The notes under the pieces were generated by a model. That model worked only from the letters and a program-made list of their open reading frames with translations, was not told the DNA's origin and searched no databases. A stretch of 49,319 bases of DNA, from the NCBI GenBank assembly GCA_937921825.1, contig CAKZVK010000102.1, positions 1-49,319 of the forward strand, given 5' to 3'. A program made the position numbers and the translations under genes. Source of the DNA: an uncultured Saprospiraceae bacterium. Its GTDB lineage: Bacteria > Bacteroidota > Bacteroidia > Chitinophagales > Saprospiraceae. Positions within the stretch are counted from its first letter, which is position 1, and each line of letters opens with the position of its first letter. Shown here piece by piece: positions 1-49,319 of this stretch.

Positions 1-675
1 AGAGTACTGGATTTCAGATTTGAGCGCATCTACGAGATGGAACAGCTAGCCGCCTATCTAGGAGAGAGTGGCTATGTGGAGACAGATAAGTTTGCCTTTT
101 TTGCGGCACTTAATGATGCCTGGCTTTTTGAGGGTTTCCGAAATAGACGGTCTGGCAGCACCTGGCAAATAGGTCCTACAGGCAAGGCACTCAATGCACG
201 AACAAGTACTGCACTCATCGTTGTCAGCGCCCCTGGTGCACGACCCTCTAATACAAAAAACTGGACCCTAGAATATGGGCTAGAGACCATCTATGAAAAG
301 TATATCCCTAAAGGAAATTTTCAGATAGATTTCTCTACAGGTCTTATGTACGGAAGAGCACATAGAATTATAGGTTTTGAAAATGCAGATGACGTCGTCG
401 ATAATTACGAGATCTTGAGTCAAGTGACAAGCCTAGATATAGATTATCTACTGAGCTCTCGAATAAATATGGGTATCGCTCTAGTCAATGAATTTATAGA
501 TACGAGCTTCCAGAAATTTGACAACTTCTCGAGAGTGGATTTAGATTTCCAATACTTTGTGGCCCCAAGGGCCAGCATCAGTGCAAATGCCCGACTCTCT
601 CTCCAGAAACGAGAAAGAGAAGACCTCAGAGATTCTTCTGGCTTCATTATATCCTTAGACTACCTCTTTCTCTAA
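1..675 (+). CDS. C-terminal part of an outer-membrane beta-barrel-like protein (5' truncated)
   Basis: The frame is open from base 1, so the true start lies outside the window; the first internal ATG is at base 37. The last 130 or so residues alternate polar and hydrophobic residues in short strands (for example IDYLLSSRINMGIALVNEF and FQYFVAPRASISANARLSL), and the protein ends with aromatic/hydrophobic residues (YLFL). This is the usual look of an outer-membrane beta-barrel that ends in a C-terminal strand. No family motif is visible, so transporter, porin or surface protein cannot be told apart. It is separated from the next gene by more than 300 bp and may be the end of an operon entering from the left. 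Barrel class is likely; function is unknown. Confidence 0.55.
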   Translation, partial: RVLDFRFERIYEMEQLAAYLGESGYVETDKFAFFAALNDAWLFEGFRNRRSGSTWQIGPTGKALNARTSTALIVVSAPGARPSNTKNWTLEYGLETIYEKYIPKGNFQIDFSTGLMYGRAHRIIGFENADDVVDNYEILSQVTSLDIDYLLSSRINMGIALVNEFIDTSFQKFDNFSRVDLDFQYFVAPRASISANARLSLQKREREDLRDSSGFIISLDYLFL

Positions 676-992
676 GCCTATGACGGCTTTACGGGATAGG
701 TGGTTGTGAAGGGCCTTATCTTATACTCCACATACCGCTATATGTCTGTATAGGATACTAACGGTTATACCGCTTAGTAGAAGCATAAATCTATTGATTT
801 TCAACACCTTTGACTATGTAACCTAAGTACTTACAGCTTTAACTTTACTGCTCTTTTGTATTATTTTAAATAATAGCAGTGCCAACAACGACAAGAAGGT
901 AACCTTTTCTAAATTTTAGCAACACTATTCACTAAATTCAGACAAGATAAATAGAGCATCTATGCCTATATTCCTTCTTCCAACAATAATAT
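676..992. other. Intergenic region, no gene seen
   Basis: A 317-bp AT-rich gap between two plus-strand genes. Stop codons are frequent in all frames, and I found no clear hairpin terminator and no good match to the Bacteroidota -7 element TAnnTTTG. It presumably holds the promoter of the large secreted protein that starts at 993. Confidence 0.5.
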
Positions 993-3900
993 ATGAAATC
1001 ATTTAGCTTCCTCTTAGCCATTCTATTTTGTCTAGATTTTGTTATGGCACAAGTTGTACATCCAATTGGACACGGCCTTACAATGCAAGGAATTATTTAC
1101 GATATCACTAAAGATGAGTCTAGTGGCTCCCTTTATGCTGTCGGCAAATTTTCTGCAATTGATGGTAATAGGATGCAAAATGTCGCTAAGCTAGAAAATG
1201 GAGAATGGAGTAGCTTAGGAGATTCGACAGAAATAGATGGAATCGTTTTATGTGCTACAGTTTACAATGGTGTACTATATATAGGTGGAAATTTCACCAT
1301 CGCAAAGAATGAGGAGATCTACAGCTTGGCAAAATATGAAAATGGACAATGGCAATCACTAGATGTAAAAAACCTGTATGGATCTATCCGAGACATGGTA
1401 ATGTATAAAGATGAACTTTATGTAACAGGGGACTTCAGAAGCCTAAATGGAGTAAAAAATAATGGTATCATGAAATATTCAGATAAAAAATGGAGCGATG
1501 CAGGTCTGAATTCTGATCTTAATGCTAAGGGCCTTTTTGTCAACGATGATAGATTAATTGCTTGGGGGAATGGATTTAGAAGCAATAGTGGCTTCTCACA
1601 TTCCGTATCAATATATGAAAATAACGCATGGTCTTCATTACCAAACATAGGAGAGGAACCTAGTTCCCCCAATGCTTGTAGTATGCACCAAGGGAAAATT
1701 TATACTTCACTAGACAATTCACTTTTCTATTTTGATTCTAATAGCTATTCATGGAAAAACATATTGAAACAGCATGAGGACAAAAGTATAAGTCGACTAT
1801 TTGAACATCAGGGGCATCTACATGCTGTAGTAGACTCCTCAAGTACCTTCGACTTGGAAGATGTTAAAATCATACGTTTAGAAAACGACGAGGTAGTAAA
1901 TACTGACTACCCGAATCTAGGTACTTTTGATGGATCGATAAGAACAGTAGTCAGTGAAGGTGATAATTTGTATGTAGGAGGAGACTTTCATGAATGGAGC
2001 TCAAACTCTGCTTCACTCATACGATGTAATGAAGCTCTACCTATTTCCATTGGGAATGTTTCTTCGCATATATCCTATAGAAATGCACATTCTTATTGCC
2101 TAGCTAATTCTATTACCCGTTACAATGGAAAGTATATCATCGCTGGAAATTTTAGCTTTGCCAATGACATCTATTCTCCCAATCTTGTTTATTGGGATGG
2201 TGAAGCATTCACCCCTTTTGAAGTCGTCCTTCAAGATGGCATTAAACAAGTAGAAGTATTTGAAGGAGAATTATACGCTGTTAGAAATTATCGTAGAAAA
2301 GCACATCCAGGTCTTGAAAATTATGATTTACTAAAATTTGTAAACAATCAATGGGAAGGAGTAAAAACACCTGTAGCTGTAGACGAAATCAATATCATAA
2401 ACAATAGATTATTCTTAAATGATGAAAGAGAATATGATTCCGGCAATGGTGGACCTTACTATTTAGAAAATAACGAATGGCATGAATTAAAAAAAGTAGA
2501 GGGCTCAAGCAACTTTAGAGATTACTACTATAGAGATATCCAACCTTACAAAGGTGGCTATGCCATGATCTATCAAGATTGGCCAGAAGATAAAGAGATT
2601 GTGTTTTTACCAGATGACGATAGTGAATGGATGCATTTAGATACCATCGATATAAGAATTGACAAATTCTATTCATTCAATGACAACTTCTACCTCATTA
2701 TTAATCACGGAGAAACATATAGAATCACTAATGGAGAAGAGAAAATTATTGCAGATGATGATAGTAATGAAGACAGTTATTTTTTCACCTGGAAAGACCA
2801 AGACTTTCTCTGTTCCTTTAATGGTGCATGGTTCAAAATAACTGAAGACAATTTAGAGAGATATAATCAATTGCGAATAAGAGATTTGGAAAAAATTAAC
2901 GACAACGAAAGACTCGTCGTCTTACAACATGGATTTCACTTTCAAGGTGATCAAAGAATTGATTTTCACAATATTGGCATTCTGACAAATGAGGGATTAT
3001 CTGCAACAATCGAACAAAACACAACACTTATCTGCGACGATGGCTATGTTGATTTTAAGGGAGTTACAGACTATTTGCAATATAATTTAGACTGGAAGTT
3101 TCCCGGCGGCATTCCAGATAATTCATCAAAAGTTTTTCCGATGATCCAATATGAAAACCCAGGTACCTTTCCAGTTTCTCTGACCATATCTAACGTTGAT
3201 GGTGACACAATAGAAATCAATTCACAGGTCAAGGTAGAAGATTGTGGGATTAAGGCAACAAGGGCAAACAATTATGACAACCATTGGATACTAGGTAACA
3301 ATTATTCTTGGCCTTATGGTACTGGGGGATTTGATTTCACGACCGCCAACTCAACGAAACCTGTGAGACATTTTCCTTCTTCACAGCTAGATAACGGTTC
3401 TGTGATCATGTCAGATATAAAAGGGAGTTTACAATTCTATTCTAATGGTATTACCATAAACAACATGCATAATCAAATAATGCGAGGCTCTGAATGCTTT
3501 AATATTAATCTCTACGACTACCCTTTGAATTATTACATTATGAATCAATCCCTGATGAGCATTCCAGCAGTCAATAAGCCTGAGATATATTATCTCTTTG
3601 ATCTAGATCCGCTATCTGTTGAAGGACAATATTGGAATGCAGCGTCTAATCTATCGATGAATACTATTGATATGAGCAAAAACGATGGGGAAGGTGAAGT
3701 CGTTGAATGCAATTCCATAGTTATTCAAGATTCCTTATTGAATAGCACCATGCAAATGACTAGACATGAAAATGGTATAGATTGGTGGTTGATCGTCGGA
3801 AAATTAAGCTCTAGTGAATATTATAAAGTTTTAATTACAGAAGATGGTGTCGCTTCGGTAGAAACTGATCAATGGGACCGCTACTACGGTACCACTTTTA

Positions 3901-4661
3901 ACGGACAATCAAGTTTTTCTCCTGATGGCAATTTCTTTGCGCAAATTATACGGGAAGATCAACAAGTAGTCCTTTACAAGTTTAATAATGCTACTGGTGA
4001 ATTATACGATCAGAAAATTTATCAGATTTTTCCAGTAGATGACACTGAATACCCTCAAGGTTGCTCGTTCTCACCAAACAGTAGATACTTGTATGTTTCG
4101 TCTCTTACACAGATGAGACAATTAGACTTGTGCGATTATGAAAACATAGAGGGACAAATTATAGATAGCTGGGATGGCGCTGTTGATTTTGTTTATCCAC
4201 TCTATTTTGCAAAACAGATGCTATCACCAGATCAAGAAATTTTAGTCGCATCCTATGGTAATGGTCACAAATCTTTAGGAGTGATAAAGTCCCCAAACAA
4301 CAAAGGCAAAGCCTGTAACTTCTTTCAGCATTCCTTAGAGCTTCCAGAAAACACAAATAATAATGGTGATCTACTTCCAATATTTCCACATTTCCGTAAT
4401 TACAATTCCCACTTTGGGGATTGCAATTTAGTCGGAACATCAGCCACTTCGTACACTGATGACTTAGTTGTATTTCCTAATCCGATAAGCAACAACCGAG
4501 TTTTAAGATTCAGTAAGAAAATCAGCGGCTCATTATTTGATATAAATGGAAAGGAACTTTTTACATTTGATTCTATAGATTACCTCGACTTGCATACAAT
4601 TCAAGCTGGTGCTTATTTCCTAAAGACAGGTAGCGGAACTAAGAAAATTATTGTTCAATAA
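993..4661 (+). CDS. Large secreted beta-propeller/PKD protein with T9SS type A sorting domain
   Basis: A protein of 1222 residues. Residues 1-20 form a signal peptide (MKSFSFLLAILFCLDFVMAQ). Residues 20-660 contain degenerate propeller-like repeats of the type LYVGGDF / LAKYENGQWQSL, each ending in a strand that describes a value of a named item. Residues about 670-750 look like a PKD domain (cysteine, FPGG, PGTFPVSLTISN). A second WD40/propeller-like stretch covers about 760-1140 (FSPDGNFFAQI, FSPNSRYLYVSS). Residues 1155-1222 are a type IX secretion C-terminal domain (VVFPNPI, then LFDINGKELF, then AGAYFLKTGSG). It is therefore predicted to cross the outer membrane by T9SS and be released or anchored at the surface. 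No catalytic motif is visible; a binding or adhesive role is only a guess. It stands alone with no operon partner. Confidence 0.8.
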   Translation: MKSFSFLLAILFCLDFVMAQVVHPIGHGLTMQGIIYDITKDESSGSLYAVGKFSAIDGNRMQNVAKLENGEWSSLGDSTEIDGIVLCATVYNGVLYIGGNFTIAKNEEIYSLAKYENGQWQSLDVKNLYGSIRDMVMYKDELYVTGDFRSLNGVKNNGIMKYSDKKWSDAGLNSDLNAKGLFVNDDRLIAWGNGFRSNSGFSHSVSIYENNAWSSLPNIGEEPSSPNACSMHQGKIYTSLDNSLFYFDSNSYSWKNILKQHEDKSISRLFEHQGHLHAVVDSSSTFDLEDVKIIRLENDEVVNTDYPNLGTFDGSIRTVVSEGDNLYVGGDFHEWSSNSASLIRCNEALPISIGNVSSHISYRNAHSYCLANSITRYNGKYIIAGNFSFANDIYSPNLVYWDGEAFTPFEVVLQDGIKQVEVFEGELYAVRNYRRKAHPGLENYDLLKFVNNQWEGVKTPVAVDEINIINNRLFLNDEREYDSGNGGPYYLENNEWHELKKVEGSSNFRDYYYRDIQPYKGGYAMIYQDWPEDKEIVFLPDDDSEWMHLDTIDIRIDKFYSFNDNFYLIINHGETYRITNGEEKIIADDDSNEDSYFFTWKDQDFLCSFNGAWFKITEDNLERYNQLRIRDLEKINDNERLVVLQHGFHFQGDQRIDFHNIGILTNEGLSATIEQNTTLICDDGYVDFKGVTDYLQYNLDWKFPGGIPDNSSKVFPMIQYENPGTFPVSLTISNVDGDTIEINSQVKVEDCGIKATRANNYDNHWILGNNYSWPYGTGGFDFTTANSTKPVRHFPSSQLDNGSVIMSDIKGSLQFYSNGITINNMHNQIMRGSECFNINLYDYPLNYYIMNQSLMSIPAVNKPEIYYLFDLDPLSVEGQYWNAASNLSMNTIDMSKNDGEGEVVECNSIVIQDSLLNSTMQMTRHENGIDWWLIVGKLSSSEYYKVLITEDGVASVETDQWDRYYGTTFNGQSSFSPDGNFFAQIIREDQQVVLYKFNNATGELYDQKIYQIFPVDDTEYPQGCSFSPNSRYLYVSSLTQMRQLDLCDYENIEGQIIDSWDGAVDFVYPLYFAKQMLSPDQEILVASYGNGHKSLGVIKSPNNKGKACNFFQHSLELPENTNNNGDLLPIFPHFRNYNSHFGDCNLVGTSATSYTDDLVVFPNPISNNRVLRFSKKISGSLFDINGKELFTFDSIDYLDLHTIQAGAYFLKTGSGTKKIIVQ

Positions 4662-4855
4662 ATTACTGTCTAAAAAAGCACAGGACTCTACAGGATGGTA
4701 AATCTTGATTGGCAAGATGTATTATAAGCTAATGAGAGTCAAGGTTTAATATAATAAAAAGTGACCTGCAATGGCAATCCTTACGATCATCCTATTACTT
4801 AACTTTTTATGAATATGTGGCTATATCCTGATCTTAGACCTGTTAATGTTTATCC

Positions 4856-6046
4856 CTAAAAAGAATTGGAGCAATATGCATTGTATATCTCCTCTCGTTT
4901 TTGGTTTTCATTTTCATACAGACTCCTAGATAGACATTCACATCCTTCCTCATATTCTCTCAGTAAGAGCTTGGTTAATCCTAGGTTATATAGAGCATCT
5001 CTATCCTCAGGAAATTCTGCCAAGTACTCTGTAAAGTGATATTTCGCTTCTTCATACTCTCCATATACGAAGTGAAGATTGGCCTTGAGATAATTTTCCT
5101 CTGAAGTTTCTATGTCGTGAGAATCAGCTTGACTGAGGTAGAGCAAAGAAGCATCATAATCCCCTATCTTCTTTAATAATTGACTATAATTTGTAGAAGC
5201 CTCTATATAGGTTTCGTCATTATCGATAGCTTTCTTATAGTACTTTCTTGCCATATCTAGGTTACCTACTTTCTGGTTAAGCTTGGCAAAGGCAAAGTGA
5301 AACATAGGTAATTCATCGTTTATAGATATCGCTTTCTCTAAATCTTCTTTGGCCTTATCATATTGCCTCAGTAGTTTATGGCAGATGGCTCTATTGTGAT
5401 ATGCAATAGCAAAATTTGGCGCTAGATCTATAGCTTGTGTAAAATGGTCTAAAGCCGCTTCTGCATCACCAGTTTTAAGTTCTATTAATCCCTTCAGATC
5501 ATGGATCAAAGGTAGATTGCTTTTATTAGAGTCAATTTTCTCTAATTTGAACTCAGCATCTACAAAATTTTGGTCGGCGATATCTTGAATCACTTCAATT
5601 ATCAAAGAGTCTGAGCTATGCATAGATTGCACCGAATGAATAAACTCTACATAGTCTTTTGCCCTAAGAGGTGACTTAGAAAAAGATTTGTCAGGATCTG
5701 ATATATCATAATCAAAGAATTTCTCAGCATAGTACTGTGATCTGAGGGAAGGATCAAAATACATGTGTGATAGGGGATTTAGCTTCTCTGCTACCGTAAA
5801 GTCAAATTTGGAGGCACTAATATTTCCAATAGCCTCATTTAGTCTTGCACGATGGAGATAACCTCTAGGGTCATTAGGATTGTTCTCTATGTAAGAGTTG
5901 TAGCTATTGAGAGCTAGGTCAAATTCTGCCTGAGCCATAAAATTATCACCTTCATGCAGCAAATGCATCATGTACTGTGACTGGCCTAGAGAAGCAAAGC
6001 TAAAAAAGCAAAAGATGATTTTTAATATGTTAGTTTTCATTTTCAT
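4856..6046 (-). CDS. Exported tetratricopeptide-repeat (TPR) protein
   Basis: A protein of 396 residues with an N-terminal signal peptide (MKMKTNILKIIFCFFSFASLGQ) and many TPR helical pairs. Clear units start near residues 25 (AEFDLALNSYNSYIENNPNDPRGYLHRA), 190 (GDAEAALDHFTQAIDLAPNF), 225 (YDKAKEDLEKAISIN), 260 (LDMARKYYKKAIDNDETYIE) and 330 (YEEAKYHFTEYLAEFPEDRDALYNLG). TPRs are protein-binding scaffolds; in Bacteroidota such periplasmic proteins often serve envelope or secretion machines, but nothing here names the partner. The start could be Met1 or Met3. It is convergent with the large T9SS gene and has a 600-bp upstream region, so it is probably monocistronic. Confidence 0.8.
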   Translation of the reverse strand: MKMKTNILKIIFCFFSFASLGQSQYMMHLLHEGDNFMAQAEFDLALNSYNSYIENNPNDPRGYLHRARLNEAIGNISASKFDFTVAEKLNPLSHMYFDPSLRSQYYAEKFFDYDISDPDKSFSKSPLRAKDYVEFIHSVQSMHSSDSLIIEVIQDIADQNFVDAEFKLEKIDSNKSNLPLIHDLKGLIELKTGDAEAALDHFTQAIDLAPNFAIAYHNRAICHKLLRQYDKAKEDLEKAISINDELPMFHFAFAKLNQKVGNLDMARKYYKKAIDNDETYIEASTNYSQLLKKIGDYDASLLYLSQADSHDIETSEENYLKANLHFVYGEYEEAKYHFTEYLAEFPEDRDALYNLGLTKLLLREYEEGCECLSRSLYENENQKREEIYNAYCSNSF

Positions 6047-6640
6047 GACGTTCGTTTTAGGTAGAAACTATAATGAATGTGGCAGAGTTAGTATGTATTG
6101 CATCATATGTTAGTCTTACTAACTCAAACAACTACTAATCCTATTTGTTCAAGTCATTGACGTCTATTCTGTAGTTTATTTCAAAACAAAGTGAAATAAC
6201 ATTTTTAAGAACTCTTCATATTGCCGCATCGGAGGGCTAGTACACCACTTACATAGAAGTCTGATGGATGGAGTTCTATAAGAATCAAAGTGGCATCTTT
6301 CTATCTAGCTCTAATTATTTCTAACTCTAATATAAAATCAAGAAATCAATTAAGCTAGATAAGAAATTGATTCTATTTACAAACCGATTATTCTTCCGAA
6401 TATAACTCTTCATCAAGAATGAAAAGAGGATCGCCATGAGTAATAAGAATGGACAAACCTATCACTCAATGCTTCTTCTGGAAAAGAATATCTAATAAGG
6501 TTCTTACTGACTACTAGTGAAAGTTTTCTCGGATTATAATAGTGCAAACTAAACATATTAGCTTTTAGTTAGTTCCATATCGAAGATGGAAGGAGCAACA
6601 AACTAGGCGTCGTCTTTCATTTAGTAAAACAATAAGTGAT
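6047..6640. other. Long intergenic region between divergent genes
   Basis: A stretch of 594 bp between the TPR gene (minus) and the potassium channel gene (plus). It is AT-rich and stop-dense. The longest open stretch I could read is about 19 codons, from an ATG near 6438. No tRNA, terminator or convincing TAnnTTTG promoter was seen. It should hold both divergent promoters; nothing else can be supported. Confidence 0.4.
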
Positions 6641-6952
6641 ATGAATTTTATAAGTGTAATTCTATCTTTTATAAAAGATAAAAAATACCTCAAACTGCTA
6701 GCATTGACCACCTCGATTATAGGTCTTGGGACGTTTATGTATAGATACTTGGAAGGATGGGAATGGATAGATTGCTTATATTTTTCAGTAGTAACTTTGA
6801 CCACAGTTGGTTATGGGGATATTGCACCCACTACCTCTGCAGGCAAAATGTTTACTATTTTCTATATAGTTCTTGGTCTGGGAATAATCTTAAATTTTAT
6901 AGAAATAATTCATCTGCACTACGAGGAGCAGAAAAATAATGAGACAAATTAA
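6641..6952 (+). CDS. Two-transmembrane potassium channel (Ion_trans_2 / KcsA-like pore)
   Basis: A protein of 103 residues. A first membrane helix (about residues 17-35) is followed by a pore helix and the canonical K+ selectivity filter TTVGYGD at residues 54-60, then a second membrane helix (about 70-92, FTIFYIVLGLGIILNFIEII) and a short charged tail. This is the minimal 2TM pore. It lacks the RCK/TrkA regulatory domain found in many bacterial channels, so gating would depend on the pore alone or on a partner. Four copies would form the channel in the inner membrane. An antisense open frame covers the same bases and is rejected, because the filter motif fixes the coding strand. No operon partner is seen. 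Confidence 0.85.
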   Translation: MNFISVILSFIKDKKYLKLLALTTSIIGLGTFMYRYLEGWEWIDCLYFSVVTLTTVGYGDIAPTTSAGKMFTIFYIVLGLGIILNFIEIIHLHYEEQKNNETN

Positions 6953-7018
6953 ATTGTACAATACTTAGTCACTTAATGATCTAAAGCATACGACTGGTGC
7001 AACCTAAGTTCTTATCTA

Positions 7019-8344
7019 CTATATATGGTTATTGATTATATTCTCTAACAATTCCTGCTGTCCACTAATTTGTTCAGGCTCTCCTCTCTTTAAGGCCAGC
7101 TCAGCTAAGTCCTTCAGACTTAATTGCCCCTGCTCGAAAGCTTTACCTTTTCCCCTATCAAAGGAAGCATAACGTTTCTTCCGTATCTTCTTATAGTCAG
7201 AATTCTTTAGCACTTTCTCTGCTGTAAGTAATGCACGTGCAAAGGCATCCATCCCACCGATATGGGCATAGAACATATCTGTAAGATCTGTAGAATTACG
7301 TCGGACCTTTGCATCAAAATTAATGCCGCCCCCTTGTAAGCCTCCAGACTGCAGGAGTACCAGCATAGCCTGTGTCAGTTCAAAGACATCCATTGGAAAC
7401 TGATCTGTATCCCAGCCATTCTGATAGTCTCCTCTATTAGCATCCATAGAGCCTAGAGCCCCTGCATCAGCCGCGACTTGTAACTCATGCTCAAAAGTGT
7501 GGCAAGCTAAGGTCGCATGATTCACCTCAACATTGATCTTGAAGTCTTTAAGCAAATCATATTGTCTTAGAAAACCTAATACTGTAGCACTATCAAAATC
7601 ATACTGATGCTTAGAGGGTTCCATAGGTTTAGGCTCGATAAAAAAAGTGCCTTTGAATCCTCGACTTCTCGCATAGTCTCTAGCTTTGTGAAGGAACATC
7701 GCAAGATGTTCTTGTTCCCTTTTCATATCAGTATTGAGTAAAGACATATAGCCTTCTCTACCACCCCAGAATACATAATTCTCTCCGCCAAGTTTTATAG
7801 TAGTGTCTAGAGCATTCTTGACCTGACCCGCCGCATAGGACACAACGTTGAAATCAGGGTTGGTAGCTGCACCGTTCATATAACGTGGGTGACTAAAGAG
7901 ATTAGCAGTACCCCACAGTACTTTTATTTTGGCTTTATTTTGTTTTTCTAGCGCATACTTTGCAACTTTCATTAAGCGCTTTCTACTTTCTGCGAGGTCG
8001 CTGCCTTCATCTACCATATCTACATCATGAAAGCAATAGTACTTTACACCTAGCTTCGTCATAAACTCAAAAGCTGCATCGATTTTATCTTTGGCCCTCT
8101 GGACTGGATCAGTGGCTGTATTCCAGGGCAAGTGCCTAGTTCCTGGGCCAAAGGGGTCTCCTCCTGTGTTGCAGAGGCTATGCCAGTAAGCAATAGCAAA
8201 TTTGAAGTGCTTCTCCATAGTCTTACCCATGACCTTCTTTTTTGCATCATAGTATTTGAATGCTAAGGGGTCTTTTGATTTTGGCCCTTTATACTTTACT
8301 GCACCTACTCCTTTGAAGTATTCTGTTTCGCCTTTCAGTATCAT
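7019..8344 (-). CDS. xylA: Xylose isomerase
   Basis: A protein of 441 residues, normal for class II xylose isomerases. It interconverts D-xylose and D-xylulose in the cytoplasm. The catalytic pair is H106/D109 (CFHDVD). Predicted metal ligands are E237 (FIEPKP), E273 and H276 ([16 protein letters not shown]), D301 (GSMDANRGD), D312 and D314 (WDTDQFP) and D344 (INFDAK). The WGGREGY signature is at 193-199. It is the last gene of the xylan operon and starts 19 bp after the stop of xylB. The leader is AT-rich without a Shine-Dalgarno site, as usual in this phylum. No terminator could be identified in the 66 bp beyond the stop. Confidence 0.97.
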
Positions 8345-8363
8345 GCTGTGTTATCTATTTTAT

Positions 8364-10295
8364 TCAAATGTTTGCAAAAAATGCACTCAGTGAAGTGCCT
8401 TTAGGTAAATCTAACTTCTGTCGAAGTCTATATCTTTTTGTCTCTGCACCTCTATAAGAGAGATTAAGTTCCTCTGCTATTTGTTTCGTTGAAAATTTCA
8501 TATGCAGAAAATACCCCAGCTTCAGTTCTTCGTAACTCAGCTCAGGGTATTGTTTTTTTATTTGCTCTACGATAGGGTTAGACATCAAAGTTGTATGGTC
8601 TAATAATTCTATGCTTTTCTTAGAGTCTATTTGCTTGAGCAGCTTAGGCAAGGCATCAGAGCTATGATCTAGTTGTAATTTATTAAGTGTCTTTTTTATA
8701 GATTCTAATTGCTTCTTCTGCACCTCTAATAACAAAGATTGTTGTGCTATTAACTTATCCTTCTGTTCCAGCTCACTAGCTAAGGTATTATTAGAAGTTG
8801 ATTTAGAATCAGAACCTAGCAATTCACTAAGTGCTTCCTTCCATGAGGTATAGGCCTTCTTATACTCGCTGTAATTAAGATCGGGCTTGTACACCTTCTT
8901 GGCTTTCAGACTAGACATCACTTTCCTGATAGACTTATAATATCCGCTGCCATGGCCTGATGCCAGCGCTGCTCCTACTGCACCTGTAGTATTCACTACT
9001 TCTAGGTCTATACCTAAAAGTGTTGCGATTGTGGTAGAAAAAACCTTAGACTGAAACATATTATCATCTCCTACTCTAAGTTTTTTTATCTCTATACCAA
9101 GTTCTTGCAGTATGTGTATTCCATAGACGAAAGTAAATGCGACACTTTCTATCGCTGCTCTATAGATATGGGCTCTGGTATGTCTATTGAATTCTAGATT
9201 GCGAATATGACTTTCTAGGTTTCTATTATTAAATATTCTTTCAGCGCCATTACCATACGGAAAAATACAAACACCTTCTGCACCTACTGGTACACCGGCA
9301 AGCATGCGCTCCATATCTTCATAGCTACGGCCAGATAGGGCTATTTGACTTCTCAGCCAGCTATATTGAATACCAGCGCCATTGATACATAAGAGGACAC
9401 CTATCCTATTCTTCTTGTTACCATGATTAACATGCGCAAATGCATTTATTCTAGATTGCTTATCATTGACTGATTTATCCACTACACCGTATACGACCCC
9501 TGACGTGCCGCAGGTTGCTGCAATTTCGCCTGGTTCTAGTACATTTAGAGCTAAGGCATTATTAGGTTGATCACCAGCACGATAAGCAACCTTTATGCCT
9601 GCTGTGAGTCCAGTTTCTTCTGCCGCTACTTCTGAGACCAGTCCTGATACTGAAAAAGTCGGCTTATACGCAGGGATCAGGTCAGCACTGATACCATAAT
9701 AGTCAAGCAACTTATATGCTAATTTATTTTCCTTAAAGTTCCATAAGACACCTTCAGACAGTCCAGAGATGGTCGTACTTAGTTCGCCAGTAAGCTTCAT
9801 AGCTATGTAATCTCCTGGCAATAATACCTTAGCTATCTTGTCATAGACGTCTGGCTCATTGTCTTTGACCCATTTCAATTTGCTGGCTGTAAAATTTCCT
9901 GGAGAATTCTGATAATTATCCAAACAAAAATCTGGGCCCAATGCCTCGAAAGCCTCCTCTCCAAGTGAGACAGCACGACTATCGCACCAGATGATCGAAG
10001 GCCTCAGGACCTGATTATCTTTATCGACCACGACCAAGCCATGCATCTGATAACTAATGCCAATAGAAAGAATATCCGAGCTCTTTACCTTTTGCTTTTC
10101 GAGTATCTTTTTGGTCCCTAGACACAGATAGCGCCACCATAGTTCTGGCTGCTGCTCGGCCCACCCTTTCTGACGAGATATCATATCCATTTCGATATCA
10201 GGATACTGCACGACATCCACGACCTCTTTAGTCTCAGCGTGGACGAGTGCCGTCTTGATCGAAGAACTTCCTATGTCATATCCTAATAAATACAT
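8364..10295 (-). CDS. xylB: Xylulokinase fused to a C-terminal coiled coil and LuxR-type helix-turn-helix
   Basis: A protein of 643 residues; ordinary xylulokinases have about 480-500. Residues 1 to about 492 are a complete FGGY kinase: DIGSSS at 7-12, QMHG at 83-86, WCDSRA at 103-108, the GDQPNNA motif with catalytic Asp242, and ATCGTSG at 260-266. It phosphorylates D-xylulose with ATP. Residues about 503-545 form a Gln/Leu/Lys-rich coiled coil. Residues about 575-643 match the terminal HTH of Bacteroidota TPR and Y_Y_Y regulators (YPELSYEELKLGYFLHMKFS, then TKQIAEELNLSYRGAETKRY, then RLRQKLDLPKGTSLSAFF). The frame is open throughout and the extension has the same codon style as the rest, so this looks like a real fusion rather than a read-through. 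It lies 30 bp after the GH3 gene and 19 bp before xylA. Kinase assignment is firm. DNA binding by the tail is inferred from similarity to the family. Confidence 0.93.
   Translation of the reverse strand: MYLLGYDIGSSSIKTALVHAETKEVVDVVQYPDIEMDMISRQKGWAEQQPELWWRYLCLGTKKILEKQKVKSSDILSIGISYQMHGLVVVDKDNQVLRPSIIWCDSRAVSLGEEAFEALGPDFCLDNYQNSPGNFTASKLKWVKDNEPDVYDKIAKVLLPGDYIAMKLTGELSTTISGLSEGVLWNFKENKLAYKLLDYYGISADLIPAYKPTFSVSGLVSEVAAEETGLTAGIKVAYRAGDQPNNALALNVLEPGEIAATCGTSGVVYGVVDKSVNDKQSRINAFAHVNHGNKKNRIGVLLCINGAGIQYSWLRSQIALSGRSYEDMERMLAGVPVGAEGVCIFPYGNGAERIFNNRNLESHIRNLEFNRHTRAHIYRAAIESVAFTFVYGIHILQELGIEIKKLRVGDDNMFQSKVFSTTIATLLGIDLEVVNTTGAVGAALASGHGSGYYKSIRKVMSSLKAKKVYKPDLNYSEYKKAYTSWKEALSELLGSDSKSTSNNTLASELEQKDKLIAQQSLLLEVQKKQLESIKKTLNKLQLDHSSDALPKLLKQIDSKKSIELLDHTTLMSNPIVEQIKKQYPELSYEELKLGYFLHMKFSTKQIAEELNLSYRGAETKRYRLRQKLDLPKGTSLSAFFANI
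8367..8543 (-). other. LuxR/GerE-like HTH domain at the C-terminus of xylulokinase
   Basis: This segment encodes residues 585-643 of the xylulokinase fusion. The recognition region is STKQIAEELNLSYRGAETKR, followed by YRLRQKLDL and SLSAFF. It has the order and spacing of the C-terminal HTH seen in Bacteroidota sensor-regulators (KEIAxxLNISxRxVExxRYRLRKKLGL...LxxFL). The coiled coil just before it (about 503-545) is also typical of those regulators, where it allows dimerisation. Confidence 0.8.
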
Positions 10296-10325
10296 TTACT
10301 TCACTTACTCTTCTTTCTTGATTTA

Positions 10326-12497
10326 TTACTTCACCTTTATCTTAACTGAACTCCACTGAGGAGCCCCTAATGCGAGAGCCCTTTGCATAGGTGCAGAAGA
10401 GGAAATCATAAGCTCATACTCCCCTTTCTCTAACTGTAGATCACCCTTAGAATCATAGATACTAAAAGCTTTGTGGTCTAGTTCGAAGACAACTTCTTTC
10501 TCGCTACCAGGTAGCAAATTCACCCTCTGAAAAGCTTTGAGTGAATAATTAGGGTCACGGTCAGCTTTGTTAATCTTAGAAACATAGACTTGTACAACTT
10601 CTTCTATGGGCATAGTTGCCTTACTTGAAATCGGTACAGACACCTTGAGTACATCCTTTTTTCTGATTTTACTTTTATTGACTTTAGCTTCTCCATAAGT
10701 CAACTGCGCATAATGGAGTCCGTAGCCAAATGGATACAAAGGCTCCTTGTCCATATAACGATAGGTCCTACCTTGCATATTATAATCTCCGAACGGCGGC
10801 AAGTCTTCTATACTCTTAACGAAAGTCACTGGTAGTTTTCCTGAGGGGCTAGCCTTCCCAAAGATTATATCTCCCACAGCTTGGCCTCCTTGCTCACCAG
10901 GATACCAAGCATACAGTATGGCATCTGCCATCTCATGTACTTCTGGAATAGATATAGCACTTCCGCCTGTAATGACAACAATAAGTTTTTTTGCTTTCCC
11001 TCTCAGTAACTTAAGATATTCTATTTGATGTGGTGGCAAGGTAATATACTCTCTATCTCCATAAGTAGCAGACGCTATAGCTTCTCCTTCTTCCCCTTCT
11101 AATAACTGAGTGATTCCCATACATGCGATGGTCACATCTGCCACCTCCGCCTCTTCTGAGAACCAGTCCATAGGATTGACATTCGGTCTATCTAGGAGAT
11201 TACCTTGCACATATCTTATAGCCGTATGATCTGAAACATTAGAAGCGATACCTTCTAGCATCGTACGCATGTCATCACTTATTCCAAAGTAATTGGCCAG
11301 TAAGGCTTGTGCATCTGCAGCAGTCGGTCCAGTAACAAATAAGTTTCTAAGATTTGGATCTAAGGGGAGGGTTTCATTATCATTTTTTAGTAGAACGATA
11401 GACTTCGCAGCAGATTCATAGGTAAGATCTAGATGTTCTTGTGATCTGACGACCTCTGTTGTGATTTTATCATAGGGCACTGCCTCATCGAACAGGCCTA
11501 ATCTAAATCTAGTAGGTAATAGCTCCTTCAAATTTTTATCTACCGCTTCCTCAGTAGTCAGGCCTGCTTCTATAGCTGCTTGTATTTCTGGGTAGGTATT
11601 ACCACAATTAAGATTGCAACCATATTTGAGTGCTAGTGCAGCAGCCTCCTTTCTATCCTTTGTCAGACCATGTCCCTCAAAGAAATCTTGTAAAGCCCAG
11701 CAGTCAGAAACAAAATACCCTTTGAAGCCCCACTTGTCTCTAAGTACATCTTGCATTAAATAAGAATGGGCACAACAGGCTTCACCATTCGTTCTATTGT
11801 AGGCTCCCATTACGCCTTCTACTTTAGCTTCTTTGACCAGAGCTTCAAAGGCCGGTAGGTACGTATTCCATAAATCATAATCAGAGACCACAGCATCGAA
11901 AGTATGTCTATCCTTTTCTGGACCACTATGTACAGCAAAATGCTTGGCCATTGCCGCAACTTTGAGGTATTTATCATTGCCCTGCAGACCCTTTACAAAA
12001 GCGACTCCGATTCGGCTGATGAGGTGTGGGTCTTCGCCATAAGTTTCTTGGCCTCTACCCCAGCGAGGATCTCGGAATAGATTCACGTTAGGAGACCAAT
12101 AAGTCAGCCCTGCGTATCTATCCATGTATCCTGTTTTCTTATTAGCATTGTACTTTGCTCTACCCTCTAACGCAATGGCTGTACCTATTCTATGCATCAG
12201 ATCTACATCGAAAGTTGCTGCCATTCCTATCGCTTGGGGAAAGACTGTTGCCCTACCGTTCCTTGCTATTCCGTGAAGACATTCATTCCACCAGCTGTAG
12301 TGAGGAATACTTAATCTAGGAATGGCTGGTGCCTCGAACATTAACTGACCTGCCTTTTCGTCCAATGTCAGTTGGCTGACTAAATCTTCTACTCTATCTG
12401 AGATAGTCTTGTTTGAATCTAAGAAAATAGGCCTTTGCTCTTGAGCAAAAGACATAGAGGTAGCTAGCACTAGAGCTACAATAGCATAGAGTCTCAT
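10326..12497 (-). CDS. GH3 beta-xylosidase / beta-glucosidase, exported
   Basis: A protein of 723 residues with a signal peptide (MRLYAIVALVLATSMSFA). It has no lipobox and no T9SS domain, so the periplasm is the likely location. The N-terminal TIM barrel carries WWNECLHGIAR (69-79), TVFPQAIGMAATFD (84-97), a KHF motif at 185-187 and the nucleophile region YFVSDCWALQDF with Asp265. The second alpha/beta sandwich domain (about 365-560) includes GDREYITLPPHQ. A C-terminal fibronectin III-like domain covers about 640-720. The SDCWA and WWNECLHG patterns are typical of GH3 beta-xylosidases, and with the GH10 and xylA/B neighbours the likely job is release of xylose from xylo-oligosaccharides. A beta-glucosidase side activity cannot be excluded. 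It starts 10 bp after the GH10 stop. Confidence 0.9.
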   Translation of the reverse strand: MRLYAIVALVLATSMSFAQEQRPIFLDSNKTISDRVEDLVSQLTLDEKAGQLMFEAPAIPRLSIPHYSWWNECLHGIARNGRATVFPQAIGMAATFDVDLMHRIGTAIALEGRAKYNANKKTGYMDRYAGLTYWSPNVNLFRDPRWGRGQETYGEDPHLISRIGVAFVKGLQGNDKYLKVAAMAKHFAVHSGPEKDRHTFDAVVSDYDLWNTYLPAFEALVKEAKVEGVMGAYNRTNGEACCAHSYLMQDVLRDKWGFKGYFVSDCWALQDFFEGHGLTKDRKEAAALALKYGCNLNCGNTYPEIQAAIEAGLTTEEAVDKNLKELLPTRFRLGLFDEAVPYDKITTEVVRSQEHLDLTYESAAKSIVLLKNDNETLPLDPNLRNLFVTGPTAADAQALLANYFGISDDMRTMLEGIASNVSDHTAIRYVQGNLLDRPNVNPMDWFSEEAEVADVTIACMGITQLLEGEEGEAIASATYGDREYITLPPHQIEYLKLLRGKAKKLIVVITGGSAISIPEVHEMADAILYAWYPGEQGGQAVGDIIFGKASPSGKLPVTFVKSIEDLPPFGDYNMQGRTYRYMDKEPLYPFGYGLHYAQLTYGEAKVNKSKIRKKDVLKVSVPISSKATMPIEEVVQVYVSKINKADRDPNYSLKAFQRVNLLPGSEKEVVFELDHKAFSIYDSKGDLQLEKGEYELMISSSAPMQRALALGAPQWSSVKIKVK

Positions 12498-12507
12498 GTT
12501 TTATCGC

Positions 12508-14625
12508 TTACTGTATGATTAATTTCTTTGTGTAATCCCCGCCTGGTGATTGTATTTTTAGGATATATGCTCCTGATGGCAAATCTACTTTTTGTTTGGC
12601 ATTGGATCTCACTTGCTTTTTGTCATAAACTAACTGCCCACGACTATCATAGATAGATAGATCTACAAAAGGGAATCTATCTGGAAACTGTAAGCTGATC
12701 GTATCGTCAGTTACAGGATTAGGAGATAAGATAAATTCTGAAGTATCTAAATTACTGGTAGCATCTAGCTTACCCATCACGACTTCAATGTCTTGATCTC
12801 CATCGAGAAAGACCTCTACTTCAGTTGTTTCTGAGTCCTTAGTAACTGTAATTATATGCTCACCTTTGAATGGTCTAAAACTGGTCTGACCTACCGCATT
12901 AGACAACTTCTCTTCCTCTGTCCACCAATCATTAAAGACTTTCTGGATAAACATTTCTCCAGATGGTTTCAATGTCCAGTCTTCTTCAAACATAGGTGCA
13001 TTAGCCTTCCAGTGATTACCATCCCAAAAACCCCACATTATAAAGGCATCCATACCTGGATGGCTAAAAGTCAAGGTTAGAAAATCTCGCATATACTGTG
13101 CTTGTATACCCTCATCCACCGCATTATTAATATCATACTCTGTGACTTTCATACGTTTTCCATATCGCTGATAGAAGTCATCAAATATTTTTTCTACTTG
13201 GGGAATAGAATTAGGGACAGAACCGATATGGCATTGAAAACCAATTCCATCAAAAGGTACATCATCATTTTTGAGTTCATCCAAAAATGATTTGTATCGA
13301 GCAATCTGACTAGCAGAGCCACTCGAGATGGCCATGTAGTCGTTTATATAAAGTTCTAATTCAGGATCTAACTCTCTGACCTTTCTGAACACTTCAGCAT
13401 ACCACTCTCTTCCTGTTTCAAAATTTGGATCATTTCTAAACGATTCTTCCAAGGTTCTATTCGTAGTAATTTCGTTCAGGACATCCCAGTCTCTTACTAT
13501 CTTACTCAATCTAGGATGCTCTATCATCTCCTTTATTCTGGCATCGATTCTTTCTCTTAGATAATCAAGATCATTTAGTCTTCCCTTGATATCATCTGGC
13601 AGATAAGATTGACCTGGCCAAAAGAGATTGTGCCCTCGCATCTTAATGCCACTATCATGCAGATACTGAAACGCATTAACGGTTTGTGTAGGGGTGCCTA
13701 ACCACTGCTCTTCCCATCCTCTCCATTTCAGCGCATTCTCATTTACACATTCATTGAATCCATGACCCTCACCATCTAAGTTGAATACCTTTTCTACATA
13801 GGTCTGGTCAAAACAATTATTGCCCGGAAATCTACAAGTAACTAAGGCAGATCCAAAGCCGAAAGCATGCTTCTGCATATCTACATTTACTGTAGCACCT
13901 TCTACAGGATTGCCATCAGCATCTACAACATTGACTACGAGGTCTGACTTACGTAAGCTTTCTATTCTACTTTCTGCCAAGGCTCTCCAGGGTGCATCAG
14001 CTTCTATGCCTTCATAATTAAATGGCGAAAAACTAGTAGGCATATCCTCTACTCCATAGGTATCTTTATAATTCAGTGCGGTAAATCCAGCAATCGATAT
14101 ATCTTGAGCTTTAGCTGCTAGATGGAAGCCCGCTTTCAATCTCCTAGGAGCAAAGCTCTGAGTAGAATTATAAGCAATATAATATTGATTCCAATCTGGT
14201 GTTAAGTTCAGTGCGAAATAAAATTGCTTATCAAAATCTAATGCATCTTCTGCAAAAACAAATACTTGGGAATTAGGAATATTTTCTTTAGCCCAAAAAG
14301 TAATCAGAACTAAATCTCCTTCGCTGACCGCAGAATTAGTTTCTTGTCCCATCCCTACATCCCAGGCATTGGCTCCTGCACTACTGACGACTATATTATT
14401 ACTCATGGTAAAATCCATGTTCGACTCAGTGGTATTAGTAAAAGTCGCATTGCCATAACGGTACCCTTGTGATAGTAGCCCAGCTTCGGTATCAGAGAAC
14501 AAAAACTGCCCCCCTTCTATACCGTAGTTCAAGGACAAGTTCTCCAAGACACTTAGATGATAAGCATCTTGCGATATACCTGAGTAACTGAGTAAAAAGA
14601 AAAATAGTATGGCAATATATTTCAT
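12508..14625 (-). CDS. GH10 endo-1,4-beta-xylanase with N-terminal binding domain and T9SS sorting domain
   Basis: A protein of 705 residues. Signal peptide at 1-18 (MKYIAILFFFLLSYSGIS). Residues about 25-188 form a beta-sandwich resembling the CBM4/9/22 group. Residues 225 to about 580 are the GH10 catalytic domain, beginning with the usual LVVNVVDADGNPVEGATV strand. The general acid/base is Glu385 (WDVLNE) and the nucleophile Glu496 (KVTEYDI); GHNLFWPGQ at 331-339 and the FIMWGFWDG strand are also present. Residues about 632-705 are a T9SS C-terminal domain (FILSPNPV, LSIYDSRGQLVY, SGAYILKI). The enzyme is predicted to act on xylan outside the cell. It follows the five-module binding protein after a 53-bp gap that contains a strong hairpin. 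Confidence 0.95.
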   Translation of the reverse strand: MKYIAILFFFLLSYSGISQDAYHLSVLENLSLNYGIEGGQFLFSDTEAGLLSQGYRYGNATFTNTTESNMDFTMSNNIVVSSAGANAWDVGMGQETNSAVSEGDLVLITFWAKENIPNSQVFVFAEDALDFDKQFYFALNLTPDWNQYYIAYNSTQSFAPRRLKAGFHLAAKAQDISIAGFTALNYKDTYGVEDMPTSFSPFNYEGIEADAPWRALAESRIESLRKSDLVVNVVDADGNPVEGATVNVDMQKHAFGFGSALVTCRFPGNNCFDQTYVEKVFNLDGEGHGFNECVNENALKWRGWEEQWLGTPTQTVNAFQYLHDSGIKMRGHNLFWPGQSYLPDDIKGRLNDLDYLRERIDARIKEMIEHPRLSKIVRDWDVLNEITTNRTLEESFRNDPNFETGREWYAEVFRKVRELDPELELYINDYMAISSGSASQIARYKSFLDELKNDDVPFDGIGFQCHIGSVPNSIPQVEKIFDDFYQRYGKRMKVTEYDINNAVDEGIQAQYMRDFLTLTFSHPGMDAFIMWGFWDGNHWKANAPMFEEDWTLKPSGEMFIQKVFNDWWTEEEKLSNAVGQTSFRPFKGEHIITVTKDSETTEVEVFLDGDQDIEVVMGKLDATSNLDTSEFILSPNPVTDDTISLQFPDRFPFVDLSIYDSRGQLVYDKKQVRSNAKQKVDLPSGAYILKIQSPGGDYTKKLIIQ

Positions 14626-14644
14626 AGTCGTTTTTTATAAAAGT

Positions 14645-14669
14645 GTGGCTGAAGATAACCTTCAGCCAC
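14645..14669 (-). terminator. Strong intra-operon hairpin (possible attenuator or mRNA processing site)
   Basis: A perfect 10-bp inverted repeat, GTGGCTGAAG / CTTCAGCCAC, with a 5-nt loop, sits in the 53-bp gap after the five-module binding protein gene. Read on the minus strand it is followed by ACTTTTATAAAAAA, a weak T-tract. It could be a partial terminator or a 3'-end stabilising stem that sets different levels for the binding proteins and the enzymes. Confidence 0.6.
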
Positions 14670-14678
14670 TAAATTCAT

Positions 14679-17633
14679 CTAATCAATAATCAATTTGCTG
14701 TAAAATGCAGGTTGTCCATCCAAGGTTACATGCATAATATACAAGCCCGGTAGTAAGTTAGCAATATCTATTGCTTGACTGACTTGGCCTTTAGTTTGGA
14801 GCCCTAGTTGTTGAGTTTTCATAACCTTACCTGTGGCATCCAGAATCGTAGTCCCTACGAGACCTGTCGTATTAGTATTCATATCAAGATATAGTTCCTC
14901 CTTAGCTGGGTTAGGAAATATTCTTGCAGAATTTACCTGTTCTTGATCGATGACATTTACAGAGAATGGTGTCCCGAAAGTGAACCAATCTATATGTAGC
15001 TCTCCATCAAAAGCGCCAATGCCAGGATTAATATAGAACTGTACTAAATCGATACGTTCTGAATCTACTGGACAAGGACCTGCACTACATGCCGTCCCTC
15101 CAAAACCACCATCCGTGTACTGACCTGTATAATCATACTCATACACTTCAAATTCAGTAGTCAGGGCCTGAGTCAACCCAGCTTGAGAGGTCAAGAATCC
15201 TGCAGCATCTTGAAGATCTATTCTGAGTGGAAGACCGTCTACTGTAGATCGTGCTCTGATATAGACCTTATCACTATTGGCCTGACTATTAACGATAACA
15301 TCTTCTGCGCCTACATGGAGGTCGTAGAGTACTGGGCTAAAAGCCCCACTTGTTCCATCACCAATAATTTTTAACTGTCCATTCTCTGCAGTAAGGGCTA
15401 GTCCGTCATTATCAGAAATGAACTCTAAAGAATCATCATCCTTTGCATCCCGGTACTCATCTATTCCTAGTGGACCAGAGTTATCTATAGTTTCTATTGG
15501 CTCTATTGTAGATATCCAATCTATAGTCATGGTTCCTGCGTACCCTCCATTATCTGGGTCTATGTATACCAAGAGATTAGTTATAGCTGAGCCGTCTACT
15601 GGACATGGTCCTGCATCACACGATGTACCTCCATAACCACCATCACTATAGGTGCCTGTATAATCGAATTCTAGTACTTCATATTCTTCTCCTACTACTC
15701 TAGAAGTAGCTGGTTCAGTAGTCGCAAAACCTCCCTCATCTAAGAGATCTATTCTAAGAGGCGTACCTGCCACTGAGGATTTTACTTTAACATATAATTT
15801 GTTGTTAGAGGCTACATTGACTACCAGTGGTGTACCTGCATCTGTATCGTGTAAGGTATAACTAAAGGCTGCATACGGCCCAGCAGTTCCATCTCCAGTA
15901 AGTACTAGTTCTGTTCCTGATTCCTCGACAGTAAATCCTCCTGCATCTGCCCATTGGTCTCTATTGCTATTTTCAAAATGGTCAACATATTGCTGTACAT
16001 CTTCTCCCATCGCAGCACCAAAAGAAACATAGTCTATCTCTATACAACCTTGAAATCCTCCATCTGCAGGATTAGGATAGAAGAGTACCGTTGCTATAGC
16101 AGTCGGGTCCACCGCACATGGGGCTACATCTGCCTCACAAGGAGTGCCTCCATAACCTCCATCTATATAGTTACCAGAAAAATCCAGTTCTAAGACGGCA
16201 TAATCTGATTCTAGCAATCTAGTAAAAGAAGGAATCGTCGTCACAAAACCTGAGGTATCTACTAGATCTACTCTAAGTAGAGTATTAGCAGCATCAGCTT
16301 TAGCTCTTATAAACACTTTATTATTGCCACTGACATCTACAAAGCCTGCTTCACCTGTATCCATATCATGCACTGTATAGGCAGCTGCTGCAAAAGGAGC
16401 ATCTATTCCAGTGCCTGTAATCTTAAATGTAGACGCTGCGACAGAAAGTCCAAAAGCTGCTGAAGTGGACACATATCCCTCTCCGCCACTGAAGTGGTCA
16501 CCATACACTAATACATCACCAGTGCCAGAACCGCCCTCAAGACTTGTCCCCACAGACACATAATCTATCTCTATATCTCCTACGAATGCTCCTGAACCAG
16601 GATTTACGAACAGAATAAAGTTAGCGATTCGTGAGCCATCTACTGGGCATGGGGCTTGGTCAGAGGAACAACCCGTACCACCAAAGCCTAAGTCAGAATA
16701 ACCTCCTGCAAAATTATATTCATAAGTCGTCCACTCTTCTGTAATAGCCTTAGTTACACTGGCAGCAGTTGTCGCCATATCATTGACATCTTGCAAGTCC
16801 ACACGTACAGTAGTACCAGGTGTATTTGTTTTCATTCTGATAAAGACTTTATCCTGACCATCAGCAACAGGTATATCAATTGTATCCTTTGTCGTTGCAT
16901 TAAAAAACAACATATTCACAGGATCCCACATGCCACCTGTTCCATCTCCAGATATCACCCAGTTAGAATTAGAAATACTATTTGAAAGGCCAGGTGTCGA
17001 TGAATTTAGAAATCCTATCAATTCCCCATCATCAAAGTGATCTTGCCATACATCTGAGACTGGCCCTACTGAGGGTGCTGATCCTACTGATACAAAATCC
17101 AGAACGACTGAGCCACTAAAAGATCCTTGTCCGGGATTAATAAAAAATAAAAACTGTGTAATATTAGTAGGATCTACTGGACAAGGTGCTGTCGTAGCAT
17201 CACAAGGTGTGCCACCGAAACCACCATCACTGAGTACCCCAGTAAAATCAAACTCAAAGACTGTATAGTCACTGACTAAAGTTTTCGTAACGCTGCCTAT
17301 AGTCGAAGCAAAACCGTCTGCATCCTGTACGTCTAGACGTAACTGTGTACCTAGGTTACTGGCTTTAGCTCTTACATAGAGTTTATTATTTTCAGAGATA
17401 TCTAGAACTCGTGTCGTTCCATCATCATTACTTGGCTCTAAGGTAAATGGATCCCAAGGACCTGAAGTACCATCGCCAGTTATCGTCCATTCTCCATTCT
17501 CTTCTACACTACTATAACCAGCTGGCATTGTTGCATTGGTTTCGACACCATCATCAAATTCATCTAAATAAACTTGACCCATCAAAGGGACCAGCGCCAT
17601 TAAAAACATTAAAAGTGTAAAGATTTGTTTCAT
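14679..17633 (-). CDS. Secreted protein with five tandem Cys-containing beta-sandwich modules and T9SS sorting domain
   Basis: A protein of 984 residues. Signal peptide at 1-20. Five modules of about 165-170 residues follow at about 21-187, 195-364, 375-541, 547-711 and 725-890. Each has the order DxFDD or similar, GDGT(S/A)GP, NKLYVRAK, LRxDLQDAxGF, then a signature loop of the form (D/S)GG(F/Y)GGTxC...PCPVD, and ends with an IDxVSxG strand. The two Cys of the loop probably form a disulphide in every module. Residues 900-984 are a T9SS domain (ARIFPNPA, LDATGKVM, PGLYIMHV). The fold looks like a carbohydrate-binding jelly roll, but I do not recognise a named CBM family. Its place between the SusCD/TIG genes and GH10 points to multivalent xylan binding at the surface. 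No glycosidase motif is visible. Confidence 0.85.
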   Translation of the reverse strand: MKQIFTLLMFLMALVPLMGQVYLDEFDDGVETNATMPAGYSSVEENGEWTITGDGTSGPWDPFTLEPSNDDGTTRVLDISENNKLYVRAKASNLGTQLRLDVQDADGFASTIGSVTKTLVSDYTVFEFDFTGVLSDGGFGGTPCDATTAPCPVDPTNITQFLFFINPGQGSFSGSVVLDFVSVGSAPSVGPVSDVWQDHFDDGELIGFLNSSTPGLSNSISNSNWVISGDGTGGMWDPVNMLFFNATTKDTIDIPVADGQDKVFIRMKTNTPGTTVRVDLQDVNDMATTAASVTKAITEEWTTYEYNFAGGYSDLGFGGTGCSSDQAPCPVDGSRIANFILFVNPGSGAFVGDIEIDYVSVGTSLEGGSGTGDVLVYGDHFSGGEGYVSTSAAFGLSVAASTFKITGTGIDAPFAAAAYTVHDMDTGEAGFVDVSGNNKVFIRAKADAANTLLRVDLVDTSGFVTTIPSFTRLLESDYAVLELDFSGNYIDGGYGGTPCEADVAPCAVDPTAIATVLFYPNPADGGFQGCIEIDYVSFGAAMGEDVQQYVDHFENSNRDQWADAGGFTVEESGTELVLTGDGTAGPYAAFSYTLHDTDAGTPLVVNVASNNKLYVKVKSSVAGTPLRIDLLDEGGFATTEPATSRVVGEEYEVLEFDYTGTYSDGGYGGTSCDAGPCPVDGSAITNLLVYIDPDNGGYAGTMTIDWISTIEPIETIDNSGPLGIDEYRDAKDDDSLEFISDNDGLALTAENGQLKIIGDGTSGAFSPVLYDLHVGAEDVIVNSQANSDKVYIRARSTVDGLPLRIDLQDAAGFLTSQAGLTQALTTEFEVYEYDYTGQYTDGGFGGTACSAGPCPVDSERIDLVQFYINPGIGAFDGELHIDWFTFGTPFSVNVIDQEQVNSARIFPNPAKEELYLDMNTNTTGLVGTTILDATGKVMKTQQLGLQTKGQVSQAIDIANLLPGLYIMHVTLDGQPAFYSKLIID
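14964..17573 (-). repeat. Five-copy protein-coding repeat (about 500 bp units) within the binding protein gene
   Basis: Approximate unit coordinates: 17073-17573, 16542-17051, 16011-16511, 15501-15995 and 14964-15461. The copies are clearly homologous in protein but have diverged at DNA level, so the expansion is old and maintained by selection. Confidence 0.8.
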
Positions 17634-17649
17634 AGTGAGATATTATTGA

Positions 17650-18756
17650 TTAAAGAATTTGTATAAATTTTAAGTTATCGATATTCGCTTCCATCTTTTG
17701 ACTGGAACCGAGCTCATTAAAAAGATGCAGTTTTATTGTTCTTAGTTTCTGAGGATCTGGTGTAGCCCCATTTATATCTTGGAATCGATTGAGTGGTATA
17801 CTTACAGTCTCCCAGCCATCCCAATCTAAACTTATCGTCTCTGTAAAATCATTGGGACTACCGCCTCTTTCCGCCAGCACCAAAATTATATGAGTATCTT
17901 TCTTTCCGTTAGAATTAAGATCCAGTTCTAGAAAAGTATCATTTAGATTACTTGTTATATCAAACACTTCAAAAACATTTGGGTCATTAGAATGACTCTC
18001 AGTACCTCCTACCCATATTCCTCCAGTATCAAAACCAGAAAGCTTCAAATAATTACCGTCAGTAGGCGCAGGTGACATAGAACCAACTGCAGTCATATTA
18101 TTCTGCTCTATCCCGCCATAGAAGAGCCACTTATTCGTTTCTGCACGGACGCCATTTCCATCAAAGTCATTGACCAAAAGTTCTGAAGTAGAAAAAAAAA
18201 GCTCTGGAGTAATTGAAGAACCACCATTCGCTTTTACTTTGATACGACCCTTTTCTACACCTGCGGGGACTTCTACGACCAAAGAGTCAGGTTGGTGATG
18301 AATTATATTCGCTGCAATAGAATCAAAAAATAAGACCTCCAAAGGTTCAAAGAAATTTTTCCCCAGAATAGTGACCCTATTGCCCTCGTTAGCAGACTTA
18401 GGATAAAAGTTGAAAACTGACGGCGCATCCAAAGTCACTCTAAAAGGAAAGGATGTTTCTCCATCTTCCGATACTATCATGATAGTATTATCTCCCACCA
18501 CCGCAGTAGGTGGTACTCTAAAAAGCAAAGCTGTCTCTGTACCAAAAGAAGGATTAAAATCAGCAGCGATTCCTTCATCAAAATCGATAGCAATCAAATC
18601 ATCAAAGCCTGAACCTTGCACTGTGATCAGCGTCTCTACAGGTCCAAAATCTGGTGTAAAACTTGTAACAGCTGGTGCTTCTCCAGTATTACAGGACATC
18701 ATCAAGCAAACTATGCCGACCAATGTTAATACGCTATAATTATTCTTCTTTGCCAT
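17650..18756 (-). CDS. Surface glycan-binding lipoprotein with two IPT/TIG domains (SusE/SGBP-like)
   Basis: A protein of 368 residues with a lipoprotein signal ending LMMSC (Cys22). Residues about 28-112 and 113-195 are two IPT/TIG immunoglobulin-like domains (VTSFTPDFGPVETLITVQGSGF; VFNFYPKSANEGNRVTILGKNF). The remaining 170 residues form a jelly-roll-like domain with Trp and Tyr residues suited to sugar binding (KWLFYGG, GGIWVGGT, WDGWETVSIPL, ANIDNLKF). This layout is that of surface glycan-binding proteins that follow susD in many polysaccharide utilisation loci. It starts 1 bp after susD stops and ends 16 bp before the five-module protein. Ligand specificity for xylan is inferred from context. 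Confidence 0.85.
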   Translation of the reverse strand: MAKKNNYSVLTLVGIVCLMMSCNTGEAPAVTSFTPDFGPVETLITVQGSGFDDLIAIDFDEGIAADFNPSFGTETALLFRVPPTAVVGDNTIMIVSEDGETSFPFRVTLDAPSVFNFYPKSANEGNRVTILGKNFFEPLEVLFFDSIAANIIHHQPDSLVVEVPAGVEKGRIKVKANGGSSITPELFFSTSELLVNDFDGNGVRAETNKWLFYGGIEQNNMTAVGSMSPAPTDGNYLKLSGFDTGGIWVGGTESHSNDPNVFEVFDITSNLNDTFLELDLNSNGKKDTHIILVLAERGGSPNDFTETISLDWDGWETVSIPLNRFQDINGATPDPQKLRTIKLHLFNELGSSQKMEANIDNLKFIQIL

Positions 18757-18757
18757 A

Positions 18758-20245
18758 TTAGTAACCTGGATTTTGAGTCAAGTTAGGATTAATGGCTAGT
18801 TCAGCAGCAGGTATCGGAAACAAGACATTGAAATCCTGAAACTGCTTACCATGCAGCTGCATGAGTTCTTTCACGCCACCCATTCTTAATAAATCAAACC
18901 ATCTATGATTTTCAAAAGCAAATTCTGCACGGCGCTCCTCAAAGACCATATCTATAGTCACATTACCCACTTCCAGCAGACCTGCTCGCTTTCTGACTTG
19001 ATTAAAAGCTTCTACTACATCTGGTGTAATGGTTATATCTCCATTTTGCCTACAAGAGGCTTCTGCTAGGGTCAGCAAGACATCAGCATACCTTATGGCA
19101 TGTTGATTCTGAGGAGTACTCATGAAGCAGACATCAGCGCCCCCTCCTATCACATACTTCTTTATATTTATGAGGCCTCTAGATGCCCCTGTAGCCGGGT
19201 AGGTATACCCTCCAGAACTTGCATTGATCATTGGGTATTCATCTCCAGCAGTCATTATAGAATGATACTTTCTCAGATCATTCTCTGCAAAGACATCTTT
19301 TATCGTAGTACCAGGGTTATCAATATTAGGTGCAGTCGGAATCTGAGAACCCCAGCCGTCAGTATTACCCGTTATAGCCTGCCCCCATGGTGCGAAGAAA
19401 GCCTGTAATGCATTTCCAGTATTGCCAGGACCACAACCTACATACTGGATCTGCCATACAGATTCAGCATTATTATCACTGACGTCACGTAACCAGTTAT
19501 TCTCAAAGGGCACCAGCTCATAAAAGCCTGAGCCGATAATCTCTCTGCACAACTCCATACTTTCATCATGTCGTCCTATCGTTACAAAAACCTTGGCCAA
19601 GATGGCCCTAGCAGCATGGCTTGTCACTCTACCATAATCAGAAGAAGGTCTGACCTCAGGGAGATCGCTGACTGCTATTTCTAAGTCACTGACAATAAAA
19701 TCATAGACATCCGTTACAGAGTCTCTGAAGACATTCAGATCAGCATCGTTAGTTGGCACTTCTGTAATAATAGGTACCCCCCCAAAGATTCTTACCAAAT
19801 CAAAATAACTGTAAGCTCTTAGAAATCTGGCTTCAGCTAGAATGCTTGCCTTTTGTATAGGGTCCATTTCCACAGGTGGAACAAAATTCAAAATCTGATT
19901 AGCCAAGATGACCAACTTAAAATGTTCTGTCCAGTACTCTAACACAGGAGCATTATCAGGACTCGTCGTAAAATTATCTATCGGCGAAAAATCTGGGTCA
20001 TTTCCACCTGTAGTAGTATTATCTGAAGGAATCTCTTCTATCATCCAGGACTTCCCTTTCCAATTTATGGCTTGGATAGCAGTATACATAGCCTTAGCTG
20101 CAAGGTCTGCTTCAGCAGCATTAGTATAGAAACTACTGGTTGTCAATTCATCCAAGGGTTCTCTGTCCAGAAAATCTTCACAGCCAGATTGGAAAAAGAC
20201 AGCGACCAACAGAATTATTAGTGTTTTTTTATGCATCATTTCCAT
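18758..20245 (-). CDS. SusD/RagB family glycan-binding lipoprotein
   Basis: A protein of 495 residues with a lipoprotein signal (FFQSGC, Cys22) followed by EDFLDREPLDELTTSSFYTN, the standard SusD start. TPR-like helices (LAEARFLRAYSYFDLVRIFGGVPIITE, around 135-160) and the C-terminal RRAEFAFENHRWFDLLRMG block with a PAAELAINPNLTQNPGY ending are typical of the family. It forms the lid of the SusC channel and captures oligosaccharides at the outer surface. The start could be Met1, Met3 or Met4. The gene is separated from susC by 3 bp, so the two are co-translated. Confidence 0.95.
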   Translation of the reverse strand: MEMMHKKTLIILLVAVFFQSGCEDFLDREPLDELTTSSFYTNAAEADLAAKAMYTAIQAINWKGKSWMIEEIPSDNTTTGGNDPDFSPIDNFTTSPDNAPVLEYWTEHFKLVILANQILNFVPPVEMDPIQKASILAEARFLRAYSYFDLVRIFGGVPIITEVPTNDADLNVFRDSVTDVYDFIVSDLEIAVSDLPEVRPSSDYGRVTSHAARAILAKVFVTIGRHDESMELCREIIGSGFYELVPFENNWLRDVSDNNAESVWQIQYVGCGPGNTGNALQAFFAPWGQAITGNTDGWGSQIPTAPNIDNPGTTIKDVFAENDLRKYHSIMTAGDEYPMINASSGGYTYPATGASRGLINIKKYVIGGGADVCFMSTPQNQHAIRYADVLLTLAEASCRQNGDITITPDVVEAFNQVRKRAGLLEVGNVTIDMVFEERRAEFAFENHRWFDLLRMGGVKELMQLHGKQFQDFNVLFPIPAAELAINPNLTQNPGY

Positions 20246-20248
20246 TTC

Positions 20249-23200
20249 TTAAAAATTAACATTTGCTCCTATCGTAAAAGAGCTTGCAACAGGAAATCTA
20301 CCGTTGTCTACTCCATTAATAAGTGGATTCTGATTAAATGAGCCTATATCTGGATCGTACCCTGAATAGCCTGAAGCAGTAAATAGATTCTGTCCGCTTA
20401 CATATACCCGTAAGCTAGAGATATTTATCTTTTTCAATAATGATGCAGGCAATTTATATCCCAATGCAACATTTTGTAGTCTGACAAAGCTCCCATCTTC
20501 AATGAATCTATCCGATACCCTTCTATTGGCATTAGGGTCTATACCAGTAGCTCTAGGTTCCCTACCCTCTTGATTAGTCGGTTGCCATCTATCCTGGACA
20601 TCCACAGATTGATTATGCCATGCGCCAGTCCCTGCTATATCACGGCGCAATAAATTGTAAACTTCATTTCCAAAGACACCTCTAAAGAATACACTGAAAT
20701 CAAAATGTCCAATATTGACATCATTGATTAGATTAATGGTAAAATCTGGATGTGGACTTCCAATGAAGGTCCTATCCTCATCATTAATGACGCCATCATT
20801 ATTCAGATCCTCGAACTGCAAGTCACCTGCTCGAGTACCGACCTCCTGAAAAGCAGCCTCAGCTATTTCTTCAGAATTATTAAAAATACCCACGACCTTA
20901 TGTCCGAAATACTGACCGATAGGCAGACCTTCTTCTGTACGTGTGATAGGTAAGGCCTGCACAACACCGATAATGAATCCAGTGTCACCTAAGTCCACTA
21001 CCTCATTCCTGTTTATAGACAAGTTTGCCGATGTACGCCAATCTATCTTCCCTACCATATTCTGAGTCGTAAGGCTGAATTCCATACCACGATTATTCAT
21101 CCGACCTATATTAACAAAGGGTGGAGATAGGCTACCTGCAGTCGCTGGAAGGATAGACTCTAACAACATATCCGTAGAAGCTTTATTATAAAAATCTAAG
21201 ACCACTTCTACTCTATTATCAAAAAGACCTAAGTCTAAGCCTACATTAGTCTGGACTGAACTTTCCCATTTCACATCTGGGTTGGCAATATTAGCAGCTG
21301 TAAATGCTGTAGTTCTAGAGTTACCAATAACAACATCTACAGGTTGCAAGCGTGAAACAAAAGAATACAGACCAATCTCTTGATTACCTACAGCACCATA
21401 ACCTACTCTAAGTTTCATATTGTAGATAGACTTGAAACTCTTTATGAAAGGCTCATTAGACAATCGCCATGCTACAGCTACAGAAGGAAAATAGCCAAAC
21501 TTATTATTGGCACCAAAGCGAGAAGAACCATCAGCTCGTAGAGTTCCTGTCAAGAGGTATTTTTCATCATAGTTATAATTCATTCTACCGAAGTAAGATA
21601 GCAATGCCCAGTGACCAGCACCGCCTATCACATTCTGAGTCGCTGCATCACCCAGTACTAGTTCGCTAAGTGTATTAGTAGGAAGATTTTCCCTTACCGC
21701 AAATAACCAATCATACTTACCTTCCTGGGCTTCGAATCCTGCAAGGAAAGTCATTTTATTCTTGTCATTAAAAGCTTGATTGAAGGTCAGCAAGTGCTTG
21801 TTATTCCAGTAGGTATTATTGCTAGGGTTTCTTACGACCTTAGACTTTTTACTCTGCGTACCTCTATCGTAGGCTGGCTCAAAGACGTTATGATTGGAGA
21901 ACAGTAAGTCCGTTGCAAACTCTGTTCTATACTTTAGCCATGAAGTTAAATCTACTTCTGCATAGAGGCTTCCTAGTAACCTGGTCTTTGAATTTACATC
22001 ATTTACTTCCAAGGCATTCGCTAGTGGATTATCAAAGGTGAGTACAATATTCTCCCCCGTCGGTGCTACCCCAAACGAACCATCTAGTCTCCGTGCAGGC
22101 ACCATTGGTGGTGTCAGCAAAGCTGTATAGATGACCCCTTTGTCATTATCATTAAAAACAATATTCTCTCTAGTCTTAGCTACAAGCAGATTCATACCCA
22201 CTCTAAACTTTCCCAGATTCTGATCTAAATTTAGCCTGGCGCTGTATCTTTGGAAACTAGACCCTTGTACTATACCGTCTTTATTATGCGCTCCTAGAGA
22301 GGCGGCAAATCTAGTACCTTCAGACCCTCCAGACAAAGTCACTTGGTGATTGCTCATATTGGCCTCTCTAAATATGACATCTTGCCAGTCTGTACCATCG
22401 CCTAATAATTCTATCTGCTCGAACTCTTCTATATCCCCTATTGCTACTTGTGATACATATTCTGCATAATTAAAAAGATTCATCATCGGAATCTCTTTGT
22501 ATAATCGCTGCTGTCCCCAGTAAGTGTCATAACTTACTTTGGTCTTGCCTTGGACACCTTTCTTAGTGGTAATGATGACTACACCGTTTGCAGCACGTGA
22601 GCCATAAATGGCTGTAGCTGACGCATCTTTTAAGATCTCGATGGATTCAATGTCATTAGGATTAATTGTTGTCAGGGCATTTGTACTTTGGCCTTGACCA
22701 TCTCTTAGGTAAGAGGTACCACCGTTGTCACTACTGATGGGAATACCATCTACTACATATAAAGGTTCTGTAGATAAGGTACTACCTGAGCCTCTAATCT
22801 TGATAGACATAGAGCCGCCCGGTGCACCACTATTCTGAGTAATTTGTACTCCAGCACTTCTTCCTTGGAGAGCCTGCTCTAGTCCTGTATTAGGTAATTG
22901 CTTGAGTTCTTTTACACCTATACTTGAGATGGCGCCAGTAAGATCACTTTTCTTTTGTGATCCATAACCTACAACGACCACCTGATCTAGAACTGCGGCG
23001 TCTTTAGTAAGATAAATCGTCATCGATTCTGATTGAATAACAACATTCAGATCCTGATATCCAATGTAACTAATATCTAGTGAAGCAGCCTCAGCTACAT
23101 CAAGAATGAACTCACCATTAAAGTCAGTCACCGTGCCATTAACAGTACCCGATTCCATCACACTAGCACCTATGAGCGGTTCACTTGAGTCTCGATCTAA

Positions 23201-23323
23201 GACGACCCCTTTTACCTGGACCGATGCTTTTGGGGAGCTGGAAGCAGAAGCTACATTAGAGCAAAGAGTAAGTAAGAATATTACTATACAACTATAAACT
23301 TTGAAACTAATCGCTCTTGTCAT
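20249..23323 (-). CDS. SusC/RagA family TonB-dependent outer-membrane transporter
   Basis: A protein of 1024 residues. Signal peptide about 1-27; a carboxypeptidase-regulatory-like domain at about 34-108 (VKGVVLDRDSSEPLIGASV); the SusC family motif DQVVVVGYGSQKKSDLTGA at 113-131; plug domain to about 255 (IRGSGS, PLYVVDG, LKDASATAIYGSRAANGVV); then a 22-strand-type barrel ending in NVNF. With SusD it imports oligosaccharides using TonB energy. It is the first gene of the xylan operon. The predicted leader is about 140 nt, with a candidate promoter at 23471-23478. Confidence 0.96.
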   Translation of the reverse strand: MTRAISFKVYSCIVIFLLTLCSNVASASSSPKASVQVKGVVLDRDSSEPLIGASVMESGTVNGTVTDFNGEFILDVAEAASLDISYIGYQDLNVVIQSESMTIYLTKDAAVLDQVVVVGYGSQKKSDLTGAISSIGVKELKQLPNTGLEQALQGRSAGVQITQNSGAPGGSMSIKIRGSGSTLSTEPLYVVDGIPISSDNGGTSYLRDGQGQSTNALTTINPNDIESIEILKDASATAIYGSRAANGVVIITTKKGVQGKTKVSYDTYWGQQRLYKEIPMMNLFNYAEYVSQVAIGDIEEFEQIELLGDGTDWQDVIFREANMSNHQVTLSGGSEGTRFAASLGAHNKDGIVQGSSFQRYSARLNLDQNLGKFRVGMNLLVAKTRENIVFNDNDKGVIYTALLTPPMVPARRLDGSFGVAPTGENIVLTFDNPLANALEVNDVNSKTRLLGSLYAEVDLTSWLKYRTEFATDLLFSNHNVFEPAYDRGTQSKKSKVVRNPSNNTYWNNKHLLTFNQAFNDKNKMTFLAGFEAQEGKYDWLFAVRENLPTNTLSELVLGDAATQNVIGGAGHWALLSYFGRMNYNYDEKYLLTGTLRADGSSRFGANNKFGYFPSVAVAWRLSNEPFIKSFKSIYNMKLRVGYGAVGNQEIGLYSFVSRLQPVDVVIGNSRTTAFTAANIANPDVKWESSVQTNVGLDLGLFDNRVEVVLDFYNKASTDMLLESILPATAGSLSPPFVNIGRMNNRGMEFSLTTQNMVGKIDWRTSANLSINRNEVVDLGDTGFIIGVVQALPITRTEEGLPIGQYFGHKVVGIFNNSEEIAEAAFQEVGTRAGDLQFEDLNNDGVINDEDRTFIGSPHPDFTINLINDVNIGHFDFSVFFRGVFGNEVYNLLRRDIAGTGAWHNQSVDVQDRWQPTNQEGREPRATGIDPNANRRVSDRFIEDGSFVRLQNVALGYKLPASLLKKINISSLRVYVSGQNLFTASGYSGYDPDIGSFNQNPLINGVDNGRFPVASSFTIGANVNF

Positions 23324-23470
23324 GACTCTTGGCTGGTGAATATAATTCTGTCGAAGAAGTGATAGAAAAATTATATTCTGTAAATAAAATTAATTTGATT
23401 ACAAAATAGGGTCTTTCCGAAGACTTCTAAGATAAGAACAAAATTTAAAAACCCGACATTTACACTTCGT

Positions 23471-23478
23471 CAAACATA
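23471..23478 (-). promoter_or_regulatory. Candidate -7 element of the susC promoter
   Basis: On the minus strand the sequence reads TATGTTTG, an exact fit to the Bacteroidota -7 consensus TAnnTTTG. It implies a start of transcription near 23467. No TTG lies at the usual -33 spacing; that position is taken by an inverted repeat. This fits an activator-dependent promoter, but no start has been mapped. Confidence 0.5.
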
Positions 23479-23496
23479 CGTCATCACGTCATGTGT

Positions 23497-23519
23497 ACAC
23501 CATTGAAATTGGATGGTGT
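23497..23519. promoter_or_regulatory. Inverted repeat upstream of susC, candidate operator
   Basis: A perfect 7-bp inverted repeat with a 9-bp spacer (ACACCAT, then TGAAATTGG, then ATGGTGT). Its centre is about 41 bp upstream of the inferred transcription start, the usual place for an activator that touches RNA polymerase. Next to it, at 23478-23492, ACGTCAT occurs twice as a direct repeat. The first copy overlaps the predicted -7 element by one base. The binding protein is unknown; the HTH of the XylB fusion is a candidate. Confidence 0.5.
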
Positions 23520-23555
23520 TCTCTGTCATTCTACAGCTAGGACAGGCTACAGCTA

Positions 23556-25169
23556 CTATCCTGCAAAATAGACCATCACTCCTATCACCGCTAAGATCAA
23601 GAAGAGCGAAGCAATTATATCTATAAGATTATAGCTATTCTTAGCAGAGGCCTTTTGCTCAGGAGTCAAGGTCGCAAAGGTCAGTCCTGCTATAGAAGCT
23701 TCAGTAGGTGCAGTAGTCATTAGACTCACGATAACTCCTACTACTACATATAACAAGAATAGCCATATAGCCAGATGAGCGAAGTTAATACTCGCAAACT
23801 CCGCCATGAGCCCAGATCCCTCTCCTCCAGTCATGAGCTCTGCAGAAATCCTTACTGCCGCTAAGACTACTCCAAGGAGCAACACTGAGATAGCACCTTG
23901 AGAAGTCATACGCTTCCATAGAATACCCATCAAGAAGACAGCCGTAATAGGTGGTGCTATATAAGCTTGGATGCTTTGTAGATATTGATATAAAGTCCCT
24001 TTGGATAGGGCTTCTAAGAAAGGCACCCACAGGAATCCAATCACCATGACCGCAACTGTAGCCCACCTTCCTATCGCCAGTAGCTTCTTCTCAGAAGACT
24101 CTGGGTATAATTTCTTGAATATATCTACTGTAAAGATCGTAGAACTAGAATTGAATACAGACGCTAAGGAACTCATCAGAGCCGCCATCAATCCAGCAGC
24201 AACAAGCCCTCTAAGTCCCGCAGGCAACAAGTATGTTACTAAGGCAGGAAATACTTCATCGCTTTTCTGATAATCCAATACCCCTTGCTGCTTCAGGACA
24301 TAGGCAATGATACCAGGCACTAAGAAAATAAAGATCGGGAGTATCTTAAGATAGGCTCCAAAAATGGCACCTCTCCTACCTACCTGGATATTAGCCGCGG
24401 ATAGTGTTCGCTGCACAATGTACTGATCTGTACACCAATACCAGATGCCTACTATCGTGCCACCAAAGACCATTCCCGTCCATGGAAAATCAGGATCAGA
24501 TGGAGGTCTCCACATATTAAAGTGACTAGACCCCGCTGCCATTTTTAATTCTGACCAACCACCGACAGCATTCAATCCAAGTATCGTAATTATGAATGCC
24601 CCGATAATAAGAATCACCGTCTGGATCGCTTCTGTATAGACGACAGCTTTCATACCACCAAGTATGGTGTAGACTCCTGTAATCAATACAGTCAACAAAG
24701 CACTGGTCGTAAAATCTAAATTCAATAAATTAGAAATTACAATGCCACCTGCGTAGATGGTTACAGAAACTTTTGTAAGAATATAACCAAGTATAGAAAA
24801 AATAGATAAGAACCATCTAGACCTGGAATCAAAACGCTTCTCTAGAAACTCAGGCATGGTGTAGACACCACTACGCATGTAGAATGGCAAAAAGAGCCAT
24901 CCTAGAAGAAGCACTATCCAAGCATGTAATTCGTAATGTGCTAAGGGCATATTACCAGCAGCTCCAGTACCTGCTAAGCCTACGACGTGTTCTGATCCGA
25001 TATTAGAGGCAAAGATAGAAGCACCGATTACAAACCAACCCATGTTCCGGCCTGCCAAAAAGTAATCTTCAGTATTTTTAGATTTCTGACTGATGACCCA
25101 GTATGCAACGCCTAGGAGTACTGCAAAGTAAGCGACGAGTACTATCCAGTCTAATGTTTCGAATGCCAT
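23556..25169 (-). CDS. Sodium/solute symporter (SSS family), probably for sugar
   Basis: A protein of 537 residues with about 14 hydrophobic segments. The family marks are SKNTEDYFLAGRNMGWFVIG at about 30-50, ASNIGSEHVVGLAGTGAA at about 54-71, and the block RGLVAAGLMAALMSSLASVFNSSSTIF, which contains the Na+-site residues of SSS transporters. This subgroup resembles SGLT-type sugar carriers rather than proline or pantothenate carriers. It lies 232 bp upstream of susC on the same strand, and its location suggests uptake of xylose from the periplasm. It probably has its own promoter, because the operator and promoter of susC lie between the two genes. Confidence 0.88.
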   Translation of the reverse strand: MAFETLDWIVLVAYFAVLLGVAYWVISQKSKNTEDYFLAGRNMGWFVIGASIFASNIGSEHVVGLAGTGAAGNMPLAHYELHAWIVLLLGWLFLPFYMRSGVYTMPEFLEKRFDSRSRWFLSIFSILGYILTKVSVTIYAGGIVISNLLNLDFTTSALLTVLITGVYTILGGMKAVVYTEAIQTVILIIGAFIITILGLNAVGGWSELKMAAGSSHFNMWRPPSDPDFPWTGMVFGGTIVGIWYWCTDQYIVQRTLSAANIQVGRRGAIFGAYLKILPIFIFLVPGIIAYVLKQQGVLDYQKSDEVFPALVTYLLPAGLRGLVAAGLMAALMSSLASVFNSSSTIFTVDIFKKLYPESSEKKLLAIGRWATVAVMVIGFLWVPFLEALSKGTLYQYLQSIQAYIAPPITAVFLMGILWKRMTSQGAISVLLLGVVLAAVRISAELMTGGEGSGLMAEFASINFAHLAIWLFLLYVVVGVIVSLMTTAPTEASIAGLTFATLTPEQKASAKNSYNLIDIIASLFLILAVIGVMVYFAG

Positions 25170-25913
25170 AATAGTTAGTTGGTTATGCCTGAGAATATCT
25201 CACCCAGAGAGTTGTTAGCTAAAAAAAAACACAATGGACAAATTATAATTTCTATTCTTAAAACAAGGATAAATAATGCAAATAATTTCTAACTGTTGAT
25301 TACCACTCTAAATCTAAAGTGAAGTGAAATCTACATATCTCAATTATTTGAGACGATTTGGTCAAAGAAAATCATAAGATGAAAGTATGAACATAAGCAT
25401 AAAAATACATCGTATACGCTATTACATTTCATTGCTGCTACTAGCTTCACTATCCATTTTTTCAAAATGCAATCAGCGCAACAAATCCTCAATCCTTACC
25501 AAGTTGAGTTACTATGCACTATAGGAATTAATTGAGAATTATAATCAGCCAAAAAATTCAGAGCTGAATATTAGGAACCCTAAAGACAATATAATCAGCT
25601 TGATTCACTTAAAAAGATATGCATTCCTAAGCAACATGCCATAGATAAAAAAAAGCCCAAGCGGGAAAATTTGTTCTTACAACAATGAAGATGCAGCCGA
25701 TGAAGCCTGCGAAAATGAGCTAAGAAGAACTGAGGTGGATTGTCTCAAGTTGAAATCACTGAAATTAGAAGCCAGGAAGGTCCTCCGCAAAAAAGAGAAT
25801 ACATTCACAAACATGAAAGGGAGATCAAAATATCCTTTAAGATATCGGAAGTTCCAAATTTCTCACTGTGATAAAAAAAGCAAAAAAAACAAGTCCAAAG
25901 ATTACTCCTATAA
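25170..25913. other. Long gap with gene remnants but no convincing intact gene
   Basis: A 744-bp AT-rich stretch between the aldehyde dehydrogenase and the symporter. It should contain the symporter promoter on its left side. The plus strand holds a lipoprotein-like open frame at 25387-25524 and a Lys-rich frame open from 25645 to 25917. The latter overlaps the stop of the aldehyde dehydrogenase by 4 bp. They look like pieces of one or two decayed genes. Confidence 0.4.
25387..25524 (+). pseudogene. Short lipoprotein-like frame, possible gene remnant
   Basis: A 45-codon frame from ATG to TAG. The product has a basic N-terminus (MNISIKIHRIR), a hydrophobic core (YYISLLLLASLSIFS) and a Cys (KC) at a lipobox-like position, then 17 residues before the stop. 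It looks like the export signal of a lipoprotein whose mature part has been lost or lies downstream in broken form. A real tiny lipoprotein is possible. Confidence 0.3.
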
Positions 25914-27398
25914 TTAGAACACAATATTAACCGACTTCATCTTAGTATAATTATAGACGCCAGCCTTTCCTAACTCTCTACCGATACCCGACTGCTTATT
26001 TCCGCCCACAGGCATGCTGGGATCAGATCTAGCTGGGGCATTAACAAAGACCCATCCTGCATCCAGAGCATTAACACAAGTCAGAGCTTTAGAAATATCC
26101 TTAGTCCATACAGTAGAAGAAAGACCATATTTAGAATCATTAGCCATCTGTAGTGCTTCTTCCATCGTATCAAAAGGAACTGCAACTAAGACAGGGCCGA
26201 ATATCTCTTCGCTCACTATAGTCTTACTATTATCTGGGACGCTGAAAATTGTAGGCTCAAGGTAATAGCCTTTGCCACTAGGTCTCTTTCCACCACTCAC
26301 TAATTCTGCGCCTTCATTTATACCTTGCTCTATATAGCTTTGCACACTGGAAAGATGTGATTTAGAAACCAAGGGCCCGAGATCTGCACTTTTATCAAAA
26401 CCATCCGAGATATTGAGCTTGACCCCTTCGGCAGCTATATCTGCTACCATATTATCATAGATCTTTCGCTGTATATATACACGAGAGCCTGCAACGCATA
26501 CCTGTCCTCCATTTCTAAAGATACCTAGAGCTATCCCTCTGGCAGCAGCTTTGAGGTCTGCATCTTCGAAGATGATACCTGGTGACTTACCTCCGAGTTC
26601 TAGAGAGACTTCTTTGAGATCCTCCATAGCAGACTTACCGATCATCTTACCTACCTCTGTACTTCCAGTGAAAGTGATTTTATTAACTTTTGGATGTGTC
26701 GTCAGTGCTGCGCCTGTGGCACCGTCACCAGTAATGATATTTACTACACCTGGTGGAAAGCCTACTTCATTAAATAGCTGCGCCATATATAAGGTAGACA
26801 ATGGAGTTACTTCTGAAGGCTTTAGCACGACTGTACAGCCAGCGGCTAGCAGAGGTGCTAGTTTCCATGCAGCTATAGAAATAGGAAAATTCCAAGGTAC
26901 TATAGCAGCGACAACTCCGACAGGCTCTCTCTTTATAAAGGCAAAATTTTGTTTGCCGGGCTTTTGCTTCAGTGAGAGATCTAAGGTCTCCCCTTCTATC
27001 TTGGTGGCCCAGCCAGCATAATATCTAAAGGTATTAGCGGCTCCTATGATCTCTCCTTTGGCATGGGAGAGTAGCTTTCCATTCTCAGTGGTCAGGATCT
27101 CTGCTATAATATCTGCCTGCTCCTCTAGCTTATGGGCAAATTTTAAAAGCAGCTTTTCTCTATCTGCAGGTCTTAAGGCCGTCCACTTATTCTTGAAGGC
27201 CTCATGAGCTGCACTGACAGCCTGATCCACTTGTGACTTATCCGCAATACCGACTTCCGCTATCAGCTCTTCTGTAGCGGGATTAGTGATAGCTAGGGTC
27301 TGCTCTCCGACCTGTGGGAACCATTCTCCACCGATGTACTGTCCATACTGCGATTTAGATAGAAAGGCTTTGGCCTCGTTTGATATATTATTATCCAT
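25914..27398 (-). CDS. NAD(P)-dependent aldehyde dehydrogenase
   Basis: A protein of 494 residues, the normal length. The catalytic set is complete: Asn170 (PWNFP), Glu267 (LELGGKSP) and Cys301 (NGGQVCVAGSR), with the cofactor-binding FTGSTEVG loop at 243-250. It is closest in feel to the ALDH2/phenylacetaldehyde or betaine aldehyde dehydrogenase type; the substrate cannot be read from the sequence. It is on the same strand as the xylan genes but 744 bp upstream of the symporter, so operon membership is doubtful. A role in sugar-derived aldehyde oxidation is only a suggestion from context. Confidence 0.92.
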   Translation of the reverse strand: MDNNISNEAKAFLSKSQYGQYIGGEWFPQVGEQTLAITNPATEELIAEVGIADKSQVDQAVSAAHEAFKNKWTALRPADREKLLLKFAHKLEEQADIIAEILTTENGKLLSHAKGEIIGAANTFRYYAGWATKIEGETLDLSLKQKPGKQNFAFIKREPVGVVAAIVPWNFPISIAAWKLAPLLAAGCTVVLKPSEVTPLSTLYMAQLFNEVGFPPGVVNIITGDGATGAALTTHPKVNKITFTGSTEVGKMIGKSAMEDLKEVSLELGGKSPGIIFEDADLKAAARGIALGIFRNGGQVCVAGSRVYIQRKIYDNMVADIAAEGVKLNISDGFDKSADLGPLVSKSHLSSVQSYIEQGINEGAELVSGGKRPSGKGYYLEPTIFSVPDNSKTIVSEEIFGPVLVAVPFDTMEEALQMANDSKYGLSSTVWTKDISKALTCVNALDAGWVFVNAPARSDPSMPVGGNKQSGIGRELGKAGVYNYTKMKSVNIVF

Positions 27399-27672
27399 AC
27401 TTATTATCCTTGAGGCTCTAAGTTATACCGATCTGAGATATTTATTCTCATACACCTATTATTCTACAGGCTAGAAAAGAAAGTGACCTCAGGTTCTAGA
27501 CAAATTTTATACTCAATTATGCAAGTTGGACTAACTAATGTAAGCCAGCCGTCAAAAAACAGAACAAAACAGAAACCTGTAGGGCCTCTGTAGACCAGAC
27601 GTTACTTCTTGTAGTGGGGGGCTCTCAGAGTAGCACAGAGATTATTCTGTCTTAGAAGTACAAGCAACAATT

Positions 27673-28032
27673 ATGAAAAACTTACTTACTACTTTCGCAA
27701 CAATCATCTTCTTAGCAACAAGCACTTTCGCTACATCTACTCCAGATGCAGAGATCGTTTCTTCAGAAAATGTAACAGTGACAATGGAGGCTAAAGATTT
27801 TTTCCAAACTGCTGCTTTTAACACTGAATCATCAACACTAGATTTTACAACAGTAAATGAAATCTCTGTGATTCAGATTTACGGAAAAGATGGAAAAATA
27901 GCTTTCCAACTTCCAGTAATGTCTAACCACGTACAGATAAACAAAAATTTATTCTCAGAAGGAAACCAGAAATTAGGTTTTGTTCTTGCAGGTGAGTCTC
28001 AAGTTTACTTTTCAGATGTTACTATAAAATAA
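27673..28032 (+). CDS. Small exported protein of unknown function
   Basis: A protein of 119 residues with a signal peptide (MKNLLTTFATIIFLATSTFA). The mature part is short and beta-rich; VIQIYGKDGKIAFQLPV near residue 75 and a final FSDVTIK strand faintly resemble the strand order of T9SS C-terminal domains, but there is no FPNP start. I do not recognise a family. The gene is followed by three hairpin repeats and a clear terminator, so it forms a monocistronic unit with an unusually structured 3' UTR. An antisense frame over its first half is rejected, because the signal peptide reads on the plus strand. Confidence 0.65.
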   Translation: MKNLLTTFATIIFLATSTFATSTPDAEIVSSENVTVTMEAKDFFQTAAFNTESSTLDFTTVNEISVIQIYGKDGKIAFQLPVMSNHVQINKNLFSEGNQKLGFVLAGESQVYFSDVTIK

Positions 28033-28044
28033 GAATAAGGATGA

Positions 28045-28148
28045 GGGTCTAGTCAACTCTTGATATTATAGATAGAATGTTTAAGGTTGGGGTCTAGTCA
28101 ACTCCATGAAAAATGATAGAATGTTTAAGGAAGGAGTCTAGTCAACTC
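28045..28148 (+). repeat. Three tandem 44-45 nt repeats forming small hairpins in a 3' UTR
   Basis: GTCTAGTCAACTC occurs three times, starting at about 28047, 28092 and 28136. The first two copies are followed by GATAGAATGTTTAAGG. Each copy can form a 5-bp stem around the same 7-nt loop CTAGTCA. The outer pair is A-T in copy 1 and G-C in copies 2 and 3, and one inner pair varies between G-T and A-T, so pairing is kept while bases change. Confidence 0.65.
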
Positions 28149-28194
28149 CAGAAAAATGTTAAAGTTTTAGATAGTGTTAGTGAGATGAAGAAAT

Positions 28195-28225
28195 AAAAGG
28201 TCGGATTTAAAAGTCCGGCCTTTTT
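28195..28225 (+). terminator. Rho-independent terminator
   Basis: AAAAGGTCGGA, loop, TCCGGCCTTTTT: an 11-bp stem with one G-T pair, followed by a T-tract. It ends the transcript of the small exported protein, about 165 nt after its stop codon. Confidence 0.85.
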
Positions 28226-28377
28226 ATGTTAAGAGTAGTCTCAATACTGCTATTGATACATATATAGATTTTATCTAATATTGTAGTTGCCTACCCTGAA
28301 GTAAACGGTCTTCATCACACATGATAGAAGTTTCAGATTACTGATAGATCCCAAATCTAAATAACAAGCTATTTACT

Positions 28378-31300
28378 ATGAAATTCCACCGATTGCTCTC
28401 TTTGTTCGTATTTACGATATGGACTATACTCCTTACTGCCCAAGCTAACAATACTGATCATCAGATAAAGTGCCAGCTCTTACAGCCCACTAATACGTTA
28501 GTAGATAATCAGCTATCAAGCTATCAGCTGGTAGAAACGGACTATTTCAGAGCCTCTAGAAGAATTAAGACCAATGATCAGTTGACCCTGACCATAGGTG
28601 CTGAGCAATATAATTTGCAGGTCTTTAGTGATAACATCTTAGTCAATCCTGAGATACTCGGTGATAGACAAGTCCTAGGTGGTACCACAGAATCGGGAGA
28701 ACAAATCAGCCTTACAATAGCGGAAGATTTCATCTTTGGTTTCATAACTAAAAATGGTGTAAGACATTATATACAACCGCTATACTACTTTGACAAAAAT
28801 GCTCAGTCTAACCAATTCGTATTCTTCAAAGAAAACGAGGTCAAAGAAGAACATAAACATGCTGTCTGTGGACACAGTATCAAAGAAAATATAGTCAATG
28901 AAAATCTCTCTTCTAAGGTACAGACGACGGGATGTAAAATAATGAAGATAGCCATCGCCAATGCCAACGACATGCTCGTCAAGTATGGCAATGAAAATGC
29001 AATACTAAATCATAATCTAGCTATACTCAACCTAACTCAGACGGATTATAGATCGGAATTCGAAACCAATATTGAGTTTGAAATGACAGCCTTTTATGTA
29101 GCACAGTCTACAAGTCAAGAGCCTTTTGCTGAGAATGCTAATTCTTCTGATGCTACTGAACTCTTACCCTCTTTTAGAAATTGGGCCAGTGATGGATCAG
29201 GAGGTCTGCCGGGTGGCACCTTAGGGGGTTTTGGAGAGGCCTTTGATATCGCTGCTGTATGGACCGCTAGAGATATACTGCAAGGCTCAGGATCTATTAT
29301 AGGCCTAGCCTACAATCCTGGTTGGTTCCAGATACTAGAAGATTATACGCCTACTGCTACTAGGTTACAGACCCTTATGACACATGAGACTGGCCATAAC
29401 CTAGGCGCCAATCACGACGCAGCAGGAATGAATACTATTATGGCACCGTCTAGTGGACATAATGTAAGTTGGTCACCAGTATCATTTAATGCTATCAGCA
29501 CTTATCTCGGTCAGCTAAATTACTTGCCGAATTGCTCCACAGCAGGAGCTCCAGTTGCAGTAGCTTTCCAATCGTCATTAGTGATCTGTCAGGGATCCTC
29601 TGTCGTCTTTGAGGACCAGTCTAGATATGGACATACTAGAACATGGAGTTTTGAAAACGGTAATATTCCTACTTCTACAGATTCTAAACCTGAAGTGAGA
29701 TACGACGATATGGGAGTACATCTCATAACCCTAAATTCGAGTAATGCTGCAGGACAAGACTCCTACACTACTCTAATCAATGTGCAACAAGAACCTCCCG
29801 TAGGCTGTACACCAGATGAGTCCAGAGGTTCAGGAGGCATCACACAAGTCAGCTTTAATAACCTTATACATGATTCGGACTTATCTGAAACTGCAGGAAA
29901 CTACGAGAACAATATCTGTGTAGGAACGGCAAACCTAACACCAGGTGTTCCCAATGATCTAAGAATAACTTTATCAGGTGTCACCTACATTAACTTCTAC
30001 TTCGACTTTAATAGCGATGGAGATTTTACTGATACTAACGAAAGCGATACAGGTTACTTTATAAATCAGGATGGCACCTATACTGTCCCTCTTAATATGC
30101 CAAGCTCTCCAGTGATGAATACTCTTCTAAGAATGAGAATAGTGACAAGTGGAGAATCTATATCAGGTCCATGTGATAATCCTGAGATAGGACAGGTAGA
30201 GGACTATGGTATCTATTTCTTCGCAGCGCAAGTACTAGGCTGTACAGATCCCGAAGCCAATAATTATAATCCACAAGCCACAGTAGATGATGGCTCATGT
30301 GCATATGGCACCGCTATCACATACTACGAAGACATGGATAGTGATGGCTTTGGAAATGCAGCCGTTTCCATAATGGCCTCCACTACTCCTACTGGTTATG
30401 TGACGAATAACACTGACTGTAATGACAACAATGCCAGTATGTACCCAGGTGCCCCAGAACTCTGTGATGGTCTAGATAATGACTGCGACGGTCAGGAAGA
30501 TAATGGACTAGCACAGTCTACCTACTTTATAGATACGGACAATGATGGCTTTGGTGACATTTCTGTCTCTATTGTCGCTTGCGAAGAGCCGATAGGTTAT
30601 GTAGCTAATGGAGATGACTGCAATGACAGTAATGCCGCTATCAATCCACTAGTAGATGAAATCTGTGATGGTATAGATAACAACTGTGATGGTATGATAG
30701 ATGAAACTGGTGAGCAGACTTACTATATAGACGAAGACAATGATGGTTATGGTAATGCAAATATAACGATTACCGGTTGCGAACAACCCCTAGGGTACGT
30801 AACGCTAGAGGGTGATTGCAATGATAATGACCCCACTATAAATCCCACAGCACCAGAGCTCTGTGATGGACTGGATAACAATTGTAATTCCAGCACAGAT
30901 GAAGGCATAGATTCTACGACTTACTATGAGGATAAAGATGAAGATGGCTTTGGTAATTCTAACTCAACTATTATAGATTGTAGGCGACCTGAAGGATATG
31001 CTAGTATAGGCGGTGACTGCGATGATAATAATGCAGCCATAAATCCCGAAGCAGCAGAACTGTGTGATGGACTAGACAACAATTGTAACTCTATAACAGA
31101 TGAAGGTGTCAGTGATACCACCTACTACGAAGATAAAGATGATGACGGATTTGGTGATTCTGACTCCTCAGTAACTGGATGCGAGCAACCTGAGGGTTAT
31201 GTAGCGATAAGTGGCGACTGTGATGATAATGATGCCACAGTCAATCCTGATGCTCCAGAACTGTGTGATGGTCTAGACAACAATTGTAACTCTATAACAG

Positions 31301-33138
31301 ATGAAGGTGTCAGTGACACCACTTACTACGAAGATAAAGATGATGATGGATTTGGTGATTCTGACTCTACTGTGACAGAATGCGAGCAACCTGAGGGTTA
31401 TGTAGCGATAGGTGGCGACTGTGATGACAATGATGCCACAGTCAATCCTGATGCTCCAGAACTGTGTGATGGACTAGACAACAATTGTAACTCTATAACA
31501 GATGAAGGTGTCAGTGATACCACTTACTACGAAGATCAAGATGCAGATGGCTTTGGTGATTCTAACTCTACTGTGACAGAATGCGAGCAACCTGATGGGT
31601 ATGTAACGATAGGTGGCGACTGTGATGACAATGATGCCGCTATTAATCCTGATGCACCAGAGTTATGTGATGGCATGGATAACAATTGTAATGGCAGTAT
31701 GGATGAAGGTCTCTATTTTGAAATTTACTATGAAGACCAAGACAATGATGGCTATGGCAACGAAGACAATAGTATGATGAGTTGCGACCGTCCAGAAGGA
31801 TATGCGTTAGAGCCAGGTGATTGCGATGACAATAATCCTCTTATCCATCCTGGACAGATAGAACTATGTGACGGTATAGATAACAACTGCTCGGGTACTG
31901 TAGATGATGAAGACTGTAATGATTTCGGTTCTCGTCTCTGGGAAGATAGCAATGGCAATGAAATCTATGATGCATCAACTGAAAAAGGAAAAGAAGGCAT
32001 ACTCATAAGACTCAATAGAAATGCAAAAGTGGATATCATTGCAGAAACATATACTGATGAGACTGGAGCTTTTGGATTTTCTGAGATACCTGATGGAGAA
32101 TACGAGTTGCACATTTCATTGGATAGCCTGACAGATATGATCGTGCATTACGATGCTAATGAATACAGAGTAGAAGAAAACTTTCTTATCAGTAATACCT
32201 TCACAATGGATGGCAATCCAGTGAGTATAAGTCCTGTAAATTTCTACCAAGGTGCAGTGCTGAGCGGCAAGTTTTATTATCAATCAAATCTAGCCGCAGC
32301 TAACTCTGTAGTATACCTCTTCAGAGACGAGGACACTATAGAACTCATAGATAGTATACAGACGGGAGCAGAAGGTGCTTACAGTTTTGAGATGCTACCA
32401 AAAGGCAATTACTATCTAGAATTCCGTGCGCCTACAGGAGATGATTTCGTAATGAATAGCAACGAGAGCAGTGTCAGCAATACTTATTTCAACAACAGTT
32501 TCCAGACAGAATTTGGCCAGACAGCTTCTTTTGAGCTAGGTCCAGGAGATAACATCACTGACGTAAATGCTATACTTTCTTCTAGCGGTACTCTGGGCCT
32601 AGGTTCTGAACTAACACTAAAGGGCTATTGGGATGAGCAGCAATCAGCGAGCATTCTTAGTTGGGAGAATATAGAGGGTACACTATACGATAAAGTAGAA
32701 TTACAAAGAAGCCTATCTGCGGATTATAACTTCAAAAGCATACTTACACAACAAGATTTTTCTGAGTATACCTACAGTTATAGCGACCAGCTAAGAGCTG
32801 ATAATATCTACTACTACAGAGTCAAAGCACAAACAACAGCAGGCACAGCACTAGAAAGTAATACTATCTCCATCTCAGCAGAAGGTAGCAGTAAGTTTGC
32901 AGAGCTCTTTCCTAATCCAAGTTCTGGCATGGTATATCTGGATCTTAGAGAAACTGCTGAGTCACTTGATATTACTGTCATAGACAAGACGGGCAGGGTT
33001 GTCCTAGAACCAGTAGCGAAGAGAGAAAGTAACCAACTGATAGGGGTAGACCTATCGAGCTTGGCAGAAGGCCTCTATTATATCAAGCTATCTACTCCAG
33101 ATTATTCTCAGACGAGCAAGATTACTATCGCGAAATAA
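28378..33138 (+). CDS. Secreted reprolysin-like zinc metalloprotease with GEVED, MopE-type repeats and T9SS domain
   Basis: A protein of 1586 residues. Signal peptide about 1-22. A metzincin protease domain spans about 184-390, with the zinc site HETGHNLGANHD (His336, Glu337, His340, His346) and a Met-turn at Met355 (NTIMAP). Then come a PKD-like domain (about 394-471), a GEVED domain (about 475-618), a Cys motif CTDPEANNYNPQ near 622, eight MopE-type metal-binding repeats (649 to about 1181), two SdrD/B-like or Cna-B-like domains (about 1182-1405), a fibronectin-like stretch, and a T9SS domain (about 1508-1586, AELFPNPSSGM...GLYYIKL). It should be exported, bind calcium through DxDxDGxG loops, and cleave proteins outside the cell. 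A hydrophilic segment of about 160 residues between signal and protease may be a propeptide. Confidence 0.9.
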   Translation: MKFHRLLSLFVFTIWTILLTAQANNTDHQIKCQLLQPTNTLVDNQLSSYQLVETDYFRASRRIKTNDQLTLTIGAEQYNLQVFSDNILVNPEILGDRQVLGGTTESGEQISLTIAEDFIFGFITKNGVRHYIQPLYYFDKNAQSNQFVFFKENEVKEEHKHAVCGHSIKENIVNENLSSKVQTTGCKIMKIAIANANDMLVKYGNENAILNHNLAILNLTQTDYRSEFETNIEFEMTAFYVAQSTSQEPFAENANSSDATELLPSFRNWASDGSGGLPGGTLGGFGEAFDIAAVWTARDILQGSGSIIGLAYNPGWFQILEDYTPTATRLQTLMTHETGHNLGANHDAAGMNTIMAPSSGHNVSWSPVSFNAISTYLGQLNYLPNCSTAGAPVAVAFQSSLVICQGSSVVFEDQSRYGHTRTWSFENGNIPTSTDSKPEVRYDDMGVHLITLNSSNAAGQDSYTTLINVQQEPPVGCTPDESRGSGGITQVSFNNLIHDSDLSETAGNYENNICVGTANLTPGVPNDLRITLSGVTYINFYFDFNSDGDFTDTNESDTGYFINQDGTYTVPLNMPSSPVMNTLLRMRIVTSGESISGPCDNPEIGQVEDYGIYFFAAQVLGCTDPEANNYNPQATVDDGSCAYGTAITYYEDMDSDGFGNAAVSIMASTTPTGYVTNNTDCNDNNASMYPGAPELCDGLDNDCDGQEDNGLAQSTYFIDTDNDGFGDISVSIVACEEPIGYVANGDDCNDSNAAINPLVDEICDGIDNNCDGMIDETGEQTYYIDEDNDGYGNANITITGCEQPLGYVTLEGDCNDNDPTINPTAPELCDGLDNNCNSSTDEGIDSTTYYEDKDEDGFGNSNSTIIDCRRPEGYASIGGDCDDNNAAINPEAAELCDGLDNNCNSITDEGVSDTTYYEDKDDDGFGDSDSSVTGCEQPEGYVAISGDCDDNDATVNPDAPELCDGLDNNCNSITDEGVSDTTYYEDKDDDGFGDSDSTVTECEQPEGYVAIGGDCDDNDATVNPDAPELCDGLDNNCNSITDEGVSDTTYYEDQDADGFGDSNSTVTECEQPDGYVTIGGDCDDNDAAINPDAPELCDGMDNNCNGSMDEGLYFEIYYEDQDNDGYGNEDNSMMSCDRPEGYALEPGDCDDNNPLIHPGQIELCDGIDNNCSGTVDDEDCNDFGSRLWEDSNGNEIYDASTEKGKEGILIRLNRNAKVDIIAETYTDETGAFGFSEIPDGEYELHISLDSLTDMIVHYDANEYRVEENFLISNTFTMDGNPVSISPVNFYQGAVLSGKFYYQSNLAAANSVVYLFRDEDTIELIDSIQTGAEGAYSFEMLPKGNYYLEFRAPTGDDFVMNSNESSVSNTYFNNSFQTEFGQTASFELGPGDNITDVNAILSSSGTLGLGSELTLKGYWDEQQSASILSWENIEGTLYDKVELQRSLSADYNFKSILTQQDFSEYTYSYSDQLRADNIYYYRVKAQTTAGTALESNTISISAEGSSKFAELFPNPSSGMVYLDLRETAESLDITVIDKTGRVVLEPVAKRESNQLIGVDLSSLAEGLYYIKLSTPDYSQTSKITIAK
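30322..31920 (+). repeat. Eight tandem 201-bp repeats coding MopE-like calcium/metal-binding modules
   Basis: Copies start at 30322, 30523, 30721, 30922, 31123, 31324, 31525 and 31726; the spacing is 201 bp except one of 198. Each codes YYEDxDxDGFG...C..P.GY....GDC(D/N)DN...NP...ELCDGLDNNC. Copies 5 and 6 are nearly identical in DNA, and copies 4 and 7 are close to them, so the array has expanded or been homogenised recently. Confidence 0.9.
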
Positions 33139-33443
33139 CTAAAAGCATAATTGTCAAACTTGAGCATCCGCTACCCTACCAGTGGTTAAGAACATAGAGG
33201 ATACCTCTGATTTAGAGGTCAATGGTTCATTTTCTGTCAGAATTAGAAAACCAGTCAAATGTTCCTTTGCCAGTTTTCGGCTTCTGGTATGATTAAGGAG
33301 ACAGAGATTGTAAAATAATATACACTTCTGGATTAGGCAGAGCTCTTCATGGGTGAAAAGGGCAATCTACTTGTCTTATAGGTGGAGTTAAAGTCGTTAG
33401 AAAATTACACATCCATACTAACATGCTTAGATAGGATAGAATA
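33139..33443. other. Intergenic region with a small alternative stem
   Basis: A 305-bp gap between two plus-strand genes. At 33196-33218 lies AGAGG, ATA, CCTCT, GATTT, AGAGG, so the middle CCTCT can pair with either flank. No T-tract follows and no clear promoter motif was found. Confidence 0.4.
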
Positions 33444-35498
33444 TTGACGGACTTTATCTTGATAGATATTGTTAATGTAAAGTCCACTACCCTGAAAAAC
33501 AAGAATTACATACTTATCTTACTGATACTGGCCGTTGCCAATATTTGTTCTGGAAAAGTAAAGAACCCGCACAATAGCATAGATAGTCTAGACAGATTAC
33601 TAGACACAAAACTATCGCAATTCAATCGGCTAGATATTTTGCATCAAGCGAGTAGCATTCTATATAAGAATGACACCAATTATGAACTTCTCTATGACTA
33701 TGCTAAGGAGGGCATAGAGCTTGCTCAAAAATTAAAAGATGTAGATAAAGGTGCAGATTTAGCAGTATGGATACTGAGAGCAAATATCTACCTCAGAAGC
33801 TACCATAGAAATCCTCAATACTACAAATATCTCAAAGAGCTCTATCAAGAAGGTAAAATAGAGAAAAAGAAAATAATACAACCACTCTACTCAGAAATCT
33901 ACTCGTATCTCGAATATGGTAAGCTAAGAGAAGCTGAACAAAAAATGATAGAATATGAAGACTTGACAGACAAGTCTGACCCACAGCAACTTTCATACTA
34001 TCTAGACACCTATGCGGTATTCAAAAGAAAGGCTGGAGATTATAAAGATGCATCGGAAGCTTTGAAAACCTTTGCCGAAGCTGCAGAAAAAATTGAAGAC
34101 AAAAGATTCTTAGTTACTGCACTCAGTAGAAATGCAGAATTCTATCTCGTAGATTCTCTTAACTATGAAGACTCAAGATTATATGCAGCAAAAGCACTAA
34201 AGGTAGTCAAGGATGCAAATCTACACCAGCATAAGCAACATATACTCCTACAGTTAGCCCAGGCTATCTACAAGCTCAATGACATCTCCGAATTCAATGA
34301 GATATATAGCCAGATTTCTAAAGACTCTTTTGCAGTTGCAAATAAAATAATACACAAGGACTATTATACTTTCTCTGGTGATATCCAATATGATCAAGGT
34401 AATTATGAGAAAGCCTGTAAGGACTACAGAAAAGCAGTACAGTACCTAGAGACTTCAGATTTCTCTACTATGGAATTGCTGACAGAGAAGATAGAAAAGT
34501 GCTATGTAAAGCTGAATGACTTTAGGTCTGCCTTCGTATATTCTACCAGATTGAATGTACTGAAGGATTCACTATACAATGTGCAGAATGTCAAAGCCGT
34601 CAGATACTTTGAATCTAAGTTAGAATTTAAAGATGCCCAGACAGAAAAGATAAAGCTGGAGAATAAAATATATGCTCAGAAAAGAAGCACCATTTTCATA
34701 GGTTTCTTTTCCAGTCTTATACTACTAAGTCTACTCTTCTACAATAGACTCTTAGATGAAAAAGTTAAACTCAGAACAGTCGCGCTTAATGTCAAAAATC
34801 AAGAACTAGAAGAAAGTCTCGAAGAGCTGAGTCAATTTAATTATATCGCCTCCCATGACATAAAAGAACCCATGAGAGTGGTCTCTAGTGTGACAGGGCT
34901 AATAGAGAAGAAACTACTTAAGGAAGATAACGATAAGTATAGCAAGGAATTTGGTATGGTAAAAAACAGTATCAACCAACTATACAATCTAATAGAAGAT
35001 CTTTCTCAGTTCCTAGATTTCAAAGCCAATGCTATTGCACATGAATCTATAGACACCAACAAACTAGCAAATCAGGTCAAACTAATGCTAGGAGAGGTGA
35101 CTCAGGATGTCAATGGTAGAGTAGAAATAGAACCACTCCCAGAGATTATTAGTTCTAATTCTTTACTCACGGTTATCATGAAGAACTTGATCGAAAATGG
35201 TCTGAAATATAACGTCTCGCAGACGCCTACTGTAAGAGTAGGATATGTAGAAAATCCAAACAGACATATCTTCACTTTCGAGGATAACGGCATAGGTATC
35301 GATAAGAAATATCACGAATACATATTCCAGATGTTCAAGAGACTAGAGTCTAGAGAAAAGAAAGGCAGTGGCCTTGGGCTCGGCCTTGTGAGCAAAGCTG
35401 TAGAAAAACTAGGAGGAGAAATTAGTATTTCTAGTGCTCCTAAAGTAGGCAGTACTTTCACCATTTCATTACCTAAGACTTATATGAATCAGAGCTAA
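33444..35498 (+). CDS. Orphan sensor histidine kinase with exported TPR sensor domain
   Basis: A protein of 684 residues from the longest frame, which starts with TTG. There is no ATG before the first membrane segment (about 22-36), so the true start is uncertain (TTG at 33444 or 33459). The periplasmic part (about 40-400) contains TPR-like helices (YDYAKEGIELAQKLKD; YEKACKDYRKAVQYLE). A transmembrane helix at about 415-433 is followed by a coiled coil, a HisKA domain with the phospho-accepting His471 (ASHDIKEP), and a HATPase domain with N box (KNLIENGLKYN, near 579), FEDNGIGI near 612 and GSGLGLGL near 641. No response regulator is adjacent. Its target is unknown. Confidence 0.88.
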   Translation: MTDFILIDIVNVKSTTLKNKNYILILLILAVANICSGKVKNPHNSIDSLDRLLDTKLSQFNRLDILHQASSILYKNDTNYELLYDYAKEGIELAQKLKDVDKGADLAVWILRANIYLRSYHRNPQYYKYLKELYQEGKIEKKKIIQPLYSEIYSYLEYGKLREAEQKMIEYEDLTDKSDPQQLSYYLDTYAVFKRKAGDYKDASEALKTFAEAAEKIEDKRFLVTALSRNAEFYLVDSLNYEDSRLYAAKALKVVKDANLHQHKQHILLQLAQAIYKLNDISEFNEIYSQISKDSFAVANKIIHKDYYTFSGDIQYDQGNYEKACKDYRKAVQYLETSDFSTMELLTEKIEKCYVKLNDFRSAFVYSTRLNVLKDSLYNVQNVKAVRYFESKLEFKDAQTEKIKLENKIYAQKRSTIFIGFFSSLILLSLLFYNRLLDEKVKLRTVALNVKNQELEESLEELSQFNYIASHDIKEPMRVVSSVTGLIEKKLLKEDNDKYSKEFGMVKNSINQLYNLIEDLSQFLDFKANAIAHESIDTNKLANQVKLMLGEVTQDVNGRVEIEPLPEIISSNSLLTVIMKNLIENGLKYNVSQTPTVRVGYVENPNRHIFTFEDNGIGIDKKYHEYIFQMFKRLESREKKGSGLGLGLVSKAVEKLGGEISISSAPKVGSTFTISLPKTYMNQS

Positions 35499-35597
35499 AA
35501 ACTATTTTGTTGCTCGATAGCTACACAGTAGTTCGTCTAAAAAAAGCGCAATTCTACCACTGGATATTCTTAACTTAAGGCTCTAAAAGCTATAGTT

Positions 35598-36224
35598 ATG
35601 GAAAGTCCTTCGTGGGTAAAGATTGTAGGATCACTGATGATTCTCTTTGCGGGCTGCGGTGTCACACAAGATATAAAACAGATCAATACCAAAGAGCTGG
35701 CAGAATTCTCTAACGATCTCGCCAATGAAATCTCCAGAGAATTAGGAGAGGAATCAATAGGAGATGGAGAGCTTGATATTCTTATAAAGGTAGGCGGTGT
35801 AGATACTGTAGGCGTAGAAAGAGATAGCCTCAGAAGCTTGAATCATGTATCAGATATGGTAAAATCGATTACAGAAATGTCAGAGTCTGCCATGCACAAA
35901 CTTAAAGTCCATGGACAGCTAGGACTCGTCCTATCATTTTTCTATGCTTTGGCCGGTCTTCTGCTTATCCTCACAAGAAAACATGTATTGAAATTAGTAT
36001 TTGCAATGCTCGGCATAAGTCTCCTCTTTGCAATCTACCAGGTAGTGGATCTAAAAAATGAAGACATGTCCAAGTTAATGAGAATAGGCATAAACTTTAA
36101 TCACTACTGTGGTGCTTTTTTAGACGTTGTACTATTATGCGTACTTGCCATGGTAGACAAATCTTACTTTACACAAGACCCATCTGAGACAGATTATTAT
36201 GACAACTTAGATCCTAATATTTAG
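35598..36224 (+). CDS. Small membrane protein of unknown function
   Basis: A protein of 208 residues. An N-terminal hydrophobic segment (VKIVGSLMILFAGCGV) is followed by a charged, probably helical region (about 23-110) and three membrane segments at about 111-127, 131-150 and 170-187, then an acidic tail. The Cys20 site is only a weak lipobox because Phe replaces Leu at -3. I do not recognise a family. Its stop overlaps the stop of the convergent gene by 4 bp (TTAG). It lies 99 bp after the histidine kinase and could be co-transcribed with it. Confidence 0.6.
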   Translation: MESPSWVKIVGSLMILFAGCGVTQDIKQINTKELAEFSNDLANEISRELGEESIGDGELDILIKVGGVDTVGVERDSLRSLNHVSDMVKSITEMSESAMHKLKVHGQLGLVLSFFYALAGLLLILTRKHVLKLVFAMLGISLLFAIYQVVDLKNEDMSKLMRIGINFNHYCGAFLDVVLLCVLAMVDKSYFTQDPSETDYYDNLDPNI

Positions 36225-38602
36225 TTTGTCTTTATAAGTTTCTGTACCTGCGTTTGTGTCTGCCTATTTCGGAGCTTGACAAAATAAACTCCGGCTTCTA
36301 ATAGCTCATCGATGGTGATTATTCTATCACTTGAAGATAATGGGTAGTAAGCCACTCTCATACCGCTCTGATCGTATAAATCGATGACACTTTGAGCATT
36401 TTGATAAGCTGCTGGTATAGTAATATTTACTGCGCCATTAGAAGGATTAGGATACAAACTAAAATCAACTTCTACCACTTCTTCAGCGGAAGTATACCCT
36501 TCATCTAGAATTCTAAAATTATCCAATCCTGCCTCTACTGCAAAGAAGGACGTATCATTAGCGATATCTACCGAGAAGCGCATGTCATCTGTGAGTGCTA
36601 TATAATCTGAAATTGTAAAATCAATACTTCTCTGCCATCCAGATATTCCAGGCTGCATATAATACTGCTCTATTACAACAGAATCTATTCCGTTCTCTAG
36701 AGTAATCGTTAACGGAATTTCTACGATACCTGGCTTGTCATCAGTCGTCCATAGCCAATACTCAAAATTAATGAGAGGAGCTTCGTAGCGTACAGGATCA
36801 AAAGAAGGTGACCTTAGGGTCGTCGCCCCAAGTAGCGACCCTGCCACAAAATCATTAGACTGTCCAGTTACATAGGCACGAGCACCTAAGTCATCAGAAT
36901 CTCCATCTGGCGTAGCTACTATAGGAAAGTTTGGCAATTGAAGAGGAAGAGGTATTGCTCTTATCCATTCACCCCGCTCACCGTCTAAGCTTGTTTCCCA
37001 TCCTAAATCTAGACTAAAAGAGTCCTCATATCCCCAATCTAGCTCAACCTCTACAACTGGAGTAAGGTCAGAACCATCAAAAAGAAAGTCCTCTAGAATT
37101 ATATACTTATAACCCCACTTCCCTACTATTACAGTATACTCGCCAGCGAGAGAAGTCAAGGCACCAAAGTTCCCAGTGTCATCTGTAATGAAATTATAAT
37201 TAATAGCTCTATCTATAATGCTTACACTGGCTCCAGGTATGACCTCACCGGTTTCTGAGTCCACTACTGTCCCAGAAATACTAATCTGTGGTCTTTTCCT
37301 CAACTCAAAGTTTTCAATATGTAATTCACCGTTTGTCAGATCCACGGTTCTAGACACTGGAAAGTAGCCATCTTTCGACACAATTATTTCTTGCGGACCA
37401 GAAAACACTGTACCCGTTTTATAATCTCCAGCTGCCTTAGAGAATTCTGTAATACCATCCTCTACTATCTGGATGGAAGCATTTACGATTGCATTGCCTG
37501 TCTCAGCATCTGTGACCACACCTTCGAGGTGCGCTGCCCTTTTATAATCAGGTCCCAAGATGAGTAACCTGCCAGAGATATCTCCTATAGCAATAGCTCC
37601 AGAAGGAAAGAAAGGATAGGCACCCCAGGCTCCTTCAAAACCATCACCTAAATTTGTACTCAGATAAGTATCCCAATTTCCGACCTCTATTAGATTATCA
37701 GGTCTAGATGCATCTACGATGATACAGCCATCTGTGTAATACGAAATTATTAACCAATCAGACCAGACATGTACATTATGTGGGATGACACCATCTCCGA
37801 TCGTCTTATAAGGTTTGAACTCATCTAGTTTTATAATATTAGCAGGATCTGATACATCATAAGACCCTATTGGTGCATTGCGTCTTTCATCTGTAGTAAA
37901 CAGGACGGAACCATCATCCGACAACCAAGTATTGTGAGTGAAATCAAAAGGTGTCCTTTGAGAACCCAAGTGAACTATACTGTCCTTATTAGTGACATCA
38001 TAGATCGCAAAGACTCCAAGGTTAAGTTCTGAATTATATAATTTATTATCTCTGGCATAGACATCATGGGAGTAAGTGTTGTTAACTTCTCCTGCATAGT
38101 CCATCTGTCCAGGGGCATTTTTAAGGTCAAAGATTTCTACCCCTCTTCGGTTTACATTACAACCTGCCAAGTAAGCAAAACCAAATTCGTCTATATAAAT
38201 ATTATGACAGCTCTGTATCGTCTGTCCTGAGGGAACTTCGAGAAATACATTTTCATAAGTCACAGAATCAGGTAAGGTACTCATGTCTATGACCAATACA
38301 CCATCTCCTCCAGACTCGGAAGTAACATAGGCATAATTTTCCCAGGTCTTTATATCTCGCCAGATAGTCCTCGCCTGAGAAATAAAAGTAACCTCAATAG
38401 GATTCCTAGGATCAGTAATGTTTACAATAGATAAACCTCTCTGAGTACCCATGAGAGCATATTCATTACCATCTGGAGCAGTATATCCCCATATATCGTT
38501 TCCAGCAGAATTATATGATACCTCTCCGAGTAGCTCTACATTTAACTGAGCCACTGAAAAAATAGAAATCAAACAAAAACAAAGTGTAATAAAAAGTCTC
38601 AT
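36221..38602 (-). CDS. Secreted choice-of-anchor-B / LVIVD-repeat protein with T9SS domain
   Basis: A protein of 793 residues. Signal peptide about 1-18. Residues 20-360 form a propeller of LVIVD-like repeats (GLSIVNITDPRNPIEVTF; VFAIYDVTNKDSIVHLG; CIIVDASRPDNLIEVG), which is the pattern of choice-of-anchor-B family proteins. Two carboxypeptidase-regulatory-like domains follow (about 365-430, LEGVVTDAETGNAIVNASI; about 440-510, ISGTVVDSETGEVIPGASV), then a jelly-roll-like region and a T9SS domain (about 714-793, FSLYPNPSNGAV...AGVYFVKL). No enzyme motif is seen. It lies 60 bp after the peroxidase gene and may belong to that operon. Export to the surface is likely; its role is unknown. Confidence 0.82.
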   Translation of the reverse strand: MRLFITLCFCLISIFSVAQLNVELLGEVSYNSAGNDIWGYTAPDGNEYALMGTQRGLSIVNITDPRNPIEVTFISQARTIWRDIKTWENYAYVTSESGGDGVLVIDMSTLPDSVTYENVFLEVPSGQTIQSCHNIYIDEFGFAYLAGCNVNRRGVEIFDLKNAPGQMDYAGEVNNTYSHDVYARDNKLYNSELNLGVFAIYDVTNKDSIVHLGSQRTPFDFTHNTWLSDDGSVLFTTDERRNAPIGSYDVSDPANIIKLDEFKPYKTIGDGVIPHNVHVWSDWLIISYYTDGCIIVDASRPDNLIEVGNWDTYLSTNLGDGFEGAWGAYPFFPSGAIAIGDISGRLLILGPDYKRAAHLEGVVTDAETGNAIVNASIQIVEDGITEFSKAAGDYKTGTVFSGPQEIIVSKDGYFPVSRTVDLTNGELHIENFELRKRPQISISGTVVDSETGEVIPGASVSIIDRAINYNFITDDTGNFGALTSLAGEYTVIVGKWGYKYIILEDFLFDGSDLTPVVEVELDWGYEDSFSLDLGWETSLDGERGEWIRAIPLPLQLPNFPIVATPDGDSDDLGARAYVTGQSNDFVAGSLLGATTLRSPSFDPVRYEAPLINFEYWLWTTDDKPGIVEIPLTITLENGIDSVVIEQYYMQPGISGWQRSIDFTISDYIALTDDMRFSVDIANDTSFFAVEAGLDNFRILDEGYTSAEEVVEVDFSLYPNPSNGAVNITIPAAYQNAQSVIDLYDQSGMRVAYYPLSSSDRIITIDELLEAGVYFVKLRNRQTQTQVQKLIKTN

Positions 38603-38662
38603 TGAATTAAATTATAAATGCTAGAAAAATTAGAGGCTGCGAATATAGAAGCTTTTGTCTTC

Positions 38663-39763
38663 CTAGTTAGGATTACTGTAAGCAGGATTGGTCAGAAAGT
38701 CTTCATCTGACAGTGTTTTGAGAAAAGCAATAACGGCGGCTTTCTCTTCCTCATTCAATTTTATGTCTAAGATGAGTGGATCTTTACCCCATGAATTTTC
38801 TCCACCAGAACTATAATGATCCATGACTTCTTCTAAGGTCGCAAACCTACCATCATGCATATAAGGAGCAGTATGCTCTATGTTCCTCAGAGACGTTGTC
38901 CTGAATTGACCATTGTCTGCACTAGAGCCAGTCGCTACTCCTCTTCCTAGATCCTTGAAGTCTAATGAATCTAACGCTTCATCTATACCGTTATTTCTAA
39001 ATGAATTATCAGTAAGCATGGGTGCCCCGTGACAATGGAAACACTGGCCATCTGGAAACCCCGTCAGCCCCTCACTAAAAAATATCTCAAAACCCATCTG
39101 CTCCTGATCAGTGAATATATCTGTAGCGCTACTTATCACTCTATCATACTTACTATTACCAGAAGACACTAAGGTTCGTTCAAACTGTGCTATGGCCTTA
39201 GCTGCTAGTTCCTTCGTAATATCAGCGTCGCTTTCTATACCAAAGGCTTTTCTGAAAAGCTCTGGATAAGCCTCATGCTCTCTAAACTTTTCTACGACAT
39301 CAGGCCATTGATTATGTAACTCTATGGGATCTTCTACAGGCAGTAATGCTTGCTCTTCCAAAGTCGATACACTGCCATCCCAAAACAACCCTCTATAGAA
39401 AAATCCAATATCGAGAAGCGACATAGAACTTCTGGTGCCTGCGATATTATCTATCCCTGTACTCACCGCCAGCCCATCTGTAAAACTTAATTCTTGCTTA
39501 TGACAACTGGCGCAAGACATAGTGCCATCAGCACTCAAGATAGGATCATAAAAAAGTGCTCGACCCAGTGCGACCCCGTCTATTGTCATCGGATTATCTG
39601 CTGGAATCTCCAACTGTGGATAAGGTGGATCTGTAGCCGGTATTGCAATTCTAAACTCTTGCGGATTATATTCTATATCTGTAAGGTCCACATCCTTGCG
39701 GCAGCTAGATAGGCCTACTAGGATGAGTAAGAGTAGAAGTATTGATTGCAAACAGATTCTCAT
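38663..39763 (-). CDS. Di-heme cytochrome c peroxidase / MauG-MbnH family lipoprotein
   Basis: A protein of 366 residues with a lipoprotein signal (LVGLSSC, Cys21). Two heme c sites are present: CASCH at 84-88 and CFHCH at 241-245. Family blocks include LGRALFYDPILSADGTMSCASCHK, RGLFWDGSVSTLEEQAL (123-139), TTSLRNIEHTAPYMHDGRFATLEEVM and a C-terminal AFLKTLSD. Members either reduce H2O2 or, in the MauG/MbnH branch, oxidise tryptophan residues of a partner protein. The gene directly follows an MbnP-like gene (32-bp gap), which favours the MbnH-like role, but which branch this one belongs to needs a tree. It acts in the periplasm, anchored to a membrane. Confidence 0.9.
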   Translation of the reverse strand: MRICLQSILLLLLILVGLSSCRKDVDLTDIEYNPQEFRIAIPATDPPYPQLEIPADNPMTIDGVALGRALFYDPILSADGTMSCASCHKQELSFTDGLAVSTGIDNIAGTRSSMSLLDIGFFYRGLFWDGSVSTLEEQALLPVEDPIELHNQWPDVVEKFREHEAYPELFRKAFGIESDADITKELAAKAIAQFERTLVSSGNSKYDRVISSATDIFTDQEQMGFEIFFSEGLTGFPDGQCFHCHGAPMLTDNSFRNNGIDEALDSLDFKDLGRGVATGSSADNGQFRTTSLRNIEHTAPYMHDGRFATLEEVMDHYSSGGENSWGKDPLILDIKLNEEEKAAVIAFLKTLSDEDFLTNPAYSNPN

Positions 39764-39795
39764 AAAAGTAAAACGTGTATACAGTTATAAAGTTG

Positions 39796-40575
39796 CTACC
39801 TTTTTGATATTGAATTAGAAATATTCTGCCCAATTGTCTGCGCGATCATCTCATTTGTTCCATCTACATCTATACCCTCTAAGACTTTACGAGTATTTAT
39901 TAGAATCGGTAGTTCCCATGCTATGCCTGGTCGCAATTCTATATCTGCACTAAAGCCTACTTCTTGATTTCCTATCTCAGCTATAGGTAAGACTCTGATA
40001 CTATCATTTGTCTGGATTATGGAGCGACCATGCAGTAACAGCTCTGTAGAGTCTACATACATTTTCTCTAGCACCTGAGTGAGTCCAGAATTCTGATCTA
40101 GATCTTCGTAGGGACGTAACGCTAAGATGGCAGCTTTATCAAATCCAACCTGAAAGCTGACACTATCGAAAGTAACGACGTAATCTGTCTGGCCAATAAT
40201 CCTGTTTCTACCTGCTTTCTCTATGGTGAGATAATCGTCATAGAGTCTAGGTCGCTCGCCTTGTAGGGTATCTATAATTCTATATTCTTCACCATCATTA
40301 TAGAAGACAAACTCCGAAAAAACCAGATTTAGTTCTCGGATAGCAACACTATCATCTTCTGTAAAGGGGTATAGCCTATTAAAGGTTATCGGCTGAATCA
40401 AATCATAGGAGTAGACTGCATTAAGACTTACTCCTGGATAGACACAGCAGGAATCGCATTCCGTTACTGCAAATGGGTCATAGTTAGAAGCATTAAGTTC
40501 AAGGCAGCCTGGATCAGTAGATTCACAAGAATAAAAAGCCAAAAAGCCAACTGCAATGATGATGCTTCTTATCAT
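39796..40575 (-). CDS. MbnP-like lipoprotein, likely partner of the adjacent di-heme enzyme
   Basis: A protein of 259 residues from the ATG at 40575, which lies 1 bp after the exonuclease stop; a longer TTG start at 40596 is less likely because this ATG begins a proper lipoprotein signal (MIRSIIIAVGFLAFYSC, Cys17). After a Cys-rich segment (CLELNASNYDPFAVTECDSC) the body resembles the MbnP family: FTEDDSVAIRELNLVFSEFVFY, YRIIDTL, and VTFDSVSFQVGFDK. MbnP proteins are copper-binding, and one Trp is oxidised to kynurenine by MbnH. Only one Trp exists here (Trp220, in IAWELP). The family call is from pattern recognition and is moderately sure; metal ligands were not assigned. Confidence 0.65.
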   Translation of the reverse strand: MIRSIIIAVGFLAFYSCESTDPGCLELNASNYDPFAVTECDSCCVYPGVSLNAVYSYDLIQPITFNRLYPFTEDDSVAIRELNLVFSEFVFYNDGEEYRIIDTLQGERPRLYDDYLTIEKAGRNRIIGQTDYVVTFDSVSFQVGFDKAAILALRPYEDLDQNSGLTQVLEKMYVDSTELLLHGRSIIQTNDSIRVLPIAEIGNQEVGFSADIELRPGIAWELPILINTRKVLEGIDVDGTNEMIAQTIGQNISNSISKR

Positions 40576-40576
40576 C

Positions 40577-41389
40577 CTAGATGGGTTTATCAGCAACTAA
40601 ATTTTTTACTATTTGCTTGACCTGTGCAGAAAAATCTTTATTGAGTATCCAGCTATAGTACTGCTTATCATTCTTCAGTATTTCTGCAGCATTCTTACCT
40701 GCATACTTTCCAAAATTAAAGATGACTTCTCCCTTGTTGTTGTACTTGAATCTCTGCGTAGCATCTACTACTCGCTTGTCATTAGTAAAAGCAGATAGTG
40801 CTGTGATATCATTCTTTATCGGAGCAGGATGGGTATAGCCATCACCGTCCATATAGTCCACACCGTCATATCTTGCGATCTGCCCTTGGAGCACTTCTAC
40901 AGTAGCTCTTACATCTGCGAGGGCATCATGTGCATTCTCTATATGCTTGTTGCAGTATAACCTGTATGCTGCTGAAAGTGTTCGTGGCTCCATCTTATAG
41001 AAGATCTTCTGTACATCTACAGATCTTCTGATATTCATATTTAATTCTATGCCCGCTCTGGCAAATTCTTCCATGAGCATAGGGATATCATATCTATCAG
41101 AATTATATCCTGCTAGATCAGCATCTCCTATAAAAGCAAATATCTTTTCTGCAAGCTGAGGAAAGGTCGGTTTATTGGCGACCATTTCTGCGGATATTCC
41201 ATGTACGTTATAAGCTTCTTCAGAGATAAGGACAGCACCCGGATTTATAAGCATTTCCCATTCAGTAGGCTCCTCCTTACCAGGCTCGAATTTAATCATT
41301 GCCAACTGGACTATCCTGTCCTTTATTACATTCAGTCCCGTTGCCTCTATATCGAAAAATATAAGGTCTTTCTCTAGATTAAATTTCAA
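40577..41389 (-). CDS. DEDDh 3'-5' exonuclease (DnaQ/ExoX-like)
   Basis: A protein of 270 residues. The exonuclease core has ExoI FFDIEATGL (Asp13, Glu15), ExoII AGYNSDRYDIPML (Asp101) and ExoIII HDALADVRAT (His154, Asp159), which is the full DEDDh set. The C-terminal 60 residues (VIFNFGKYAGKNAAEILKND) match the small domain found after the core in exodeoxyribonuclease X-like proteins. It would trim single-stranded DNA or RNA 3' ends in the cytoplasm during repair or proofreading. It begins 17 bp after terC and ends 1 bp before the MbnP gene, an arrangement suggesting co-transcription without an obvious functional link. Confidence 0.9.
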   Translation of the reverse strand: MKFNLEKDLIFFDIEATGLNVIKDRIVQLAMIKFEPGKEEPTEWEMLINPGAVLISEEAYNVHGISAEMVANKPTFPQLAEKIFAFIGDADLAGYNSDRYDIPMLMEEFARAGIELNMNIRRSVDVQKIFYKMEPRTLSAAYRLYCNKHIENAHDALADVRATVEVLQGQIARYDGVDYMDGDGYTHPAPIKNDITALSAFTNDKRVVDATQRFKYNNKGEVIFNFGKYAGKNAAEILKNDKQYYSWILNKDFSAQVKQIVKNLVADKPI

Positions 41390-41406
41390 GTAGATATCTT
41401 TAGTTA

Positions 41407-42279
41407 TTATAAAATGCCATCTTTTTCGGCTTTTCTAACTGCATTATGTAACTGTATAGGCTTTTGCTTTTTGCGCAGCTTCATATTGAGTACTTCCACT
41501 AGTAAAGAGAAGGCAATAGCAAAGTACAGATACCCTTTAGGCACTGCTCCTATTTCACTGCCTAGGACCTTCATATGCGCTAGATGACCCCCTTCTAGGA
41601 TCAACATAAATCCAATAAGAATCAAGAAAGCCATTCCTAGTATCTGGATAGTCGGATGCTTATTGACAAAACGACCGACAGGCACTGCAAAAAGCATCAT
41701 GATGATAACTGATAGCACTACTGCCACAATCATAATGACCAGTGCCCCTTGTACCCCATTCGTCATTCCTACCGCCGTAAGAATTGAGTCAAAGGAAAAG
41801 ACAATATTGATAAAAGTAATAGTTACTATAGCAGAAGTAAATGAGACTGATTTCTTAGCTGAGCCATCCGCATTATGCTCATCACCTTCTAACTTATGAT
41901 GTATCTCAGTCACACTTTTATAAAGGAGGAATAAGCCCCCTAGAATCAGGATGATACTCTGGCCAGAAAAGCCTGCATTCATAAAACCATTATCGATCTT
42001 AATCCAGGGTTCGCTCATGGCTATCAACCAACTAATCCCGAATAGCAAGATGATCCTTATGACCATCGCTAGTATCAGCCCAATATTGGTTGCTTTCTTT
42101 TGTTCTTCTTCTTTTAATTTTCCTGCAGCAATAGAAATGAAGATGATGTTGTCTACACCTAACACAATTTCTAAAAAAGTAAGTGTCAAGAAACTCATCC
42201 AGACTGCAGAACTTGCCAAATCTGGCATCTCAGGCATCATTAACCAACTAATCATTTTATTGAACTTTAGATAGCTCAA
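41407..42279 (-). CDS. TerC family membrane protein (probable metal exporter)
   Basis: A protein of 290 residues with about seven hydrophobic segments. The two TerC signature helices are present: LEIVLGVDNIIF near 36-47 and INIVFSFDSILTAVGM near 157-172, each with an acidic residue in the membrane. Charged linker regions (KLEGDEHNADGSAKK) lie between. TerC/Alx proteins export manganese and may metalate exported enzymes. It is first in the group that also contains the exonuclease, MbnP-like and di-heme peroxidase genes. The start may be Met1 or Met9. Confidence 0.88.
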   Translation of the reverse strand: MSYLKFNKMISWLMMPEMPDLASSAVWMSFLTLTFLEIVLGVDNIIFISIAAGKLKEEEQKKATNIGLILAMVIRIILLFGISWLIAMSEPWIKIDNGFMNAGFSGQSIILILGGLFLLYKSVTEIHHKLEGDEHNADGSAKKSVSFTSAIVTITFINIVFSFDSILTAVGMTNGVQGALVIMIVAVVLSVIIMMLFAVPVGRFVNKHPTIQILGMAFLILIGFMLILEGGHLAHMKVLGSEIGAVPKGYLYFAIAFSLLVEVLNMKLRKKQKPIQLHNAVRKAEKDGIL

Positions 42280-42342
42280 ATATAGAAAAATAGAGGTTAG
42301 ATAAGGTATTTAATTAATATGAGTAGCTAAGGCCACTAACAC

Positions 42343-42374
42343 GAAAAGCCCTCATATATAAATATATAAGGGCT
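42343..42374 (-). terminator. Hairpin terminator after the Crp/Fnr gene
   Basis: AGCCCT and AGGGCT flank a TATATA-rich inner stem. Read on the minus strand the hairpin is followed by TTTT. The position, 17 bp after the stop of the Crp/Fnr gene, suits a terminator. On the plus strand it is followed by A residues, so it works in one direction. Confidence 0.6.
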
Positions 42375-42390
42375 AAAAAAACCACATCGA

Positions 42391-43080
42391 TCAACTAAGG
42401 CTCATGACATCTCTTATTAATATCTTGTTAGGCTTTCTTGCACTAAAATGGATGATGTTCTGCCGTTTGAGATCTCCGAGCACTCTAGCAACAGTCTGTC
42501 TGGAAGTGTCTGTAATGTTGGCTATTTCCTTATGTGACAACCCGTGATTTACTAATATTTCCTGTATACCTATTTTGATGCCTTGTGTATTGGCTAGTTT
42601 CTTGAGAAACTGTATAATTCTTGCCTGTGCTTTTTTGAATACAAAATCACTCATTCTCGATTCTAGATTCCCCATTTTATTGATCAGCAATAAGGTGAGC
42701 TGCTGACAGAGGGCAGGATTCTTTTCTAGGAGATCTTTGAAGAAAGGCACCGGTAGCGCTAGGGTCTCTGTATCCTCCAAGGTCTGTGCAAACTCCATTC
42801 TTACTTTGCTCCTCGTCATGATATTTTCTCCTAGCATCTCTGACTTACAGACGATCTCCTTCAGCATCGTTTTATTTTCACTGTTTTCTTTGCCACATTT
42901 GACACTGCCCTTGGTCACTAGGTAGATGCTTCTGATGTCATCTCCTGATTTATAGATATAGTCTCCTTTCTTATGTCTATTAAAAGTAGACTGATTGGTG
43001 ACTTGTTCTATCTGCTGATCAGATAGTGAATCAAATAAGCTTATGCTTCTTAGAATTAAAAATTTTGAAGAATGTATCAT
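42391..43080 (-). CDS. Crp/Fnr family transcription regulator
   Basis: A protein of 229 residues. Residues about 12-130 form a cyclic-nucleotide-binding-type beta-barrel (KGDYIYKSGDDIRSIYLVTKGSVK), followed by the long dimer helix (about 130-165) and a Crp-type HTH at about 181-208 (LSHKEIANITDTSRQTVARVL). The canonical RxS cAMP-contact motif is not evident and there is no Fnr-type Cys cluster, so the effector is unknown. It is divergent from pckA with a 342-bp shared upstream region, which makes pckA or itself a possible target. Confidence 0.9.
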   Translation of the reverse strand: MIHSSKFLILRSISLFDSLSDQQIEQVTNQSTFNRHKKGDYIYKSGDDIRSIYLVTKGSVKCGKENSENKTMLKEIVCKSEMLGENIMTRSKVRMEFAQTLEDTETLALPVPFFKDLLEKNPALCQQLTLLLINKMGNLESRMSDFVFKKAQARIIQFLKKLANTQGIKIGIQEILVNHGLSHKEIANITDTSRQTVARVLGDLKRQNIIHFSARKPNKILIRDVMSLS

Positions 43081-43422
43081 AACCTCGCTTTTATTTTCTA
43101 AGATGAAGCTCGAGCCAAATACCCCTACTGTTCTAAAAAATAATTCAGGTAATACTTTGGCGAGATTTGGAAAAATGTCAGAAACATTGACTTAGTGTCA
43201 TATTGGGATAAGTGGTCTTAACTTTTATTTAACACATTATATTTTTTACTAATATGAGGAGCTAGAAGCTATACAGCATAGTCTTTTGGGCATTTTTACA
43301 CTAAATAAAAATGAAAGTTGCCCTACCCTTAATGTAAGAGCCACACTATCAAAACCCTAAGGCTTTTCGTTCTTTGCTTCCGATACTTTAATCGTAGAAT
43401 CCGATTTCAAATTACATTCGCC
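43081..43422. promoter_or_regulatory. Divergent upstream region of the Crp/Fnr gene and pckA
   Basis: A 342-bp region with no gene. At 43176-43200 the half-site TGTCA occurs twice with an inverted TGAC between (43188-43191), giving TGAC-TTAGT-GTCA as a short palindrome that might bind the Crp/Fnr protein. No clear TAnnTTTG element was found. Confidence 0.3.
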
Positions 43423-45042
43423 ATGAAAGAACAAGGCATCAAGAACCCACTAGCCAATCTAGAGGACCACAACATTTCCACTTACAAAACAGCATTTTGG
43501 AATTTAAGCCCAAGTGACTTAATCAAAGAAACCCTCCACAAAAACCAAGGGACCCTTACAAGTAATGGCACTCTGACAATCAAGACAGGAAAATTTACCG
43601 GGAGATCTCCTAAGGATAGATTTATAGTCAAAGATCTTCTCACCGCTGACAGAGTCGATTGGAATGAAATCAATCAAGCTTTTGATGCTGATAAATTTGA
43701 CCTCCTAGAACAAGAGCTTACTCAATACCTTTCTGGTAAAGATCTTTACATCAAAGACGCAGCCATCTGCAATGCCATAGATCACAAAATGAAAGTTCGC
43801 TTAATAGCGGAGTATCCCTGGAGTGCACAGTTCGTCCATAACATGTTTGTCCGACTAGAGGAGGATGAAATCCTAGCTCATCACCCGGAGTGGGTTATCT
43901 ACTGTGCACCTGGCTATCATGCCGATCCGGAAACACATGGCACTAGAGCTGCTAATTTCTCTATAATCAACTTCTCTAAGAAGACCATCCTTATTGGGGG
44001 TTCTGGTTATACTGGAGAGATAAAGAAGGGTATCTTCTCTGTACTTAATTTCAATCTACCGACACAGAAAAACATCCTACCGATGCACTGCTCTGCTAAT
44101 GTCGGCCAGGACGGCGTCTCAGCAGTATTCTTTGGGCTAAGTGGCACTGGAAAGACTACCCTGTCCGCTGATCCTAATAGAGAGCTCATCGGAGATGACG
44201 AGCATGGCTGGTCTGACGATGGCCTATTCAACTTCGAAGGCGGCTGTTATGCTAAGTGCATAGGGCTCAGAAAAGAAAATGAACCAGATATCTTCAGAGC
44301 CATAAAGCCAGGAGCAATCCTAGAAAATATCACCTTCCATCCTGGGACATCGAGACCTAACTTTGAAGATACCTCCATTACTCAAAACACGAGAGTCTCC
44401 TACCCAATCCATCATATCAGCAATCACTATAAAGACCATACGGCGCCACTTCCAAAGAATATTTTCTTCTTGACCTGTGATGCTTTCGGTATCCTTCCTC
44501 CATTGTCTAAGCTGACACCAGAACAAGCGATGTACTATTTCATCTCTGGATATACGGCTAAGGTCGCAGGTACTGAAGAAGGTATCGCAGAACCCAAAGC
44601 AACCTTCTCTGCTTGCTTCGGTGCACCATTCTTACCCCTGCACCCTAATGAATATGCGCAGATGTTAGGTCAGAAAATAAAAGATCATAAGGTCAATATA
44701 TGGCTAGTCAATACTGGATGGACCTCAGGACCTTACGGTGTCGGACACAGAATATCACTGAAGCATACAAGAAGACTAATCGCTGCTGTACTCAATAATG
44801 AACTCGCAGAGACAACTTACGAGACGACTGATATCTTTAATCTGCAGATACCAACTCAGTGTGCAGAAGTGCCTGTAGAGTTATTAGACCCAAGAAAATC
44901 ATGGTCCAATCAAGCAGACTATGATGAAAAAAGAATAGAGCTGGCAGAAATGTTCAGCGAGAATTTCAGACAATTCGAAGAAAAGGTATCACAAGATATC
45001 CTAGCCGCAGCTCCCGCTACAGAACTGGAGCTAGCAGAATAA
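43423..45042 (+). CDS. pckA: Phosphoenolpyruvate carboxykinase (ATP)
   Basis: A protein of 539 residues, the normal length. It converts oxaloacetate and ATP to phosphoenolpyruvate, CO2 and ADP, the first committed step of gluconeogenesis. Visible motifs are TGRSPKDRFIV near 58-68, the P-loop GLSGTGKTT at 238-246, ELIGDDEHGWSDDGLFNFEGGCYAK at about 254-279 with metal- and kinase-specific Asp residues, and TSGPYGVGHRISLKHTR at about 430-446. The gene has its own terminator 41 bp downstream and stands divergent to a Crp/Fnr regulator. Confidence 0.97.
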   Translation: MKEQGIKNPLANLEDHNISTYKTAFWNLSPSDLIKETLHKNQGTLTSNGTLTIKTGKFTGRSPKDRFIVKDLLTADRVDWNEINQAFDADKFDLLEQELTQYLSGKDLYIKDAAICNAIDHKMKVRLIAEYPWSAQFVHNMFVRLEEDEILAHHPEWVIYCAPGYHADPETHGTRAANFSIINFSKKTILIGGSGYTGEIKKGIFSVLNFNLPTQKNILPMHCSANVGQDGVSAVFFGLSGTGKTTLSADPNRELIGDDEHGWSDDGLFNFEGGCYAKCIGLRKENEPDIFRAIKPGAILENITFHPGTSRPNFEDTSITQNTRVSYPIHHISNHYKDHTAPLPKNIFFLTCDAFGILPPLSKLTPEQAMYYFISGYTAKVAGTEEGIAEPKATFSACFGAPFLPLHPNEYAQMLGQKIKDHKVNIWLVNTGWTSGPYGVGHRISLKHTRRLIAAVLNNELAETTYETTDIFNLQIPTQCAEVPVELLDPRKSWSNQADYDEKRIELAEMFSENFRQFEEKVSQDILAAAPATELELAE

Positions 45043-45082
45043 TTATTACCTCTACCCTAACCAAGTAAGTTGTAACAATTAG

Positions 45083-45111
45083 AAGCTGCCTTATAAGAGG
45101 CAGCTTTTTTT
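45083..45111 (+). terminator. Rho-independent terminator of pckA
   Basis: AAGCTGCC and GGCAGCTT form an 8-bp stem with an 8-nt loop, followed by seven T. Confidence 0.9.
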
Positions 45112-45195
45112 CTGCAAGCCTAAGTCAATAGAGAGATGTTTTTATTTTCCACCCATTTGGCCACCTTGTATATGAAGAAATTTATGGCCGTAGAT

Positions 45196-45264
45196 TTTAC
45201 CCCGCTGGCGGGGGTAAGGGGGTGGAACTCTCCTTCACCCTAATTACCGCTATTCGTTCCACCC
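45196..45264. repeat. GC-rich extragenic palindrome, REP-like
   Basis: Within an AT-rich gap, TTTTACCCCGC and GCGGGGGTAA form a tight stem (45196-45216). GGGTGGAAC (45220-45228) and GTTCCACCC (45256-45264) form a second perfect 9-bp stem. The base composition differs sharply from the surroundings. The look is that of a repetitive extragenic palindrome. Confidence 0.45.
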
Positions 45265-45301
45265 TATCAACTAAGTACAGTAGTATTCCTTATATTTAGT
45301 T

Positions 45302-46689
45302 ATGACTCATAGACTACAGCTGGTTATTAGTGTTCTTCTTTTTATATGTTCTAACCTTTATGGGCAGTCTTCAGCTAGGCCACTTGGACTATGGAAAGGG
45401 GATGTTGCAGGCACTCAATTGTTTCTAGATATTCGGAATGATTCTCTATCTGTGCTCATGATTCCCATGGGAGGATTGGATTCTGTAAAGTGTAGATCCA
45501 TAACATTAAAGGCAGATAGCCTCAGACATCAGTTCTCTTTTATGGGCATGAAGATTGACGTCATCACCGATTTAGGACCTGATACCTTGGTAGGTGATTT
45601 TGTACAGAATAAGCAACGCTTCCCGATTCGGCTCACTAAAACTGAAAGTCTAAAACCTAAAAGAACACAAAATCCGCAACCACCTTTTAATTACGACTCA
45701 GAAGAAATTTCATTCTACAACCCAGCTGCAGATATAACGTTACAGGGCACACTGACAAAACCTAGATCAAAAGAATTCCCCGTTGTGATTCTCATTTCTG
45801 GATCAGGTCTACAGAATAGGAACTCTGAAGTATTCGACCATAAACCCTTTCTTGTGATTGCGGACTATCTGAGTAGTAGAGGCATCGGTGTCTTTCGTTA
45901 TGACGAACGGGGTGCAGGAAAATCAGAAGGAGCATATCACAGTGCGACTTCGGAAGATTTCAAAGATGATGTCCTTTGTGCTGTCCACAAATTAGATAGT
46001 CTTGGTTATCAGAATATAGGTCTAGCGGGACATAGTGAAGGGGGCTTAATTGCTCCTCTGGCGGCTACCGAAAGTCAGAAAGTAGATTTTGTTATTTCAC
46101 TGGCAGGTCCAGGCAGTGCAATAGATAGTATGATGCTGATTCAGAATAGACAGATCCTAGAAGATCAGGGCTTGTTCAGTGTAGAGGAGATTTCTGAGTT
46201 TATCAAATTTACTCAACAAGTCTATGAGCTTATAGATATAGAAACACCGAAAGAAGAATTATACGAACCCTTAGGCCAACTCTGCGCTGATTTTTATACC
46301 ACCAGAGATTCCACAGTCCGCTCTCTCTATGCTCCAAGCCAACTCGCTTTCTACCAAGCCTATGGTCAGATGCTGACTCCATGGTTCAGATGGTTTATTA
46401 ATTATGATCCCCAGCCTACTATTAAAAGACTGAGCTGTCCGGTTCTTGCCCTTAATGGCAATCTAGATATCCAAGTAGCTTCTGGTCCTAATCTAGAGGG
46501 CTATAGAACTGCGCTGCTCAAAGTGCTTCTCCATCTTACGAGGTGGTAGAATTAGATTCCATCAATCATCTATTCCAAAAGGTCGCGACCAGGGCCACTT
46601 CTGAATATTATACCAGTCCTGAATCTTTTAATGAGGAGGTTCTGCAGCTGATGCATGATTGGATTCATAAGGTCCAAAATATCAAATAA
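45302..46689 (+). pseudogene. Exported alpha/beta hydrolase, frameshifted near the 3' end
   Basis: The first frame codes 415 residues: signal peptide (MTHRLQLVISVLLFICSNLYG), an N-terminal beta-rich domain (about 25-125), then an alpha/beta hydrolase with RYDERGAGKSEG (199-210), the nucleophile elbow GHSEGG (Ser245) and the acid Asp389 (LNGNLDI). At the AAA run 46520-46522 the frame shifts. The -1 frame continues for 55 codons with SASPSYEVVELDSINHLFQ, which supplies the missing catalytic His, and stops at 46687-46689. Adding one A to the run would restore a 462-residue enzyme. Either the gene is broken, or the base was lost in sequencing or assembly. The N-terminal domain plus hydrolase resembles Bacteroidota exported serine hydrolases of unknown substrate. 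Confidence 0.85.
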
Positions 46690-46710
46690 GCACAGACCGC
46701 AGATAGGTAC

Positions 46711-46749
46711 AAAAAAAAGTAGTCCCTCACTTTCGCGAAGGACTACTTT
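46711..46749 (-). terminator. Terminator of rplY (possibly bidirectional)
   Basis: AAAGTAGTCC and GGACTACTTT form a perfect 10-bp stem. On the minus strand a run of eight T follows. It lies 26 bp after the rplY stop and between convergent genes. Confidence 0.85.
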
Positions 46750-46774
46750 ATATATTGGTTTATGTAACTCGACT

Positions 46775-47398
46775 TTATTCTGCTGCTGCAGGAGCTTCTC
46801 CACCTTCCGCTTCAGCTGCTGGTGCATCACCATCCGCTGCTGCTTCTGCACTTCTAAGTGCTCTAGGTACTTCTACAGTAGCTACAGGTATCGCTTCAGA
46901 GACCATCAACTCTAGGTTTTCTGGCATCTCGATATCTTTAACTCTTACTGCGTCTCCTAGCTCTAGAGTAGAGATATCTATGTAGAGCTCATCTACTATG
47001 TGCTTAGGATCTAATTTTACTTTTACTCTTCTCATCGTCTGCATCAATGAACCACCAGCTTTTACACCTGGAGAGACACCTTTGAATCTGACAGGAATTT
47101 CGATATTCACTTTAGTACCTTCTTTCAGTGCTAAAAAGTCAATATGTCTGATCTCGTCAGTTACTGGATGCCATTGGATATCCTTGACGATACATTTATG
47201 AGCTGATCCTCCTACGTTTACTTCCCCGATTTTGAAGTCAGGCGTAAATATGAGTTTCTTTACATCTTTATGTGTCACAGTGAAGTGCTCTAGCACATCT
47301 GGACCATATATTACAGCAGGAATTTTTCCTTCTTTTCTGAGCTTTGCAGATTTAGTAGAAAGGTCTCTTTTCTCCGCATTAAATTGTAAGACTTCCAT
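46775..47398 (-). CDS. rplY: 50S ribosomal protein L25 (CTC form)
   Basis: A protein of 207 residues, the long CTC/TL5 type. The N-terminal L25 domain (1 to about 93) has KRDLSTKSAKLRKEGKIPAVIYG and HKCIVKDIQWHPVTDEIRHIDF, which bind 5S rRNA. The C-terminal beta domain follows (VNIEIPVRFKGVSPGVKAGG, DELYIDISTLELGDAVRVKDI), and the tail is a low-complexity Ala/Glu-rich stretch (about 178-207). The gene follows prs with a 76-bp gap, the usual order in this phylum, and ends at a strong terminator. Confidence 0.96.
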   Translation of the reverse strand: MEVLQFNAEKRDLSTKSAKLRKEGKIPAVIYGPDVLEHFTVTHKDVKKLIFTPDFKIGEVNVGGSAHKCIVKDIQWHPVTDEIRHIDFLALKEGTKVNIEIPVRFKGVSPGVKAGGSLMQTMRRVKVKLDPKHIVDELYIDISTLELGDAVRVKDIEMPENLELMVSEAIPVATVEVPRALRSAEAAADGDAPAAEAEGGEAPAAAE

Positions 47399-47474
47399 GA
47401 TACTTTTATAGTTTATTATCCCTTTTTCTCAAGGGAGGGCAAAGATAGTAAAAAAGCAGGTTTTAAAGCAATAC

Positions 47475-48407
47475 TTATTTATCTACAAAAAGTGCTGATA
47501 TAGATTTGAACTCATGGGTATTTCTGATGGCCTTAGCAAAGAGCTTGGCACAGCTGAGAACCTCTATTTTACTAGACTTTTGAGCTAATTGTATAGTATC
47601 TGTCACATATAAAGCTGTCAGTACAGAAGCTTCTATCCTTTCATAGGCAGGTCCAGAGAGCACTGGATGGGTCGCAATCGCTCTTACACTATTAGCGCCT
47701 TTATCCATAATTGCCTTGGCAGCCTTACATAAGGTACCAGCTGTATCTACAAGATCATCTACCAAAATCACATCTGCGCCCTCTACTTCTCCGATCACAG
47801 TCATACTTTCGACCTTATTGGCTACTTTTCTGACTTTATCACAGATGACGAGGTCTCTCTCGAAGTACTTAGCATAACTCCTAGCTCTTTTTACACCACC
47901 CACATCGGGTGAAGCAAAAGTGACATTGCCGAGATCCTTTTCCTGTAAGAAAGGCATAAAAATCGCCTCACCTTTAAGATGATCTACAGGAATATCGAAA
48001 AACCCCTGGATCTGATCTGCGTGAAAATCCATAGTCACTATCCTATTGACCCCAGCGGCGGAAAGTAGATTTGCGATCAGCTTAGCCGAGATAGGCACTC
48101 TAGGTTTGTCCTTTCTATCTTGTCTTGCATAGCCGAAGTATGGGATTACAGCCGTAATATACCCAGCTGAAGCCCTCTTGGCTGCATCGATAAGGAGTAA
48201 AAGTTCCAGTAAGTTATCCGCAGGTGCTATTGTAGATTGTATAAAGAAGATATAGCTTCCTCTGACTGACTCAGGAATAATGGTTTGCATTTCTCCATCA
48301 CTGAATCTATTGACTATTGCGGTTCTTAATTTTTCTCCGTAGAAATCGCTGATTCTCTCAGCAAGTGGCTGAGTCGCATCTCCAGAAAACAATTTTACAT
48401 CTACCAT
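47475..48407 (-). CDS. prs: Ribose-phosphate pyrophosphokinase
   Basis: A protein of 310 residues. It makes PRPP from ribose 5-phosphate and ATP for nucleotide, His and Trp synthesis. Motifs are FSDGEMQTIIPESVRG (35-50), PYFGYARQDRKDKPR (89-103), the metal-binding MDFHADQIQGFF (126-137), and the PRPP-binding loop DVILVDDLVDTAGT (212-225). The gene product of xylose catabolism feeds the same pentose phosphate pool, but no regulatory link is visible. The upstream 110 bp are shared with a divergent EamA transporter gene. Confidence 0.97.
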   Translation of the reverse strand: MVDVKLFSGDATQPLAERISDFYGEKLRTAIVNRFSDGEMQTIIPESVRGSYIFFIQSTIAPADNLLELLLLIDAAKRASAGYITAVIPYFGYARQDRKDKPRVPISAKLIANLLSAAGVNRIVTMDFHADQIQGFFDIPVDHLKGEAIFMPFLQEKDLGNVTFASPDVGGVKRARSYAKYFERDLVICDKVRKVANKVESMTVIGEVEGADVILVDDLVDTAGTLCKAAKAIMDKGANSVRAIATHPVLSGPAYERIEASVLTALYVTDTIQLAQKSSKIEVLSCAKLFAKAIRNTHEFKSISALFVDK

Positions 48408-48536
48408 ACCGAGGTGACAAGTTAGTTATTATTGGATGGCGCGAAAATATGCATATTCCCTTGTTTGGCAGCTTGTTCCTTTAGGTTTAATCCTAACATA
48501 GCTGCTAATAATGTTGGTATGTTTGCAACTGAATCT

Positions 48537-49319
48537 ATGGAGAGAAAACAGCCATCAATAAAGAGCAATAATCAGCTGACCTCATGGGTACTCTTACTCA
48601 TCTTATCTGTGATATGGGGGAGCTCATTTATACTAATAAAAAAATCGCTATTGGCTTTCACACCACTGCAAGTAGGTGCCGCTAGAGTTGTCATTGCTTT
48701 CCTAGCTTTCCTGCCTATGTTCTTCTATTTTCTGAAAGAGATAAAGTGGGATAAATTAATACCCCTAGCTGTAGTGGGGCTATTCGGGAGTGCCCTACCT
48801 GCCATCTTGTATGCCTATGCTCAGACTGAAATACCGAGTGCCATAGCTGGCCTACTGAATGCTCTGACACCAGTATTCACCTTATTATTAGCTGTACTAT
48901 TCTTTGGAAGACAAGCGAAACTAGGACATTTCATAGGTATCCTGTTAGGCTTTACCGGTACTGCACTCATCTTTCTGAGCAAGTATGATGGTGGCAGTTC
49001 TATCCCACTCATTTTTGGAATGGCCATTATTATAGCGACGTGCTTCTATGGCATCAGTGCCAATACCGTCAGTAGTCGACTTCGAGAGGTGAAACCCCTT
49101 ATTATAAGTACCGTATCCTTTGTCATCGTAGGCCCGTGGATGCTCGCCTATTTAATGACCACAGATTTTCTAGCCGTCATCTCTTCTCATGAACATGGGA
49201 CCACCTCACTTATGGCCTTACTCGTACTTTCTCTTGTAGGAACCTTTGGTGCCAATATTCTTTTCTTTAAGCTAATCCAACTAACGGATTCTGTCTTTGC
49301 CAGTTCCGTAAGTTTTATC
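48537..49319 (+). CDS. EamA/DMT family transporter (3' truncated by window end)
   Basis: The frame is open to the last base: 261 residues from ATG 48537, with an in-frame ATG at 48519 as an alternative start. It shows about nine membrane segments and the EamA marks VIWGSSFILIKKSL near residues 26-39, then PLQVGAARVV, IPSAIAGLLNALTPVFTLLLAVLFFGR and the repeat of the same fold in the second half (FFKLIQLTDSVFASS). Members export amino acids or other metabolites across the inner membrane; the substrate cannot be told. TATGTTTG at 48518-48525 looks like a -7 element but lies very close to the start and lacks a -33 TTG. Confidence 0.88.
   Translation, partial: MERKQPSIKSNNQLTSWVLLLILSVIWGSSFILIKKSLLAFTPLQVGAARVVIAFLAFLPMFFYFLKEIKWDKLIPLAVVGLFGSALPAILYAYAQTEIPSAIAGLLNALTPVFTLLLAVLFFGRQAKLGHFIGILLGFTGTALIFLSKYDGGSSIPLIFGMAIIIATCFYGISANTVSSRLREVKPLIISTVSFVIVGPWMLAYLMTTDFLAVISSHEHGTTSLMALLVLSLVGTFGANILFFKLIQLTDSVFASSVSFI

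Follow-up and report, generated by a model that had tools for sequence, protein, structure and literature searches.

A xylulokinase with a fused LuxR-type DNA-binding tail as a predicted regulator of its own xylan operon in Bacteroidota

Few enzymes double as the transcription factor of their own pathway. The 'trigger enzymes' PutA, NadR and BirA are metabolic enzymes that carry their own DNA-binding domain; they come from other enzyme families than the protein described here and use other HTH or RHH types, and none is an FGGY kinase. ROK-family XylR repressors join a sugar-kinase-like body of the ROK fold, usually without kinase activity, to an N-terminal HTH acting on xylose genes. In yeast Gal1/Gal3 a sugar kinase serves as inducer sensor, either in a bifunctional state or as a paralogous sensor, but this system has a galactokinase fold and lacks a fused DNA-binding domain. 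Other known xylose regulators are AraC/LacI-type XylR proteins (PMC12125979) and Bacteroides XylR BT0791, a Nudix-related member of the NrtR family that regulates xylose genes (PMC3878776); the latter resembles the proposed role of our protein in being a xylose regulator of Bacteroidota, but is separate from the kinase. In the full-text literature, a scope beyond which most subscription papers and bioRxiv lie, we found no account of an FGGY kinase carrying such a tail, in line with the preliminary description of this locus, which knew of no example.

The protein is encoded in a 49,319-nt stretch of DNA from an uncultured Saprospiraceae bacterium (assembly GCA_937921825.1, contig CAKZVK010000102.1; hereafter the window, and its genome G000), the features of which are collected in Table 1. 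That a complete xylulokinase runs in frame into an HTH tail, as first noticed from the sequence alone, was borne out by Pfam and by structure models: one 643-aa ORF joins a complete FGGY xylulokinase through a long helix to a LuxR/GerE-type HTH. Both FGGY domains (FGGY_N, 2.4e-47, aa 2-245; FGGY_C, 9.7e-14, aa 259-446) and the catalytic Asp are present. The best NCBIfam family is XylB (TIGR01312) at 299.5 bits, under the equivalog cut-off of 380.25; because two unfused relatives are likewise under this cut-off (304.3 and 301.7 bits), a divergent XylB subfamily is likely. In the AF2 model of the full protein (32 sequences, mean pLDDT 81.0, pTM 0.71), the kinase's last helix continues unbroken into the tail, through a linker of low confidence, and is followed by the HTH helices. 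Foldseek matched the whole model best to the xylulose kinase 5vm1 (E 7.6e-36) and also to E. coli XylB (2itm, 1.4e-35). The fusion is like the E. coli enzyme (2ITM) in its fold and in the aligned residues around E. coli Met77-His78 and Asp233; it is unlike it in that E. coli XylB has no HTH and ends where the long helix of the fusion begins.

Table 1. Features of the window, and the tail-only proteins of a related genome (G054)
Feature	Position	Strand	Details	Basis
xylA, xylose isomerase	7019-8344	-	19 nt downstream of fusion	
Xylulokinase-HTH fusion gene	8364-10295	-	643 aa, ATG start	ORF call, Pfam, homologues
HTH helices	8412-8576	-	aa 574-628; invariant R615, G616, E618, T619, R621, R623	Alignment, models, Foldseek
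Helical linker	8670-8819	-	aa 493-542; runs on from last kinase helix (475-542); low confidence	Model
FGGY kinase part	8826-10295	-	aa 1-490; Met84, His85, Asp242, GTSG 263-266	Pfam, structure match, alignment
GH3 glycosidase	10326-12497	-		
GH10 xylanase with T9SS tail	12508-14625	-		
T9SS-tailed protein	14679-17633	-	984 aa, no role assigned	
Surface glycan-binding protein type	17650-18756	-	TIG, SGBP_B	
SusD	18758-20245	-		
SusC	20249-23323	-		
Predicted operator	23466-23485	-	TGACGTA (23483-23477), 4 bp, TGACGAA (23472-23466); 142 nt before susC	Motif models
Weaker second tandem pair	23485-23502	-	half-site offsets -19 and -8 from first	Mean over G000, G003, G228
Sodium:solute symporter gene	23556-25169	-	upstream of predicted operator	
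Histidine kinase	33444-35498			
Crp-type regulator gene	42391-43080			
Tail-only protein, G054	L046:8011-8544	-		
Tail-only protein, G054	L183:11739-12320	+		
Tail-only protein, G054	L184:9626-10153	+		

The profile search for the tail HTH was divided. In the window protein GerE matched aa 602-630 with an E of 0.011 and 15.8 bits, below the Pfam cut-off of 23.5 (Sigma70_r4_2 matched the tail at E 0.0041), yet 24/32 homologues have GerE at E<=0.01 (best 3.8e-06). Modelled alone, the 90-aa tail (mean pLDDT 90.8) matched, among the 50 PDB rows listed by Foldseek, proteins which we take from their names (DosR, LiaR, VpsT, RcsB and others) to be LuxR/NarL-type, with probabilities of 0.89-1.00 and a best E of 0.049, none at E<=0.001; by these names the predicted fold is a LuxR/GerE-type HTH. 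A spurious HTH is disfavoured by the family-wide GerE matches together with this fold. No ROK domain matched the fusion protein at E<=1, and its HTH is C-terminal rather than N-terminal; the parallel drawn earlier with ROK-family XylR thus holds for the logic, a sugar-kinase-like body with an HTH, but neither for the fold nor for the end that carries the HTH.

An assembly artefact is ruled out, and the fusion is genuine, as at least 33 full-length copies were found in 33 genomes when overlapping samples of 100 relatives, 398 family genomes, 298 order genomes and 395 class genomes were taken together. At least 31 belong to the window's family (398 genomes), one to another family of the order (G099) and one to another family of the class (G810). 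T9SS tails, SusC/D and the named relatives point to Bacteroidota for these genomes. Searches used the window protein as query except in the class sample, where a 32-row profile recovered the fusion in at least 2/395 genomes (G000 and G810). In a tree built from the kinase domains of 32 fused and 57 unfused proteins (a quick search without bootstrap, with G810 left out and the unfused kinases being those at the loci collected, a non-random draw), a single branch (SH-aLRT 98) sets all 32 fused kinases apart with one change, which indicates that one fusion event gave rise to all of them. None of the 89 kinases, fused or unfused, deviates at Asp242, Met84, His85 or GTSG.

The HTH, too, appears to be maintained. 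It is very improbable that the tail has no function or a purely structural one, as might be supposed from the weak GerE score in the window protein and from the linker between kinase and HTH, which varies in length and sequence among homologues. Six HTH residues (Table 1) are invariant in 32/32 fusions, a DNA motif is associated with the fused genes (see below), and G000 and G003 share 96% identity in the HTH, where dN/dS is ~0.01 (kinase 0.04) at a dS near saturation. In four other pairs the kinase is the more strongly conserved of the two parts, with dN still far below dS where dS was computable.

Besides the fusion, the only FGGY match in G000, a genome given as 96.5% complete, is GlpK. The fusion is the sole xylulokinase found there and, because no other was found, it should be active; phosphorylation of D-xylulose is suggested by this and by the adjoining xylA. 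The same gene order (SusC-SusD-...-GH10-GH3-fusion-xylA) recurs in G001, G003, G006, G228 and G282, as far as the contigs reach. Among the 31 fused-carrying family genomes, kinase matches at E<=1e-100 number one in 8 and two or more in 23. In such two-kinase genomes the fusion often lies upstream of xylB-xylA, SusC-SusD or GH3, with 129-515 nt to the next same-strand gene, and its upstream neighbours that were scanned are unrelated to xylan. Overall, a xylan or xylose gene lies within the stretch examined at 29/32 fusion loci (the exceptions are G054 and, on short contigs, G161 and G201) and xylA at 18/32, so that fused kinases do not always adjoin xylA, a point that the preliminary description had suggested checking.

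The genomes with a second kinase lend some weight to an alternative, which we regard as a serious possibility at somewhat less than even odds, that the fusion is a transcription factor and mainly a sensor: in two-kinase genomes it would bind sugar with little catalysis, as yeast Gal3 does, and catalysis would matter only where it is the sole xylulokinase. Position 12 in the phosphate loop points the same way, being Ser in 56/57 unfused kinases and 6/6 window-type fusions, with 23 of the other 26 fusions departing from it (17 Thr, 2 His, 2 Phe, 1 Ile and 1 Lys) and 3 having Ser, which hints that nucleotide handling may have changed in genomes with a second kinase. However, Thr at this position may be harmless, and none of the 32 fusions has lost Asp242 or any other residue checked.

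No regulator besides the fusion was found in Pfam scans of the gene run bounded by xylA (7019) and the symporter (25169), so that the earlier remark that the locus has no other regulator gene holds for this interval, although the window elsewhere has a Crp-type gene and a histidine kinase. The Crp-type gene, ~17 kb away from the xylan genes, closely precedes a PEP carboxykinase gene (43423-45042). Also encoded in the window are a metalloprotease-like protein that has a T9SS tail and eight MopE-type metal-binding repeats (28378-33138) and, some 5-10 kb past it, a MauG-type di-haem peroxidase and a weak MbnP match (38663-40596); these are possibly copper-related genes.

New in this analysis is a strong tandem motif common to the DNA flanking the fused genes, consisting of two TGACGTA half-sites at 11-bp spacing. 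A first EM set of 22 regions (19 gaps after the fused gene and the susC upstream regions of G000, G003 and G006; the near-duplicates G230 and G201 were left out of the motif sets) gave LL values of 65.9-115.6 over five widths, against 22.5-42.4 in Markov shuffles. A palindromic operator was considered and rejected, as symmetry had been imposed by these first runs and unconstrained models gave a direct repeat with fixed 11-bp spacing. Run separately on the before-gene and after-gene sets, unconstrained models returned the same tandem, TTTGACGTA-nnn-TTGACGTA, with an LL of 178.4 for 24 before-gene regions (62.0-66.2 in 3 shuffles) and 217.7 for 22 after-gene/before-susC regions (61.7-67.6 in shuffles); the after-gene region of G102 was bounded at the stop codon, and a perfect site overlapping that codon falls outside it. 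Cross-prediction by the two models reached p<=0.0099, the floor, in 19/22 and 16/24 regions, with one more at 0.02. There was no site in 7/24 before-gene regions (p>0.3), and the sites after the gene in G033 and G002 and before susC in G006 (9.4 bits) are weak. TGACGTA-N4-TGACGTA with at least 12/14 letters occurs at 11 bp in 37/48 regions, compared with 0-7 for other spacings from 8 to 30.

The position of the sites is also regular. Before the gene, 14/17 are at -1 to 24 nt relative to the start codon, which suggests autoregulation. After-gene sites mostly begin near the fusion stop codon; a weaker pair at +33/+44 accompanies some of them, with 5 and 8 of 17, respectively, exceeding 3 bits. 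TAnnTTTG-like words, resembling the Bacteroidota -7 element, often start about 19-22 nt past the downstream sites; we did not take them as proof of activation because these words coincide in part with degenerate third and fourth half-sites (+33 and +44).

The predicted operator of the window scored 17.4 bits by a model not trained on that site; as 60 shuffled 49-kb windows gave a mean of 10.2 and a maximum of 18.7 bits, the site alone is good but not decisive. The second model gave it 23.9 bits, a non-independent value since the site is in its training set. Only two tandem matches at <=1 mismatch occur across G000, one of them this site; G003 has a site before susC at the same distance as in the window, and held-out sites scored 21.8 bits before susC in G228 and 21.9 bits over the stop codon of the fused gene, before a SusC-SusD pair, in G810. 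The stretch suggested earlier for a gel shift (23460-23525) contains the predicted operator. No predicted site precedes the symporter's own start (-2.4 bits). The second G000 match (C101:29065-29082) is an 18-mer, TGACGTAGGGGTGACATA, that recurs at G003:C4:67614-67631 (L170, L171); lying outside ORFs of at least 100 aa, it is possibly a second target.

Several controls addressed the association of site and fusion, with a threshold of 14 bits that was chosen after the scores were seen. At the same loci, 2/209 upstream regions of other genes reach it (one shared with G106 xylB), and 19/89 upstream regions of xyl-type genes or fusion neighbours do so. Genome scans at <=1 mismatch gave 38 matches, 25 of which lie at the fused locus, across the 20 genomes with the fusion (reversed-pattern control 20), and 14 in 20 genomes without a detected fusion, one of them before xylB in G267 (reversed-pattern control 20). 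Unfused xylB genes had an upstream site of at least 14 bits in 9/15 genomes with the fusion versus 2/42 rows without it (one-sided Fisher 2.4e-5), 3 of these 42 rows being named contigs whose genomes were not checked for fusion status. One of the nine (G033) has its xylB on another contig than the fusion, and the other 6/15 have no upstream site.

These controls also bear on whether the TGACGTA tandem is bound by another regulator (Y_Y_Y, TPR, tail-only or an unrelated factor) while the kinase tail serves another purpose, which we consider unlikely. The sites before xylB in G267 (24.1 bits) and G014 (14.6 bits), where no fusion was detected, would fit such a regulator, as would the three tail-only proteins with similar helices in G054 and an EAS-type Y_Y_Y locus (L225) with 13/14 letters of the tandem; the sites could be common to other proteins with the same tail. 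Against this, the site occurs on both sides of the fused gene in many genomes and tracks the presence of the fusion, and the scanned neighbour clusters common to at least three loci are xylan/xylose enzymes, transporters, SusC/D and outer-surface proteins, with no other DNA-binding protein among them. The strong G267 tandem (L180:12082-12101, minus strand) lies just before the unfused xylB, beside which no tail gene was found; it may be a relic or a site used by another tail protein.

The tail itself is widely shared. In line with the earlier statement that the same HTH ends Y_Y_Y-propeller and TPR proteins, a tail profile found both kinds in nine genomes and also recovered receiver-like and PAS-like proteins (domains assigned by eye, except for L053). 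In G000 itself the fusion tail matches (E 1.5e-10) a 973-aa frame, G000:C147, a Reg_prop/Y_Y_Y protein that itself matches GerE at its C terminus. Such receptors have the same tail subfamily as the fusion, and one of their helix subgroups also shares the 11-bp tandem; the receptors differ in being propeller receptors with a membrane segment (by eye) rather than cytoplasmic enzymes, and in the half-site, TGATGTA. No other enzyme-HTH fusion was seen among 19 + 11 tail proteins read by eye, a non-exhaustive set. The three short G054 proteins (Table 1) have scarcely more than the coiled coil and HTH of the kinase tail family, and one adjoins the fused gene behind a strong site (23.5 bits); they are possible competitors or partners at the same operators.

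All 21 Y_Y_Y genes together had no clear upstream motif (LL 78.5 vs 63.6-70.5 in shuffles). At the six Y_Y_Y loci with the helix RGVEIS, a grouping set up after the first case (L053) was seen, TGATGTA-N4-TGATGTA with at least 12/14 letters precedes the regulator every time (p 0.003 each, the floor of 300 shuffles), compared with 0/15 loci with other helices, two of which reach 11. The L053 tandem (7099-7118, minus strand) is perfect, lies between a SusC/SusD locus and its Y_Y_Y regulator, and is probably the operator of that regulator. Since the RGVEIS loci and the fusions share this architecture, the 11-bp tandem seems to reflect how part of the tail family binds DNA. Residue 619 is Thr in 32/32 fusions and Ile in the RGVEIS group, and may read base 4 of the half-site (C or T); L225, whose helix is RGVEAS and which has the TGACGTA letters, means that such a code would not be simple.

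Considering the fusion's conservation in relatives and the matching repeated site nearby, the enzyme itself probably switches its own xylan genes. We place the probability at about three in four that the protein is a bifunctional enzyme-regulator, in which a sugar/ATP-sensing FGGY part drives the HTH on the tandem operator and so controls the SusC-to-xylA operon. The FGGY part would phosphorylate D-xylulose from the adjoining XylA and double as sensor: binding of sugar and ATP would close the kinase lobes, and the continuous C-terminal helix would transmit this change to the HTH, which on the operator before susC would control the operon including its own gene. In relatives with an extra copy, the sites directly behind the gene and ahead of xyl or SusC/D genes, together with those at its start codon, would serve control of the target operon and autoregulation, probably autorepression. 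Binding of DNA by the fusion protein itself, xylulose with or without ATP as the signal, and lobe closure as the switch are what we infer from these features, and activation of the target operon is only slightly favoured over repression. The idea of one protein as enzyme and xylan-operon regulator, raised in the preliminary description, thus gains support from the single origin, the conserved fusion and the kept catalytic residues, from its standing as the sole xylulokinase found and the regulator-like gene position in many other carriers, and from the tandem motif flanking the gene and before susC, whose 11-bp architecture recurs at six same-tail regulator loci.

With slightly less confidence, we also favour seeing in these proteins a new class of one-component regulator that uses a catalytically active FGGY kinase as its sensor: derived from one fusion event and found in at least three Bacteroidota families, it would act either as sole xylulokinase and regulator or as a paralogous regulator, would use the 11-bp tandem TGACGTA operator, and would have a residue 619 (Thr, vs Ile in RGVEIS) that goes with C or T at base 4. 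If true, FGGY kinases would join the enzymes that are transcription factors of their own pathway, and the series from a sole bifunctional copy to a paralogue beside a plain kinase would be a setting for asking how a catabolic enzyme turns into a sensor. For xylan loci with no hybrid two-component, AraC or Nudix-type regulator nearby, the tandem offers a concrete predicted operator, and it may be a first hint of the DNA code for the LuxR-type tail found on many Bacteroidota sensors.
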